A DNA stretch of 64,000 nucleotides. Origin: Tribonema minus (Eukaryota > Sar > Xanthophyceae > Tribonematales > Tribonemataceae). The notes under the pieces were generated by a model. The model did not search any database. It saw only the letters and a program-made list of their open reading frames with translations, and had not been told where the DNA came from. The DNA lies in contig JAFCMP010000212.1 of NCBI GenBank assembly GCA_017506865.1, positions 310,001 to 374,000 of the forward strand. The letters run 5' to 3'. Positions 1 to 64,000 of this stretch are shown here, piece after piece. The translations under genes were made by a program, and so were the position numbers. The number at the start of each line of letters is the position of its first letter. Positions within the stretch are counted from its first letter, which is position 1.

Positions 1-388
1 CTTGAAATTCAACATTTGAGATGACAACCTCAATGTGTACAGGCTAACCTCGGCAATCTTGACTGTTTTGGTGAAGAGTTCTGGTGACGCCACAATGACT
101 GCACAGATGATAGTGTGGCCTCAGGAATACTCCAAGAATTAGGTGCGCTGGTCGTACTTGACACCGAAATCGAGGAAAGGATGCTTTGATTGCTGCACAT
201 TTTCTTTCAAGACTTAGTGTCATTTTTCTTATCTGCAGTTCAAGACTGCCAGTGAGTCCTTGATGTTCATGAAATATTTAAATTGTTTGAAAGCACAATC
301 ATTATCGTCATTGGAAGCTTACACAAAATTATTACCACCGTAAATTACGTAGTACCTCTGTATTTATAAGAAGTGGGTATACGCCGTA

Positions 389-968
389 TAAGAAACCCGT
401 TTCTTGTAGCAGTTTAACAGGCATGTATTGTATGTAGGATTATTATACTAGGTTTGCTGTATAAGAAACTCCTTTCTACACGCGGTATAAGAAATACTGC
501 GTGTAGAAAGGGGGTCCCTTACGCGACGGTATAAAAACCTCGTCCTTATGCATCAAGCAACTTGAACGCAACTTAAAAATTGTAGCAAAGCGCCAACAAC
601 AGGCATGATGCAGCGAGCAGTACAATAGCTGGCCAATGGCAGGCCCTCGCTTGCGCTTAGCAGCAGGCTCTGGGGTTGCTGGTAGTAGCGGGTCATCTGA
701 TTCACCATCGCTGGTGGGCGCTGCTGCTGCTGCTGCTAAACCGGCTAAACCAGCTGCACTACCACGGGCGGTATTCATTGCTCGGCCGTACTACCTCTCA
801 CTTCCTCCACCACCGTCCCTGCTCTCAACTATGCCCAAGACCCCCACCACACCGTTTGTGACGTATGCGCGTGCACCGTACAACATGCCCGTTTCTTATA
901 GCATTTGGACAGCCATGTATGTAAGATACTAGGTTTGATGTATAAGATACTCCCTTTCTTAAGCGCCA
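389..968. repeat. Direct repeat pair, about 90 bp, 497 bp apart
   Basis: The stretch starting near 389 (cccgtttcttgtagca, then the motifs catgtattgtatgtagga, actaggtttgctgtataaga and ctttct) recurs with about 80% identity from about 887. The two copies bracket roughly 400 bp of GC-richer sequence that includes a short Ala-rich open frame. This could be a small mobile unit or two units of a satellite. No target duplication was found. Confidence 0.5.
471..511. repeat. 13-bp perfect hairpin
   Basis: The arms cctttctacacgc (471-483) and gcgtgtagaaagg (499-511) are exact reverse complements around a 15-nt loop. The hairpin sits at the right edge of the first 389-type repeat copy; the second copy near 950 has lost the pairing. 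It may be the terminus of a decayed element. Confidence 0.55.
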
Positions 969-975
969 TATAAGA

Positions 976-2187
976 AAACTGTAGTTCTGAGGGCCTAAAA
1001 GCTGGCATTGTTAAGGAACAGGTATGATAATCTTAGGCCCCGTGATTTATAATAGTTAGTGCTGCTCTGAGTTACATAATGAATTTTGCTGGTTTACTAC
1101 ATGACATCAGGTATTCTTGAACATCGAACAACTAATGATGCCTCAGAAGGCAATTCATTGTTTTGTATTGCCTTCAAAAAGCCCGTGCAGCTCGTTATTG
1201 AGCTAGCTACGTGTGCAGACAGCAATGCCTGTGCACACGATGTTGACAATGTGCTGATGTGTCATCAACAGCAGCACACCAACAGCACACCGCCACCACC
1301 AAATTCGTCTTTGGACGGGTTGGCGCGCTGGCAGCCTTCAAGTTGTCAAAAAGCAGTTAAAGGCGCACGAAGGCACTCGCTGAGTGCTTGCTTCATGCCG
1401 GTTTGCAACAACATACATCCACTGGCCCAGGCCTTCATGGCTCAGCTCTTAGACCTCCTTTTTGCAGCATTTGCGTGTGGCCATCTCCGTCATGATAACT
1501 TTAATACCCTTAGATCTCAAGCATCAGTGCTGTAACTGATATTATTGAATATACCGTCTGCCATGAACCTTGCAGGCTACAACCACAGGACACATCAGCA
1601 CAGCCACGGTGGTAAGCATCAAAATTCCGACAGAAAATCAAGGAGCTCTACTACCCTGACTCATCCTAGACTGCTAGGGTGGTAGGAAAGAAAAAAAATC
1701 ACTGGCAAAAACATCAACAATCAGATAAATAAACACTTAATAAATATTGTTTCAACAGTATCGCAAACTGAATATATTGTGCAGTTATAGTATTGCTTAT
1801 ACCTGTTTTACCAGGTACTGCACTGGAACACCAGACATTTGCCTTCATGTTGGTGGCGCCTACTTGTAACCTCAGGCCCGAGTCTAAGTTAATACTTTGT
1901 ACCTTAACGCCTGCTGGCAGATACGCCTTGCAGATGTATTGTCGTGTTGACACCTTCTAGGGTGCATGATGTTTATCGCCGGTTGTGTTACAGTTACTGT
2001 AGCCTGATCATCTTACTCCTGAAAAATCAACGTCATCAGAAAAAATAATGTGTTTCTTAAAAATACTGATATGCCAACAGAATTTAAATACTAGCAGCGT
2101 CAGTAAATTTTCCTGTTTACAGTTTTGCTTGTTTACAATATTTTAATACATCACTTTATAATACTATAGTGACTATAGTAGTATCAC
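976..2187. other. No recognisable gene
   Basis: A mostly AT-richer stretch. The longest open frame (plus strand, 1086-1535) has no recognisable domain and no splice or codon pattern to support it. I see nothing else here. Confidence 0.4.
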
Positions 2188-2593
2188 TCTTTCTCCAGGG
2201 CTAGCGTCTAAACTAACTTTGAAACTCTTGCGCCAAACACGTTGCGCCAGTGAGTTGCGCCAGTTGCGCCAGCTGCCGGCTCAAGTGACTCGTGGCGCAA
2301 CTGGCGATACTCGCTAGTTTACTCACGAGTATTGCTCATTACTCGCAAGTTTACTCGCGAGTCTTGCCTAGGATTAGCGCTTTAGCTACTAGCTAAGCTA
2401 GGGTTAGTCATGACCAACCCTAACCCTAACCTTTATGTAAGCTCTATGGGGACTGACAGTGTGTAGAAGCACTAGAAGCCTTAATAAGAGTTGTGCCAGT
2501 TGCGCCATGGCTAAACTAGTTTAGCCAGGGCTCGAAACCCAAAGTCAGTTGCGCCAAGGCCGTCTGAGTTTAGACGCTAGCCCTGTCTTTCTC
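2188..2593. mobile_element. hAT-like MITE with 8-bp target duplication
   Basis: The element body is 2196-2585 (390 bp). Its ends are perfect 18-bp terminal inverted repeats, CAGGGCTAGCGTCTAAAC at 2196-2213 and the reverse complement at 2568-2585. The flanking octamers 2188-2195 and 2586-2593 are both tctttctc. An 8-bp duplication with CAGGG-type termini is the signature of hAT transposition. The body has no coding capacity; it contains repeated tgcgcca motifs, several actcgc/gcgagt modules and a short CCCTAA run. Transposase would have to come in trans. The perfect duplication suggests a fairly young insertion. Confidence 0.85.
2414..2433. repeat. Telomere-like CCCTAA run inside the MITE
   Basis: Three consecutive ccctaa-type units lie inside the hAT-like element. 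Comparable short runs occur near 46.5, 48.0 and 62.35 kb. Confidence 0.5.
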
Positions 2594-3283
2594 TCTGAGA
2601 GAATCTCTCTCTCTCTTTCTTAGACCATCATGGCAGAACATTCAGCAGCGGCTGAGCTCGCTCTGATGCAGCAGACCTCTAATCACATGATGCAGCTCAC
2701 CTGCCGCATCTGATGCACATGGTAGCAGCATACCCTGGCTCCGAGCTTGCCCGCTTGCTCCCGACCCAGTTTTGTGCGTGAATGATGCCCTGCTAGGCTA
2801 AGCCTTGTGGATTGTATTGTCCAGCAGTTCTGGTTACCTCCTTCCTGCCTGTTGTTCCTGGCTGTTGCACATTGCGGTGGCAGAGAAGCAAGAATCAGAA
2901 CAGTCCTGTGACCCTGAGACCTGCCAGCGGCGAGACGCTATGATAGTATATAATAATATCACTGAAGCTTGCATGTATACCCTCGCACTGTGGGGAAAAG
3001 CGGTGTGCCTCTTGAACTTTCATCCTGCTGGTTGACAATGTGCGAGAAGCATGATGTATGTATCGTCTTATGTCTTTGTCTTCAATGTGCGGGAAGCATC
3101 ATGATGCATGTATCGTCTTATGTCTTTGTCTGTCTCTGTCTTCAGTTGCTGTCAGCCACTGTGACAGTTTGCCAGCTTGAAAACGAAACGCGTTGCAGCA
3201 TGACAGGCGTTGCAGCATGGCGCATCTTGGCCAGAAAAGATGGTTCTGAAAATCAGCAAATCAGCAACGCTGAGGCACCCTGA
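2594..3283. other. Gene-poor stretch with a 47-bp tandem repeat
   Basis: A CT-rich tract follows the MITE. A 47-bp unit beginning caatgtgcg is repeated in tandem at 3036-3082 and 3083-3132, the second copy with a small insertion. The open frames across it are short and unsupported. Confidence 0.4.
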
Positions 3284-3751
3284 TCACACGCCCGTCGGGC
3301 CTATTGGCGGCGCAAAGGCGCAAGGCCAACAAGACATGAGAAGCATGGGAGAAGTAGAACGCTGGGTGCGTGCCGATCTGATTTGAGCATCGCCCACCTG
3401 CAGCTGGCCGTGGCTTCTGCTGGCGTGGCTCCTGGCTGCGTGGCCGTCGCCTGAGTCCACAGTGTCTGACGCCTCTAGTAGCCTCGTCGGCGTCCCAACT
3501 AGCAAAAGCCTTCGGGGCAATTTCCTTTCGAGGAAATAATCGAACCGAAGGGCAACTTGGGCAAGGACTTCTTTGGCAAGCACCGGGGCGGGGCAAGTTT
3601 GGGGCACGGCAAAGCACGCAGGGCACAGGCGTGTGCCCTCGGTCACAGCAGCGGCGCTGCCACGTGCCGCCTCTGCAGAACCCGCAGCGTTAGCTGCTGC
3701 TGCAGTGGCAGAGGTTGACAGCACCAGTTCAAGTTCGGTACGCGCTTGCAT
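3284..3751 (-). other. Unsupported 155-codon minus-strand frame in a GC-rich patch
   Basis: The frame is open but begins with Ala/Ser-rich low complexity. Its one complex stretch is the middle portion (about residues 55-110). I recognise no domain. It could be an exon of an unidentified gene or chance openness in GC-rich DNA. Confidence 0.15.
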
Positions 3752-4173
3752 GCACCCGTAGTGGCGGCGGTGGCGGGCATGTCAGGCTACTGCGGCGGAA
3801 GCGGTAATGACTGCGATCGTCGGTTGTTGTGCACCGGTCCTTGGCAATATGGAGACCCTCGTACGCTTTTTTTGGGAAACGCCGCGCTGATATTTTTCAC
3901 GTTTATACGTTATGTCATGTTCTAAATTGCGGTGGCTTGTGCGAGGGCACACGGTGGTTGCGACTGGCGAGTGGTGGCAAGTTCAGTTGGGTGATGGCCT
4001 AGCTGTCACGAACACGTCACAGCGTATTCTGGAGCCTGTGTCGCGTACACGGTGCCAATTTGCTCAATGTTCCTCCAAATCAGTATTTGAACTTGCCCAA
4101 TGCTCCAAATCAGTATTTGAACTTCAAGGCAGCAAGCGGCAGTACGTCGCTGTCACAGGCGATACGTTATAAC

Positions 4174-4222
4174 TGTGCGCCCAGGTGTTGTCGATGCAAC
4201 GCATCTCGGTACCTGTACGACA
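4174..4222 (+). repeat. 49-bp foldback-family end, copy 1
   Basis: Identical to 4885-4933. It begins tgtgcgcccaggtgttgtcg and ends ctcggtacctgtacgaca. The first half matches the inverted ends of the foldback element at 23.6 kb (tgtgcgtccagg), and the second half matches that element's internal module. Here only one end is present, cut off by the LTR-like repeat that starts a few bases downstream. Confidence 0.65.
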
Positions 4223-4226
4223 ACAA

Positions 4227-4557
4227 TGTGGGAACTGGGGTGCGCCAGTTGCCTGTGTGTGTGTATGCCGTGTGTGTAGCTACCAGTCGCTGTTGACTAC
4301 CTGACCCGCTCCTACCTCGACCCAGCAATGACCCGTGTGCCGTGAGAAAGGGTGTGCCCCCTAACTCCCATAATAACCCAAGTAGGCCACCATGGTTGGC
4401 AAGTACAAGCAGAGCAAGGCGCTAAGGCTTATAGCATGGTTTTACAGGTGTCGAAGTGATTAGCATGAAGCATCTGCAATGGCAGAATACGGCATAAAGC
4501 CAGTGTGGCAGAATATGGCTAAATAGCCCCCTCTAACCCTAGGGTCGCCTCACAACA
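4227..4557 (-). repeat. LTR-like direct repeat, left copy (331 bp)
   Basis: Runs from tgtgggaactgg to cctcacaaca. By eye it is identical to 7333-7663; identity starts 3 bp earlier in both copies. Confidence 0.75.
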
Positions 4558-4659
4558 CACGCCCCCTGCATGGCGCATCCACGCACAAGTGGCAAGCCAT
4601 GTACAAGGTTGAGGCGCACCCAGGCGTCTATCAGCTACTGTGGCTGCAAAGAACTCGAA

Positions 4660-4812
4660 TACGTGCTGGCTGCACACCCGACATGATGGCGCTATGCAGC
4701 TACCGCTACAGTACACATGTAGTCGCCCCCAACATGATGGTGCTGCGCTGCATCTCCGTTGTATGCGCCCCCGACATGATGGCCCTGCGCAATTTGTCTC
4801 CCCCCCCCCAGC
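4660..4812 (+). repeat. Diverged short tandem repeats
   Basis: Three imperfect copies of a unit with the core acatgatgg followed by a ctgcgc-type block, starting near 4680, 4731 and 4776. They lie in the interior of the LTR-like element, outside its long reading frame. Confidence 0.4.
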
Positions 4813-4884
4813 GCTTGTGTCACACGTGCTGAAAAATTGCGCATGACATTGTACTAACAAAGCAATAGGGTGGGCGGGTGGGTT

Positions 4885-4933
4885 TGTGCGCCCAGGTGTT
4901 GTCGATGCAACGCATCTCGGTACCTGTACGACA
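4885..4933 (+). repeat. 49-bp foldback-family end, copy 2
   Basis: An exact second copy of 4174-4222, followed by different sequence. The two copies lie 711 bp apart. Confidence 0.65.
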
Positions 4934-5111
4934 TTCGCCCCCAGCACTACACTGCTGATGCTATCCAAGCGGTGTTGTGTCTAAAGCGTACAGGGCCTGG
5001 CTCAACAATGAACCTGCAAACACGCTACTGTGCACAGCCCAGTACAACAGTGGGCTGAGCGCTGCCATGTGCAATAGACACAGCTGAAAGCGCCCCCATG
5101 AGCTAAGCTAC

Positions 5112-6827
5112 TCAAGCTGCGCTGGTGAGACACATGGCGCATAAGAGAGCTGCTGCCGTCTGTGTCTCACAAATGTCAGCGCAATATGCGCTGAGCACAG
5201 CCTGATTGCTGGTGGGAGACAGTGCTGTGCTAGTGTAAGCACCGCCGCGCACCCCCCTTGCTGCTGCGCCTGGCGGCTGCGCGCCATCGCCACGCGTCTC
5301 CTTGGTTGAGCGCCACGTGTGCTGTGCCTTATGCCGCGCCTGCCAGTCGCGAAGGCGCTGCTGCTCCTCGGGCGTGTGTGCCGCCCAGTACTCCCGCCTC
5401 TTCTGCTGCCGCCGCGAGAGCGGCCGCCCAAAGCTGCTGCCTGCGGCGCGCATGCTGCACCGCGCAGCGCTAATGTCGGCGCGCGCTCGCGCAGGCGCCG
5501 CTGCCGCCGCCGTCGCCGAGCTCGCCGCACCAGCGCCGCCGCTGTTGCAGCACGCGCCGCCACTGCCGCTGCGTGCTGATGTAAGCGCTGTAGACCGCGC
5601 AGTGCGTGCATCCGAAGTGAAACGGTTGTGCGCGCCTCCGCCGCGCGCGCGACTGAGTGGTAGCGCCGCCGCTGCGGGCGCTGAACATGCGGCTGGACCG
5701 CTGCTGCTAACATGTGCGCGCCTGTCGCAAGCGCGCACAGATGGAAGCGCCGCTGCTGCTGGCGCGGAAAGTGCAGCTGATACGTCACCGCTGCCATGCA
5801 TGCCCTTGCCGCAAGCGCTTGTAGCTGAACGCGCTGGCATGTCACCGCTACCATGCACGCCTTTGCCGCAAGCGCGCGCAGATGAAGGCGCCGCTGCTTC
5901 CGCCGCCGAAAGCGCAGCTGCTGACATGCCGCCGTTGCCGTGCGCGTCCTTCCTGCAAGCGCGCGTGGTGCGCACAGCTGAAGTGCGACGGCTGTCGTGC
6001 GCGCCCCCATCGCGCACGCGCACTGCTGAAACTGCCGCCGCTGCTGGTGCCGAGAGCGCAGCTGCAGTGCTGGTGCTGTCCTGCGCGCCCCCGTCGCCAG
6101 CGCACGTAAATGAAAGCGCCGCTGCTGCTGGCGTTGAAAGCGCGGCTGAGCTGCCGCTGCTGCCGTGTGCGCGCATGTCGCAAATGCGCACAGATGGAAA
6201 CGCCGCTGCTGTCGGCGCTGAAACAGCGGCTGACATGTCGCCGCTGCTGTGCGCGCGCCTGTCGCAAGCGCACATAGATGGATGCGCCGCTGCTTCTGGC
6301 GCTGGGAGTGCAGCTGACATGTCGCCGCCGCCGCGCGCGCCCTTGTCACCAGCGCGCATAGATGAAGGCGCCGCCGCTGGTGCTGCGGTGAGCGCCTCAT
6401 GCAGCTGTACCTGCGTCGACACCGAGCAAACCGGCGCAAGCTCGACCTGCGTGGACGCTGAGCACACCGGAGCCAGCTCAACCTGCGTTGAAACCGTCGC
6501 CAACTCCCGCTGCGGCAGCTGCTGAACCTGCTGAAGCTTGCTCTCCAACTCTGCAATCCGCGCCTGAAGCAGCTTTTTTTTGCTATATGCTGCTTCCAGA
6601 GCTGCCTCGAGCCGTATTGCTCTATACTTTGTCTCCCTGAAAGCTGTGGCTGCCTCGCGCAACTTGCTGTGCAGCTCAAAGTCGTGCATGCCCAGCACCT
6701 CCGTAACAGAAACGCCACTGCAGCCGGCCAGATCCAGTACGTCGAGCATCGGCTCTCCCCACGCCCAAAGTTGTGACTCGATCAGAGCACGCTTAGCGAC
6801 ATGCTCGTGCCGCTTGTGTTGAAACAT
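5112..6827 (-). CDS. Coiled-coil plus 28-residue-repeat protein (unknown)
   Basis: The frame is open for 625 codons (from 6989). The first ATG is at 6825-6827, giving 571 residues. I do not recognise a known domain. Residues about 30-115 from that Met are complex and helix-rich, with heptad-like Leu/Glu/Lys spacing that suggests a coiled coil. The centre is about nine Ala/Ser/Cys-rich repeats of 28 residues (84-bp DNA units). The C-terminal part (YWAAHTPEEQQRLRDWQARH) is complex and basic. It fills the interior of the LTR-like element and may be its Gag-like or passenger protein. The repeats are also open on the plus strand, as expected from GC-rich 3-bp periodicity; the complex ends favour the minus strand. 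Confidence 0.45.
   Translation of the reverse strand: MFQHKRHEHVAKRALIESQLWAWGEPMLDVLDLAGCSGVSVTEVLGMHDFELHSKLREAATAFRETKYRAIRLEAALEAAYSKKKLLQARIAELESKLQQVQQLPQRELATVSTQVELAPVCSASTQVELAPVCSVSTQVQLHEALTAAPAAAPSSMRAGDKGARGGGDMSAALPAPEAAAHPSMCACDRRAHSSGDMSAAVSAPTAAAFPSVRICDMRAHGSSGSSAALSTPAAAALSFTCAGDGGAQDSTSTAAALSAPAAAAVSAVRVRDGGAHDSRRTSAVRTTRACRKDAHGNGGMSAAALSAAEAAAPSSARACGKGVHGSGDMPARSATSACGKGMHGSGDVSAALSAPAAAALPSVRACDRRAHVSSSGPAACSAPAAAALPLSRARGGGAHNRFTSDARTARSTALTSARSGSGGACCNSGGAGAASSATAAAAAPARARADISAARCSMRAAGSSFGRPLSRRQQKRREYWAAHTPEEQQRLRDWQARHKAQHTWRSTKETRGDGAQPPGAAARGVRGGAYTSTALSPTSNQAVLSAYCADICETQTAAALLCAMCLTSAA
5640..6390. repeat. 84-bp coding minisatellite
   Basis: Units carrying the core cgcaagcgcgcacagatg recur at roughly 84-bp steps (for example near 6005, 6090, 6172, 6256 and 6340). 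The step is a multiple of three, so copy-number change keeps the frame of the 5112-6827 protein. Confidence 0.6.
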
Positions 6828-7332
6828 GCCGTGGAGGTGACAGTGGTAGGGTAGACTCTCCCCCCCGCCTCCATTCTCGAGCGCAGCTTGAGGGTGGTGG
6901 CGTCCATGCTGCCACTGAGTTAGCAGTGCTGTTGCTGTTGTGCTGCTGCTGTAGGTAACGTAGAGAGCAGGACGAGCTGCTGCTAACAAGAGATGAGCGG
7001 CAAGGCTCCACTCCTAATGAAAAGCAGCGACCGCCAGAGGGAAGCCGAACTCCTTCGTGCTGCTGTCAGCAAGGGAACTTGAAGAAGCACGCCCCTTGTT
7101 TTGAAAATGCGAAGCTCCACGAGAAGCTGAGCCAACCAGGAGAGCTCCAGGCCGACTATGGAAGCTCGATGAGCGAGGCAACTGCGCTTTACCAGCACAA
7201 GGTCCTCATCCAGCGAGCTGTGGCAAAGCGGAATCTGCTTTCCAAGATAAGCCGAAAACCTCGGACGCTCCTCCGCCCCTGCTCGTACAGGCGGAAGCTG
7301 GAACAGGCTCTAGCACCTGTCTTGGATGCCAA

Positions 7333-7663
7333 TGTGGGAACTGGGGTGCGCCAGTTGCCTGTGTGTGTGTATGCCGTGTGTGTAGCTACCAGTCGCTGTT
7401 GACTACCTGACCCGCTCCTACCTCGACCCAGCAATGACCCGTGTGCCGTGAGAAAGGGTGTGCCCCCTAACTCCCATAATAACCCAAGTAGGCCACCATG
7501 GTTGGCAAGTACAAGCAGAGCAAGGCGCTAAGGCTTATAGCATGGTTTTACAGGTGTCGAAGTGATTAGCATGAAGCATCTGCAATGGCAGAATACGGCA
7601 TAAAGCCAGTGTGGCAGAATATGGCTAAATAGCCCCCTCTAACCCTAGGGTCGCCTCACAACA
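7333..7663 (-). repeat. LTR-like direct repeat, right copy (331 bp)
   Basis: Appears identical to 4227-4557. For a minus-strand element this is the 5' LTR. Just inside it (6993-7320) a plus-strand frame with one frame change encodes a short helical segment of unknown meaning. Confidence 0.75.
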
Positions 7664-8368
7664 TAACTTCAGATGACATACACGGACACATGTTGCTTCG
7701 TCTAACTGAATGTACATAGAAGTATATTATAACATTACATGTAACTTATGATGATAATATTTCCTGTGTAGTACTACAGCACTGCCTGCAGTAGAATTTG
7801 CTCACAGTAACTTATACAAACGTGATCATGATGACACAGCGAGCATGCATCTTGTGCCGAGCAATCTCCTCCCGCTGCGCAACTCACGCATAAATCGCCG
7901 TTGATCAAAGAGGGGACTGGCACCCAAATCATTAAGAGAGCATCGTTCAGAGTGCAGGTACAAGCTGATTGCTTGGCGATGCTGTCGCAGGCGTGACTTC
8001 AATTGGTTGTGTAGACGATGCAGCGCACTCACGACCGCAGGCCTGGACCGCTCAAACAATAGTCGGTAAGCAAGGAACACACGCACTGCCACTGTAGCGC
8101 TCCCTTGCTGTGATCCAAAGGGAAAGGCCTCTCAGGCTGGGGTGCTCCATGAGCAGGCCAAGCCCTTCTGGGAAGCAGGAGCTCACTCTTAGGATCAGCA
8201 TGTAGGCTAACCACTTGCATGGAGAAAAGGCCACACACCTGGTGTATCTGCCAGTGTTACGGCTCAGCTCCAATGAGTCCCTCAGGCTGCTGTTCAGCAG
8301 CTGGCTAGCAAGAGTGTAGACCCAAGCCACCGGGAAGTGCTGCCCCACTGGCAGATTGCTCTAGACTT
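7664..8368. other. No recognisable gene; dispersed-repeat fragment
   Basis: About 45 bp at 8110-8160 (core caaagggaaaggcctc and a nearby catgagcagg) recur at 14,631-14,681. Nothing else was recognised. Confidence 0.35.
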
Positions 8369-8470
8369 CCTAGGAATTTGCTTGAACTGTTCCAGGAACT
8401 GCTTGCACAGCTGTGCATTGCCAAGTAGTTGTGTAAGTAGTTCCTGGAACAGTTCAAGCAAATTCCTAGG
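8369..8470. ncRNA. Perfect 32-bp stem hairpin (possible small-RNA precursor)
   Basis: Arm 8369-8400 (begins cctaggaatttgcttgaact) is the exact reverse complement of 8439-8470. The 38-nt loop region can extend the stem by about 11 bp with two mismatches. A stem this long and perfect is not expected by chance. It could be a small-RNA hairpin precursor, as green algae have, or a very young foldback or MITE insertion. No promoter or expression evidence is visible. Confidence 0.45.
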
Positions 8471-9095
8471 AACGGTCCTCAGGTGAACTGGCCTGAAGTA
8501 TGGTTGTACAGTACAGTCCGACAAAGGTGTACACAGCACAAGAACTGCACAGCTGTGACATGGACTTTGTATCATCCCTCTAGAGCTTCTTTGAAAGGGC
8601 CGCCATCCACGGCGCGCCCATGAGACGCACGGCATCTTATGATGCTTGTTTAATGCAGAAGACAGCATCGGTGTTCATTGTCGCATCATCAGCACCACGG
8701 TACACGCTCTCAAGTCCCTCATTGGCCGGCTACGCGGCGTGTGTCAAACCCTAGGCGGTCTGGCGTGCACCGGGTGCATGACGATGACACTCGGGCTGCT
8801 CTCTTACTAGCGCACAGGGTCAGCACCGCTTGAACGGCAATGCGGGCGTTTGCGGGGTCCTAGGTCATTCTGGCCCAACGCAACTTGAGGTCCTATGGGA
8901 GTGTGGGGGGTTTCGGGCTACTAGTAGGCACTGCACTGGCCCAAAGTTAGTGGAAATGTGGTGGTATACGTGTGGTACCGTTACTCGCACGCCTGGGGGA
9001 GGGTCAGCTGTATGCAGCATGTTCAGCAGGCTGAGGGTCACTGGCAGGCTTGCCTTGTTCACGTGTCAGCCTGCGCAGCCTGTCTCCGTGCACAC
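8471..9095. other. No recognisable gene
   Basis: The sequence just downstream of the SCY1-like exon, where the next exon would be expected, does not contain one that I can recognise. Confidence 0.3.
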
Positions 9096-9332
9096 GTCCA
9101 TGGGCTCGCAGTACGCGACGCACGCGGCGGTGACGCGTAGTCCCGCGAGCCGCGCCGCGGGGAACGGGTCGCGGATGCCGCGCGCGAACGCCGGCAGCAG
9201 CACCTTGTCACGCACCGCGGGCTTGAGCTTGCCCGTGATCTTGCCCAGGAAGATGATTGTGTTGGTGCGAATGGAGTCTTCGGGGTCCCCCTGCAGGCGC
9301 GCCAGGTGGCGGATGAGCTTGTCGTTCATGTT
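9096..9332 (-). pseudogene. Isolated exon of a SCY1-like (SCYL) pseudokinase, HEAT region
   Basis: This 79-codon, phase-0 exon has an AG acceptor (9333-9334) and a GT donor (9094-9095, gtgtgc). It encodes the conserved HEAT-repeat stretch of SCY1/SCYL1 proteins: NDKLIRHLARLQ, IRTNTIIFLGKI, KVLLPAFARGIRDPFPAAR, then the CEPMD end. SCYL proteins have an inactive kinase domain followed by HEAT repeats and work in Golgi-ER coat trafficking. No neighbouring exon is visible on either side, and the GC content is much higher than the surroundings. It is probably a gene fragment carried by a TE or left by rearrangement, although distant exons outside recognition cannot be excluded. Confidence 0.6.
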
Positions 9333-9357
9333 CTTGTCCGACGCATATATGCACACC

Positions 9358-10454
9358 TTATGCTAGCAACTTCCCTGAGCGCACCTGCGTCGATGTGAGG
9401 TGCTCCCAAATTTCATCCGTGCAACGCACTCGCCGCTTAGATTGTATGATTCGGAAGTAGCGCACTTGGCCCCAAATGTAGTACTCTGAGTCAGTGGTCC
9501 TGGGGTCAGCACCTGAAACTTGCCTTACCACCTGAGCGCCACAAGGGTAGCGCTTCAACGCATCGTCTTCAGGTAGGGAGATAATCCTTGAGCGGCCCTC
9601 ACGTGGGCTAGGACGCTCTGCGTACTACGTATAGTATGGCGGCATGTGACCACAATTGGCTTTCTGCAGTGCAAACTCCCTCCCATGAACCCACTGGCAC
9701 TGGTGGCACTCAGACGAGGTACCGTCGCATGCCAGCCACTTATATGACCAGCTAGCTACCGTCCTCATTAGCCCTGCGGTCTATTCTCTGTGACCGCTGA
9801 TCAAGGCCTAGTTCTTTCGGCTGCTCTGGGTCCACGGCGGCATGCACTCCGTCGCTGACCAGTCTAGCAGCCTAGGCCTAGGGTGATACGGCTTCATGTT
9901 TTCCACGTGCGCATCAGTGAGCCGCACACGCTTGCCACTGAGTTGACCTTGAAAAGAGCCTGAGTCACCGTAGGGTGCTATCAGCCTCCAGGGTCCGGTG
10001 AAGCGCTCCTCCAGGCCACTCGCGCGTCCTTCAGAGGGTGGCTTTTTGACCCATAGATAGTCGCTTACTAAGTAGTACACTTACATGCAGGGTGCGTTGC
10101 ATCTTGCCATTACGAGCTTGGATGCGGTCAGCCCTGGAGCTTCAAGTTAACGCCTCGCCTATGACAGCTTCTGTTGCAGTACAACTTCAAGTTGAAGTCT
10201 GTGGTTTGGTGTTGGCATGCTATGCAACTGCGCACGTAGTCGCAAATGTCAGCTCCCATGCCGCGCCAGTAGAAGTTCTCAAACGCCTTGGCATGTGTGG
10301 CGGCGGTCGATGGGTGCTGAGCACTGCCAGCATCGTGACACATGCGTAGTACCAGGGGCTTCAGCGCCTCAGGGGTGACCGACTGGGTGATCACGACTTT
10401 CAAAGTTGGTTCCCCTCTTGGGACGACTGGCTGCAAAGCACAACAACAGGCCAT
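9358..10454 (-). pseudogene. Ty3/gypsy integrase fragments (degenerate)
   Basis: 10,454-10,128 encodes the integrase zinc-binding region: CHDAGSAQHPSTAATH, YWRGMGADICDYVRSC and IACQ (an H-H-C-C arrangement). 10,080-9,808 encodes a C-terminal integrase region (YLWVKKPP, RFTGPWRLIAP, HVENMKPYHPRP). The catalytic D-D-E core that should lie between them is missing; only about 50 bp separates the two. A further open frame at 9558-9358 may be the tail. This is a separate, older gypsy copy from the one at 48-61 kb. Confidence 0.6.
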
Positions 10455-10819
10455 CAGGCTCTAGCACGAAGATTTCTTGGTTCTGGTGTATGAATCCTGC
10501 ACAAATGAATCACTCCGCGGTATATGATGAGCAGCTTCTGGTATCCGGTCATACTCAAGAGTTCAGAATGCAGCAGTTAGAAATGACTTCAGGTCCCAAA
10601 GGGAACAAGTTCAAGACCCCCTCTTAGGGTTTGAACTTGTGGCCTGGGGAGTTTCAGTTGTGCGGATCACAGCAGTACTGGGAGCCTTGCAAGGAGACTG
10701 AGAGACAAGCATGGAAGCTGGCCCTGATACCAGCCCAACAGACCAAATGGCTCCCCCAAGTAAGCACAGTCTCAACTTTAACCACCACGCGTCTCAGATT
10801 TCTTTTTGGCATCAGTAGG

Positions 10820-10885
10820 TTCATTATAGCGGGGTCGCAATGAGTAGCCCGACTGCGGTTAACCTACTAAAGGCAGGGGGAGGCC
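10820..10885 (+). repeat. Dispersed 60-bp repeat, copy 1
   Basis: Shares ttcattatagcggggtcgca and gcccgactgcggttaacc with 35,120-35,190, where it sits at the edge of the inverted copia copy. Probably a piece of one repeat family. Confidence 0.45.
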
Positions 10886-11130
10886 CCTGGTTGCCCAAAG
10901 GTCCCCTGTGTTCACCATATGCCTGGCGTTAGCGAGGCCCCTTGGTCATGAATGTTTGAAGAATAAGCAGTGGGGGGCTGGCAACCTCGAGGGTACATTC
11001 CAGACCACACCCCACTACACGTACATTTGCGGCTGCAGACAACGCTGCTGAGGATTCGGCAACGCAAGCGGCACCGGCAGCAGCGGCAGCAGCACCCGCA
11101 CCAGCAGCATCAGCAGCGGCAACTGTTACA

Positions 11131-12850
11131 GTGGAAGCGGCGGTTGCCAGTGGAGGCGCGACCGCTCCGGCAGCGGCAACTGCATCAGCGGCTGGCCGCG
11201 CTTATGGCGCAGCCATTCCGGCAACACACGACGCAGCTGCCGCTGGATCAGGGGCCGCGGCGGCAGCACAGGCGGCACCAGCGGCAGCAGCAGCAGCGGC
11301 GGCGCACGGCGCAACTACTCCGGCGGCAGCAGCAGCGGCGGCAGCAGCAGCTGCTCCAGCATCAGAGGCTGCTGCAGCAGCGGCAGCACATGTTGCACCT
11401 CAAGTGGCCTCGGCGGCATCACTAATTGCAGCATCAACAGCAGCGGCTGCGGGCATAGGCAACACAGCTGCTACAGGCCCTACTAGCCTAAGGGCTGCTG
11501 CAGCACCTGCAACAGGAGCAGCGTCGGCAGGCGGCGCCGCAAACGTGCCGGCTGCGACAGCGGCAATGGCGGTGGCAGCGGCCAATGCGGCAGGTGCTGC
11601 ACCAACACCTGCGGCAGCAGCAACACCACTGGCAGCAGCAGCAACGGCAGGCAGCGCAGCTGCAGCACCAGCGCACGCAGCAGCGGCAGCCGTCAATGCA
11701 GGCGCTGCGCGTTCCACACCAGCAATGCTACAAGGCGCAGCAGCAGCAGAGGTGGCGCGCCTGCCCCTCATGCGGACGATCGCCACAGCTGCCACATCTC
11801 TACGTGCAGCAACAGGTGACAAGCTGGAACATATACTGCCACCAGCGCTAACGCCACTGCAGCAGCAACCACCTACGCAGCAGCCGCCGCTGCGGCCGAC
11901 AGCAGGTGGTGGCACTGGTGCGGATGCTGCTTGCGTACTTGACGCCAGTGCTCTGCAGTTGCAGTGTAGCCTGAAGCGCCCCAATCAGAGTGCGCTTGCA
12001 GATGCCGTCGCTACCGAGCTTGCAGATAAGATGGAGGCGGACCTGCAACAGCTGCCGCAGGGCACGCAACGCACGCAAGCACTTGCTCGATTCCGGTCGC
12101 AGCGCCACATGCACTCGATCGGCATGACATTCCTCAACGAGCCCATGTACTCCACAACGGCTTCGTTCGATGGCCTATCCTGGCAGCTGGCCGTCAAACG
12201 CGCCATCGGAGTAGAGGAGCAGACGGCAGGCTGCAAGCTGTGCGGGAAGTCGCCGGGCGGCACCCTGCATGCACGGCTGTGACAAGCGCCACGCGTCAAG
12301 GCGCACGACACCATCGTCCACAATAGCGTCAAGAGGGCCACGCAGCGCATCCTGCGGCAATACCTCAGAACGGGACTGGTGGACGAGGACTACACGCCGT
12401 TTCTGGGGTCCGCCGGGCCGCCGCGGAGTCGCTGCCTGCCGACGCCTTCCCGGTGACCGGCTACGACGACCCGACACGCCACCTACCGCTCATGGTGGAC
12501 GTTACCTGCTTCGAGGCACAGGTGGCGTCGCGGGCGGCGAAGACTGCAGCAGACCCCGAGCGATGCTGCCGCGACCAAGAGGCCGCCAAGACTACCCACT
12601 ATTCTGGTCATTATGATCAGAATTGCTACAAACTTGCCACTTTGGCAATAAGGGTCATTTGGCAGCATCGGGGAGCAGGGGCGGAAGCTGCTGGAGGCTG
12701 TGGCGACGGAGTATGCCAGCAGGATGTCCGACTCAGTCAGTGCCCGGAGGAGCGCGCCCTAAAGCTCTCAAGGGCATCGCCCTGGCGCGCTTACGCTCGG
12801 CACTGTCGGCAGCGCTCCACATGGCGTACTCTGGCCGTGTCATGACACAC
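11131..12850 (+). pseudogene. Ala-rich retroelement remnant with endonuclease-like C-terminus
   Basis: 11,131-12,282 is open for 383 codons. The first two thirds are almost pure Ala/Pro/Thr from GCA/GCG repeats. The last 100 residues are complex and contain CKLCGKSPGGTLHA. The coding signal continues in other frames: HDTIVHNSVKRATQRIL (12,306 on), then GYDDPTRHLPLMVDVTCFEA with EAAKTTHYSGHY (12,453-12,640), then LLEAVATEYASRMSDSV. The order Cys-rich knuckle, His-Asp, DVT and K-x-x-Y resembles the restriction-like endonuclease tail of R2/Dualen-type non-LTR elements. At least two frame changes make it non-functional. No reverse transcriptase is visible upstream. Confidence 0.4.
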
Positions 12851-15445
12851 ATGGCAGAATCCAGGGGGGGGGGGCACATGGAGGAGGACGTAGGGGAGGA
12901 CCCCGAGATGCCATTTGGCGGCGGCGGCGTTTGAGTGGTTGTCGTTGCGACACTTTCAGACTGTCATACGACATGTAGATTCCTTACAGCTAGATGCCAA
13001 TCATCTGGGCTTTTTCGCGCCCTGAGCGAGAATTAATAAAAAGTACATTTGCTACTGTAACACCAGCTACCAATCTAGGTTCCCAGTACTGCTTTGATCA
13101 GAACAACTGAAACTTCCCGCGGTCCTCTGAGTACTTCTTCACAGCCATGCAGAAAGAGTCACGCCCTTGCCATTACACAAACTCATTGCGAAGCACTGCG
13201 CCGGCGGGCTGACCTGGGTTTCTTCTTGCAACATCCTCAGGGTGTTCTGAGGTTTCAAGTTTTTGCGGCGTGAGGATGGCGTCGGTGCCAATACGGTCAT
13301 TGCACCTAGCCGCGCAACAGGCGCACGTCATGATAGCTGCTGGCGCGCGAGCACCGACCACACGGCTCAAAAGATGACAGCATGTGACTTTGCAGGCTGC
13401 GGGATTAGCCTGGGTTCACCTTGAGAGTTGCCAATGCATTACAAGCTACTGGGCTCACCGGTGCTAGCCTCTGGGGATGTGCATGCAACTTGTGGCTGTG
13501 AGTGTGAAGACGCGCCTTCAAGTTGGGTTACACATGCGCAGGTTCACACTCAAGCATGCCATATTTGAAGTTTGCAGAAACGTCACAGAAACTCACTTTT
13601 CTGCCTCTTGAAGTGTTGACACAGTGTCGGTTGCCTTCTTGACGACGCGTCCCACGAGCTAAGTCAGGGTGCCCGCTGACATCAGTGGCAGGGCGCAACG
13701 CAGCCCTTGCAAGATCTCGTTGAAGCTGGATTTGAGGGGCAGAGGTCGTAGGCAGGACGCCTAGGTCCGCGCCGGGGGCGGTTCGTGGACACAAGGATGC
13801 GGCACCGAGACAGCTCCGGTCCTGGGGACAGTGGTGGTCGCCGTCACCGCGACAGTCGAGGGGAGCGGCGCTCAACGTCACCGCAATGAGGTTCGACTGC
13901 TGCTTGGGGAGCGTACGCGCTTACGGGTGACCATTGCCGCCGTTTCCTTCGCCTCCCGGGGCCACTCCAGCCTCCCCGAAGCGCGTCCGTCGCTGATGCT
14001 AACGCGCCGTCCACCACGATTGTCTCGCTGCTGTTACGCTCTGTTACGGGTCACTCTGCATGGCAACTGCAATGGTAATATGTCCTGTGCATGCGTACAT
14101 CAGGCAGGCTCTTGCCCCTCGGATACAACATGTTTGACATGCCATGATTACCAAGACACTTTGCACACACAGCTGTCACCACCCCCTCTCAGCAGAAGAC
14201 GATGAATCTTCAGCGGGTGTATTGTTGGGTCTGCATCGGCTAGGTAAATGCCTAGCAGTCAGCTGGGTAGCGACGACGTTCCCGGCGTCGTTGAGGCCTG
14301 TACGCCGCAGTCTGGCCAGTACTACTGCGTGCCTCCGAGTCCCTTGTCATGAGGACTACCGCTGTGGCACCTGTCTGATAGTGTCCAATCGCAAGCAGCC
14401 TGAGGTTTGAGTGCACACGCCATGTCGCCACGGAGCATGCGTGTGTTGGCTCCAGGCGCAACGTTCTGGGCTCGGCCTTTGATGGCCACGTTGCATGCCA
14501 TGCAGATCTGTGGTATTCGTTGCAACACCGCCGCTACTCGTCGGGCTAGGCGCAGTAGCAAGCCTGGAAAAAGACGTTACACGGCGCGCTAAAAGTGGCG
14601 CGGGTGTTATCCCGAGAGTGGGAGCTGAGCCATGATTCAAAGGGAAAGGCCTCCCTCTGGGTTGCTACATGAGCAGGATTCTGCGGCTCATCTGTGGTTG
14701 ATGAACGTAGTCATGTGGACTCACTAGAGGATATCAAGGGCAGTATTGTACGGTAGCGTGCTGCGTGCGCCACCCAATGTGCCGTACACTATCATGATGC
14801 GCACCAGGAGCCTCCCGGGAGGACAGCGACGCCTTTTAGGGAGAGGCATGTGGTAGAAGCGCAAAGTGGTCACTCAGTGTAGTGACTTGTCATAGACAGT
14901 GCAAGTGATTACGCACAAACAGGTCGGGCACAAGCGCACAGAGGGGTATGCGCTGTCAGTTTCTGACTGTAACGAATTGCCAATGACTTAGTTTATCCCA
15001 ACCGCATGCTCTCCCTTAGTAATGCTCTAAGCTGACTTGACTACAGTAGCTTTTTTGCAAAGAACGGCGAGAGGAGTCCTAGCTTTAGAGTAAAGCGATG
15101 CATTTTTGCCCCATGATTGTCGGCCGCAATTGTGTTGCAAATGTGACAATGCGGTCGATCTGTACAACTGCAAAAACTGGCTGACTTGCAGTTCAGAGTG
15201 TCTTAGTAGCACGAGTGTGCGGGGCATAGACGGCTCTGCATTGACATGCTTAAGATGCGGCTTGTCAACGTGCTCAGCTTCATGCACGACAGTGTTGCAG
15301 GATACACAATGGTCAAAGTAGACCATCATGATGGCACTGAGAGCCATCTAGTGGGTCAAACCGTAATGGACATGGTGGTAGCAGAACCAGGCCTGAGGCT
15401 ACTGGCAGCACTGCTTCTGCCGGCAACACAAGTGGTAAGCGTGCA
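12851..15445. other. No recognisable gene
   Basis: Short open frames only. A dispersed-repeat match to 8110-8160 lies at 14,631-14,681. I see no domain. Confidence 0.3.
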
Positions 15446-16735
15446 GTGCGTCCCTCGCGTAGCTCGGGTGACAAGTCGTCTACCCAGTCACGGTCCGCGG
15501 CAGCGTCCGCGAAACCCAGCCAGCAGGTCGGTGCCAGTGCGCCCGACGCCTTAGCAACGCCTGTCATTCGTAGCTTTGCTAGCTTCAGTGATGAGCCCTA
15601 CAGTGGTGGCTCTGAAGCTGATGTCATGGTGGCAAAGCAGTTGCGTTTGAGGCAGGCAGTTGAGCAACTAGCTGCGCAAGGTTTCTTAGTAACAGAAGCC
15701 CAGCTTGCCGAGTATGAGGCAGAGAATGCGCGCGCAGCTGTTGAGAGACAACTCGCACAGAAAGTTAGCCCACGCAAGACACCACGTGCAGCAATAACCG
15801 CGCCAGTTGTGCCGGTAGCCGCGCCAGTTGTGCCGGCAGCGCCCGCGGCAGTCGTGGCAGCGCCAGTTGCAACCCCAGCCGCGCCCGTGGTGATCCCACA
15901 GAAGGTCAAGCGTAGTAAGCCGACCAAGACGTCGGTTGCGCGCAGTGCGCAGGCCCTGAGTGCGCCTGAGGTGGCACCAGTGGCTAGAACCGTAGCGTCC
16001 AAGAGCAAGACGTCAATTGCACGCAGTGCGCGGGCCCCGAGTGCGCCTGAGGTGGCACCGGTGGCTAGTACGTCTAAGAGCTCCGCGCCGCGTGTGCCAG
16101 TCGTGCCACGCAAGGTGCCCGTTGCGCCAGCAGCACCAGTTGTGCAGAATGGCAAGCAGCGCCGTAAGGTAGCACGTATGTTACCTGAGACTCCCAAGTC
16201 TTCCGAGGGTACGGGCGGCATACCCTTCGACCCGGAGGGCATGGAAGAGGCGGCCAATAGTGCTACTGCACATCAACTTGCTTCAAGTTACAGTGAGCAA
16301 CCAGAGGTTGATGGTGCTGCTGCACACCAGATCGCATCACGTAGTAGTGTGTGAGCAGAAGTTATTAGTGCTACTTCACCGCACTCTGAGTTAACTTCAG
16401 GTTCAACACCCAAGCCAAGGTTAGACCTTGGAGGTTTTGGCGATGGTGGTGTGGAACTAGTAACCCAAGTTGGTAGGCTTCAGGCCTTCATCAGAGCCTT
16501 TGAGCGTAGCTGCGAAGTATGCGGCGTACCTCAATATGCTTACTCAGAAGCACTCATGCAGAGTCTGAGTGCGAGTCAGTACTCTGACCTTGCTCACCCA
16601 GTGCTCAACGAGAGTACAAGTCAAGGAGACTCGCTCATTCAGTGATCTAACGTACGCTCAGATGATACAGTGTCTGACAGCGGCGTATGACAGCACATCT
16701 GCTGAGCAGATGGTTTTAAGTTTGTGAAAAAGGCA
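15446..16735 (+). pseudogene. Gag-like retroelement frame (Ala/Pro/Val-rich), broken
   Basis: The 302-codon frame 15,446-16,354 starts at a GTG in an open stretch; no ATG start is convincing. It has a helical segment (residues 60-105, VAKQLRLRQAVEQLAAQGFL) and then a Val/Pro/Ala linker with two copies of a basic block (SKTSIARSARAPSAPEVAPV type). Reading goes on past an in-frame TGA (16,352-16,354) into a 95-residue complex stretch ending at 16,645. After a frame change a short piece follows (FSDLTYAQMIQCLTAAYDS). Length, order and composition suit a retrotransposon Gag N-terminus, but no family signature is decisive. Confidence 0.35.
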
Positions 16736-16805
16736 CAGTACCGTTTTTTGCATCCTGCCTTGATTTTTTAGAAGTTTGTAAAAATGGCGCAGTACCATTT
16801 TTTGC
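16718..16805. repeat. Two 34-bp direct repeats
   Basis: aagtttgt + A-run + ggc(a/g)cagtacc(g/a)ttttttgca occurs at 16,718-16,752 and 16,772-16,805. A third partial copy (aaatggtgcagtaccatt) is at about 17,586. Confidence 0.55.
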
Positions 16806-18934
16806 AAAAAAAGGGGGAGAGAAATGGGGACCTGACCTGAAATTTTCAAAAGTTGATGTTCCAGAAACCCAAGTCACTCAAAACAGTATTGCGTTTGACG
16901 CAGCTCAGTGAAGCCTGCAAGATATATCCCCTTATATAGGCACGTCAGCGAACAGCAAACAGCTGATGAGTTAATTCCTTTGACAGTTCCATGGAAAAGG
17001 CCTGAGTGCGGTCTCAGAGAGAGTGTATTCTCGTAGAGAGTTTATTCTCGTGCCGAGTACGGCTGGGCACTTTGGGTGCGCGGCAGCCGCTCCCGTGGCT
17101 CCTACAAGAGCTGATATGTAGCGGCGCGGCATTCGAATGGTCAACAGCGTCACCTTTACAAGAGGGTACAGTGAAACCTTTGTCAATGCTGGTGAGGCAG
17201 CGTCAGTCACCTGGCAGGTGCAGCAGCCTTAGGCAAACGTACAATAAAACAAATGTTGCCCAGACCCACCCAAAGTATGTATGCCACCTCTGTGAGTTGC
17301 AGAGCAGTGGATTGGTCTTGCCAGATTGTGGCAGTTGCTCACAAGTTAGGACCATGTGGCCTAATCAAGATAGCCTAGGCATCCGCCGGGAAGCGGGGGT
17401 TGCAGGCTCAGTCTGTCATACAGTTGACAGAATCGGTGCGTGATAAGTAATGCAAGTTGCAAGTCAAAAGTTACGCATTCTGCTACAACATACGCGCAGT
17501 AGGAGGAAAGCTCAGACATGAATCTGAACAGTTACAGATTTTACTGAAAAAGCTACCTAGACTGCCCGAACCAGATTTTGAGGTGAAATGGTGCAGTACC
17601 ATTCTCATTCAGGTTGTACGCGCGGCGCCTCGGAGCAGTGTACGCTTCCAGGTTGCAGTACACGTTCAACACGCTGTTCAACGAACAGAGTTGCGCTCAT
17701 GTCACAGTGACTAGAGAGCGTGGCCGGAACAGCATGTGTCAGTCAGAACGTGCTCGCAGCTCGCCTGTCCCTCATAAGTTTCAAGTGCGATATAGTGTGG
17801 GGACTCTAAGTGTGAGTCACACCTGAGGCCGGGAACTCTCTTTTCCTGAAGAGAGGATTCACGTGAACAGCAGGTTTGCCTCCCAGCTTTTTAATGGGGT
17901 TTCCAACCAGTTAATATTGGCCTCCATGCTCAGTAGTGCACTAAGTGCGGGCATGCTGCAACTATCACAAAGGAAGGTCCAATGCGTCGAGCTTGAACTC
18001 CGCATCGAGGGCGATGCTCAGCAAAAAAGGGGGATCGATACGGCTGGGGGTAGATGAGGACCAGTTATACCTCATAGTGAGGCCAGGTCATAGTCAGACC
18101 TGGCTGGTCATCTTAGACCTGAAATAGGTGCCTAGAGCTGCACTTGACCACAGTTGAATCAGGTGCAAGTAGCTCAGGTCACATGCCAAAGGGCACATCA
18201 GTATAGTGTGCACAGATTCAGAACATCTGCTGCAGCAGCAGCTAGTAGCAGACAACAGTGCTGTACCAAGACATCCAGGCCCCAAGCCTCCTTCTCTCCG
18301 CATCGACCAACAAGACATCCCCCAGTGAGCCTTGCGTTCGCATCATTCAGACATCAACTTGTTCTTTGAAGCTTGTCTCCATATTTTGCTCTTCCAGCTT
18401 GCTAGCTTGCATTTATGACAGCATCACATGGTAGCCTGCGTCACAAGGTACCCGGAGGTCAACCTCGATTGAAAAGTTCAAAACCTCGGGTTCAACCTTG
18501 TTGAAAACTCAAACCCTGCCAAACCCTACTTGGGTTATTTGACAAGGACCAGTGTGATTTTGCGAAACGCACCGAGCTACTTCATACTTCAATTTGGAAT
18601 TGAACTGGATTACGTTGCAAAGTTCAACGAAGTTCACAGTTAAGGTTCATGGTGACAGCCTGAGGGTCCGACACAGCGGTCTTGCGCATGATACGACGCA
18701 TCGTTGAGAGCGGCAGCAGCATGTGCGCCTGGCTCAGCTGCTGCAGCTGCAGAGTCTAGGCATTATGATAGGCTTTGCTACAAGCGAGCCCTCGAAGGCG
18801 GCGGTAGTGCTGCCCAGTGCCCGCGTGTACAGGCACAGCGGCACCATTCATTGACAACTTGAAATTGGGTCCCCATTGCAGTGCTGCACTTGAGCATGCT
18901 GCGGTGGCAGCCGCACAGCGGCCCGGGCACGCAA
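16806..18934. other. No recognisable gene
   Basis: Possible remains of the upstream gag-like element; one Cys-rich piece (YVCHLCELQSSGLVLPDCGSC) is near 17,280-17,340. Nothing else was recognised. Confidence 0.3.
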
Positions 18935-20179
18935 TCAGCGCTCCAGCGCCTTTGCGCACAGCCGCTTAAAGTCCTCGTCCCCGGAGGGGCGGAACTTGGC
19001 AACCCACGGCAACTTTTCAACCGCCGCCTGCCAGTTGGCCGCGTTGTAGGGCTGAGTGCAGCGCGCGAAGACGTGCTGGTCGCTGCCGCAGTTGAAGCAA
19101 GTGCGTGCGGGGCCAGTGCTGGAGCTGAAGGTTGATCTGGTAGACCATGAAGCTGATCTGGTTCTCTTGGCGCTTAAGCAGCTCCTGCGCGCACCTCGCG
19201 TTCCTCTCGGCAATGCTGGGTTTCTGTTGCTGCTGTTGCTGGGGCTGTTGCTTGGGTGGCAAGCCGCTGCCGCCGCCGCTGACGCCCTTGCTGTAGGAGC
19301 GCAGGTCACTGGGGTAGACGGCGCGGTTGTCCTCGCGCGACGTCGCCTGGTACTTCGCGCGCTCAGCTTGGCGGCGCAGGATCTCCAGCAAGTTGCGGGT
19401 GGTGTGCTTGTGCGGGTGCTCGTCAATGTGGGCCCATGACGGAGCAATGATGGCGTATTGCTGGCGGCAGACCTCCAGCAGTGCAGACAAGACAAACAGA
19501 TCCTGCTTGGGGTCAGCGGAGAGAACAGCGGTGGAGGCGGCAGAGTACTCATACACGAAGTCCTTGAGTGGGAAGCCGGGCTTGACAACCCACATGACGA
19601 GGTCAGCCGCGAGCTCCGCAGGACGCCGCAGCTCCAAGAACTTAGCGATGCGAGTGAAGAACCACTCGAGCTGCTCCGTGTCCGAGACTGTGAGGGCCTC
19701 CCGATCCTTCTGCCACTCCGCCGCCTCCCCTGTCAGCGAGCTTACCAGGTAGTTGTCGCCGCCGCCGCTGATGATGCAGTTGATGACGGCGCGGACGACG
19801 GAGGAGAACCACTTCGAGCCGAAGTCTTCGTCCTTGATGAGAGCAGGCCACATGGGGCGCTGCTTTGTCGTCCGCGACCTCCCTGACGAGGCTGGGCAGC
19901 ATCTTGTGCAGGTTGACGAGGGGCACCATGGACGTGCCGACGATGGCGGTCTTGGGCGGGTCAGACTCCTTGACCTGCACGCTGACGCGCGTGATGGCGT
20001 AGCCGCGCTCGTCAAACCAGCCCTCGATGGGCACGTTTGCAGGCCGCCCCGGCCACTCCGGCTGCGCCGCTGGCGCTGGCGCTGGCGCTGACGCCTGTAC
20101 TGGCGCCGGCGCCGCGCCGGCGCTGCGCCCGCCGCCTCCCCCGTGGCTCGAGCTGGCGGCCGCTGCCGCTGTCGCCACT

Positions 20180-20259
<80 letters not shown>

Positions 20260-22078
20260 GGCAGCTCGGCGCGCTGCTGCGAACGCTGTTGCTGCCGTCG
20301 CTGTCGCGACTGGCCGCGCTGAACGCGAGCTCCGACCTGGCGTGTTCAAACGCGCGCTGCTCGGCATGCATGGCCGCGCGCTTGGCGGCCAGCTCGCGCT
20401 CCTGCGCCAGGGCCTCCAACTGCGTCTGGCGCAACAACAGCTCGTTCGCGCGCGCGCTGCGCTCCACCTCCTCGCGCTCCACGCGCAGGAGCTCCTGCTC
20501 ACATTGCAGCGCTGCCTCCGTCGCTGCGACCTTGGTGTCGTGCTCGGCCCTCTCCGCCGCCAGCTGCTGTGTGGGGTCCGTGCGCGCTTGCGTCTGTGTG
20601 AGAGTCCACAGCTGCTGGCCGCGGGCCACAGCGCCGTCCAGCTGCGCGCGCGCATCATCCTTCAGGCTGCCTTTGTCGCCCTCATGCGCAGGTGCTTTTG
20701 CGGGGGGTAGAGCGAGAGAGAAGGAGAAGGGGGCCACAGGGGAACGCGCGGAGATGTCGCGGACGGTGGCGGTGGCGGAGGAGATTGGCGGGTCGTTGAC
20801 GGAGCCAGGGTGCGGGGGGAGCTGAATGGCCGGCGTGGGGCGCAGCAGCGAGCGCGACGAGTGCATGCTGATGCGCGAGCGCTCATCGTCGTCGCGGCGC
20901 ACGGCGCTGCCACCAAAGGTGCGAAGGTTGAGCTCGTTGAGCTCAGCGCGCGGCGCCGACAGCATCTGCTGCGCCGAGTGGTACGCAGAGCCGGGCGTAT
21001 AGGAGAGCTGGCGACGCTGCTGAGGGGATGCGGCCGCGTCGTCAAGGAGGCTGTTGACCTTGGCCTCAAGGCGGTTGACGTAGACCATCACCGTCCTGAA
21101 GTTGTCAGCGCTGTGCGCCTCCTCTGCGACCAGCCGCGACTCCAGCGCGGCGGCGCGTGTGTCGGCCGCCGCCACGCGCTCGGCGTTGCGCGCCTCCTCT
21201 GCGACCAGCCGCGACTCCAGCACGGCGGCGTGCGTGTCGGCCGCCGCCACGCACTCATCCGCGGCCATGGCGCGGTCAGCCCACTCAAAGGCGCGCCGCT
21301 CTGCCTCCTCCAGACGAGTCTGCAGTGCCTGCAGATCGCTGGTGAGCGCGTCGGAGAGCTCCGTGTCGCGGCGCTGCTGCTCGCGGCGCTGCTGGTAGGC
21401 GCCCGCTTGCATGTCCGCGGCGTGCGCAGCGTAGTCGACAAACTTCCCCTGGAGGTCTTCAATTGCTGCTGCAGTGAGGTTGAAGGAGCGGCGGATGGGC
21501 TCAGGGATGTCCGCCTGCAGGAGCGACTTGACTTGCTGAGCGAGATCCACCATCTCCAAGTCACCCCCCCTTCACGAAGAGACGGAGCCGTGATAGGGGC
21601 TGTTGCAGGCGCTGGAGATCGCCAGGGCGCCGTACGGGTCGTTCTGCTGTCCCTGTGGGACAGGTGGGTCGCTGCTGGGTCCCCTGGCGGCCATGCTGGG
21701 GCGCCCTTGTGCAGACGACGATGGCGTCTCGCAGCCTTGAGCTTCTGGCGTGCCGTCGAAGAGTGGCTCTGGCGCTGACGCAGTGCTGCCCTTGCAGGAG
21801 CCGGCGCTGCTGTTGTCGTCCTGCTGGGCCATAGCAGGAGATACAGCGGCACTTGGCTCCGCTAGGCGGCTGGTGGCTGCTGCAGGCGGTGCCGCAGCAG
21901 CGGAGTCCTTGCCGGCATGGCCCGCCGGCTGGGACTCGGATCGGCCCCCATGTGCCTTACGGCAAGTGAGGGCTGGGTCGGCTAACAGGAGGGCGTCGTT
22001 GCCCAGCAGTGGCGAGCTCCGGGCAGCAGACCTGCCTCGCGTTGCGTGACCGTGGCCCAGGTGAAGCACAGGTCGCAA
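18935..22078 (-). pseudogene. Gag-like protein with coiled coil and CCHC zinc knuckle, frameshifted
   Basis: Reading on the minus strand: an N-terminal Ser/Pro-rich segment (22,078-21,575), an in-frame TGA (21,572-21,574), then a 515-codon frame (21,559-20,012) that is largely coiled coil. Two near-identical blocks (VAAADTHAAVLESRLVAEEA) sit at 21,120-21,260. A (GCC)n tract then gives poly-Gly or poly-Ala depending on frame. The signal then moves between frames: EGWFDERGYAITRVSVQVKE near 20,000, the capsid-like SKWFSSVVRAVINCIISGG onward to about 19,200, and CFNCGSDQHVFARC (a CCHC knuckle) at about 19,060-19,100. This matches a retrotransposon Gag. No pol follows to the left. At least three frame lesions are present. 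Confidence 0.55.
20180..20254. repeat. (GCC)n microsatellite, about 25 units
   Basis: Uninterrupted gcc repeat inside the gag-like frame. Replication slippage or assembly collapse here could account for the frame change seen next to it. Confidence 0.9.
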
Positions 22079-23608
22079 GACTTGCAGTTGGCAGTTACAC
22101 CTGACAGGGTGGGGGTATGGACCTGTTGGGGCTTCTACTCAGCCAACCCTAACCCTTAGCTACAAAGGTTGCAGCTTTTGTGTGCAAACACTTGGTGATA
22201 CTACAGAATCACCACAACGTGCTATGCAACATCAGCACTTGCCGCACGATACTACTATTAGTAAGTGCACCTTGCAAGGCAACATGCACCCCAACAGCAC
22301 GCCAAGCAGCGCAGCACCCAGCCGGCCCAAACAGACAAACTTGCGCGCCGCGCAGCGCTCACTCAAGCCACCAAGCATGGTAGGCTGTGACACACCTAGA
22401 TGGCGCAAAGTGTATGTGTACCACCGCCGCTGCCAGCTGCCTGCAAGCGATGCGTGTGCGCATTGCATCCACTGCAGATGTTACGGGCGGCGCTGCGAAC
22501 GTGCGCGCCGCCGCATGATGCGTCGTCGATGGCTTCACCTTGAATGGGCATATCACTAATAAGCATGACACCAAGCTGTACTGCATGTGCAGCAACGATC
22601 AACAAATGTCATCACCGCCACCAGCTGAGCCTGAGAATACATGACCCGCGAAGTATGGCATTCAATTGCCACCTGCGTCCATGGGCAGCAGCAAGGCTGC
22701 AACAGCAGTGAAGGCTATGCCACTCTCGCTGGCTGCTTGACGTGGCAGATTGAGTGCGCACCACCGGCTCCGTGAATAGCCAAGCACATGCGCGCCGGCG
22801 CCGGCTTTAATGGGCGGCAGCACGCGTGCGCGCCGCCAGCTGCATGGTCATGTGTTTGCGTTGACGCCAGCGCAATTGGCGCAGCACAGGTTTTGCGCCG
22901 TCACTCAGCTCGATGAGCGGCACAGGTTCACTATCGTCAGCTACGCGCCAGTACTAATCGCGACACAGGCATGTCACGAGCAGCACATGCGAGTTGTCAA
23001 GCGACCTAAATGGTGCACAGGCATCATGGCAGGCACCAGAAGAGCATGCTGCAATTGCGCTTGCTCGCCTTCGGAAAATCAGGATGCAACAGCTCGCCTG
23101 AGACGTCAATGCAGGCCCACAAGACTTCCAGTCTAGCTCACGCAAACTGCTTCACCCACATGTGTGTTTCATCTTTGTTGACGCGGCCCACCGAACAGTT
23201 TCACGCTGGATTCACACGGCGCGACATTTATTTGGAGCATTCTGTCGCTTCATAATATCACACCGTGTACACGACCGAGACGGGAGGGCAGCTTGCCAGC
23301 AGCAGCAGTCAGCAACACACGACATTGGCATCGCATGATTATTCCCCGGTAAAGGTGAGCGACCTGCACAGTAAACTTCATGATGCGCGCTTTTCAAAGG
23401 CGAAAGCAAGCCAAAGCTCTCAAGCTAGCAAAGGCACGTCTTGTTGACTGCTCGCTACAGACACGAGTGTTCTGCTGCTGAGTGTTGAAAAAACCACCGT
23501 CCTGCTATTCAATACCGGTTGTTCTGTGCATGATGGCACCAGCGGTGTTCACATCCTCAAACAGGGGCCTCTAACAACACAATCGTCATCACACCAGGCC
23601 GATGGTGT
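22079..23608. other. No recognisable gene
   Basis: The longest frame (22,182-22,559, plus) ends in an Arg/Cys-rich stretch (CAHCIHCRCYGRRCERARRR) with no family I recognise. Starts with a Leu/His-rich run. Unsupported. Confidence 0.3.
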
Positions 23609-23885
23609 TGTGCGTCCAGGTGGTGTCGAGACATACGCCATGTCGTGTCTCGGCACCTGTACGGCATGTGCAATGCACCGTGTGTCTCGGCACCTGTACG
23701 ACCTGTACGACATGTACGACATGTACAGGTACCGAGACGCACGACATGTGTACCGTGTCTGACATGTCGTACAGGTACCGAGAACGGTGCATGTACGACC
23801 GGTCGTACATGTGCCGAGACACGGTGCATGGCCCATGTACCGAGACACGTGCATGGCACATGTGTCGACAATACCTGGACGCACA
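23609..23885. mobile_element. Foldback element built of palindromic modules
   Basis: The ends are inverted: tgtgcgtccagg at 23,609 and cctggacgcaca ending at 23,885, extended by the ggtgtcga/tgtcgaca-type pairing. The whole 277 bp is a ladder of inverted modules, tctcgg(c/t)acctgtacgac and its reverse complement gtcgtacaggtaccgaga, repeated on each arm around a centre near 23,710-23,790. It encodes nothing. Two truncated relatives lie at 4174 and 4885. It is a non-autonomous foldback-type transposon or a structured-RNA locus. Confidence 0.6.
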
Positions 23886-25397
23886 GCGTGTTCACCACAT
23901 CAGTCTGGACAGTGTGCAGGCATGTCTCCACGTTTTGGACCAGCCTGGTACAAGATTCAGCACCCTGGTGTATCATATATAGTAGTCCTATACAGTAACA
24001 CTCATGATGCCCCAATTCAATGAGCTGTATGTACCTCTGCGGGAGCTATAAAGTTTGCTAATTTTCAATCGTGGGCACGCCAGGCCGCAAGTCAGCAAGT
24101 ACACACTGTCAGCTGCATCACTAGGTATTCCAAGCAGCACCAAAGCCAGTGGAAGCCGTTGAATTTTGGAGTCATACATAGTATGATGGTCTCTGGCAAT
24201 TCCATCAAGTCCAAGCAGCCTAGCAGTAACTGCCAACGTTGCTGTGGGTTGCTTAGTGGCAAAAACACCTTGTGTAACAACTGCCGGCGACGATGAGGCG
24301 GCGTCAGGATGTGAGGCTGGAGTTTTTGCGCGACAACTTGCAGAACCGCCATCGACCGCCAGGCAGCTTAAAGAGCAGAATGTAGGGGTCAAACCTCAAG
24401 CCAGGACGCTAGTTCCACCTTAACCTGAACCACTTCGCACGTTACTGCCAAACTGCTATAATACAGGTGATGACGCCGCTCAAGAGGCAGTGCATGCTGT
24501 CAAGCCATCGCCCAGAACGAGGCAGACTTGTCCTGGTTCGGACAGTTTCCACACATTTTTTGAAATATGAGTTCAACGACATGCATGAATGAATTCCTGG
24601 TCCAGGCACAAATAGCGTACTCACGGTAATGCTCATTGCTGCTGCTGCTGCTGCTGCCGCCTTCGTGACTGCTGCGCCACGGTACGGTGTCTTCAGAGAT
24701 ATTCACACACACACAGACGCGACATTCCATTCCATGCGAAGATGCAGATGCAACAGTAACTGCTCCACAGCCATCAAGCAGTGCTGAAACTTTACATTGG
24801 ACACATCGAGGGCAAGCGCTCTGCGTTCAGCTGCACGATCGGTACGTGCCCGTGTACACAATTCTCAGGTCTCAAGAGCTGGCTCAAAGCTGGTGTTGCG
24901 TGCAATGTCTCACAACCTGCATTGAGATTGTAACTGAATATAATCAAGAAGGTATATACGACCCTGATACATCAAGTGCTTAAAGGTTACCCTGCGTCAA
25001 TTTCTGGCTGCAGCTATCACAGTGCAAGAACTTTACAGATTGAGACAATTCTCAGTCTCAGAGTGAACTTTCAGAACTTCAGGTTCACTGCCGTAAGATC
25101 ACAATAATGGCAAAGGCACCTTGTAAGCAGGTTCAACAGCTGCTGATGTGAACCTTTGAGTTAGGCTACACTTGCATCATTCACATGCGGTCCCCATACA
25201 CTTTCAGTTGAGGAATTTAGGCAACCTCACACGCGGTCCTCATACACTGTCAGTTGAAAATGAGTCTGTGCCGCAAATGCACGTCCAGCAGCGTCGATGA
25301 CAGAGCAAGCACTTGCAGTACCGATTGAAGATAACCCTTGGCAATACGCACACGCAGTGCAGAAAGGACACAAAGAAAGAGATGCCGCAGGCAGCTC

Positions 25398-25421
25398 TCA
25401 GGCGCCAGCGTAGGCGCCTGA
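25398..25421. repeat. 9-bp GC-rich hairpin
   Basis: tcaggcgcc, loop agcgta, ggcgcctga. Too small and isolated to assign a role. Confidence 0.4.
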
Positions 25422-26169
25422 CCAGAACAACAAACATCAGTAATTACTGGGAGAATCGAGATAAATGTAACCGAAATGTAATGACCATTCTCAACAGGTA
25501 GTCGCAAGTACGTCATCACGTAACATGCAACTATGTAATGAGTGCTGATACTGAATCAGACACTAGAAAATAGCCATCAGTGAGTGAAGTCCATATTCCA
25601 ACAGAGATCAGGTAGTGCGCGCCAGGAAGAACTCTGCCTCAGAGTAAAGGAACGACAAGATATAATTATTGAAGATGACAATGGCACTTAACACGCTGCT
25701 CCAGGTTGAGCAACATGTGGACAACACTGTGATGTCATGAAGTATGGGACTTGGTGACACCTATCTTCAAGTTGCTTCAGCACTACCGTTTTGTCGCCAT
25801 TTAAGCCAGCGGGGCACCTAATTGAATGATATCTGGCCCCAAACCTACTTGAGTCGGGGTGATACATCTGCAAACTCCATTTAAGCCGGCCCCGCTCAGT
25901 TGTGCCGTGCGCATTTTGTAGTTTTGCTTAATTCGTCAGGAGACGATACGAGCACCACATTGTGCACAGAACAACAACTCATGAAGCAACAAATGCCAAC
26001 AGTCTACTGTGTACAGCACACAAACAACACGCCACAGCGCTAGGCCATACGTACCGTTACACCTCACAGGCACTTGGAGTGAAGCAACAAAAAACACGCG
26101 CTCACCAAGGAGCAGAGAGCCTGCTTGTGTGTTGGGTTAGGGGCTCCTACACAGGTCAACAGTAGGTAT

Positions 26170-26207
26170 GTATATATATAAGTATGTATATGTACTTATA
26201 TATATAC
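26170..26207. repeat. 15-bp AT-rich perfect hairpin
   Basis: gtatatatataagta (26,170-26,184), 8-nt loop, tacttatatatatac (26,193-26,207). Possibly a cruciform-forming (TA)n expansion. Confidence 0.6.
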
Positions 26208-27082
26208 CCTGCGGATACAAAGCCTCGTTTTGTGTCGCTTGTTCGAGAACGCCTCATTTTAGTAGGTGCCCCGCCGGCCTGATTAGCGGCAAGATGGTAT
26301 GTGTACGCCTATGATCACCGGACATCTGCTTGACAATGTGCCTCGCTGAGATTTGAGATTGTTCCAACAGGTGTTCGTTGAGTCATCAGGGAATGGCCTG
26401 CCTCACAATCTGCATGATGCTTGTCAATGCACGATGTACATTAACTTGCCGTGTCTGATAGCGAGAAGTCATTGCATTTATTGCGTGAAGCAAGATTTCT
26501 TGCATTCAGTCACTTATACGCAGCCTGGGAGCAGGCGTACCCTAGTAAAACTGGTTTGCGTCGATTCTGCGCACCGCGGGCAAGGTTGCGACAGTGCACA
26601 GGGCGCACCACATTGCAATGGAAAGGATTCAAGTTGCTCAAACCTTCAGTTTCTAAGGATTGGGTGTCAAACGTGACCACCCAAAAGCATTCGCTGCACC
26701 TGAGCCTCTTTGCACTTGCGCCGTCTATTTCAGCTGTCAAGTAAGGGCGTGATGAAAATGGCATCGACCCCCCCCCCCGTTCAGTTATGCCAGTGCTGAA
26801 CGAGAGTCATTGCCTGTTTGCCTCCCAATAAGTACAAAGAGTGGCAATGAAAACAGGCAAGGCTTCCTCTATATGATAGAGCGCAGTGTTCTGACGTTCG
26901 GAATGCCACAGGCTCAATGCAGCAAATTGAATGCCCGGTGCGCTAGTAGCCCATTTTTGGGTTCTATGACAGGCAGCCTTAGCATCATACAGCTTTTGGC
27001 TGCTTTACTTGAGCTGTTGGCCTGCCTGACCTGAACGTACCAAACACCCACACTGTCAGTGCCACCACCACCACCATCAGCT

Positions 27083-27112
27083 GCAGCAGCAGCAGCAGCA
27101 GCAGCAGAGCAG
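27083..27112. repeat. CAG microsatellite
   Basis: A run of about ten cag units, preceded by a short cca run; no reading frame uses it. Confidence 0.8.
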
Positions 27113-27901
27113 CAGACAATTTACACGTGCTAGGGAAGTGCTGGGCTTGGTTGCTGGGTTTTGAGCACGTTCAAGTCTCACATCATCTTGCAAATTCACT
27201 TAAGGTGTAGGGCGACAGTATGGCACTGCAGCTGCCTAGCTGTACAGTGATGACACAAGCTACTAGTAAGCAAACGCAGCAGCGTATGCAGGCCAGTTTA
27301 CGGCTCCTGGCGTAAATGTGCCACCTTCTGTCATGCTCTGCAGAATGCAGTTGAAGGTCATACACTTGCAGGCATGCTTGCCTTTAGTCGTAATCATAGT
27401 GCTAGCTATTGTGAATGCTAATTGGTTGCAATCACTCGTTCCAGTCCATAAATCTTCATACATAAATAGAACGTAAGCATATTTGTCATTATCGTCCACA
27501 ATTCGTAATTGCCACGAATGTCGTCAATGACCTGGATTCATGAGGGTTCTATTGCAAACCCCACGCCTTGTCCAGTACATCAACGCAAAAAAAGAAACAG
27601 AAGCTCTAGAGTAACTCCGTAGGAGCCAAGCTTTGAGGTGCGTGCCGGCAAAACCCTGAGCCACAGCTTCTGGATATTGCAGTTGCTGCAGTCGAGTCGT
27701 CTATGAGGTCATCTTATGTCAATTGACCGACAAGACATGCTGCAACCATTGTTGGTCGATTTCAGGATGCGGTAACCATAAGACATGCGCGCATGCATGC
27801 TCGGTTATTAAACAATCCTTATATGTGCTGCTGCTGCTGCTGCCGCAGGTGGCGGCATAAACAGCATCTGTATTTGCTGAGGCCAAGCAACTTGTTTGAA
27901 C

Positions 27902-29143
27902 ATGCGTAGAACCCAGTTCCTGGCCCCCCTCGCCCTGAGCTTGGCATGTGCAGCAGAGAACACTGCTGGTCCGGAGGCAGTTTTCAGGCCCAGCATCAAC
28001 CCCAAGACTGCCTGGCTTTTACGGTACGCTGCTGATGCAGAGCACTTCTCTGCCCAGTTGGTCTATGGGCGCCTCGGCAACCACTTTGTGGTGCTGCGGC
28101 ACGCCATTTCTACTGCTATGTGCTGTGCAGGCTTGATCGAGCTGCCAGCAGGGCGTGACTTGAGTGTCCTACAAGAGGATACAGGTTCCATGGCCACCTG
28201 GTTTAGCTTTGCAATGCCAGGGGCATGGCATAGCATGCAGGAGCACAATGGGGAGGTGGTCGAGGCAGAGGGCCCCCTGCAGGATCCTCAGATAATACTG
28301 ACTGATTCAATGCGGGAGGACTGCAAATCATCATCTCAGACCCTCCACGATGGCACAGACTACTTTTACATGCAGGATGCAGCGGACTGGCTCCGAGAAT
28401 GTGTGCTGTACAAAGCGGCCTGCTCGGAATGCGAGGCGCAATATGTCGGAGGGATGCTGGTGAATCCGCAGTGCAGCGATTTACATCATGGGGGTGGGGA
28501 GAATGACTTGGTCATTCAACTCAGATCTGGTGACATCTGGTCCGAAAATCCTAACCGCCTCTATGGGCAACCACCCCTGAGCTGGTATGCGGCCGTATTT
28601 GCACACCGCAAATGGGAGAATATAACATTGGTGACGGAGCCTGTGGAGCAGTTGGAGCATCATCCCTTCGCCACGCTGCTCCCTGCACTGCTCCATCGGC
28701 CATACGTTACGATGGTTCAATCCTCAAATGACTTCAAAGAGGATATGCGTACATTGCTCTGTGCGCGAAATCTGGTGACAGCCAGATCTTCGGTTCAGTC
28801 ACTTCTCCTGTGGCATAACCAGCACCTTCGCTCAGCTTATGTAGAGGGATTGCTCATAACAACAGAACGGTATGGCGAACAGCAGCAGGAGGGGACGCAC
28901 GGGCATGCAGGGTGCACAAATGCGAGGACAACAATCCCACTGTTGGTGTCTCAGCGCCCAGATGTTTCATTTTATGTGATGGGCGGCGAATGGGCAGGAA
29001 ATTACAGTCCATATAGTTCATGGCAAAACACTTACGAGCAGAGACTTGAGATGCTGACCTACGGTTTTCTTGGCGCAGCGCCCCAGGACGGTGGCACACA
29101 AACACAGGCAGAGGATGGCACCTGGGGAGTCTTGAAGTGCTAG
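27902..29143 (+). CDS. Fucosyltransferase-like glycosyltransferase (intact, intronless)
   Basis: The chosen start is the ATG at 27,902, giving 413 residues; an upstream TTG in frame is not a plausible eukaryotic start. The N-terminus (basic MRRTQ, then a hydrophobic LAPLALSLACAA) looks like a signal peptide or anchor, so the enzyme probably acts in the secretory pathway. VYGRLGNHFVVLRHAIS (residues about 55-72) resembles the GxLGN motif and IQLRSGDIW (about 203-211) resembles the H-x-R-R-x-D-type nucleotide-sugar site of fucosyltransferase-like GT-B enzymes. LYGQPPLSWY and the LLCARNLVTARSSV block are typical of an algal/fungal family of putative glycosyltransferases. The frame is unbroken, unlike almost everything around it. 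Donor and acceptor cannot be predicted; a fucose role is inference. Confidence 0.6.
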   Translation: MRRTQFLAPLALSLACAAENTAGPEAVFRPSINPKTAWLLRYAADAEHFSAQLVYGRLGNHFVVLRHAISTAMCCAGLIELPAGRDLSVLQEDTGSMATWFSFAMPGAWHSMQEHNGEVVEAEGPLQDPQIILTDSMREDCKSSSQTLHDGTDYFYMQDAADWLRECVLYKAACSECEAQYVGGMLVNPQCSDLHHGGGENDLVIQLRSGDIWSENPNRLYGQPPLSWYAAVFAHRKWENITLVTEPVEQLEHHPFATLLPALLHRPYVTMVQSSNDFKEDMRTLLCARNLVTARSSVQSLLLWHNQHLRSAYVEGLLITTERYGEQQQEGTHGHAGCTNARTTIPLLVSQRPDVSFYVMGGEWAGNYSPYSSWQNTYEQRLEMLTYGFLGAAPQDGGTQTQAEDGTWGVLKC

Positions 29144-30318
29144 TAAAGTACTGCATTTATTACTTGGATGTACAAACATACGCAGAATTGTGTTCTGCTC
29201 ACACATCTCCACATGTCATTGCAACATGTCCTGCCCTCTATTGACCGGTGCCCGCGTGCAGCGGCAACAAGTGCAATGTGAACCACTGCTTGTTGTGCTT
29301 CAAGCTGCTTACCGATCACAGCGTAAACATGTACTTCGAAGTAGCTGTTTGTGTTGCTGCTACTGATGCATGCATGATGTGCAAAACGTCAACTGGCACT
29401 TGCCATGGCAGGCACGCTTTGTGACTTTTCAAGTTGGTGTGCTGCGTTTGGCATGGCCACCTGATCCCTGTGTTTGAAAGGTGGTAAAGATCGTGTGCAG
29501 AGCATTCAAACAAAAATAATGCTTGTGGCACCATTATCCGCATTGTTTCTTGTTCAGCGCTGTTACATGGAGAGTGTTCGCTGTAGGGATTCGGGCAAAA
29601 ATGCTGTCTGCGTTTCTCAGACAAAACATACATAGTCGGCTCAAGGCAACGCGAGCTGCAGTGTGTGCTCGAACAACAGGTATGAGAGCCAGATCCATGC
29701 TAGGCAGTCTTGGCAGATCCGCCAATGGACCTAGGCCCGGGGGCGGTGGCCCCGGGGTGCCTCATGCCCATTCCTGCCAACCAGTGCCGGAGGAAAGAAC
29801 CATGGCAACGAGCGGCAGCCGTGAACCGTCACATCTGCCGTGACCTTGAACCCCTTGATCGCAGAGGCCACGCATTCACATGTGCTGCAGCACAAACCTT
29901 ATGACGGAAAAGTTCAGAGCCACGGCTTGACTACATATGCAGATGCTTGCGTCATAGCGTCTCCCAAGGTGTGGAGGGCCGGGCCCCCCTGCGAACTGGC
30001 CCCCTTGCACTTAAGCAATTGCTTTTGACGCACTGCTCCGTGTATGTGTGGGTGCAGGTGGCCCTGTCGAACGCCGGCGGCGGCTGGTTCAAGGTTCTGC
30101 TGCCGTCCTTCTCCGGCGTCCGCGGCACTTTTTGCCTGACTCATTGGATGCTGCACTCTATGGTGCCTGGGACCGAAGAGTACTTTTTATTAATTCGAAG
30201 AGTACTACTAGGTGCTGTAGTAGTACAAGCCCTCTCCGTGGCGGCCAGCCTGAGCAGCCCCCGTGCATTCACGTGGTCCATCACCAGCGGCTGACCATTT
30301 GCCTCCTCTGCGAGGGCG
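29144..30318. other. No recognisable gene
   Basis: A stretch near 30,058-30,130 preceded by a pyrimidine/gtgcag acceptor-like site (VALSNAGGGWFKVLLPSFSGV) could be one stray exon. Nothing else is supported. Confidence 0.25.
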
Positions 30319-31059
30319 TCACGATGGTCGAATCTCCATGGCGCTGACGAGTGCATGGTTGACTTCCAATGAATTGCAAATGTCTGGAGTGCCTTTGTTC
30401 AGCCCAGCCCCAGCAAACCCAGGAGCGCCGGCTGCATAAGCCTCGCTCCGAGTCCCACGTGCAGTCTCAGCCTGGCGAACGTCACGATTACGCCATTGGT
30501 GCTGCCGCTGCGTGCTGCGGCGGCGTGGCGTGTGGTGGTTCGGAACATGTCTGGGGTCAAGAGTCTTGACCCACATGCCTTGTGCCACGTTATCCGTGAA
30601 GTCCATGCCCTGCACGCTCGCTGCGCCCACGATGTCCTGGACTATCGTCTTCTTGTCGGAAGCCTCCTTCACGGAATAACGAAATTGATGGGGCATCATG
30701 CTGCCGCCCCGCACAAATGCAGAGCGCACGGAACCCGTTGTCTGCCACTTGCCAGGAGCCAGCCGCCTTCTCGCGAGTGGCAGCAGTGGCACCATTTGAT
30801 TGTGCAGTTGCTGCCTGAGCCTGCATGCAGAGCCTGTATGACCTCCGTTTACTCGTCAAGCGGGTCTTTCTGGTCCACTATCTGCTCCTCTAATGCGGCC
30901 AAGCGCTGGTCGTTAGCGGCATCCTCCCTATGCTAGCACCAGAGTACCAGCTAGCGTGCCTACACTCGCTGGACGCTGCCAGTCAAAATGTTATGCACGT
31001 GCTTCCTCCCTCTGGACTCTTCACAAGAAAGAACACTTCGAGGCCTGTATCCCCGCATG

Positions 31060-31352
31060 AAGCCGGCCCCTCCGAGTTGAGGCAAGTGTTGACGAGAGAG
31101 ATCCAGTTGTGAGGGGACTGATTGAGGCCGTAAAGGCTGCGGCAGAGCTTGTAGACGAGCTGCTTGTTGGTGTAAGATGTCTCTTCGGAGTCGAGGGGTG
31201 TGGCGGCGCACATGACCTTGTCGACCTGCGCGTTGAGGAACGCCGTGTCGACGTTAAGCTGTTCGAGCTCCAGAAGGAGTATCACATGATGCTGCAGCAG
31301 CTGCAAGCAAAGTGTGAACACTGGTGATGCTGGCAAATGGAGCGTAGGTGTC
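31060..31352 (-). pseudogene. copia reverse transcriptase fragment
   Basis: NVDTAFLNAQVDKVMCAATP and VYKLCRSLYGLNQSPHNW match the conserved copia RT core (DVKTAFLNG ... KLKKSLYGLKQSPR). A frame change separates it from the upstream TYAPFASITSVHTLL piece at about 31,320. Confidence 0.75.
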
Positions 31353-32774
31353 GAAGTGTTAGAAATGCGGTGTTGCGCACTAGCAAAGGCAGCAGAGGAG
31401 GCTGAGAGGCATCGCCAGACCGTGGGTGCTGGGCTATGAGAGTGAATATTACTAAACACACAAAGCAAGATTTGGGTGACCGTCAGACGGTAGATGAAAC
31501 CGCCAAGTAACGGACATTGCCGAGAACACGCCTGATACGTGCTATGAAACTGCTGGGTCTGACCCCCCCCCCGTACCAGATGATTGTGACGGAAGCAGGA
31601 AACGGTCCATATTCTAACACTCTCCCCCTGGGGCAGTCAAAGCTCCTCAATGCCTGAGCTTGACTGCAGGACAATAGAACTTGATAGAGCCCGGTACGCT
31701 ATCCTCTGCATATACTCAGAAAATACTGGAGGTGACTGTCTCCGTGCTCTCCCCGACTCTCCCCCATTTGGCAAAAGTGCCCCCTGCGCCATAGTCCTAG
31801 TTGCTTTGCTGCTGCTCCGTGCCTCTCCCGCCATAGTCATATACTTTTTTGCTGCTGTTGCTCCACGCCTCTCTCCGTTGGTGTAGACCCTGATGTCATG
31901 TCGCGCCGGTTGCGCCTGTCGATTCCTAGCGTTGCTTGTGGTGAATTAGATCAAGCCAGTTGCAAGATGTCGCCTTGAAGTTCTTGTCGTTGTAGCCGAA
32001 GTGTGGCTTTCTTTGTGTGTGTGCGGACACTTTCGTGCCAGTGAATTGCGGATTGTCGTCATCTTGTTGAGCTTGACATTGTGCGGCAACCTGCTGATGC
32101 TGCTTGCGGCGTGACGACGATTGGGGTGCCTGTGTTCGTCAGCATGCTGTCGTGGATGCTCATGTCGTGGATGTTGTTGTCTTGATGATGATTGTGATGT
32201 TCTTGATAGTGCTGATGTTAGTAGAGACCGTGCTGTTGCAGCCCACGGGGTCCTCTCGATGTTCTGATGATGCCAATGATGATGATGATGCCAATGATGC
32301 CAATGATGCCCGATGATGCAGATGATGCCCGATGATGCCCGATGATGCCTGGACCCGTGCTGATGCAATTTGATAGTGTTGCCAGCCCACGGGATCCCTA
32401 CAACTAACCGCGCTGATGCAGATTGATCGTGTCAACAATCAGCCAGCCCGCGGGACTCCGTTCCACTAGAACTACCTGCAGCCGTACTGCGGAAGGCTCA
32501 TAACCGTTAGAAATGCGGTGTTGCGCACTAGCACAGGCAGCAGAGGAGGCTGAGAGGCATCGCCAGACCGTGGGTGCTGGGCTTACGAGAGTGAATGTTA
32601 AAACAAAAACACAAAGCAGAATGTAACCGTCAGACGGTAGTAGATGAAACCGCCAAGTAAGGGACATTGCGGAGAACACGCCTGATACGTGCTAAGAAAA
32701 CTGCTGGGTCTGAACCCCCCCCCTTACCAGATGATTGTGATGGAAGCAGGAACCGGTCCATATTCTAACAGAAG
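31353..32774. mobile_element. Small LTR (TRIM-like) element nested in copia, TSD GAAG
   Basis: The two LTRs, 31,357-31,619 and 32,505-32,770, are about 90% identical. Both end ...cattattctaaca-like (tccatattctaaca) and start tgttagaaatgcgg (cgttag in the right copy). The host sequence gaag flanks both sides (31,353-31,356 and 32,771-32,774). Across it the copia RT reading (KARLY... to DTYAPF) resumes, proving insertion. The 885-bp interior has no pol; it holds gatgat/gatgcc repeats (32,270-32,350). It is therefore non-autonomous and depends on another element's enzymes. Confidence 0.8.
32270..32352. repeat. (gat/gcc) short tandem repeats
   Basis: Imperfect repeats of gatgatgatgcc / aatgatgcc inside the TRIM-like element. 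Confidence 0.6.
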
Positions 32775-33189
32775 TATCCCCTCCTGCCGAGTAAAGGCGG
32801 GCCTTATAGCTGACAAACCTTGACTTTGGTTTCAAATATCCACTTGGTGCCAGTGGCGTCGTGACGGCCGGGGGAAGCTCGACCACCTCCCACGTGCTGT
32901 TGATGAGAGTTGCCAGTGCCATTTCTTTGTGGACGGCCTGCTGCTACTCGCTTTTGTTGCTGTCTGGCAAGGCGATGGCCTCGTTGTAGGATGCTGGGCC
33001 GCCGCGTTGAGCGCCCGGAAATACCATGCATCTCTGTCCGCATCGCCTTAACGGCCAAGTTGGCCGCAGGTTGGTAGCAAACACGCTGTGACGAGTCGCG
33101 GCGGGGGTAGCGCTGGTCAACAGCAGGAGAAGAGGGAGGCAAGAGAGATGGTGTGGCCTGCACCCCGTCCATGTGGCTCATTACTGCAT

Positions 33190-33490
33190 TACGAGCCGCA
33201 CAAGTCGCCTTCTTCCCGCCTTCTTCCGCGCTTGCAGAGCCGCCGGATGGTGATAAACACTAATCCAGCACTGGTCCCAGACGCAGCCGTGATGACCGCG
33301 ACACCTGGTGACCAGATGACGTCATTGTACTCCGATATGCCGCCAAAGTCCTGCTGAAAAACAGCTCTACAGTTGCTGCACGGTTTCCAGGCCCGATAGA
33401 TCAGCAGCGAGCACGCCCATGTACATGTAAGCGCCAACTCTATAGAGACAGAGAAAGGGCTGGCGCTGAAGGCAGCGCGGCGCTCTAGTT
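33190..33490. repeat. Inverted copia segment, left arm
   Basis: The reverse complement of this segment aligns at about 75-80% identity with 35,190-35,480 (shared blocks gccttcagcgccagccct, tgatctatcgggcc, ctgtttttcagcaggac, catatcggagt). On the minus strand it is an open frame (33,518-33,189) just upstream of the pol linker, with no domain I recognise. Confidence 0.65.
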
Positions 33491-33518
33491 TGACGGGGAG
33501 ATGGTCCATTTGAGGCAC

Positions 33519-35119
33519 TGCGTGTACAGCAGTCCAGAGCTCTCCAGTTGCTAGCTCAAAAAGGCGAAGGTGTCGGCTTGAGCACTCCGGTCACCAGTAA
33601 CTGAGATGTGGCCTTGTGGCAACAGTGTCACACGGTGTCTACAATTTACGCACCGCATGGCATCTTCAGGGCGGGAGACATATGTACAATGCCATGACCA
33701 CCAACCGCATACACGGCCCAGGCATGCAGTGCACAACACTGCGGCCAGCAATCATTATTCATGCCAATGTGGCAGCGGGGGCCCTGAGGCTTGGTGCTGA
33801 CGAACACGGTGCAGTCACTGACGGTCACCTGGTTGGTGCAGCACTCGTGCACAGTACGCGAGGACCAGAACTGCCGCCAATCATCGAGACCGTGCGCCGC
33901 TCTACGCGAGCACTGACGGCTGACGGTGGCAAAAAGTCATGTACAGCTGTGCATGCATGCCGCACAGAGACGGTGACCACTGAGCCAGACCCGCACACAC
34001 CTGGCATTGCACCTGGCGCCGTGGCGGCTGCTGCGGCGACGATTGTACCTGGCCCACAAGCCGCTGCCGCAGCTGCCTCTTCCAAGCCCGCTCAAACACT
34101 GTGGCACAAATCAGCGCATAAAAAAAGCAACTACCACGGCGGGCAGGAGGACGACGACAATGACGACTGGGAGGCCTATGCTGACGACATCTGCAGGAAG
34201 GTAGTGCCCCGCCACCGGCGCGGTCACTTCACGCACCGGCTACAGGCCTGCCTTTCAAATGTTCACTGACGTCAGTACGAGGATTGCCTGGCGATTCGCG
34301 AAGGACCTAGAGGCTGCGTCGGCTGGTGCCGTTGGCAAGCCGACTCACGCTGCACCTGTCGTGACTGGCACGGCACCAGCCGCTGCCGCCAGCAGGCTAG
34401 CGCGCGGGTCATGGCGCAGCTGCGCACTCAGCGTGCGTTCGGGGCCATGGCGTGGATGAGCGTGCCGCCCACTGCCAATGACCGCCCGGGTGCGGCGCCC
34501 ACGTCCAGTATGACAGCAGCCACGATGATTTTGGTTGCGATCTTCATAGACGGGTGGGGCATACAGGGCGAGGTGTGCCCATGGCGGTGCAGTGACGTGA
34601 GCCCCACCTCCACGCATGCGGTCAGCTGCCCCGGCCAGCACATACGGCGGCACAACGCGACACACACTGCCCAAAAGCGGTGCCACCAGCGCATCTTGAG
34701 ACAGCACCATGTCTCTATGGTCCGCAATGAGGACGCATAGCGAGGACGAGGGGGGGAGAGGTGCGGCTAGCATGCTGCTATGCACTGCTTGAGGACACCA
34801 CGCTGCAGGAGCACCTCCACGGGAGCTTGAGGCTTGGCCGCGCATGCAAACATAGAAGTACTTCAGCAAAGCATCCACCGCTGCTGCTGTTGTCTCGCAT
34901 GACGTGCAATACCTTGGCTGCGAGCATTTGCACCAACTGCCTTTCAAAAACGTTTTTGCAGCTTGCACGTTGCCACGCTTTGTAGTGACAAGAGATTGCT
35001 TCAGCGTCGAGTACATGGTAAATCTGCAGAAAGATTCAGGAGCAGTAGCCTCCTGGCGCTGAATTCGCTTGTAGTGCTGCGTCCTCCAGGCTGAGCATCT
35101 TATCAGTTAGTGTCGAACT
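33519..35119. other. Spacer between inverted copia copies; unsupported frames
   Basis: A plus frame at 33,616-34,269 (217 codons, Ala-rich with an acidic tail ending near GGQEDDDNDDWEAYADDICR) and a minus frame at 35,016-34,345 (223 codons) are open, but neither has a recognised domain. One may belong to a gene carried between the two copia copies. Confidence 0.25.
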
Positions 35120-35185
35120 GATTCATTAAAGCGGGTTCGCAATGAGGTAAAGCCCGACTGCGGAGTTAACCTTCCCAAGGCAGGG
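35120..35185 (+). repeat. Dispersed 60-bp repeat, copy 2
   Basis: Matches 10,820-10,885 (gcaatgag...agcccgactgcgg...gttaacc...aaggcagggg). It sits directly before the inverted copia arm. Confidence 0.45.
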
Positions 35186-35678
35186 GTCAACTTAGAGCGG
35201 GCTGCCTTCAGCGCCAGCCCTCTCTCCGTCTCTTAGTTGGCGCTTACGTGTATACGGGGCGCTCGCAGCTGATCTATCGGGCCGGGAGACCGAGCAGCAC
35301 CTGATAGTGCTGTTTTTCAGCAGGACTTTTGGTGACATATCGGAGTGTAACGACGTCAACTGGCCACCAGTTATCGCGTCACGGTTGCGTCCGAGACCTG
35401 TATGCTGGGTTAGTGTCTACCACGGTCCGGCGGGGGGGGGGGGGTCTGCGTGCGCGGAAGGCGACTTCAACCGCGCGTGAAGTCCATCATTGTGTCTACC
35501 ACCGCGAGGGCCTGCAGTGAGAATCTTGGGGTTATCAGGGGGTTATCGCTGCTGGAGGAGTGGCTGGAGCGATTGGCAGCTCGGAATTTGCTTGGCGTGG
35601 CGTGCGCTGAGCTCGGCGTTTTCGGACTGATTATTTTCCTGAGCGTGGGTGGCGCGCTCTGGCGATTGGCGGGAGTAA

Positions 35679-36950
35679 TTGCGGCTGAAATTGGGTGAGT
35701 GGCTTGCGCTGCTGCCCAGTAGTCGCTTGCTCGCAGGCTGTCCATTCAGTGCCCTCTCGCGATCGCTACTGCCATGTTTTATCGTGCAACAACATCTGCG
35801 AAGCATCGGTGCTCAGCAGCGATGGCAGTGCCTGCGCGCAGCACGAGTCAGCTGCACTGGTGATGGCGATCCAACGGTGCTCAACGGCGGTGAGGGCGTT
35901 TCTGAGCAGTGCAGCGCGTCATGCAACAACATCTGCAAAACAGCAGTGCTCAGCAGTGATGGCAGCACATCTGTGCCGCGCAGCTTAGAAGGCAGCGATG
36001 TTGACCTCGCACCAGCGCCCTGCGACGTGATGCCTGCAGCCACCACGCACTCTGTCTGCAGTGAGGATATTTGTGCTGCTTTGGCAGCCAGCGTGGGTAT
36101 TTGCTCTATGCTTTCATATCCAACAGGCGACAGTGGCGTAGGCACTGTGACACGACCTAGTGTCGATTGTAACGGTGTCGGTGGCGGTTCTGCTGCGATC
36201 AGCATCGATACGGCGAGCCCAGTCGAAACAGCGGCTTCGGATCCCAACAGCAGCAGACCTGATGAGGAGGACAGCCCTGCAGTGCTCAACAACAGTAGCG
36301 AAACCCATGCTGCGCCTACGGCACTGAGCGTGGTCAACCCCACGTGCCTCAGCAACGATGGTGATGCTGGGACGCAGCAGGCTGCAGCTGGAAGTGGCCA
36401 GGACATGGCAACTGGCGTCCACGGCTCTGGCACCGCACTCGCTGCTGCAACGGAGCCATCGGCAGCTGGGGCGCCTCCACGTACTTCAGTCGCAAAGGCG
36501 CCCTCTGCTCGCAGCAGTGGCGCCAGACACCCTAGCAGGCAGTGTACTCATTGTGGGATGCTCGGACATTTGATGGCCCGCCGCTGGAAGCTGCATCCCC
36601 AGTTGAGACGCAATTCGTCACCTATACAGGCGGCGTCAATACCAATAGCGTCCCGAGAGCAGTCTCCAGCGGCTCAGACTCCCATGAAGCGTTGCGGTGG
36701 TGACAACACACCGTCATGCTGGTCCGCGTCTACATGCTACAGCTGGCTCGAAGAGTGCAGCAGGTGCCAGCAATCATACAGCCAGCAAGGAGGAGTGTGC
36801 TTTGCGCAAGCAGGTGGCACGGCTCAAACAGGATGCTGCTGTCTTGCGCGAACACTTGGCGGAATTGGAGAGCCGGGTGAAGGAGTCCGCTGTTCCTGCA
36901 GATGCGCATGCGGCGTCCTGCTGCAGTGGGCAGCAGTCAACAGCCTGTAG
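35679..36950 (+). CDS. Ser/Ala-rich protein with zinc-knuckle-like motif (inserted ORF, part 1)
   Basis: Open for 423 codons; the first codon of the frame is TTG, so the true start is unknown (an ATG near residue 118 is the first clear one). Mostly low-complexity Ser/Ala/Thr, with CTHCGMLGHLMARRWKLHP at about residues 288-306. This looks like the CxxCxxxGHxxxxCWxLHP knuckle of retroelement Gag proteins, but the third cysteine is replaced by Arg. The frame change into the next piece lies at about 36,690-36,790. With the two following frames it forms a plus-strand gene that fills the insertion within copia copy 2. It may be an ORF1/Gag of a non-LTR or LTR element. Confidence 0.35.
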   Translation: MRLKLGEWLALLPSSRLLAGCPFSALSRSLLPCFIVQQHLRSIGAQQRWQCLRAARVSCTGDGDPTVLNGGEGVSEQCSASCNNICKTAVLSSDGSTSVPRSLEGSDVDLAPAPCDVMPAATTHSVCSEDICAALAASVGICSMLSYPTGDSGVGTVTRPSVDCNGVGGGSAAISIDTASPVETAASDPNSSRPDEEDSPAVLNNSSETHAAPTALSVVNPTCLSNDGDAGTQQAAAGSGQDMATGVHGSGTALAAATEPSAAGAPPRTSVAKAPSARSSGARHPSRQCTHCGMLGHLMARRWKLHPQLRRNSSPIQAASIPIASREQSPAAQTPMKRCGGDNTPSCWSASTCYSWLEECSRCQQSYSQQGGVCFAQAGGTAQTGCCCLARTLGGIGEPGEGVRCSCRCACGVLLQWAAVNSL

Positions 36951-37203
36951 CACTGCGCTTCGAGAGATTGTGGAGCTTTGTCAGCAGCTGCTGGCAGGTG
37001 CCGCAAATTCAACGTCAAAAGTGGCTATGCTCAACAGTGCGCTCGCGGATGGGTTTAGTGGCGTGACGACACCAGCATGCAGCAGCAGTGACAGTAACAG
37101 CACAGTGTGTGGTGAAGCCACATGCACCATCAACTCTGAGCACTGCAATACAGGTGCGCGCACGGCTGTTGGGGACAGCGGCCATGCCATGCGCGGAAGC
37201 TGA
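36697..37203 (+). CDS. Coiled-coil continuation of the inserted ORF (part 2)
   Basis: Starts at GTG within open sequence. EECALRKQVARLKQDAAVLR and EHLAELESRVKE form a clear coiled coil (residues about 32-65), with another helix at LREIVELCQQLL. It probably follows on from the zinc-knuckle frame by frameshift or splicing. Such a knuckle-plus-coil order is seen in retroelement ORF1/Gag proteins. Confidence 0.35.
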   Translation: MVTTHRHAGPRLHATAGSKSAAGASNHTASKEECALRKQVARLKQDAAVLREHLAELESRVKESAVPADAHAASCCSGQQSTACSTALREIVELCQQLLAGAANSTSKVAMLNSALADGFSGVTTPACSSSDSNSTVCGEATCTINSEHCNTGARTAVGDSGHAMRGS

Positions 37204-37302
37204 CCTGGAGGCAAGTCGTCGATCAAGGCAAGCGTCGCGGCGTCTGCGCGGAGACTAGCGGCTGCTCCTTGTCGCCGCACTGCAGCTGGTGCTGGCGTCA
37301 AC

Positions 37303-38205
37303 ATGGCTCAGCAAACGGTAGCTGGGCAGCAGGCGTCTTCGAGGAAACCCGCAGCTGCTGCTGGCTCCTTGCATGCAGACGACATGCTTCCTGTAGCTGT
37401 CGCACCACCCTTGACAGCAAAGCACACAGGCGCCATGGCTGCAGACAACGCGACAGGCACGGCGCGCGGTGACACCTCACATGGCACAGCAGTAAGGCAG
37501 CCTCAGTCACAGCTAAGGGCCGTGCGGACGACTCAGCGGGTGGCCCGGTCTCAGCCTAAGCATGTAGTTGTCAGTGCCCAGCTTGCACAACGCAGTGCGC
37601 CCTTGAGTGCTGCATTGGCACCAGCGGCAGCGGAGCTTGGCAGGCAACACAATACCGGCGTATCCGGGCATCCCGTTATGGGCAGATCAGCACGCGATGA
37701 TGGAGGCGTGGCTGGGCTCCGCAACACCAGCGATGCCGCTCCAAACTGGACAGCCCAGAGCCGCAAGTCGAGCAGGCCTGCTGTACGCCGCGATTCCGGA
37801 GGCACAGCAATGGTAGATGCTTCCGCCGTGGCATCTGGTGTCGGGCGCAGCAGGGGTACACATGCCACAACGCTCAGCAGCACGGGAGACACCGCAACTT
37901 TGCGTTCTGTGGAGAACAGCAGCATGGCGCTGGCAGCTGGTACGACGGCGCTCTTCAACATCAGCCATGCCACTACGCTGCCGAGGGCAGACAGTGCCTG
38001 CAGTGCATGCAGTGTGCTGCGACGATGGCGCTACAACTTGCAGCCCCTGCATGTTGTCGTGCTGGCGCAGCTACATGAGCACAGAACGGCGGTGCCTTCC
38101 AAAGCCTCCGAGGATGCAGGTGGACGTTTAAGAGCTGGGGGGGACCAGCTTAGCCAGAGCGGAGCAGCATGGCAGCGCCAGGATGTCGTGTACTGTCCAC
38201 GCTAG
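37303..38205 (+). CDS. Low-complexity ORF in the inserted segment (part 3)
   Basis: Begins at an ATG (37,303) and is open for 300 codons; Ala/Ser/Thr/Arg-rich with no recognised domain. Opposite-strand frames are also open. It may be the tail of the same inserted element or non-coding. Confidence 0.2.
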   Translation: MAQQTVAGQQASSRKPAAAAGSLHADDMLPVAVAPPLTAKHTGAMAADNATGTARGDTSHGTAVRQPQSQLRAVRTTQRVARSQPKHVVVSAQLAQRSAPLSAALAPAAAELGRQHNTGVSGHPVMGRSARDDGGVAGLRNTSDAAPNWTAQSRKSSRPAVRRDSGGTAMVDASAVASGVGRSRGTHATTLSSTGDTATLRSVENSSMALAAGTTALFNISHATTLPRADSACSACSVLRRWRYNLQPLHVVVLAQLHEHRTAVPSKASEDAGGRLRAGGDQLSQSGAAWQRQDVVYCPR

Positions 38206-38375
38206 GCCCCAGCACTCTGCCCCTTGTTTGGAGAAGGGGTACATGTTGGCAGCATCCAGCGTCTGGATCCTGGGGGGGGTATGTGGCATGTACCCCTTAA
38301 TGCGTGCGGCTCGTAACGCAGTAGCGAGCCACATGGACGGGGTGCAGGCCACAAATCCCGCCCACCCACCCTTTT

Positions 38376-39309
38376 AGCGCGCTGGCTGTGTCATGTACGG
38401 CTCGTACATGGGGGGGAGGTCAGCGGCGCGCAGGCATGTGCGAGCGTTGCAACCCTAGGGACAGATGGTGACCATGGTGCAGTGGACATGCGGCGGCGGT
38501 AACAGTGCAGGCGTAGGCGCTGCGCTGTTGGTGATCCACGCGCTCAGGCGGTCATGGCGGACGGTGGAGGTGCATCAGGGACAGTGCACAACACGGCGGG
38601 GCGCTTGAGGTCGACACGCAGCAGAACAGGACCTGTTCTGGAGCGCGGGAGCACGGCGACAGTGCTCAGGAAATGGAGAGACGTGCTGCTTGCGCTGCGA
38701 CAAGGGCGTCTTCGGGTCAGCTAGTTGCAGCTACAGGCGGCGCAGGGGCGTGCGCGGAGGAGCTCTGGCGATTAGGAAATTAAGGGCCCCGCGTTGAGTC
38801 AATACCAAGTGTGTAATGGCGAAGTTCAAATGTGTAGCCATAGTGGCGGCCTGATGCCGACCTTCAGAGCGCTGAGGTGCTAGAGCTGGAGAGCGGAGCC
38901 CATCTGATGTTGTAACACTGCTGGCACGGCCTTCTGTTGTCACCCTCGAGCAGGTCATTTGCTTGCCTATGCACATGATGCCGCAATCAGTTTCGTATTG
39001 TATGCGGAAAGGGTACTTCAGACTATGCACTCAAGGCCGAGCAAGCGGATGTAGCAGCATCAGGTGTGGCCTCAAGAGGAGCAGACGCGCAGCGCGATAG
39101 TTCTTGCACCGGCTCAGCGATGGGGGGGGTATGTTTTGCCGTCGCTGGGCAGTCTGTGACTAGCCTTGGCGTAGTTCTGTGTGTGTGCGGCCTTGCACAA
39201 TTGCTGCTGCATGTGGTGCCTGCTCTCGCGCAGTGATGGATGCCAATGAGCCACAGAGCGTTTTGCACACATATTCATGCAGTTTTCCTGCACAGGCATG
39301 CACAAGAAA
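38376..39309. other. No clear gene; left flank of the Plavaka transposon
   Basis: Contains the motif ggggggtatgt at 39,122 (also at 38,273 and 39,370), a possible subterminal repeat. On the minus strand, after an acceptor-like tgtgcag at about 39,286, a short basic open stretch follows (KRSVAHWHPSLRESRHHMQ). It might continue the nuclease fragment seen beyond the other transposon end, but this is speculative. Confidence 0.25.
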
Positions 39310-39351
39310 AAAGATAGGAGCCAATGACCGCTGCCGGTTGTGTGCATGGAT

Positions 39352-39556
39352 GCAGAGAGCACCATGCAAGGGGGGTATGTGGCAGCGGTAAATGCAGAGG
39401 TGCAAGTGCGACAGCACATGTGTAGCGGTTGATGAGAAGCGCACAACTCTGCGTGCATTTGTTGAAGTTGCAAGTTCAACTTCAAGTTGAGGTTGATGAA
39501 GTAGGGTTACTCCGCATGTTGGGTCAGGGTTAGCGTCATGCGCTGAGCAATGCTGC
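39352..39556 (+). repeat. Left terminal inverted repeat of the Plavaka element
   Basis: Diverged inverted partner of 62,415-62,658; the conserved cores are given in the transposon entry. G-run + tatgtgg motifs repeat here, as subterminal repeats do in the CACTA-related transposons. Confidence 0.65.
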
Positions 39557-39596
39557 GCTGCTTGCAACTGCTAATATTATCACTGGACACCTTGAA

Positions 39597-40172
39597 TCAA
39601 GCTGGAAGCTTACCTCTCATGGATCTGGTCATTGTACATGTGGCCCCCGCCCTACTAGGGCGGGAGCGCTTGCCATACAGCATCACCACCGACTGCGTCT
39701 GGGGCGGTATGCTGCGGAGCACGTGCGCCTCGAGGTCATCGAACGACATGTTCTCAAGCTGCTGTTGGGTCAGTGACGGAAGGAGCGGAGCAGCAGCAGC
39801 TGGTGCAGGGGCGCCCAGCTCCAGGAACAGGTCAGCAGGAGAGTGCTGCAGCGAGGCTGGTGGGTCTGGACCGCGCAGCAAACTCAGCAGGCTGCCGGTT
39901 TGCGGAGAAGCGGAGGCCAGCAGGCTTTCGCCGCAGTCGTCTTCAGCAAACGCATAGCCGGTCCGTGGCGCTTCCTGCTGCTGCTGAAGCGGTTGGCGCT
40001 GCTGGTTTTGCCGCCTGGAGCCACCGGACGGGTTCTGAGAGCGGAATGAGGCGGGAATGGGCAGCAAGGCAGAACTGCTGCTGCCAGCGAAAGGGTCCGC
40101 GGCGGCGGCTGGAGCTGCCTCGCCACCCGCCCTCGGGCGAGCTTGCTGTCGGGCGAGCTGTTGCGTCGACAT
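39597..40172 (-). CDS. Second, divergently transcribed frame of the Plavaka element (unknown)
   Basis: Starts at ATG 40,172 and runs 191 codons. Gln/Pro/Ala-rich N-terminal half; the second half is more complex (GYAFAEDDCGESLLAS, then LTQQQLENMSFDDLEAHVLR). It is head-to-head with the transposase, about 110 bp between the starts, so the two probably share a promoter region. CACTA-type elements often carry a second DNA-binding or accessory protein; that role here is inference. The end may be spliced (a palindrome cccgccctactagggcggg lies at 39,647-39,665). Confidence 0.4.
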   Translation of the reverse strand: MSTQQLARQQARPRAGGEAAPAAAADPFAGSSSSALLPIPASFRSQNPSGGSRRQNQQRQPLQQQQEAPRTGYAFAEDDCGESLLASASPQTGSLLSLLRGPDPPASLQHSPADLFLELGAPAPAAAAPLLPSLTQQQLENMSFDDLEAHVLRSIPPQTQSVVMLYGKRSRPSRAGATCTMTRSMRGKLPA

Positions 40173-40281
40173 GGGTTTTGGATTTTTTTCATGTTCTGGA
40201 TCTTCACACTTGAAGTCATCTTCAAGTCATCTTTGAAGTTCGCAAGATTGAAGTTGCGTGAACTTGAACCTCTCATGCCTC
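40173..40281. promoter_or_regulatory. Bidirectional promoter region of the Plavaka element
   Basis: This 109-bp gap between divergent starts contains several cttgaagt/acttcaag palindromic motifs (for example acttgaagtcatcttcaagt). Position alone suggests a shared promoter; no TATA box is evident. Confidence 0.35.
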
Positions 40282-41153
40282 ATGGCGTGCACCAAGCCCT
40301 TCAAAGGTGCTGGGCACAACTCTGCAACTAGACAACATGACGACGCTGGTGGCAGTGCCGCAACAGCCGGAGCTACTGCAGCAGCAGTGCCACTCGACCA
40401 GCAGCAGCTGCCTGTGGCATGCGGCAAGCCCCGTGGTCGGCCGAAGCAGAGTGCTGGATACAATAAGCCCAAGCGTGGCTTTGACGCCGTGAGCATGGCT
40501 CCCGATGATGGCAGCTTCCGGAGAGAACAAGTGTGTTCCGCCTGCGGCAACAGCTACACTTCGCAAGCTGCGCTCGCGCAGCACATGGCATCCTGTGGCT
40601 CACAGGCTCGACCAGCTGCTGCCGCAGTGCCCCCTGCGTTGTCGCCCTCAGTAGAGCCCGTCCAGCTGGTGGAAAATCAACATCCTCTCGCAGTAGCTGA
40701 AACGGCAGCACCCCCCGCTGAAGAAACCGCGTTTCAGGGAGAACACTTCGGAGCAGTAGACGCAGGACCGGAATGGGACGCGGTGGAGCTCGATCACGCA
40801 GTTTATTTGTCACCAGACACCTCGGAATCTGCTGTTGCAGGTTCTGCCGGCACGTGCGTTACAGCTTTTGACGCTGTCAAACCTGATAGGCCATCCCAGC
40901 CGCTCACTGCCGCCGCCGCCGATGCAGCAGCAGCAGTAGCAGATCGGCGCGAGCACCTAGTGGGACTGCATGGCGCTGATGCTGTTACTGCTATGTCAGC
41001 AGCTTCTTATGCCGCCGGAGCTGCTGCCGGGACAGAGCTCGCCGTTGCCGCTGCCGCAGCAGCAGCAGCTGCAGCTGCTTCAGATCGGCGCGAGCACGAT
41101 GATGCTGACGATGCTGCAGCTGCTGCTGCAGCAGTAAACAGTGCCAAGCCCAG
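40282..41153 (+). CDS. Plavaka exon 1: C2H2 zinc finger
   Basis: ATG at 40,282 (MACTKPFKGAGH). VCSACGNSYTSQAALAQHMASC (Cys-x2-Cys ... His-x4-Cys, residues about 83-104) is the DNA-binding finger found at the start of Plavaka transposases; an upstream PRGRPKQ is AT-hook-like. Poly-Ala repeats fill the 3' part, with two copies of SDRREHDDAD-type sequence. Donor CAG|gtctgc, phase 2. Confidence 0.6.
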
Positions 41154-44100
41154 GTCTGCAGCAGATGGTGCATCATCATATGGAGACATTGCTACCGATA
41201 CGTCCGGCAACATGCATATCGTGCCTCCAGGATGCAGCTGGTGGAGAATCTGCAGCAGCTACAGGAGCACCTCAACTGGGCCGAGTGGTTCCTGAAGCAT
41301 CACGGTACGACCCAGGCAGCAGCAGGTGAGCAGAGAGACCTGTCATGCACACTAGCAGCAACACGACAGCAGCAGCAGTACGTTTGCTAGCCAGCAGCAA
41401 ATTGCAACAAATTTCACTGCAGCAGTCGCTGTGCAGCGAGTGTTTTTCAAAGTCAGTTTGTGGGACATTGCCTGCTCAGGTACCTCTGATGGCCGTAACG
41501 GTTGCAGAACTTGCTAAATTGTTGCTTACCTGCCAGCATGAATCCTGTCTATTAGCCAGTAGGCTCAACTTGAGTTCTTGTGGTGGGCCCATCGGTCTGT
41601 CTGCGGTCTGATGACTTCTGTGGCCGGCATTTGTTGTTCAATGCTGCGTCGATACATTCTGTGTCAGTACTGTTCCAGTGATGCAAAACCTCAAGTTGCT
41701 GAGATTGATCTAGCTGTGTTTTGCCAAACAAAGTTTGTATACACGTACTGATGGAGTAAATGTGGAAATATCAGAGTTTTCTCCATGGCTGTACCCGCCT
41801 CCCAGAAGTAATTCGCTGAGAATTGATAAACTTCAACTACTTTCCTTCACCTTCAACTTGCTGCCCCTCACAGACGATGCCCTGCGGCTGGCCGGACAAC
41901 GCACACCCATTGCAACCATCTTATCAAACGTTGCCTCCTGTGCCAGCAAGCACATGCTGGTGGCGCCGAAGTTCACCACATACACCGTGCCATGCAGCAC
42001 GGAAATTGTGCGTGAATCCAGCGTGGAGTTCATAGCCAGAGACATCATCGACACTGCCGCGCATTTGTTGACGGACACAGCAGTTGTAGAGCATCGGGAC
42101 GATCTGCTTCTCCGTGCCAGGACGAGCGAAGTAATGACCGAGGTCAACGAGGCTCGGTGGTGGGCAGCTGCAGAGGCAAGGGTCCGAGATGAGCTGCGAA
42201 CCTCACGGAAGCATGGCGCAGAAGCAGCAGCAGCTGACCAGTTCGCGCTACTCGCTCTGCAACTGCTCACCGACAACACACACCTGGACCGGTTGGGCAA
42301 AAACTGTGTCAAGCCCATATACATTACCCTTGGCAATTACAGACACAAAGACACACGGCGGCTGCACTCGAAGCAGGTGCTGGCATACTTGCCAGGCCTG
42401 AAGGACCTTACGCCGCAGAGGGATGTCACGCCCAAACGGGTCCAGCAGGAGCAGCGTCGACTCTATCATGCCTGCTGGAACATCATACTGGAACAGGTAC
42501 TGGTACAGATTGAGTACTGCCTGTCCGTGAATAACCTTGTCATTGGCACATTGACGTTGCTACGTACACTTGCCGCTCAATGGATCAGATGCTAGTGTTA
42601 CCTAGGGCGCAGCAGGTCTTGGTACTTGAAGAGCATTGTCACTGCCTGCACATCTCTCACCAAGTCCATCTGGGCCCATTTGACAGGTGAATGCCGCTGC
42701 GGCCGCGGCCCTTCGTGGTGGTGGAATTGGCATACATTTGCCATGCGGCATCGACGAGTCGACAGGCACACTCATGCATGATGACCAGCCAACCAGGTTC
42801 ATCCCTGTGCTGATGCCTATAGTACAGGTGCGTTGTCCTGTGGTTGCTGTTGTGTACAGCACAATGTCATGACATTTTGTTAGAGCGCCCAGGCTGGGCT
42901 GGTTCGGACAGTTGTCTCTGGGCCATGCGAGCTGCAACAATATGATGCACTTTTACCATGCATATGTTATATATATATATACATATGTAAATACATTATG
43001 CACTTGACTCATCCATGCCCCCAACATCGGTTACTGACCACTGCAAAGCTCCGAATGTACTAGGGTCACGTCGATTCTGCTGTCGTTCTGCAAGTAGCAG
43101 TGTCGTTCTGCTGTTCGCCCGTGTCATCCGCTTTTGGGAAAGTATGCTACTCGACGTGCATTGCGCATTGAAGAGCGACAGTATTTGGCCCTTGACGAGC
43201 ACTGACATAATTCAAATGGTCCGCACATGGCATTTGTCGGCAGCTGGTGTCAAGCGCCGATTCAATCCGCCTTTGCGGTTCACACCTGCCGTGCAACTCA
43301 ACTTGCAATTTGCATATTGCATTTGCTAATGCAAATGGTGATTCACTGCAACGCTCTCTGATGTCACTTTTGTTCCACAGCGTGTGCCCTTGTGACAATG
43401 TGTTGTTGGTGTCAGCGACTTGCTCTGTTCCTGTTGGGTCACCCACTTGCTGTTCACCCATGTTCGTGCAGGACACCGAGGAGGCGAATATTATCTGCCT
43501 GACAAGGGGATCCTACAACAGCCATGCGCCCTGCAGGGTGTGCTTGGTCACTGCAGTGGATGCAGCTTCGTGCTGCGAATATGACCGCGCCAAGATGCCT
43601 CCGCGGCAGGCGCGCAAGCATGCAAACTTCGTGCGCAGCACAGGTAGTGTGCGTCGAGCGAAAGGCGGACGGAGAGCGCCCGCGCCAGCAGCGGGTCCTG
43701 CACAAGATGGCAGGGTTCAGGGGGAGGCAACTGACGCAGCAGCAGCGCCGCCGCGTGGCGGTGCCGGCGCCGAGGGGGGCGGGGGAGGCGCGAAGAGGGC
43801 GGCAGCGGGGACAGAGACAGGCGGCAGCGGCGCGCCTTGCGTTAAAAGAGCCAGGCACGGCGCATTAGCGCCGCCGCGCGGCGGCGCGAGCGCCGAGGGG
43901 GGCGGGAGAGGCGCGGACAGGGCACTGGAGGCAGCGGCGCAGGGGGCAGATGCAGGCAGCAGCGGCGCGCCTCGCGCTAAAAGGCGCCGTGACAGCGCAG
44001 CAGCGCCGCTGCGCGGCAGCGGGGGCGGGGGAGGCGTGGACAGGGCACTGGAGGCAGCGGCGCAGGGGGCAGAGGCAGGCGGCAGCGGCGCGCCTCGCGC

Positions 44101-47100
44101 TAAAAGAGCCAGGCACGGCGCAGCAGCGCCGCCGCGGAGCGGCGCGAGCGCCGAGGGGGGCGTGGACAGGGCACTGGAGGCAGCGGCGCAGGGGGCAGAG
44201 GCAGGCGGCAGTGGCGCGCCTCGCGCTAAAAGAGCGAGGCACGGCGCAGCAGCGCCGCTGCGGAGCGGCGCGAGCGCCGAGGGGGGCGTGGACAGGGCAC
44301 TGGAGGCAGCGGCGCAGGGGGCAGAGGCAGGCGGCAGTGGCGCGCCTCGCGCTAAAAGAGCGAGGCACGGCGCAGCAGCGCCGCCGCGGAGCGGCGCGAG
44401 CGCCGAGGGGGGCGCGGACAGGGCACTGGAGGCAGCGGCGCAGGGGGCAGAGGCAGGCGGCAGCGGCGCGCCTCGCGCTAAAAGAGCCAGGCACGGCGCA
44501 GCAGCGCCGCCGCGCGGCGGCGGGGGCAGGGCAGGCGTGGACAGGGCACTGGAGGCAGCGGCGCAGGGGGCAGAGGCAGGCGGCAGCGGCGCGGCTGCCG
44601 CTGCCACTGGTGGGTTGTCGCCGGAGGATTGGCTTACAGCGGCGCTGCGTTCACGGCGCGATGTGACAGCAGCAGCGATGGGAGCAGGCGTGCATCTACA
44701 GGAGAACGCTTTCTGGTCGGCAAGGACGCTTCTGCCGGAGGATGACTGCAATCTACCGACGGGCCCATATGGTAAGTATGATACACTTTTGCCTCCATCA
44801 CCTGCTGAAAGGTTCAAACGTAGTTGCGCGCTCAGCCGATACAGTTGCATTCAATCACCTTTGCAAAGACACAGCATTGGTACGGCACTTAGGTCATGCT
44901 TATTGCAAGATGCATTGTGGCGTGGTACTTGGGCAGCTCATGGGGTGTAGGGTGTACATCGCAACATATTGCAGCACGGACCGTCATCATCAAGGTGCGG
45001 CATGCTCTGAGCATAGCATGCTATGCTTGCGCATGATTAGCATTCACCAATACCTCAATAGGTGATGTTGCCGCCAACTTCACCTGCAAACTTCAACCAA
45101 CTGCAGAGAGAGTCACTGCGTACATGTTATGGGCACTTGCCAATGGTTTTTATGCTGTTGTGGTAATCAACCAGGGGTAACATAACTCAACTGTGATCCG
45201 GATCCCATCCGCTACTTCAAATAATCCTAGCCCTCATCATGACTTGAACCCTGATCCGAACACACCCTGTAAGTGGGAGCTTTACTTCAATGCCTATGAA
45301 GCAACTGTGTGCTAATCCAGCCTCAACACTTGTGTGATGCTGCTCAGCAATGACTCCACCTGAACGAATGCACCAAATGGAGCTGGGGATTCTGGCAAGG
45401 ATTCCTGCCTTCTTAAGCGACGTGCTTTCAGTTCATGCTGCTGATGGCACCTGTGATGCAAGGACGGAGCGCATCAACACGCGCCTGAAGCTACTTGATC
45501 CCAGCCACCACTCAAACCGAGCTGTGCCGAACGACATCTTCAACAATGGTCTACTCGGTCGTCTTGGACGAGTGAAGGCGCAGGTGATTGCCAGGCTTAT
45601 TTCAACTACGACCCTGCATGGCTTGATTTTAAAATAGTATGCAGCAGCATGCATTGCAGGCTCTATGGGCGCTCTTACTTGGAAAGATATGGCATTTCAT
45701 GCTACGCTCTTCTCCAAACATGGTGTGTACATACAGTGATGCATGCTAACCCTAGGGTTAGGTCAACAACCTCTTGTATGTCAGCAGTTATGTGCGCGGC
45801 TGCAAGCATGCTCGCAAGCCACCAATATGCTTTGCCATATGCCACACAGCACTGAAGCCACGCGGTCAGCGCGCTGACTTGTAGAGCTGCAGCAGAAGAC
45901 ATACTTTGGAATCATATATGATGCTCACGTGTACCTTCACTACCTTGACGCGCAAGGCTGTTGTGCCATTGCCGCAGGAAAGAAACGCTTGTCTGCTGAG
46001 AAACCGTGAGTTACGCTATGCCGTTGCCATTGTCAGCCACTGACGCAAGTGCATGCCGTGCTCATGCAATGTGCTGGACAGGAATGGGCGTCTGCTGTAC
46101 TGCAACTGCTGGTAGTGCTCGATGACAGCACCCTACCAGGGCCCGTTCTGCTGGCCATTCAGCGCTGCATGTACAACTCGCTGTGCATGTGGGGCTGGCT
46201 GCGGCGCCCTGGGTGGTCGGAGCAGGATGTGATCACCTTCATCACCAAGGTACTGCTTGCTTGTTCTGGCCAGTTGCTTCGACACTGGAACAAATGATGC
46301 ATCGTGCTTGGGAGCGATGAGCGCCCAGCATGCAACACTTCCCTGTGATTGTGCATGACATTTCAGCACTCAACCAGGGGTCCACTGCTTCATCATATTG
46401 TGGGTTCAACTTTCATGCGGATGTGGCATGCACATTACTCGATGCTGGAGTGACTTGTGCTCTTGCCATTGCATCATGTAGCGCACAATGGTGGGCATAC
46501 TGAACCTGTGTGGTTAATGCACGATATCCTAGGGTTGGGAATATAAGGTCGGGGTAGGGTTACCCTAGGGTTTGGGTTACCCTACCCTAACCCTAAGTAT
46601 TGCCCTTCTGTGTGTCACCGCCGGGTCAGCCGTCATATCTGCAGCAGCATTACCCCCATGAGCCATTTTGCTAACCTCTGACCTGTCTGTTGGCTTGTGC
46701 AGGTCGTCCCACACTTCATGCGAAGTTACAAAATAGCGTTCGCGGAGGTGCGGGGCGCCGGCACGGCGATCCCCAAGTGGCACCTGTTTGTTCACATAGC
46801 GTACTTCGTGACGTGGTACGGACCCCCGCTGATACACAACGGTGGCTGGTGGGAGCAGGCGCATATCATGTAAGTGGTACAGCGTGGGTATTGTGATTAC
46901 CAAACTACTTGAAACGCGCCTGGTGCCAAGTGCTGGTGCTGGTTGACGTTGCATTACCTGACGCTACTCGCATGGAGCTCTGGTGGTGACTCTTGGATGT
47001 CAAACTCATTACATGTTGATAAGTGCTGTTGCCAATGAGTTCAGCGGCCCTGCCCCAGCTTCCGCTTGCTGTGTGCTGACCATCAACTAATGATGGCAAA

Positions 47101-48312
47101 TAGAAGTATGGCAACAACGTACGTAATAGCATAATAGGTGCATGCGATCAATTGAAACATTATGGTGGGGAGGCTGCTACGGATGTGCCTTCACATGCTC
47201 CGCGGAGTGCCTAACCAACCGAACTGTGATGATGCTTGCGCACCGTTCTCATTGCAGCTTCAAGAGTAATATGCGCATTGCTGTCTCTCATCTCTTGACA
47301 AGTCAATTTGTGTTACTGAAGGTTGATGACATTACATTATGTTTCTTTGGCCTATTGCACAGACTCAAGCTTGACCTTCTCACTCAGTGTTGTCACGTGT
47401 CCTGGACGTAAGTACGTACGCGTTATTACGTCATTAGCTCGGATGGTACATACTTACGGTCATGACGGCTTAGGGTTTGACCTAAGTAGGGTTAAGGGGT
47501 TTAGGACTTGGCACCAAGTAGGGCTAGGAGGTTTAGGGTTTGGCCTAGCTAGAGTTTGAGGCAGTCGGCCCGAAAAGTTCTGCCGACGACAAGGGTGGCG
47601 GGGCTTGCGTGCGTGGCTGCTGTATTGCACTCTGGCGAGGGGCATCATGCCCAGGACTGTCACAGCGGCTAACTTTAAGGTCAACTCATGGAAGCTGTGT
47701 ACAACGAGTGTTGCAGCTGCTGGCAGTCAGGCTCGTTGGACGAGTGTTGCTGCAGCTGGCGATCAGGCTTGTGCCCGGCGTGTTTTCTTGCAATATGCCT
47801 GCGAATGGCATCTGCGTGGCAGTGCATACATGACATCATGGCACTGTGTACCCATACACTCATGGTAGTGCTGGTAGTCACATTTGCATGCATCGACCTG
47901 AGCATGGCAGCCATGCAGTACTTTTTGATGGAATTTAGCATGCTCTGTTCAATGCGCCCTGGAGCATTCTAACCCTATCCTTAGTCAGGGTCAGGGCTAG
48001 GTTTAGGATATTGCTGCAATTAGGGTTTGTCGTCATTAGCCGTCATTACCCAGAGCAGAATCCTGCATACTTGCGTCGTTACGCGTACTTACGTCGCTAC
48101 CCGTACTTACGCCATTCACAACACTGTTCTCACTACTACATGCTGACAGGCTAGCCAAACACCCAGCTTCGCGAGTGGCGATTTTGCGGCAACAGCTCAG
48201 GCAGCAACTAGCTAAGGTGGCTGAATTGTATGCCGCAGTGTATTTCATGGTGGCTTCAAAGACACGGCTGGAGGAGCACAACAAGCGGGTGGCCGAGTCG
48301 AATGGCGTGTAC
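40282..48312 (+). CDS. Plavaka-type transposase, multi-exon, interrupted at 3' end
   Basis: Spliced model: 40282-41153, 41231-41325, 41423-41479, 41775-42496, 42687-42827, 43472-44771, 45348-45583, 46082-46249, 46703-46869, (47258-47407 optional), 48150-48312. All introns are GT-AG and every junction is in phase, about 1,307-1,357 codons without a stop. Order: C2H2 finger; LNWAEWFLKHHGTT; the core RWWAAAEAR, PIYITLGNYRHKDTRR, YHACWNIILEQ; NSHAPCRVCL; an NLS-like repeat block; FWSARTLLP, PPERMHQMELGIL; GRVKAQEWASAVLQLLVVL; IPKWHLFVH and GGWWEQAHI; ILRQQLRQQL. This collinear pattern matches fungal/algal Plavaka transposases (DDE, CACTA/KDZ-related). After the last donor (48,313) gypsy sequence begins, so the final exons are displaced. 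KDZ is the nearest alternative. Confidence 0.7.
41231..41325 (+). CDS. Plavaka exon 2
   Basis: Acceptor cctccag|G. Encodes MQLVENLQQLQEHLNWAEWF and LKHHGTTQAAA, matching the conserved Trp-containing stretch after the finger. Donor AG|gtgagc, phase 1. In the unspliced frame a stop would appear at 41,293-41,295. Confidence 0.55.
41423..41479 (+). CDS. Plavaka exon 3 (57 nt)
   Basis: Acceptor ctgcag|CA, donor CAG|gtacct, phase 1 to 1. Encodes AVAVQRVFFKVSLWDIACS. A small exon placed because both phases fit; less certain than its neighbours. Confidence 0.4.
41775..42496 (+). CDS. Plavaka exon 4: transposase core
   Basis: Acceptor atatcag|AG, donor CAG|gtactg, phase 1 to 0. Holds the most recognisable Plavaka blocks: NEARWWAAAEARVRDEL, ALQLLTDNTHLDRLGKN, KPIYITLGNYRHKDTRRLHS, QVLAYLPGL and RRLYHACWNIILEQ. 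The T-D-N and GN-type acidic/polar positions are where the first catalytic Asp of the DDE core is expected. Confidence 0.75.
42687..42827 (+). CDS. Plavaka exon 5
   Basis: Acceptor ttgacag|GTG, donor CAG|gtgcgt, phase 0 to 0, 47 codons. Encodes GGGIGIHLPCGIDES and QPTRFIPVLMPIVQ, equivalent to the conserved G(V)xxxCxDGxxRRxxPxLAxYxxDxPE region. Confidence 0.6.
42961..42987. repeat. AT-rich palindrome in a Plavaka intron
   Basis: catatgt, a (TA)n core, acatatg. Probably a simple (TA)n expansion. Confidence 0.5.
43472..44771 (+). CDS. Plavaka exon 6 with NLS-like minisatellite
   Basis: Acceptor cgtgcag|GAC, donor ATG|gtaagt, phase 0 to 1. Begins DTEEANIICLTRGSYNSHAP and CRVCLVTA (equivalent to the C-x2-C after the D-Y-P-E-Q block), then about 900 nt of tandem repeats, then LQENAFWSARTLLPED, the conserved FW...LP before the TPD-x-LHQ motif. 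The repeats appear to be an expansion inside an otherwise standard exon. Confidence 0.6.
43835..44605 (+). repeat. 126-bp in-frame minisatellite, about six units
   Basis: The anchor gctaaaagagcc recurs at 43,841 (as gttaaaag), 43,976, 44,099, 44,225, 44,351 and 44,477: steps of 135, 123, 126, 126 and 126, all multiples of three. Each unit encodes a basic APRAKRARHGAAAP block followed by an acidic/Ala-rich ALEAAAQGAEAGGSG block. Confidence 0.9.
45348..45583 (+). CDS. Plavaka exon 7: LHQ-type motif
   Basis: Acceptor gctcag|CA completes the split codon from exon 6; donor CAG|gtgatt, phase 0. Encodes MTPPERMHQMELGILARIP, ERINTRLKLLDP and LGRLGRVKAQ, equivalent to the TPDxLHQ...G and later GR(E/L)KxxEW blocks. 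Confidence 0.7.
46082..46249 (+). CDS. Plavaka exon 8
   Basis: Acceptor ggacag|GAA, donor AAG|gtactg, phase 0 to 0, 56 codons. EWASAVLQLLVVLDDS joins directly to the GRVKAQ of exon 7, as in the family; continues to CMYNSLCMWGWLRRPG. Confidence 0.7.
46520..46600. repeat. Degenerate telomere-like tract
   Basis: Interleaved ccctaa / ttaggg-like units (ctagggttggg, gggttaccctaggg, taccctaaccctaa) in an intron of the transposase gene. Similar scattered units lie at 47,470-47,550 and 47,970-48,030. Confidence 0.5.
46703..46869 (+). CDS. Plavaka exon 9
   Basis: Acceptor gtgcag|GTC, donor CAT|gtaagt, ends phase 2. VVPHFMRSYKIAFAEV, AIPKWHLFVHIAYFVTWYG and GGWWEQAHI match the P-K-x-H...Y/H...G...FE-x-x-H block, whose final Glu (here WEQAH) is a catalytic candidate. 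Confidence 0.7.
47258..47407 (+). CDS. Possible Plavaka exon 10 (optional)
   Basis: Acceptor attgcag|C and donor GAC|gtaagt are good and both phases fit (2 to 2), encoding FKSNMRIAVSHLLTSQ and on. Skipping it is also in phase, and the family alignment prefers skipping at least part of it. Confidence 0.35.
48150..48312 (+). CDS. Plavaka exon 11, last one before the gypsy junction
   Basis: Acceptor ctgacag|G, donor TAC|gtaagg, ends phase 0. LAKHPASRVAILRQQLRQQL and AAVYFMVASKTRLEEHNKR match the family's post-catalytic helical region. The gypsy minus-strand frame runs into the same bases (48,256-48,312), so the exact junction is ambiguous by about 50 bp. Confidence 0.55.
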
Positions 48313-50382
48313 GTAAGGATTCGCCATCGCTGGGCCTGGTAATTGATCATGCCCGAGTGCTGGCTTCACCAGGTACGTATCACTGCCTGCCACGCGCCTC
48401 TCCACCACGTATGGGCCAAACCATCGCTCTGCAGTCAACTTAGGGCTACGCCCCTTGCGCCGCAAGAAATGGTATACCCACACTTTGGATCCCACAGCAA
48501 ACCGCCGTTGTACCGCCTCCGGAGACCCCGCAGCCTGATCCCGCAATTGCTGTTGTTCTTGCAGGAAGACCCTGACAAGTTCATGCGAGGCCTGTAAGTC
48601 CTCCTCCAGCAACTCCATGTACTCTGCTACATCCCTCCAGCGCGAAGGCAACACGTTCCGCTGGTGTTTTAGCGCTGCCTCAAATGGTAACACTGCCTCT
48701 CGACCATAGAGGAGTCGGAAGGGGCTGACGCCGAAAGTCAAGTTGAGTGCTGTGCGGTGTGAGAAGAGGACCAAAGGTAGCCGCTCGTCCCAGTCACGCT
48801 GTCCACTGTCGGCAATCATGCTCAAGAGGGCCACTAACGACCCATTGGCTCGCTCCGTTAAGCCATTGCACTGTGGATGATATGGGCTTGAGCATCGCCG
48901 TGAAACTCCCATCAGACGGGTCACCTCTCGCAGCAGCGTACTGCGAAATTCTGCCCCGTTGTCAGATAGGAGAATGCATGGAGCCCCGTGTCGCGCAATG
49001 ACTTCTTGTACGAGGAGCCGTGCTACTGTCGGCGCCGTATGGTCAGATATTGCAAACGCCTCCACCCATCTAGTCAGGTAGTCCGTGAAGACAACTATGT
49101 ATTTGTTGCCTCGATTGGAAACTGGGAAAGGCCCAACAACATCCACCCCCACCAAGTCAAACGGCCCTCGGAGTTCCTCCCTGCCAAAACCGCGCACTGG
49201 TACTCGGAGTCCGCTTTGCTGTCGGAGCTTCCGCGCCAAGCACGTAGGGCACTTCAGCACGTGCTCTGCGACCGCAGCATACATGCCGACCCAGTAGAAA
49301 CGCTGGGCAATCTTGCCATATGTGCGATCGAAGCCGCAATGGCCTCCGCCAACTGGGTCGTCGTGTGCTCCACTCAGGACCTGAGGGACCAACACTGCCG
49401 GTAACACCAACCTGTCCTCCTCAGGTACCCGCCTGCCGCGTCGTGCCGCAATATAAAGCCGCCCTGCTAGCACATAGTAGCCAGCCCACTTGGCAGCATA
49501 TACCTCCTTGAGCTGCTGTTCCGAGAGGTCAGCGCTCACCACTCCGCCCTCCAAATGTGCCATTATTGCCCCTAGGAACGGGTCGGCGCGCTGAGCTGCT
49601 GACACATCGTCGCTCCCGGGTAACTTCGCCCTGCGACGTCCCACCAAGACCTGTGCGCCACATAGTGCCACGCCACATTGGAAGCACCCCACCGCGTCTG
49701 CAGCGAGGCCCCGCCTGGTCAGACAGACGCACCCCCCTGAAACCACCGTCCTGCCCGCGGCGCCCTGTGGCTGCGCCTTTGCCTCCGGTGCCGTGTCCTG
49801 CCAGTGTCCTCCAACCAGGCGCGACAAAGCGTCAGCATTGGCGTTTCTGTGCCCAGGCCTGTACGCAATTGTCATGGCGTACTCGTGCAGCACTGTGACA
49901 TAACGTTCCTGCCGTTTAGTGCGTATGTCACTGGTGGGATTGAGCAGGTACTTCAGTGCGGCGTGATCCGTCTCCAGCACAAACGGACGCCCGTTGTGCA
50001 ACAAAGATCTGAAGTGTAGAACTGCTTCCACCGCTGCCAGCGCTTCCCGGTCGTACACGGAGTAGTTGCGCTCCGCCTTGTTGAGAGTACGGCTGTAGTA
50101 AGCAAGCGGCTGTTCGGCATGACCACGTCGTTGTGATAGCACCGCCCCCAGTCCCACATCACTGGCGTCGGTCTGGAGCACCAACTGCGTCACGCCCTTT
50201 CTGATGCCCTCGTAATCAGGGTGAGCCAGTAGAGGGGCTGACCGTAGAGCGTCCTTCAGCATGGACCAGGCTGCAACTACCTCGTCTGTGAGCTCGAAGC
50301 TGGCATCCTTCCGCAACAAAGCCGTGATGGGCTCTGCTATGTCCGAATAGTGCGGAATGTACTCGCGATAGTACGATGCCAT
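48256..50382 (-). CDS. Gypsy pol, C-terminal part: RNase H and integrase
   Basis: 708 codons open. RNase H (residues about 45-195) has its four acidic positions: QTDASDVGLGAVL, DREALAAVEAVLHF, ETDHAALKYLL and HRNANADALSRL. Integrase: zinc-binding H-H-C-C (GGGHCGFDRT ... CPTCLARK), core Asp in VGVDVVGPF, Asp in LLSDNGAEF and Glu in LTERANGSL, so the D-D-35-E triad is complete. A GPY-type C-terminal module follows (KLTAERWFGPYVVERR). The frame starts before 50,382: RNLAEARSYLQ at about 50,415 is the RT connection, joined by a one-base frame change. The last 20-30 residues overlap the Plavaka exon on the other strand. Confidence 0.85.
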   Translation of the reverse strand: MASYYREYIPHYSDIAEPITALLRKDASFELTDEVVAAWSMLKDALRSAPLLAHPDYEGIRKGVTQLVLQTDASDVGLGAVLSQRRGHAEQPLAYYSRTLNKAERNYSVYDREALAAVEAVLHFRSLLHNGRPFVLETDHAALKYLLNPTSDIRTKRQERYVTVLHEYAMTIAYRPGHRNANADALSRLVGGHWQDTAPEAKAQPQGAAGRTVVSGGCVCLTRRGLAADAVGCFQCGVALCGAQVLVGRRRAKLPGSDDVSAAQRADPFLGAIMAHLEGGVVSADLSEQQLKEVYAAKWAGYYVLAGRLYIAARRGRRVPEEDRLVLPAVLVPQVLSGAHDDPVGGGHCGFDRTYGKIAQRFYWVGMYAAVAEHVLKCPTCLARKLRQQSGLRVPVRGFGREELRGPFDLVGVDVVGPFPVSNRGNKYIVVFTDYLTRWVEAFAISDHTAPTVARLLVQEVIARHGAPCILLSDNGAEFRSTLLREVTRLMGVSRRCSSPYHPQCNGLTERANGSLVALLSMIADSGQRDWDERLPLVLFSHRTALNLTFGVSPFRLLYGREAVLPFEAALKHQRNVLPSRWRDVAEYMELLEEDLQASHELVRVFLQEQQQLRDQAAGSPEAVQRRFAVGSKVWVYHFLRRKGRSPKLTAERWFGPYVVERRVAGSDTYLVKPALGHDQLPGPAMANPYVHAIRLGHPLVVLLQPCL

Positions 50383-51092
50383 CTGCAGGTATGACCTTGC
50401 TTCCGCCAGATTGCGGGCGGCTCCAGTTTCTCAATCGCCGCCACCTTGGCCAGGTCCACCTCCCGACCACCGCCGTGGACTATGTGCCCCAAAAACTTCA
50501 CCCGAAGTTGAGCAAAGTGGCACTTGGTCGGTTTGAGCACCACTCCTGCCTGTGCTAGCCTCGTGAAGACCCGCTCCACGTGAACCAGGTGCTCGCTAAA
50601 TGTGCGTGAGAAAATGAGCACGTCGTCGATGTAGACCAGCGCGTATACCCACAGAGCGTCGTGGCCGACCGCTAGTTCCATCATACGCTGGAATGTGGCT
50701 GGCATACGCATGAGCCCCATGGTCCCCACCTTCCACTGAAACTGGCCCCAACGAGTCTGGAACGCTGTGATCGGCCGTGACTCTGCGTCGAGCTCAATCT
50801 GCCAAAACCCATCCTGTGCGTCTGCGGCGGAAAAGTAGACAGCGCCGTCAAGCGCGTGGTGCATCTCGTCCGTGCGCGGCAACGGGTAAGCGTCCAACCC
50901 GTCACCCCTCTCCATGACTGCTTTGTTGACTGCGCGTAGGTCCTGTACCACCCGTAGTCGGCCGTCTGGCTTGGGCACTAGTAGCAGTGGAGAATTCCAA
51001 GGTGATGATGCTGGTTCCATGACCCCCATCCGCAAGAGCCGGTCAACCTCTTTCCAGAGAGTTTCCAACTCCAGGACTGAGTATCGTCGCAT
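50337..51092 (-). CDS. Gypsy reverse transcriptase
   Basis: Begins right after an in-frame TGA (51,102-51,104) that separates it from the upstream linker; the ATG at 51,092 is internal to the original frame. Motifs: VMEPASSPWNSPLLLVPK, GRLRVVQDLRAVNK, YPLPRTDE, FSAADAQDGFWQIELD, ITAFQTRWGQFQWKV, the catalytic YIDD (about 50,625-50,637; first catalytic Asp in SAADAQDG) and VKFLGHIVHGG. The frame is lost after KLEPP at about 50,412, where one missing C switches reading to the RNase H frame. The domain itself is otherwise unbroken. Confidence 0.85.
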   Translation of the reverse strand: MRRYSVLELETLWKEVDRLLRMGVMEPASSPWNSPLLLVPKPDGRLRVVQDLRAVNKAVMERGDGLDAYPLPRTDEMHHALDGAVYFSAADAQDGFWQIELDAESRPITAFQTRWGQFQWKVGTMGLMRMPATFQRMMELAVGHDALWVYALVYIDDVLIFSRTFSEHLVHVERVFTRLAQAGVVLKPTKCHFAQLRVKFLGHIVHGGGREVDLAKVAAIEKLEPPAIWRKQGHTCRWHRTIASTFRTIRT

Positions 51093-51101
51093 CTTGGCCC
51101 T

Positions 51102-53222
51102 TCAAGGCGCAGAATCACCCACATTGATATGGTGTCGAACCAGGGGCGTTGGTCGAGGCAGCTTGCCATCAAAACTGAACGCTCCAACCTGCGCAAGCCG
51201 CAAAAGCACCAGGTCGAGCTCCACCTGCTCATCGTCGGTCAAGTGGGGCGTCCGTTCTCGTGTGAAACAGGCGAGCACGGCTATCTCCTCTGTTGTAGGT
51301 GGTGGTGTACTCACGCCAGTCTTAAGGTGTTCACGCAGCCGTTGCCAACGACCCTCCGTGCCATGCGGTAAAGTCGTAGGTTGCTCCTTTGCCGGAAGCG
51401 GATGTTGTCCTGGTGGCTCATTGATGTCTATAGCCGGTTGAGGTTCTGCCGCATTGCAGTCCTGCGCAAGAGAGGCAGTGTCGATTTGCACTCTCAAAAT
51501 CGATTTGACAGGCAACGTCGCTGTTGCTGCTGTTGCTTCTGAGGCCGTGGTACCTGAGTCACCCCCCCATACTTCAACATCCTCAGCCCATTTCACCTGC
51601 TTGCTCTCATTTTTCTGCACAGCAGGCAGTGTTGCGCTATACTCCCCCCCTGCACACGAAGCGTGTGCACAAGCGCAACCACTGGGCCGGGTGGGTGGGC
51701 GAAACTCATCCGGAGGTTCATTATCCTCCGCGGTGTCACTGGCACTGGAAGCAGAAGCATCAGTGACATCAATGTGTGGGATGTAAGGGCCGCCAACACT
51801 TTTCGAAGTGGGATGCGTGGTACAGCTGGGCGGCCCCGAGGTGCTGTGGTTCCAGTTGGATTCTGGGGTGAAATGGAACCGTTGTTGGTGTGCTGTAGTC
51901 TGCTGGTGTGCTGAAGTGGGTCGTGGTGTTGGTTGTTGTTGACGTGTGTGTCGATGACGGTGCCTATGCTCATCGTGTTGCTGCTGTTGTCGGTGTTTGC
52001 GATTGTTGTTGCGTGTATCTGACCGGTGCTGGCCGAAGCGTTGCTGGCGCCGCGTGTTCTCGTCCTTGCAAAAAGGGTGTAGCCATGCCACCACCGCCCC
52101 CTTGGGTATGATTGCATTGGCGCGAGAGAACAAGATTGGAACTGACACTGTAGAGGTAGGGCTGGCAGCGAAGTCGATTCCTGCGCCGGAAGCAGCCCCA
52201 AATTTGGCCAGCATAGTGTTGGAGCCCTCCACGAAAAACAGCCCTGAGGCAACCGCTCCTGCCCTGATCTTGAGTGTGCACGTAGCCCACCCAGCGTTCT
52301 TAACCGGGCCCTGTAAATCCGTGGCTGCCACAAGAGCGAACCGTTGGCGAGAGTAAGGCTGGTGTGCCATGAGCGGCACTTGATCAAAGGGGTGGACGCC
52401 GTCCATACCATCGGCAGGCGGTACGTCCTCGTTCAAGTCCACTCCCTTTATCTCTCCGCTGTTCAACAAATTGAGCTCTGCCTGCAGTAGTATTGGCAAT
52501 TGCGCGGTCGCCGTTGCTCCAAACGCCCATGCCACAGCTTGCGCCTTGCACTGTTGCAGTGTTGGCAGTGACGGCATCCGCATTTGGCATTTGGGTACCG
52601 CCGCCAAGCCGGCCGCCTCCACCGCATCTGCTACTCTGTCTGTGACTGACCCCCTCGCCGAACGGGCGCTTGAAGCCGCAAAGCTCGAAACTGAAGCAAC
52701 TGGATGTACGTCATCTGCCTCCGCCATGCCAGCTGTTGGACGCTTTTGTTGTGGTAGCTCGCAATTGGGCTCATCTGCCTCTCCGCCCAGCCCTAGAGGT
52801 GGGCAGTCCGCGTATATGCCATCTACCAGGCACACTCCCTGCATTGATACCTCCGTGGTCTGCAAGTCCTGTATTGGGCTGCCCAGATCTGGACGACGCC
52901 GTGCTAACTCAAGCAGCGCCGGCTGTGTAAATATGGCTTTCAGCACTGCTGCCCCCACTTGCGGCACCACCATGTCTGCCAAGCCCTGTGCCCAGGTTCG
53001 CTTAGTGGTGCCAACCGGCACTTTCAGGTACAGAGCACCGACCAGACGCATTTTCTGCGAAGGGGACAGAGTCGTGAAGTCATCCACTCCAACTTTGTCC
53101 GTAAGCCGTGGTGGCAGTCGGTGCTGTGGTTTGTTGCATGTAAACATGCGAGCCTGAGCACTGGGATACTTGCCAGCCGTCGGATAGACCTGCGGGCCTT
53201 CCTGCTGCGAGGTTGATTCCAC
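51102..53222 (-). CDS. Methyltransferase C-terminus (motifs IX-X) plus PR-RT type linker
   Basis: 706 codons; the first codon is GTG in open sequence, so this is not a true start. Residues about 35-65 (PRLTDKVGVDDFTTLSPSQK) fit methyltransferase motif IX, and about 80-105 (QGLADMVVPQVGAAVLKAIF) fit motif X (GNAVPP-like), the elements missing from the upstream frame. After a variable region, residues about 290-400 (RFALVAATDLQGPVKN, LFFVEGSNTMLAKFG, VVAWLHPFCKDE) resemble the beta-rich segment before RT in many gypsy polyproteins. A His/Gln-rich tract (HRHRHRHTRQQQ) follows. The end (LVRHHINVGDSAP) is the usual RT lead-in, and reading is in frame with RT through the TGA. Confidence 0.6.
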   Translation of the reverse strand: MESTSQQEGPQVYPTAGKYPSAQARMFTCNKPQHRLPPRLTDKVGVDDFTTLSPSQKMRLVGALYLKVPVGTTKRTWAQGLADMVVPQVGAAVLKAIFTQPALLELARRRPDLGSPIQDLQTTEVSMQGVCLVDGIYADCPPLGLGGEADEPNCELPQQKRPTAGMAEADDVHPVASVSSFAASSARSARGSVTDRVADAVEAAGLAAVPKCQMRMPSLPTLQQCKAQAVAWAFGATATAQLPILLQAELNLLNSGEIKGVDLNEDVPPADGMDGVHPFDQVPLMAHQPYSRQRFALVAATDLQGPVKNAGWATCTLKIRAGAVASGLFFVEGSNTMLAKFGAASGAGIDFAASPTSTVSVPILFSRANAIIPKGAVVAWLHPFCKDENTRRQQRFGQHRSDTRNNNRKHRQQQQHDEHRHRHRHTRQQQPTPRPTSAHQQTTAHQQRFHFTPESNWNHSTSGPPSCTTHPTSKSVGGPYIPHIDVTDASASSASDTAEDNEPPDEFRPPTRPSGCACAHASCAGGEYSATLPAVQKNESKQVKWAEDVEVWGGDSGTTASEATAATATLPVKSILRVQIDTASLAQDCNAAEPQPAIDINEPPGQHPLPAKEQPTTLPHGTEGRWQRLREHLKTGVSTPPPTTEEIAVLACFTRERTPHLTDDEQVELDLVLLRLAQVGAFSFDGKLPRPTPLVRHHINVGDSAP

Positions 53223-53313
53223 ACGCCTGTAGAACCTGTACGCAGCAAACCCTCAATGCTACACTGCTGATCTGGAGGCAGCCGTCCACTGAGGAGTTGC
53301 AGAGACATCTGTG

Positions 53314-55416
53314 CTAGGGCGTCACCACTTCAGTCCCACCCTGAGCCATGACTACTAGTACAAATAAGCGCCGCCGTTGGTATGGTGGCCCAAAGTCACT
53401 GGCGTTCAGCCGTAGGAAGCACAGCTGATACCCCCTTTCGCGTGCTAATGCGAAGGCCTCCTGTCCTCGAGTCATTGACTCAATAGACACAACATTTTCC
53501 AACACCACCAGTGGCATCTGCATTTGCGTCAGCTGATGCACCAGCAAGGGCGTGAGGGCTGCTCTGGTGCCCTCTCTACGCTCCCCTTTGTCTGCTCGTA
53601 CCAAGCGTGCTGGTGTGAAATCTGTACAAGGGGGCCCCGTTACTACCATGCCAGCGCCGGAGGCCGCCAGTTCCTCCCACATGTCAGAGGTGTACAGGTC
53701 TCTGGTGGAGAGCTCAGCACAAACACCTCGATTGGCATCGTAGACGGGCTTCGCTGCGGCGTTGCGGTCCATGGCGTACACTACACGCCCTCCTGCCATC
53801 TGTACGGCACGGCTGAACCCCCCAATGCCGGCACAGAGGTCTGCCACTTTTACCGCGTCCGGCCCAGGGTCCCCCATATCACCTGGCTGTTCCCAGTCCT
53901 GTAGTGGAGCCCAGCCAGGCTCGTGTATGACTGCGCCGTCTGACCCAAAGTATTGATACCACCCCCCGCGACGCCAATCACGCTTCGTAGTGGCGACCCC
54001 CACCTCAAAGATGGAACGCCGTTCCGGCAACTTCATGCCCAACAGGTTAGGCGGAATGTCTGCCACAGGCGTGCCAGAATCGGAGGAAGAGTGATCTGAC
54101 CCTTGGGCCGCGAAGCGATCAGCAGACGGCAGACCCTCTGGTAGCACTGTAGACGGAGCTGTTGGTACTTTGTCAGCGGCCATTTTCCGTCCACTGTTAT
54201 CCCCCATAGTGCCAGCGGTGGTGGCATCTGTCTGTGCAGCGTTTCGGCATGCCATAGTCACCTTGCGACGCCGTCGCTCCGTTGATGACATCCTGCGTCG
54301 GTGTGGCACATACGACGAGCTGCCAGGTGTGTCCGATGAGGCTGGTTCCCTGGTGCGAGGCTGCCCCTGTTCAGACTGTTGCACCGCGCGGTGTATGCGC
54401 TGAATGGATCGGAGGCGCGTGCGAGTGAAGCGTCTCAAAAGCACTTTGTACAGTGCAGTGATGCGCTGACGTCGGCCTGCCCTAGGTATCTCCAGGGCAT
54501 GCTCTCGCAATAGAGCCTCCACCCAACGGCGTGCGTCAGCCCTCGCCACCGTTAACATGTTGTCTGCATCAGATTCTGGGAAGGCTGCCACCCCCCCATG
54601 ATCGGAGCTCATGTCCGCCCCATCCAAGGAACAGGTATTGGCAGCACGCACTTCTGTCAGCAGGCGCTCTACTTCTGCCCGTAACTCAATGGCCACCGGA
54701 CCCTCCTCACCAGATGAGAGCGGTTGAGCTTGAGACTGCTCCCCAGCAAAGCGCCGGCGAAGCAGCTCCCTTCGTGTGGCTGCGACCAAGCTGCGCATTC
54801 GCAAGTACAGCGGGCTCTGCCTATCCGCATGCTGCTCCAGGAAAGCCTCCGTCGTTTGCGATGCATTAGCCAACGCATCACGTGCAGCATCGAGTAGCTT
54901 CTGGTGCTTGATGGCCATCTCGTCCAACTTTGGATCTATGCAAGGCCACTCCGCTGTACGCTTCTCCTCAACAGATGCCAACCGTGCAGCCTCACGGAGC
55001 GCCGCCATACGTCGACGCCGACGCAGAGCCACCCGCTGTTGATAGGCCTGCACGCGCTCGCCAGACAGCGTAGAACTGCTATCTGAGGACTCCTCCGAGT
55101 TATCCCCCATGTTCTCCTCCATCATCTGGTCCACCTCATCACCAAAGCCCTCCGGTAGGGACGCCAAAGGCTCAAAGAACCCGTGCCCACCATGTATGTT
55201 GACAATCGCCTCCGGTTGCGATGCATGACGTATGGGGCTGTCAATGTCGGCTGCATGTGATTGCACGCAACGAGCTGTTGCGTGCAAGGTGCTGTGCACC
55301 GTCTGGGGCCTGGCAGGCTCCACTCGTTCCGCGGCCCGTATGCCCTTTATCACATCACGACTGTCAGGATCCAGTACTGAGTCATTGAGAACCCAGTCCT
55401 CCGCCGACAGTGGCAT
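53314..55416 (-). CDS. Cytosine-C5 DNA methyltransferase domain of the gypsy polyprotein
   Basis: 700 codons. Catalytic-domain motifs near the C-terminus: motif I DLCAGIGGFSRA (about residue 523, SAM binding), an acidic AMDRN end of strand 2, motif IV TGPPCTDFTPAR with the catalytic Cys (about 595), motif VI VVLENVVSIES with the ENV Glu (about 639), and motif VIII YQRRRLFVLVV (about 681). These are the diagnostic residues of DNA C5 methyltransferases, and all are intact. The first 500 residues are charged and helical without a known domain. The frame ends at a TAG before the target-recognition and motif IX-X part, which continues in the next frames. It overlaps the Gag-protease frame by 67 nt; an 11-bp duplication explains the break. 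Likely action: methylation of element or host DNA in the nucleus; specificity unknown. Confidence 0.8.
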   Translation of the reverse strand: MPLSAEDWVLNDSVLDPDSRDVIKGIRAAERVEPARPQTVHSTLHATARCVQSHAADIDSPIRHASQPEAIVNIHGGHGFFEPLASLPEGFGDEVDQMMEENMGDNSEESSDSSSTLSGERVQAYQQRVALRRRRRMAALREAARLASVEEKRTAEWPCIDPKLDEMAIKHQKLLDAARDALANASQTTEAFLEQHADRQSPLYLRMRSLVAATRRELLRRRFAGEQSQAQPLSSGEEGPVAIELRAEVERLLTEVRAANTCSLDGADMSSDHGGVAAFPESDADNMLTVARADARRWVEALLREHALEIPRAGRRQRITALYKVLLRRFTRTRLRSIQRIHRAVQQSEQGQPRTREPASSDTPGSSSYVPHRRRMSSTERRRRKVTMACRNAAQTDATTAGTMGDNSGRKMAADKVPTAPSTVLPEGLPSADRFAAQGSDHSSSDSGTPVADIPPNLLGMKLPERRSIFEVGVATTKRDWRRGGWYQYFGSDGAVIHEPGWAPLQDWEQPGDMGDPGPDAVKVADLCAGIGGFSRAVQMAGGRVVYAMDRNAAAKPVYDANRGVCAELSTRDLYTSDMWEELAASGAGMVVTGPPCTDFTPARLVRADKGERREGTRAALTPLLVHQLTQMQMPLVVLENVVSIESMTRGQEAFALARERGYQLCFLRLNASDFGPPYQRRRLFVLVVMAQGGTEVVTP

Positions 55417-58400
55417 GGCTGTGTCATCTTGCCCTGACAGACTGCCATCGCTCTGAGCAGCTGATGCCCCAAGGTCGTTTTAAGGTCGTTTGACATTTCA
55501 ACATTGCTGGAGTTGCTGCCGCCCAGGTTGACGCTGTGCGCGTTTGAGCGGCTATCTGCCCTGCTTGTCACGAGACCATCATCCGGCTGGGAGGCCACTA
55601 ACCCCTGATTGCCTGCGGCCTCATTACTATCACCACCCATCTCTGCGCCCTGAGCGCGGGCTGCGTATTCATTACTGTCACCACCATCAGAGCTCTGAAC
55701 GCGGGCAGCGCTGTCACAGCGTTCACCACCTTCGGCGCCACAGCCGACCAAGCTGTTGTTCGTGAGCCCCGCGACGTCGTCGCAGCAATCAGTCAGCGCA
55801 TTCTCACGTGTCAAAGTCGAGGAGGCGTCCCTGTTGCCTGCCCGCGCCTCGTCTTTGATCACACCCTTTACCTCTGGCGTAGAGGCGGTACTGTCAGCTG
55901 CAGCGGTGGCACCGGCCGGCGTGTCAGCGATGGTAGGTGCAGCAATGTTCCCAGCAGTGTTCCTCCCCCTTACACACGAAGCCACCGGCGAGTGTGTCGC
56001 ACACTGCGGGCGGGAGGGTGGGCTGCACGTATGGAGAGATGCACCTGTAAATGAGCCCGCAGCAAGAGCACGGTGGGCGTCCGGAGAGCCGCAGCTAACG
56101 ATGTCGGCAAGCGGGATGCCCTCCAGAAGCACCTCCTTGCCAGCTAGCACAGCAGCCACCACGAAGCGTACGTTGGCGGCGTTCTGAGCCATAGAAAGCT
56201 GTACTGATCCTGTGCTGTCCAAGGATGTCAGCCTCACTGCTGCTGACTGCAGAGATGCGAATAAGTCAGCAGGTGTGGCATCCGCGTGCTCGACCCTGGC
56301 TGCTGCACTCATGTTGCGACCCATAACTGCGTTTGAGTGTTGCCTGCTGCCATTGCCACCGCCCGTGGCCCCAGGAGCGCTATTGTTCCTGATGTCATCA
56401 TAGAAACGATCGACATCAGTAGAATCACGCACCGGGTATTCAAAGTCCTTGCCATCAACGCTGACAGTGAATGACTTGTAACCCGGGTTGGGCCTCCAGT
56501 CATGGGCGCGCAGTAAGTCCAGACCCAGCAGAAGGAGCTGAACCAGCACTCGAACCAGGTGGAAGTCGACCGGCACCACTATGTGCTCGCCAGCCCCACC
56601 CTCACTGCCCCATGAGAAGCGCATCTGGACCACTGCATCAATTGGTGAAATGCTGCCATTCACTCCTCTCACGGCTGCATATGTTGACTGGCGTTGCTCA
56701 CCTAGGAGCTGAGTGGCGCGCTGGTCATTTCCCCGCTGACGCAGCAGTTTGAGAATGAGCATGAACCCGCGAGTGGCCAGGAACGTTGCCAGTGCGCCAG
56801 GGTCCAACAGTCCGGGCGTGGGAGTACCTTCGATGGTGACAAAGGCCTTCAGTAGCTGCACCCCATCCGGGCGCTGCACGTTGTTGACGGCTAGTTGTGC
56901 CGCCCCTGCTGCCTGTTGCATGTGCTGTGGTTGGGTCCTACAAACCGGGGGTACCAAAGCAGCATTGCACGCCGCAATTAGGTGCCTAGCCTCCAGCTGC
57001 GACACTGAGACTCCACGGACCTCGTCTGTGCAAGCAAGACAGCATTCCACGACATCCCCGAACTCAAAGGTGTCGAAGGCATCGCCTAAGGACACGAGCT
57101 CGTCAACCATAGCAGCAGTGACGGCCACCATGGTTACTGGGTTTGCTGCGGCCGATACCTCCCCTGCGCCTGTCTGTCGGGCGTCAGGCATGTCTGCTAC
57201 ATGCACTGGCACTTGGCCTTGGCCTGGTCTTGAGCCAAACTGTTGGTAGGGCCGGTTGTTGAATCTCCCAGCGCCGCCGCGACCCCTGCCTGTCATGCCA
57301 CCGTTGCTGGGCCCCTGGTTCCACGCTGTGGGGCCCCCACCAGGCACATACTGACCACCGCGACCGCCGCCACCAACTCCTGCGCCCCACTGCTGTCGCT
57401 GTTGAGGCACCATGTACTGCTGAGCTTGTTGCATTTGCTGTTGCATCTGTTGCTGTTGTTGCAACTGCTGCATCATCGACACCAATGTGTTGATTCTGCT
57501 GTGCACATCCGCCAGTTGCTGGTTGGCTTGGTTGGTTTGACGCTGCACGTCCTGTCCGTTTGGGCCAGGCGGAGCACCAGGTGTTGCATTGCTGCCCATG
57601 CCAACATTTGCATCAGTTGCTGAGCTGGGGGAGCTGAGGGTATCCGCCGCGTTACCACCCAGTATGTCGCGGCGGCGCCCTTTTCCCTGCTGCCGGCCCT
57701 CGGTCTCCGCCACCAACAGGCTCTCCCAGCTTTCGAGGTAATTCTCGTTCACAAATTCCTCCTCTTTGTCCTCAAGGAGGGTGCCCAGCGCATCAGTGTC
57801 TAGATCCACGCTCTGGGTGCGCTGCAATATTTTCTCCTTGGCACGTACCACGTTGGTAAGGATGCCCACACGCCGTGAGAACGCTGATGAGCCTGCATCC
57901 GTGGCACTCAGGCTGAGAATGTCACACAGGAGTCGCATAAAACCCGCCATGCGCACTGCTGGTTCTGCGCGCTCAATGCTTGAAAGTGAACGTTTGTGCA
58001 GCACCGTCAGCTCCTCCACGAATGCACGAATACGCGTGTCCGGTGCTAGCCGCAAACGGCGGCATGCATCCACTGCCCGTGCGCACCGTTGGTCCTCCGG
58101 GAAGCGTTTCACAAAGTCCCTTTTGAGCTGCTCCCACAACTCCTCCGTCACCTGAATGGCTGTAAGTTCAGCATCCTCTCGTCCAGGTTTCTCCATGTAG
58201 CTGGTTAGCCAGCCAGTGGCGATACGATCCAGCCCCTTTGTGAACACCGTGTATAGGTGCGACGGTGCCGGGGGACCCCCTTTTGTGGTGTTGTACGTGA
58301 AATCGCGTACCAGCGCCAGGTACTTGACGGCGTCATCTGTGACGTCTGTGCCCACCGTCGCCCCACTCGGCAATTGTAGGTTGCCATCACTGCGAAACAG

Positions 58401-59477
58401 GGGCACATCCCCCTGCACTTTGGAGGACAGCGTGACCACACCTGGCCCAGCGCTACCCACAACACGTCGAGGCAAGGGAATGTTGGACGAGGTCTTCTCC
58501 TCCCTCGCCTGTGCCATAGTCTTGACGAGCTCCTGCCCCATAATTTGACGTGCTGCCCGTTCAGCATCGCGGACGTCCTTGACCTTGTCTTCCAGAGCAA
58601 CTTGCACCATGTCCACCTTCTGAGTGAGGCCTGCGATTGCCTCAGACTGACTAGCATGCTGTTCCTTCCAGTAAGCCAACTCTCTCTCCTGATCAGTAAT
58701 TGCTTGCTGATTGGCAACTGCCCGCTGAGATACACCACCGACCTGTATGGTAGTGCGAGGATCCGTGCCAATATCGCCCACCAAGTCCACGGTGTCCTTC
58801 GTTGCCGCCACTCTGTTGTCCAGTCCGCGTGGGGCAGGTGGTGGCATGTCAGCCTGAAGTCCCATAGCTCCACCAGTGGCAACCCTGCGCTCAGTCGGCC
58901 TCACATCAAAAGCCCAACCTCCACCAACCACATTGCCCAAGCCCCGCTTTTGCTCTTCACGGCGCCAAAGGCTATTGAGCTGATCCCTGTCGAGGCGAAC
59001 TCCCTTCTCCTGGTAGTCAGCTAGCGTCCGGGTGCAGAGTGCGCCATAGTCTCCTTTCACCGTAGGCACTGCCGGCTTGCTGATGGACGTGTGTACGGGA
59101 CTCACACCCAGCATGGCTGTCGTCTCACTAGCGGCAGCCGCCTGCTGCATGGGCCGAGATGACACCCTCTGAGATGACGACCGTGCACGATCTCCCGTGG
59201 TCATGTCTCGAATGCTTTGAGGGTGCACGTTGTCTGATGTTGCTATGACACGGCTGTGGCGTTCAGCCTCAACTCGGCGCGCCGGGCCGCTGCTGCTGTG
59301 CTCATGCCCCATTGGCAGCCTAGTCGAGACCTGCTGTGCAAACCTGTCTGGCCCATCCTGTCGACGAAGCCCACCAGTACTCCTCACTGGCCCACGAGCT
59401 GCATCACGTCGGCTTTGCTCCTCAACAGCATCCACATCTGTCCTTCCCACTTTGACTTTTCCAGTGCATGCAGTCAT
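55350..59477 (-). CDS. Gypsy Gag and retropepsin-like protease
   Basis: The frame is open from 59,567 (a TTG); the first ATG is 59,475-59,477 (MTACTGKVKVG), which overlaps the stop of the preceding frame as ATGA. Counting from 59,567: coiled coil about 290-360; retrotransposon Gag domain about 430-560 (EELWEQLKRDFVKRFPEDQ, AFVEELTVLHKR); Gln-rich about 695-715; RGG-type Gly/Arg-rich about 730-780; protease about 900-1040, with LLDPGALATFLA in place of the usual DTGA/DSGA and LLLGLDLLRAHDW as the second flap-side motif. DPG is odd for a retropepsin and may reduce activity or mark a variant family. The last 31 residues after the 11-bp duplication (55,471-55,492) are out-of-frame reading. Confidence 0.75.
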   Translation of the reverse strand: MTACTGKVKVGRTDVDAVEEQSRRDAARGPVRSTGGLRRQDGPDRFAQQVSTRLPMGHEHSSSGPARRVEAERHSRVIATSDNVHPQSIRDMTTGDRARSSSQRVSSRPMQQAAAASETTAMLGVSPVHTSISKPAVPTVKGDYGALCTRTLADYQEKGVRLDRDQLNSLWRREEQKRGLGNVVGGGWAFDVRPTERRVATGGAMGLQADMPPPAPRGLDNRVAATKDTVDLVGDIGTDPRTTIQVGGVSQRAVANQQAITDQERELAYWKEQHASQSEAIAGLTQKVDMVQVALEDKVKDVRDAERAARQIMGQELVKTMAQAREEKTSSNIPLPRRVVGSAGPGVVTLSSKVQGDVPLFRSDGNLQLPSGATVGTDVTDDAVKYLALVRDFTYNTTKGGPPAPSHLYTVFTKGLDRIATGWLTSYMEKPGREDAELTAIQVTEELWEQLKRDFVKRFPEDQRCARAVDACRRLRLAPDTRIRAFVEELTVLHKRSLSSIERAEPAVRMAGFMRLLCDILSLSATDAGSSAFSRRVGILTNVVRAKEKILQRTQSVDLDTDALGTLLEDKEEEFVNENYLESWESLLVAETEGRQQGKGRRRDILGGNAADTLSSPSSATDANVGMGSNATPGAPPGPNGQDVQRQTNQANQQLADVHSRINTLVSMMQQLQQQQQMQQQMQQAQQYMVPQQRQQWGAGVGGGGRGGQYVPGGGPTAWNQGPSNGGMTGRGRGGAGRFNNRPYQQFGSRPGQGQVPVHVADMPDARQTGAGEVSAAANPVTMVAVTAAMVDELVSLGDAFDTFEFGDVVECCLACTDEVRGVSVSQLEARHLIAACNAALVPPVCRTQPQHMQQAAGAAQLAVNNVQRPDGVQLLKAFVTIEGTPTPGLLDPGALATFLATRGFMLILKLLRQRGNDQRATQLLGEQRQSTYAAVRGVNGSISPIDAVVQMRFSWGSEGGAGEHIVVPVDFHLVRVLVQLLLLGLDLLRAHDWRPNPGYKSFTVSVDGKDFEYPVRDSTDVDRFYDDIRNNSAPGATGGGNGSRQHSNAVMGRNMSAAARVEHADATPADLFASLQSAAVRLTSLDSTGSVQLSMAQNAANVRFVVAAVLAGKEVLLEGIPLADIVSCGSPDAHRALAAGSFTGASLHTCSPPSRPQCATHSPVASCVRGRNTAGNIAAPTIADTPAGATAAADSTASTPEVKGVIKDEARAGNRDASSTLTRENALTDCCDDVAGLTNNSLVGCGAEGGERCDSAARVQSSDGGDSNEYAARAQGAEMGGDSNEAAGNQGLVASQPDDGLVTSRADSRSNAHSVNLGGSNSSNVEMSNDLKTTLGHQLLRAMAVCQGKMTQPCHCRRRTGFSMTQYWILTVVM
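55471..55492 (-). repeat. 11-bp tandem duplication that splits Gag-PR from methyltransferase
   Basis: aaggtcgtttt (55,471-55,481) is followed by aaggtcgtttg (55,482-55,492). Deleting one unit joins the Gag-protease frame (SNDL) to the methyltransferase frame (GASAAQSDGSLSG...) without a stop. Confidence 0.85.
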
Positions 59478-59563
59478 TCCTGCTCCTTCATCTTGGCCCT
59501 GTCCTGCGCGCGAAGTCGCTCCTGCTCGTCCAATTTGGCCTGAAGCTCCAATGCGCGCATGCT

Positions 59564-60061
59564 TCAAGTCGTGCTGACCGCACTGGAACTGTCATAGGAA
59601 TCTGCGCCGCTTTTCAGCGGCGAAGGCGGTGGGATGCGCAGCTGCAGACGGGCAACAGTGGCACTGCTGGTTGGGCTAGGATTCCTGAGCCTCAGCTCCG
59701 AAGCCACAGAGCCGGCACGAGATGAGTGCTGCTGAGGTGTTGCCCTTGAACCGAGCCTCTGGCTGTTTGCCGCTTGATGACTGGCAGAGCTGGACGAGCT
59801 TCGAGAACCCAAACCAGTATCACTCGCGCTAGACGCCTTGGTCGGGTGAGGCCGGTCCAGGCTGCTGGGGCAAGAGGTATACACCAGCGGCAGAGCCCAC
59901 TCCTCGACGTCTTTCGGAGCTATGACATAACAGTCCATCAGCCCCTTCTTGTTGAAGAGCGTGCAGAAGGAGGTCACACTCCGACCAAGCGGTTGAAGCA
60001 CATGCCACGGCAGCTCGAGCGGAGGCTGCCTGATGCCATTGATGACAGGGCGCACCAGCAC
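59564..60061 (-). CDS. Gypsy polyprotein N-terminal region, piece 3
   Basis: Begins inside a G8 tract (plus-strand C8, 60,061-60,068), where the frame changes from the previous piece. Encodes VLVRPVINGIRQPPLELPW, LFNKKGLMDCYVIAPKDVEE, then a Ser-rich tail. It ends at TGA 59,564-59,566; reading beyond it in the same frame is a clear coiled coil (MRALELQAKLDEQERLRAQD) up to the ATGA overlap with the Gag frame at 59,474-59,477. Unknown function; it may be a matrix-like or accessory region. Confidence 0.5.
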   Translation of the reverse strand: MLVRPVINGIRQPPLELPWHVLQPLGRSVTSFCTLFNKKGLMDCYVIAPKDVEEWALPLVYTSCPSSLDRPHPTKASSASDTGLGSRSSSSSASHQAANSQRLGSRATPQQHSSRAGSVASELRLRNPSPTSSATVARLQLRIPPPSPLKSGADSYDSSSAVSTT

Positions 60062-60681
60062 CCCCCCCTGCGCCTGTGCGTGTGTCCTTCCAGACGTAAC
60101 TGAGTGTCAAATGACTCCTCGACCTCCTCCAGCATTGTGATCACGCCGTTTGTCACCCCTGCAATTTCACCGCAAGCCAGCGAACGAGTGTTGCGCGGTA
60201 GGCAGCACGGGGCTAGCCGCCAAGCCGGTTCGACAGTGACCTTTCCGACCCGAGGGTGCCACACGCGTACCTTGTCAGTCGCTTTTAAGCACGGGTCGGG
60301 GACCGTCTGTGGGTAGTCCACCACTTGGACGATGGAAGGTGAACTCTTTGTCGCCTTGCTGCAACTGTTGTAGCACAGCACCACTTCGCCCAGTTGTGGA
60401 GCCCACTGCCCCACCTCGCCGGCGGCCCAAGCTTCCTTCCACCCTGCAGCCTCAAAGCTTCGGTGTGTGCGAATCCCATCGTCAAACCCAGCGCCACCTC
60501 CACGGTTGAGAGTAGTCAACCCTGTCTCCGGGTTGATGCCAGTCACTGTCCAAACGACGCGCTCGTAGGCCGACGAAGATACTTCATCATCATCAGTAAG
60601 AGACCTGAATCGGTCCAGATCCTCCCTCAGCTCCCAAGTTGTCACCAAACAGATTTTGGTGATACTCTCTGGCGCCACCTA
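59974..60681 (-). CDS. Gypsy polyprotein N-terminal region, piece 2
   Basis: Open from the codon after an in-frame TAG (60,679-60,681). Encodes ITKICLVTTWELREDLDRF, YERVVWTVTGINPETGLTTL, EVVLCYNSC and DKVRVWHPRVGKVTVEPAW. True coding stops at the G8 tract near 60,062; the residues after RRRGG are shifted. The fold looks beta-rich, but I recognise no family. Confidence 0.5.
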
Positions 60682-61034
60682 TCTATAGTATGGCATTTCA
60701 GCTGGATACTCATTCTCCAGCACACCGGCACCATACGAGCAACGGTACTGCCAAAGCAGCTCTGCGATGGCATTAGGCTGACGCGCCGCTGCCATAGCCG
60801 ACGTCCAACGTGGTAGTACCAAAGAATCATCTGCATCTGCTAAGTCAGCTAGCCCGCACCGCCACCCTGAGTTGCACTAGCAGTTGCGAGAACAGCCTGT
60901 GCCACTGTCGCTGCATCAGTGACCAAACCGACGCCCGATGCGTCGGGTGTGCCAAGGCTCTTATTTTCTTCCAACTTTTCTTGTGTGCGTTCATCTTGCA
61001 CACATTTGTCCGTGCCATCACCAGCCGAATCCAT
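60682..61034 (-). CDS. Gypsy polyprotein start, piece 1
   Basis: ATG at 61,032-61,034 (MDSAGDGTDKCVQDERTQEK) is the most upstream plausible start. The frame stops at about 60,849 (GGGAG then TAG), and a shift of frame continues through LADADDSLVLPRWTSAMAAA, IAELLWQYRCSYGAG and EYPAEMPYYR up to the in-frame TAG at 60,679. One frameshift and one nonsense codon therefore lie here. Confidence 0.45.
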
Positions 61035-62340
61035 GTTTATTGTTGATTAATGTCTGCAGCACCCCCCCCCCAGCGCCGTAGGCGTTGAAGAGCTGCAGAC
61101 GGCGCAGCAACCAGAGTTGTAACGCTAGCCACGAAGTCCTTCTCAATTCTAACAGCAGAGCACGCACTGCTCGGCGACCAACAGAATTGTAGCAATCCAT
61201 GACGCCACAGCGATACCACGGCGTCACCACCAGCGTGACCACCAGTTACCACAGCCGTAGAAAGCACCGTGAACTACCAGAATATTGGCGCCCACCACAA
61301 TTTTCACTCCGTTTGTGCGAGACACCGCCAAGATACCAGATATCAAGATGGTCGCCGCGAAACCCTGCCAAGTAGGACTAGACTAGAAGCGCACGCTGCG
61401 AAGGAGCAACGAGCTACAACAGACCCCTGTGAGCAAGAAAACGCACTCACCACCAAACAGAGACCAGCTGCAGCTTCGCCTCTCCACCGCTCCAGCGTTG
61501 TCCCTTAACGCCAACCAATTAACCCGTTCTCCGTGCGCCAGCTCCACCGCCCACCCAAGCTCCTCAGCCAGCCAGTGACCCGCAAGGCTCCCACCAGCTC
61601 CAAAGCACTGCACGCCGGTCCTCCAGCTCCTGTGCGTTGGTACACACCGTCCTGCAAAACTCTGCGCGTGCGACGTGTAACTGCCCACCGGAAGTTGAAG
61701 TGTACGAGCGAGAAGGCGACGTAGGCGTGCGAGCCTGCGAATGCCTGTAGATGAAGGTTGCCACGCTGAAGCACCAATCCCTGTGCGTCAGCCACACACC
61801 GCCCTGCAAAACTCTGCGCGTTCGATGTGTAACTGCCCACCGGAAAAGTTGAACTGCGTGCGATGGCGATGCGTAAGGCTGCGGCGAAGCCCACGGATGC
61901 CTGTAGAAAGTTTGCCGTTGCCCAATGAACCAAACTACCACGTAGGCTGTCAGCAGCCTTTGAACTGGCGGTCTGGCGGTCTGGCGGTCTGGGGTCCTCC
62001 CCAGTACCGTCCGGCTGACGATACAATCGCAAACACCTCACAATGAAGTGCGTGCGCCAGTAAGCAGACCTCGGTGCGCCGAGGCTGACAGGAAGAAGAT
62101 CCGAACAGTCCTGGATGCCGTTCTGTCCCTGCCACTTGTGAAGTCCGGGCCCCTGTCAGCAGGGAACACCCGAGGAACCTTTGTCTGCGGGCGGGGCGTG
62201 CCCGGGACGTAGCGTCCAGATCCTCCTACTCCGGTCACCAAATGTGGCCTTGGGCCCAAGAAGTGCGCTGTCAAGTCATGACAGCGATCCAAGCAAGCTC
62301 CGTGGCTGAACAAGATGAAGTCTTCATTCCATGATTTTTG
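61035..62340 (-). other. Presumed 5' LTR/leader of the gypsy element and 3' remainder of Plavaka
   Basis: No long convincing frame. It includes a C10 run (61,062-61,071) and a tandem repeat of about 151 bp. One LTR should be here, but with no second copy in the window its edges cannot be set. A tggtatcgc tract (minus strand, near 61,215) only partly resembles an initiator-Met primer site. Confidence 0.3.
61630..61910. repeat. Tandem repeat, about 151-bp unit, two copies
   Basis: 61,630-61,693 and 61,781-61,845 share ctgtgcgt...cacaccg(t/c)cctgcaaaactctgcgcgt...gtaactgcccaccggaa; gatgcctgtaga closes each unit at about 61,740 and 61,898. Confidence 0.65.
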
Positions 62341-62392
62341 GTGTTAGGGTTAAGGGTTAGGGTTAGGGTTAGGGTTAGGGTAAGGTTAGTGA
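62341..62392. repeat. Interstitial TTAGGG telomere-like array
   Basis: About seven consecutive ttaggg-type units just inside the right inverted repeat of the Plavaka element. It is internal, with unique sequence on both sides, so it is not a chromosome end. Confidence 0.85.
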
Positions 62393-62414
62393 TTGTTATC
62401 CAGATGACATGCAT

Positions 62415-62658
62415 GCAGCATTGCTCAGCGCGGCCCGCTGAGCATTCACTCCAAATAACTCTCGACCTCAACTGGGAGTGTGTTGAACATTGCACAACGA
62501 GTGTGTTGAACATTGCACAACCTCAACTTCAACACTTGTAAAATTTCAACTTAAACTTGAAGTTCAACTTTAACTTCAGCTGTTGCCACAGTGCTCAACA
62601 TGCATTTTTGCACGCTTCAGCCTACCGCTGCCACATAACCCCCCTGCATGGTGCTCTT
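62415..62658 (-). repeat. Right terminal inverted repeat of the Plavaka element
   Basis: Inverted partner of 39,352-39,556. It includes gcagcattgctcagcgc (62,415-62,431, exact), aacttgaagttcaactttaa tracts, and two copies of cctaccgctgccaca (62,621 and 62,683). Confidence 0.65.
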
Positions 62659-62719
62659 CATGCACAACCTACAGCGGTACAAGCCTACCGCTGCCACACT
62701 CTTCGAACGTCAAGAAACT

Positions 62720-63323
62720 CTGTACCGAGTCGGAAGACGCCGTGTTGGTGCAGGCTGACATCTGGTGCAGGCCACAAGCAGACAGGCAGCCTGACGCCAC
62801 ACAAGCAGGAGACTCTGGGGCTGGAGCAGAGCAGGTGCCCAAGTGAGCACTGCACTCAGTCTAGGCTTAGCCTACTCCTTGCCCCAGCTCACCTCAATGT
62901 CACAGGTGCGTGTGTGCTCTCCCGCCAGCGCCGTGCACGCATCTCTGTACTCGTCGTTGGCGGTGCGGCGGGCCGCCTCTTTCTGCTCGTTCAGGGTGGA
63001 CAGCGCCCACGTGCGGTACAACTCGCCGGACACCTCCAACACCTCCACATGCTGACCTGTAGGATCGAGCACGAAGTCTGCCGCATTTTCGCGTCGCCAG
63101 TGCTTCCCATGGCAACAGCTCCACTAACCGCAAGCACCTGCCCGGAATCGACGCCAGTCACCGCGACACCGTTCAGAGCCTTCAGGCGCATCCGGGAGTC
63201 AGCGGGGCCATAGCCCACAGGGTCAGCCCCCACCTCCCTGTGTACTTTCTCCAGGCGGAAAACTCCGTTGCCTCTCTGCAGCACAGCCTCCAGCTGCTTG
63301 TCCTCGTACTCAACCTGTGACAT
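62720..63323 (-). pseudogene. Fanzor/TnpB-like RuvC nuclease fragment (tentative)
   Basis: ATG at 63,323 (MSQVEYEDKQLEAVLQRG). MRLKALNGVAVTGVDSGQVL contains a GxDxG that fits the first RuvC strand. After a frame change near 63,080-63,110 the text reads FVLDPTGQHVEVLEVSGELY, RTWALSTLNEQKEAARR and YRDACTALAGEHTRTCDIE, similar to the post-RuvC-I LTxGxYYrxSGI...R pattern of algal Fanzor-type proteins. A GT donor (62,891-62,892) and a possible next exon (TNTASSDSVQSFLTFEE, 62,75x-62,70x) follow, running up to the Plavaka end. Catalytic motifs II and III are not in view. Other DDE/RuvC transposases remain possible. Confidence 0.35.
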
Positions 63324-64000
63324 CGCACAACACAGCCGCCGGCAGGGGGCAGCTGCCTAGTCATAAAGACTGAGTACTGCCCAAACTTGACCCTAACCCT
63401 AAATGTATATGGCATGGTGTTGAAAGCAGAAGCTCGTAGCGCATGCACTGGCTGCGTGGGTGCATGAATGAATGCTGATTGTTTCATTTACATTGACATC
63501 GATGTTAAGGAAGTGGCAATGCTGCGAATTGACAGGTACGGTATGCTTGTGCTAGTAGAATGTGACTGGTGTTCTGAACTCTTGAAGGTTGACACTGTTG
63601 TGCGCAAAGAAACAACAAATTACGCAAAGGTTGGCTTCAGATCTGGATAGTCTTTACATGAAATTAGATTATTCAGACCTGGATAATCTTTACATGAAAT
63701 TAGATTATACGTGGCTATACGCAGTATACTAGTCGATTATGTATATGTCATAATCATACGTCTCGCACCATGTAGGAAATTTCATTGTACGCTGGGGCAG
63801 CATCACTGTGTCAGCATGAAGGTTGGTGTTGCAATTACTGCTGGTGCTGCAATTACCGCTGGTGCTGCAACACCGTTGGCCACGGAACATGGCTCCAGTC
63901 TGAGACCACTAGTAGCCAGCATAATACTTGAATAATAAAACAGAACAGTCACTGTGCATGATTCATACTGCAGCTGTTCAGACCAGACAACCTCATGTTA
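63324..64000. other. No recognisable gene; tandem repeats
   Basis: A 36-bp unit is repeated in tandem at 63,638-63,673 and 63,674-63,709 (core ctttacatgaaattagatta). An 18-bp unit (gctgcaattac(t/c)gctggt) is repeated near 63,830-63,870. No supported frame. Confidence 0.4.

What the first reader, a model, noticed from the sequence alone, without database searches (positions are those of the whole stretch)
48313..61034. A Ty3/gypsy retrotransposon that encodes its own cytosine-C5 DNA methyltransferase
Seen: Gag, retropepsin-like protease, then a domain with DLCAGIGGFSRA, GPPC, ENV and QRRRLF in the order and spacing of C5 methyltransferases, then RT (YIDD), RNase H and integrase (D-D-E), all on the minus strand. 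Known: C5 methyltransferases captured by retrotransposons have been reported in dinoflagellates and Klebsormidium. Inference: in this alga an element brings its own methylating enzyme, placed between protease and RT, perhaps to methylate its own copies and soften host responses or to mark integration sites.
Basis: partly seen in the sequence, partly recalled or inferred. Interest (0 to 1): 0.93.

Follow-up and report, generated by a model that had tools for sequence, protein, structure and literature searches.

The report
Gypsy retrotransposons carrying DNA methyltransferase domains
In the genome of a yellow-green alga, a whole group of retrovirus-like jumping genes carries a DNA-methylating enzyme domain inside its replication polyprotein, and some recently multiplied families keep the domain although its active site is changed or gone, which leaves its purpose an open question.

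Summary
Window 48,291-62,635 (minus) is a decayed, 3'-truncated Ty3/gypsy copy with a C5-cytosine methyltransferase (PF00145, E 1.7e-18) between protease and RT. An LTR-complete relative (C312, 15.3 kb, 330-bp LTRs, 4-bp target duplication) has the domain in one open frame, motifs I to X. Chance juxtaposition is excluded: in this genome (matched to the xanthophyte Tribonema minus) two capped searches give 217 methyltransferase places, and RT follows at a fixed distance, family by family. The domains form one clade against the (mostly bacterial) references used, show no DNMT3 affinity, and sit at three places in the polyprotein. One family with 27 near-identical copies lacks the catalytic-cysteine loop, yet the fold is predicted intact (pLDDT 88.6) and dN/dS against its sister is 0.16; two other families changed the Pro before the catalytic Cys. 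Gypsy elements with a C5 methyltransferase are known (KnitGypsy-Dnmt3), so this is a new variant: new host group, non-DNMT3 domain, conserved catalytically impaired versions. Best mechanism: methylation of new cDNA in families with an intact centre, a non-catalytic role elsewhere. No methylation or activity data exist.

The parts
62243..62635 (-). 5' LTR of the window copy (matched pieces 62385-62635 and 62243-62345)
   Evidence: 83% and 97% to the 330-bp LTR of the C312 copy
59567..60678 (-). 5' open frames (59977-60678 and 59567-60106), no family hit; colinear with the C312 copy
55353..59591 (-). Gag-like and protease open frame, 1413 aa; retropepsin-like LLDPGA at 56778-56810
   Evidence: no Pfam hit, so Gag and PR rest on motif and order
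53317..55479 (-). Open frame (721 aa) with the N-terminal half of the C5 methyltransferase: motif I 53806-53862, IV (GPPC) 53605-53652, VI (ENV) 53476-53511, VIII (QRRR) 53359-53409
   Evidence: PF00145 E 1.7e-18; positions
52929..53192 (-). Target-recognition part and motifs IX/X of the methyltransferase, in the next open frame (51105-53252)
   Evidence: continuous with the first half in the C312 copy
52071..52244 (-). Protease-RT spacer segment (GLFFVEGSNTM ... PKGAVVAWLHPF), after the methyltransferase
   Evidence: naming by motif, recalled
50340..51101 (-). Reverse transcriptase, YIDD at 50610-50645
   Evidence: RVT_1 2e-29
48291..50430 (-). RT end, RNase H and integrase (H2C2 49228-49347; D 49123-49161; D 48940-48972; E 48835-48882); homology to other copies stops at 48291 (3' truncation)

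Best explanation
The window holds a decayed copy of an LTR retrotransposon family (A) that belongs to a large clade of Ty3/gypsy elements of Tribonema minus in which a C5-methyltransferase domain is a standing module of the Gag-Pol polyprotein. Shown: the domain, its linkage to RT at fixed spacing, three positions, purifying selection in most pairs, one clade against the references used, and families with a changed or missing catalytic motif. Inferred: the domain works inside the particle, free or as part of Pol, and in families with an intact PC/ENV/RxR centre it methylates cytosine (most likely CG) on the new double-stranded cDNA before or during integration, giving copies that arrive premarked and can be held by the host's maintenance system (DNMT5 is reported for T. 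minus). Families that lost the catalytic motif use the retained fold for binding nucleic acid or as a Pol part.
For: Domain and element. Linkage: an MTase place within 6 kb upstream of 35 of 79 group-I RT rows (79 of the 150 rows) and 98 of 150 group-II RT rows, with constant spacing per family (about 1957, 2116-2119, 2350, 2050 bases); 117 of 150 rows entered from the RVT_1 search have one within 7 kb. dN/dS of the domain is 0.12-0.39 in 10 of 13 pairs. PC, ENV and RxR are kept in 9 of 12 sampled domain types: A, C, C2, D, E, F, G, G2, H. Trees. A-copy pairs differ by C/T 1.5-2.2 times more often per CG site than per CHH site in 6 of 6 pairs, against 0.84-1.26 for transversions, which fits CG methylation of these copies by some enzyme. 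Precedent: isolated SymbioDIRS DNMT domains methylate CG de novo in yeast (PMC5890265, passages). Host: DNMT5, HELLS, CDCA7 in T. minus (PMC10538959, passages).
Against: No methylation, expression or activity data. CpG observed/expected of nine element stretches (0.71-0.96) is no lower than the rest of the window (0.82 overall, 0.66-1.01 in 4-kb pieces). The CG excess may come from host enzymes, and no non-element control for it was available. B, B' and J have an altered or missing motif IV, and B' has 27 near-identical copies, so methyl transfer by the own domain is not needed for spread. The remaining 3 of 13 dN/dS pairs: D 0.55 (0.37-0.87), C2-C2 1.0 on eight changes, A-A2 not computable for saturation. 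A and B share 65% of RT but only 24% of the MTase, not explained. In PMC5890265 the tested SymbioLINE domain did not methylate DNA in yeast.
Confidence: 0.5

Rival explanations
1. Non-catalytic use: the MTase fold is kept as a nucleic-acid-binding, base-flipping or structural module of Pol (or, like DRM3/DNMT3L, as a dead partner of active copies), and methyl transfer is secondary or lost.
For: B' family: the motif-IV loop is absent in the copy read (C33), and 27 places match that loop-less query at 98-100% without a break at the junction (where B copies split into two matches); 26 of 27 have no stop, frames up to 3455 aa. Its model has pLDDT 88.6 and matches DNMT2 and HhaI over 335-355 columns. 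B-B' dN/dS 0.16 (0.11-0.24), between the protease region (0.11) and the spacer (0.37) of the same pair. E-N of motif VI and both R of motif VIII are invariant in all 17 aligned rows. B has RC or HC and J has LC instead of PC.
Against: 9 of 12 sampled domain types keep PC, ENV and RxR, which a purely structural role would not demand. Part of the B-B' constraint may predate the loss; selection within B' could not be measured because its copies are nearly identical.
Confidence: 0.25
2. The domain methylates the element's RNA or a tRNA primer, DNMT2-like.
For: The C-family MTase finds only a DNMT2-type chain in PDB by sequence at E<=0.01 (E 0.007); the B' model's best Foldseek hit is DNMT2; de Mendoza et al. 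suggest RNA as a possible substrate for SymbioLINE.
Against: The A domain matches M.HaeIII/M.HhaI and the G domain DNMT1, ahead of DNMT2; the CG-biased C/T differences point to DNA.
Confidence: 0.1
3. It acts on the target: methylated or CG chromatin is bound so that integration is steered (as chromodomains do in chromoviruses; recalled).
For: Domain lies in the same polyprotein as integrase; predicted DNA-methyltransferase fold.
Against: No insertion-site survey was made; the domain is upstream of RT, not next to integrase.
Confidence: 0.1
4. Chance juxtaposition or neutral passenger.
For: The window copy is broken.
Against: Many copies with fixed spacing, single open frames with MTase, RT, RNase H and integrase in B and C, dN/dS well below 1 in 10 of 13 pairs.
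Confidence: 0.02

Closest known systems
KnitGypsy-Dnmt3 (Klebsormidium nitens; de Mendoza et al. 2018, PMC5890265)
   Same: LTR gypsy element with a C5 methyltransferase in Pol, several copies, purifying selection (passages)
   Different: There the domain is DNMT3-type and the repeat structure is described as that of a DIRS element; here plain direct LTRs with a 4-bp target duplication in the copy examined, no DNMT3 affinity, three positions, catalytically impaired families, stramenopile host
SymbioDIRS-Dnmt3 and SymbioLINE-Dnmt (Symbiodinium; same paper)
   Same: Retroelement-encoded C5 methyltransferases in hundreds of copies in an alga; SymbioLINE enzymes are an orphan clade
   Different: Tyrosine-recombinase DIRS or LINE elements, not integrase-bearing LTR elements; different hosts
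DRM3 / DNMT3L (recalled; DRM3 seen only in the listing, PMC2965745)
   Same: Catalytically dead C5-methyltransferase folds that are kept
   Different: Host genes that help an active enzyme; here a retroelement polyprotein domain, partner unknown
M.HhaI / Dcm-type prokaryotic C5 methyltransferases
   Same: Compact I-to-X arrangement; first in the PDB profile search and in the fold search of A
   Different: Stand-alone enzymes; 17-19% identity in the fold search; all dcm (TIGR00675) scores are below that model's cut-off

Membership tests
Ty3/gypsy LTR retrotransposon | RT - RNase H - integrase order with H2C2 and D-D-E | tested here: met
Ty3/gypsy LTR retrotransposon | Direct LTRs with TG...CA ends and short target duplication | tested here: met
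   C312 copy: 330-bp LTRs, 321/330 identical, 4-bp CATG duplication. The window copy itself lacks the 3' LTR; LTRs of families B to J were not looked for beyond a self-comparison of two 10-kb stretches that found none
Ty3/gypsy LTR retrotransposon | Primer binding site and polypurine tract | tested here: inconclusive
   G-rich tract before the 3' LTR and TGGTGACC after the 5' LTR in C312; not matched to a tRNA
C5-cytosine methyltransferase | Motifs I, IV (PC), VI (ENV), VIII (RxR), IX/X in order | tested here: met
   A family; fold. Not met at motif IV by B (RC/HC), J (LC) and B' (loop absent); B' stays just under the Pfam cut-off (21.9 of 22 bits)
C5-cytosine methyltransferase | Methyl transfer to cytosine C5 | not testable with these tools
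   no assay or methylation data
DNMT3 family (KnitGypsy-Dnmt3 membership) | Closest to DNMT3 | tested here: not met
   profile search of PDB: 53 hits at E<=1e-5, M.HhaI first, none named DNMT3A/3B (the profile holds 4 outside rows of 17, three of them bacterial-type). No DNMT3 sequence was in the trees
KnitGypsy-Dnmt3 | DIRS-like repeat structure | tested here: not met
   plain direct LTRs in C312

The most novel reading that the evidence does not exclude
In several recently multiplied gypsy families (B' at least, perhaps B and J) a captured DNA methyltransferase has become a conserved pseudo-enzyme: a non-catalytic part of Pol that binds the cDNA or helps active relatives in trans, so that the methyltransferase fold, not methylation, is what the elements select for.
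Probability: 0.45. Interest if true: 0.82.

Novelty: new variant of a known kind. Interest (0 to 1): 0.72.

Why it matters
Why retrotransposons carry methyltransferases, enzymes usually used to silence them, is unsettled. Here one genome offers a natural experiment: sister families with and without a normal catalytic motif, both multiplied, and the domain at three positions of the polyprotein. It would also place many potential de novo methyltransferases in an alga reported to have DNMT5 but not DNMT1 (PMC10538959, passages), so mobile elements could shape the host methylome.

Tried and rejected
Chance juxtaposition: rejected. DNMT3 origin as in Klebsormidium: not supported. Green-alga host: rejected; rbcL fragments in nuclear contigs are closest to red-type Rubisco chains (which PDB entries are red-type is recalled), and P0006, a T. 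minus protein, matches C540 at 100% over 250 and 99% over 226 residues, the second piece with two stops inside. Independent capture for each position: the trees put the gypsy domains together (14 of 24 rows, 99/99; 13 of 43 rows, 100/99), but the references are bacterial enzymes plus one DNMT1 fragment, branches are long, the 43-row output warns of long-branch joins, and in it group III is not resolved and group I has 90/56; a single capture is not proven, and the A/B mismatch (RT 65%, MTase 24%) leaves room for replacement. CpG depletion of elements: not found. 'RT families without MTase': two such families (C33, C117) were read and both carry a degenerate domain; other unpaired rows were not read. 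Relatives elsewhere: A query 2 distant hits, C polyprotein region none, G query 380 hits with P0004 nearest at 68%; E query in viral contigs none; a profile scan was not possible. The SSU rRNA search gave no answer and was not repeated; I used PF00016 instead. A tree with the host's own DNMTs, and transcription or methylation data, were not available.
Full report
Observation. The window's minus strand from 48,291 to 62,635 holds a Ty3/gypsy element copy. Open frames give a Gag-like region with a retropepsin-like LLDPGA, then a C5-methyltransferase, then RT, RNase H and integrase. PF00145 matches at E 1.7e-18, RVT_1 at 2e-29, RT_RNaseH at 8e-30, H2C2 at 2.6e-15, rve at 1.6e-14. Gag and protease have no profile hit and rest on motif and order. 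The methyltransferase is cut by a frame break after motif VIII, other frames are broken too, and the copy ends at 48,291 without a 3' LTR.

The family. A relative on contig C312 (327,197-342,513, 15,317 bases) has 330-bp LTRs identical at 321 of 330 positions, TG...CA ends and a 4-bp duplication CATG. Its methyltransferase lies in one open frame of 1,204 residues from motif I to X, though the rest of that copy is also broken. So family A is real but, in the copies read, old. Close copies of the domain (94-98% over the matched part) lie on C212, C312, C59, C176 and C216; a broken one (62-89% by piece) lies on C224 and a 65% relative on C212.

The genome. The assembly has 158.2 Mb in 554 contigs. 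A Tribonema minus protein (P0006) matches C540 at 100% over 250 residues and 99% over 226, and plastid rbcL fragments in nuclear contigs look red-type, so I take the host as T. minus (Xanthophyceae) or a very close strain.

How many. The 195-residue query printed 150 rows (4 second fragments of the same copies dropped) and PF00145 printed 123; together 217 distinct places, a lower bound because both lists are capped. Four of them (C223 twice, C181, C523) look like stand-alone ORFs, not elements. Pairing by coordinates with RT searches: 35 of 79 group-I rows (79 of 150 rows entered; the rows near 37% identity and a few fragments left out) and 98 of 150 group-II rows have a methyltransferase place within 6 kb upstream, with a fixed spacing in each family. 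Of 150 rows entered from the RVT_1 search (151 matches, 1,416 candidates), 117 have one within 7 kb. Unpaired rows are not proof of absence: two unpaired families that I read, C33 (B') and C117 (J), both carry a degenerate domain; the others were not read. Families B and C have methyltransferase, RT, RNase H and integrase in one open frame. Open frames around methyltransferase places reach 3,561 residues.

Three positions. By motif, protease precedes the domain in A, B, B' and H, and follows it in C, C2 and J. In A the protease-RT spacer follows the domain; in H it precedes it. For D, E, F and G the protease was not seen in the fetched part.

Relationships. In trees of 24 and 43 rows the gypsy domains are one side of a branch (99/99 and 100/99). 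In the 24-row tree groups I (95/91), II (93/94) and III (97/98) match the position and RT group; in the 43-row tree group I has 90/56, II 98/93, and III is left open. The two C223 enzymes group with a bacterial one. References were bacterial enzymes, M.HhaI, M.HaeIII and a DNMT1 fragment; no DNMT3, 5 or 6 sequence was in the trees, and the 43-row output warns of long branches meeting. The RT tree of six rows gives A+B, C+E+F and H. RT and domain identities agree in group II (C-E 65/50%, C-F 55/34%) but not for A-B (65/24%). A profile search of PDB (4 of its 17 rows are from outside this genome) lists HhaI first, then other Dcm types, DNMT1, DNMT2 and, by my recall of the entries, CMT and DNMT5 chains; none of the 53 hits is named DNMT3A or 3B.

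Impaired but kept. Family B has RC (or HC) in place of PC in motif IV, J has LC, and B' lacks the whole loop. That motif IV Cys is the catalytic residue is recalled. B' has 27 places at 98-100% over the domain with no break at the junction, 26 of them without a stop, in frames up to 3,455 residues; only the C33 copy was read. B' scores just under the Pfam cut-off (21.9 of 22 bits), J above it (46.7). AlphaFold models of A and B' reach pLDDT 88.9 and 88.6. Foldseek's best hits are M.HhaI for A (363 columns, TM-score 0.59, rmsd 10.0) and DNMT2 for B' (339 columns, 0.57, 10.7; S. pombe Dnmt2 0.62, 6.9); the high rmsd suggests a different angle of the two lobes. B-B' dN/dS is 0.16 (0.11-0.24), with 0.11 for the protease region and 0.37 for the spacer of the same pair. 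Other pairs: A 0.21-0.39 (six pairs, one interval reaching 1.33), C-C2 0.18, E 0.12, G-G2 0.19, D 0.55 (0.37-0.87), C2-C2 1.0 on eight changes, A-A2 saturated.

Mechanism. Families with an intact centre most likely methylate their cDNA at CG. Support: PC/ENV/RxR kept in 9 of 12 sampled domain types, selection, C/T differences between A copies 1.5-2.2 times more frequent per CG than per CHH site in 6 of 6 pairs (transversions 0.84-1.26), and activity of SymbioDIRS domains in yeast (PMC5890265, passages). Against: CpG observed/expected of the elements is like that of the rest of the window, the CG signal can be the host's, the SymbioLINE domain tested there was inactive on DNA, and B' spreads without the loop. 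T. minus is reported to have DNMT5, HELLS and CDCA7 and to be an exception among CDCA7 species in lacking DNMT1 (PMC10538959, passages), so premarked copies could be maintained; this link is inference.

Prior work. KnitGypsy-Dnmt3, SymbioDIRS-Dnmt3 and SymbioLINE-Dnmt are described in PMC5890265 (parts 1-2 of 7 and passages read). PMC6338049 (passages) cites it. PMC12344493 (passages) mentions retrotransposon DNMT3s and orphan DNMTs, and has no 'Tribonema' in its main text. PMC12477816 and PMC13236599 (passages) mention other things: a ParB/N-methyltransferase transposon of Ectocarpus and xanthophyte viral recombinases. No paper on such elements in Tribonema or other xanthophytes appeared in searches, which cover open-licence PMC papers only. 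Verdict: a new variant of a known kind.

Noticed in passing
G000 contigs C519, C529, C46, C57, C223, C537, C312 (LTR pairs): The family-A LTR has 40 scored matches (112 candidates); seven same-strand pairs lie about 10.1-10.7 kb apart with no A-type RT or MTase row of the capped lists between them, which looks like a non-autonomous element using the same LTR.
   Followed up: partly
L043-L045 (C223:937874, C223:702740, C181:39962): Stand-alone Dcm-like ORFs of 367-390 residues; the two from C223 group with a bacterial enzyme, not with the gypsy domains. Possibly bacterial or viral inserts, or host genes.
   Followed up: partly
L046 (C523:358815-359333): Open frame that looks DNMT2-like (SPPCQP; recalled motif, not tested).
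   Followed up: no
C212:374001-378000 (L031), just right of the window: An LTR (C212:377086-377412) and 5' end of another family-A copy in inverted orientation to the window copy.
   Followed up: partly
window 44004-44633: Tandem repeat with 126-base spacing, inside an open frame rich in alanine.
   Followed up: no
P0004 (456 aa, source 'jgi', contig of 75,354 bases): A G-type methyltransferase 68% identical to the one in this genome, so the group seems to exist elsewhere.
   Followed up: no
C312 copy, integrase region at C312:340019: C312 lacks a segment present in the window copy at 49322-49748 and in the second C212 copy; the C59 copy has a 715-base direct duplication nearby.
   Followed up: partly
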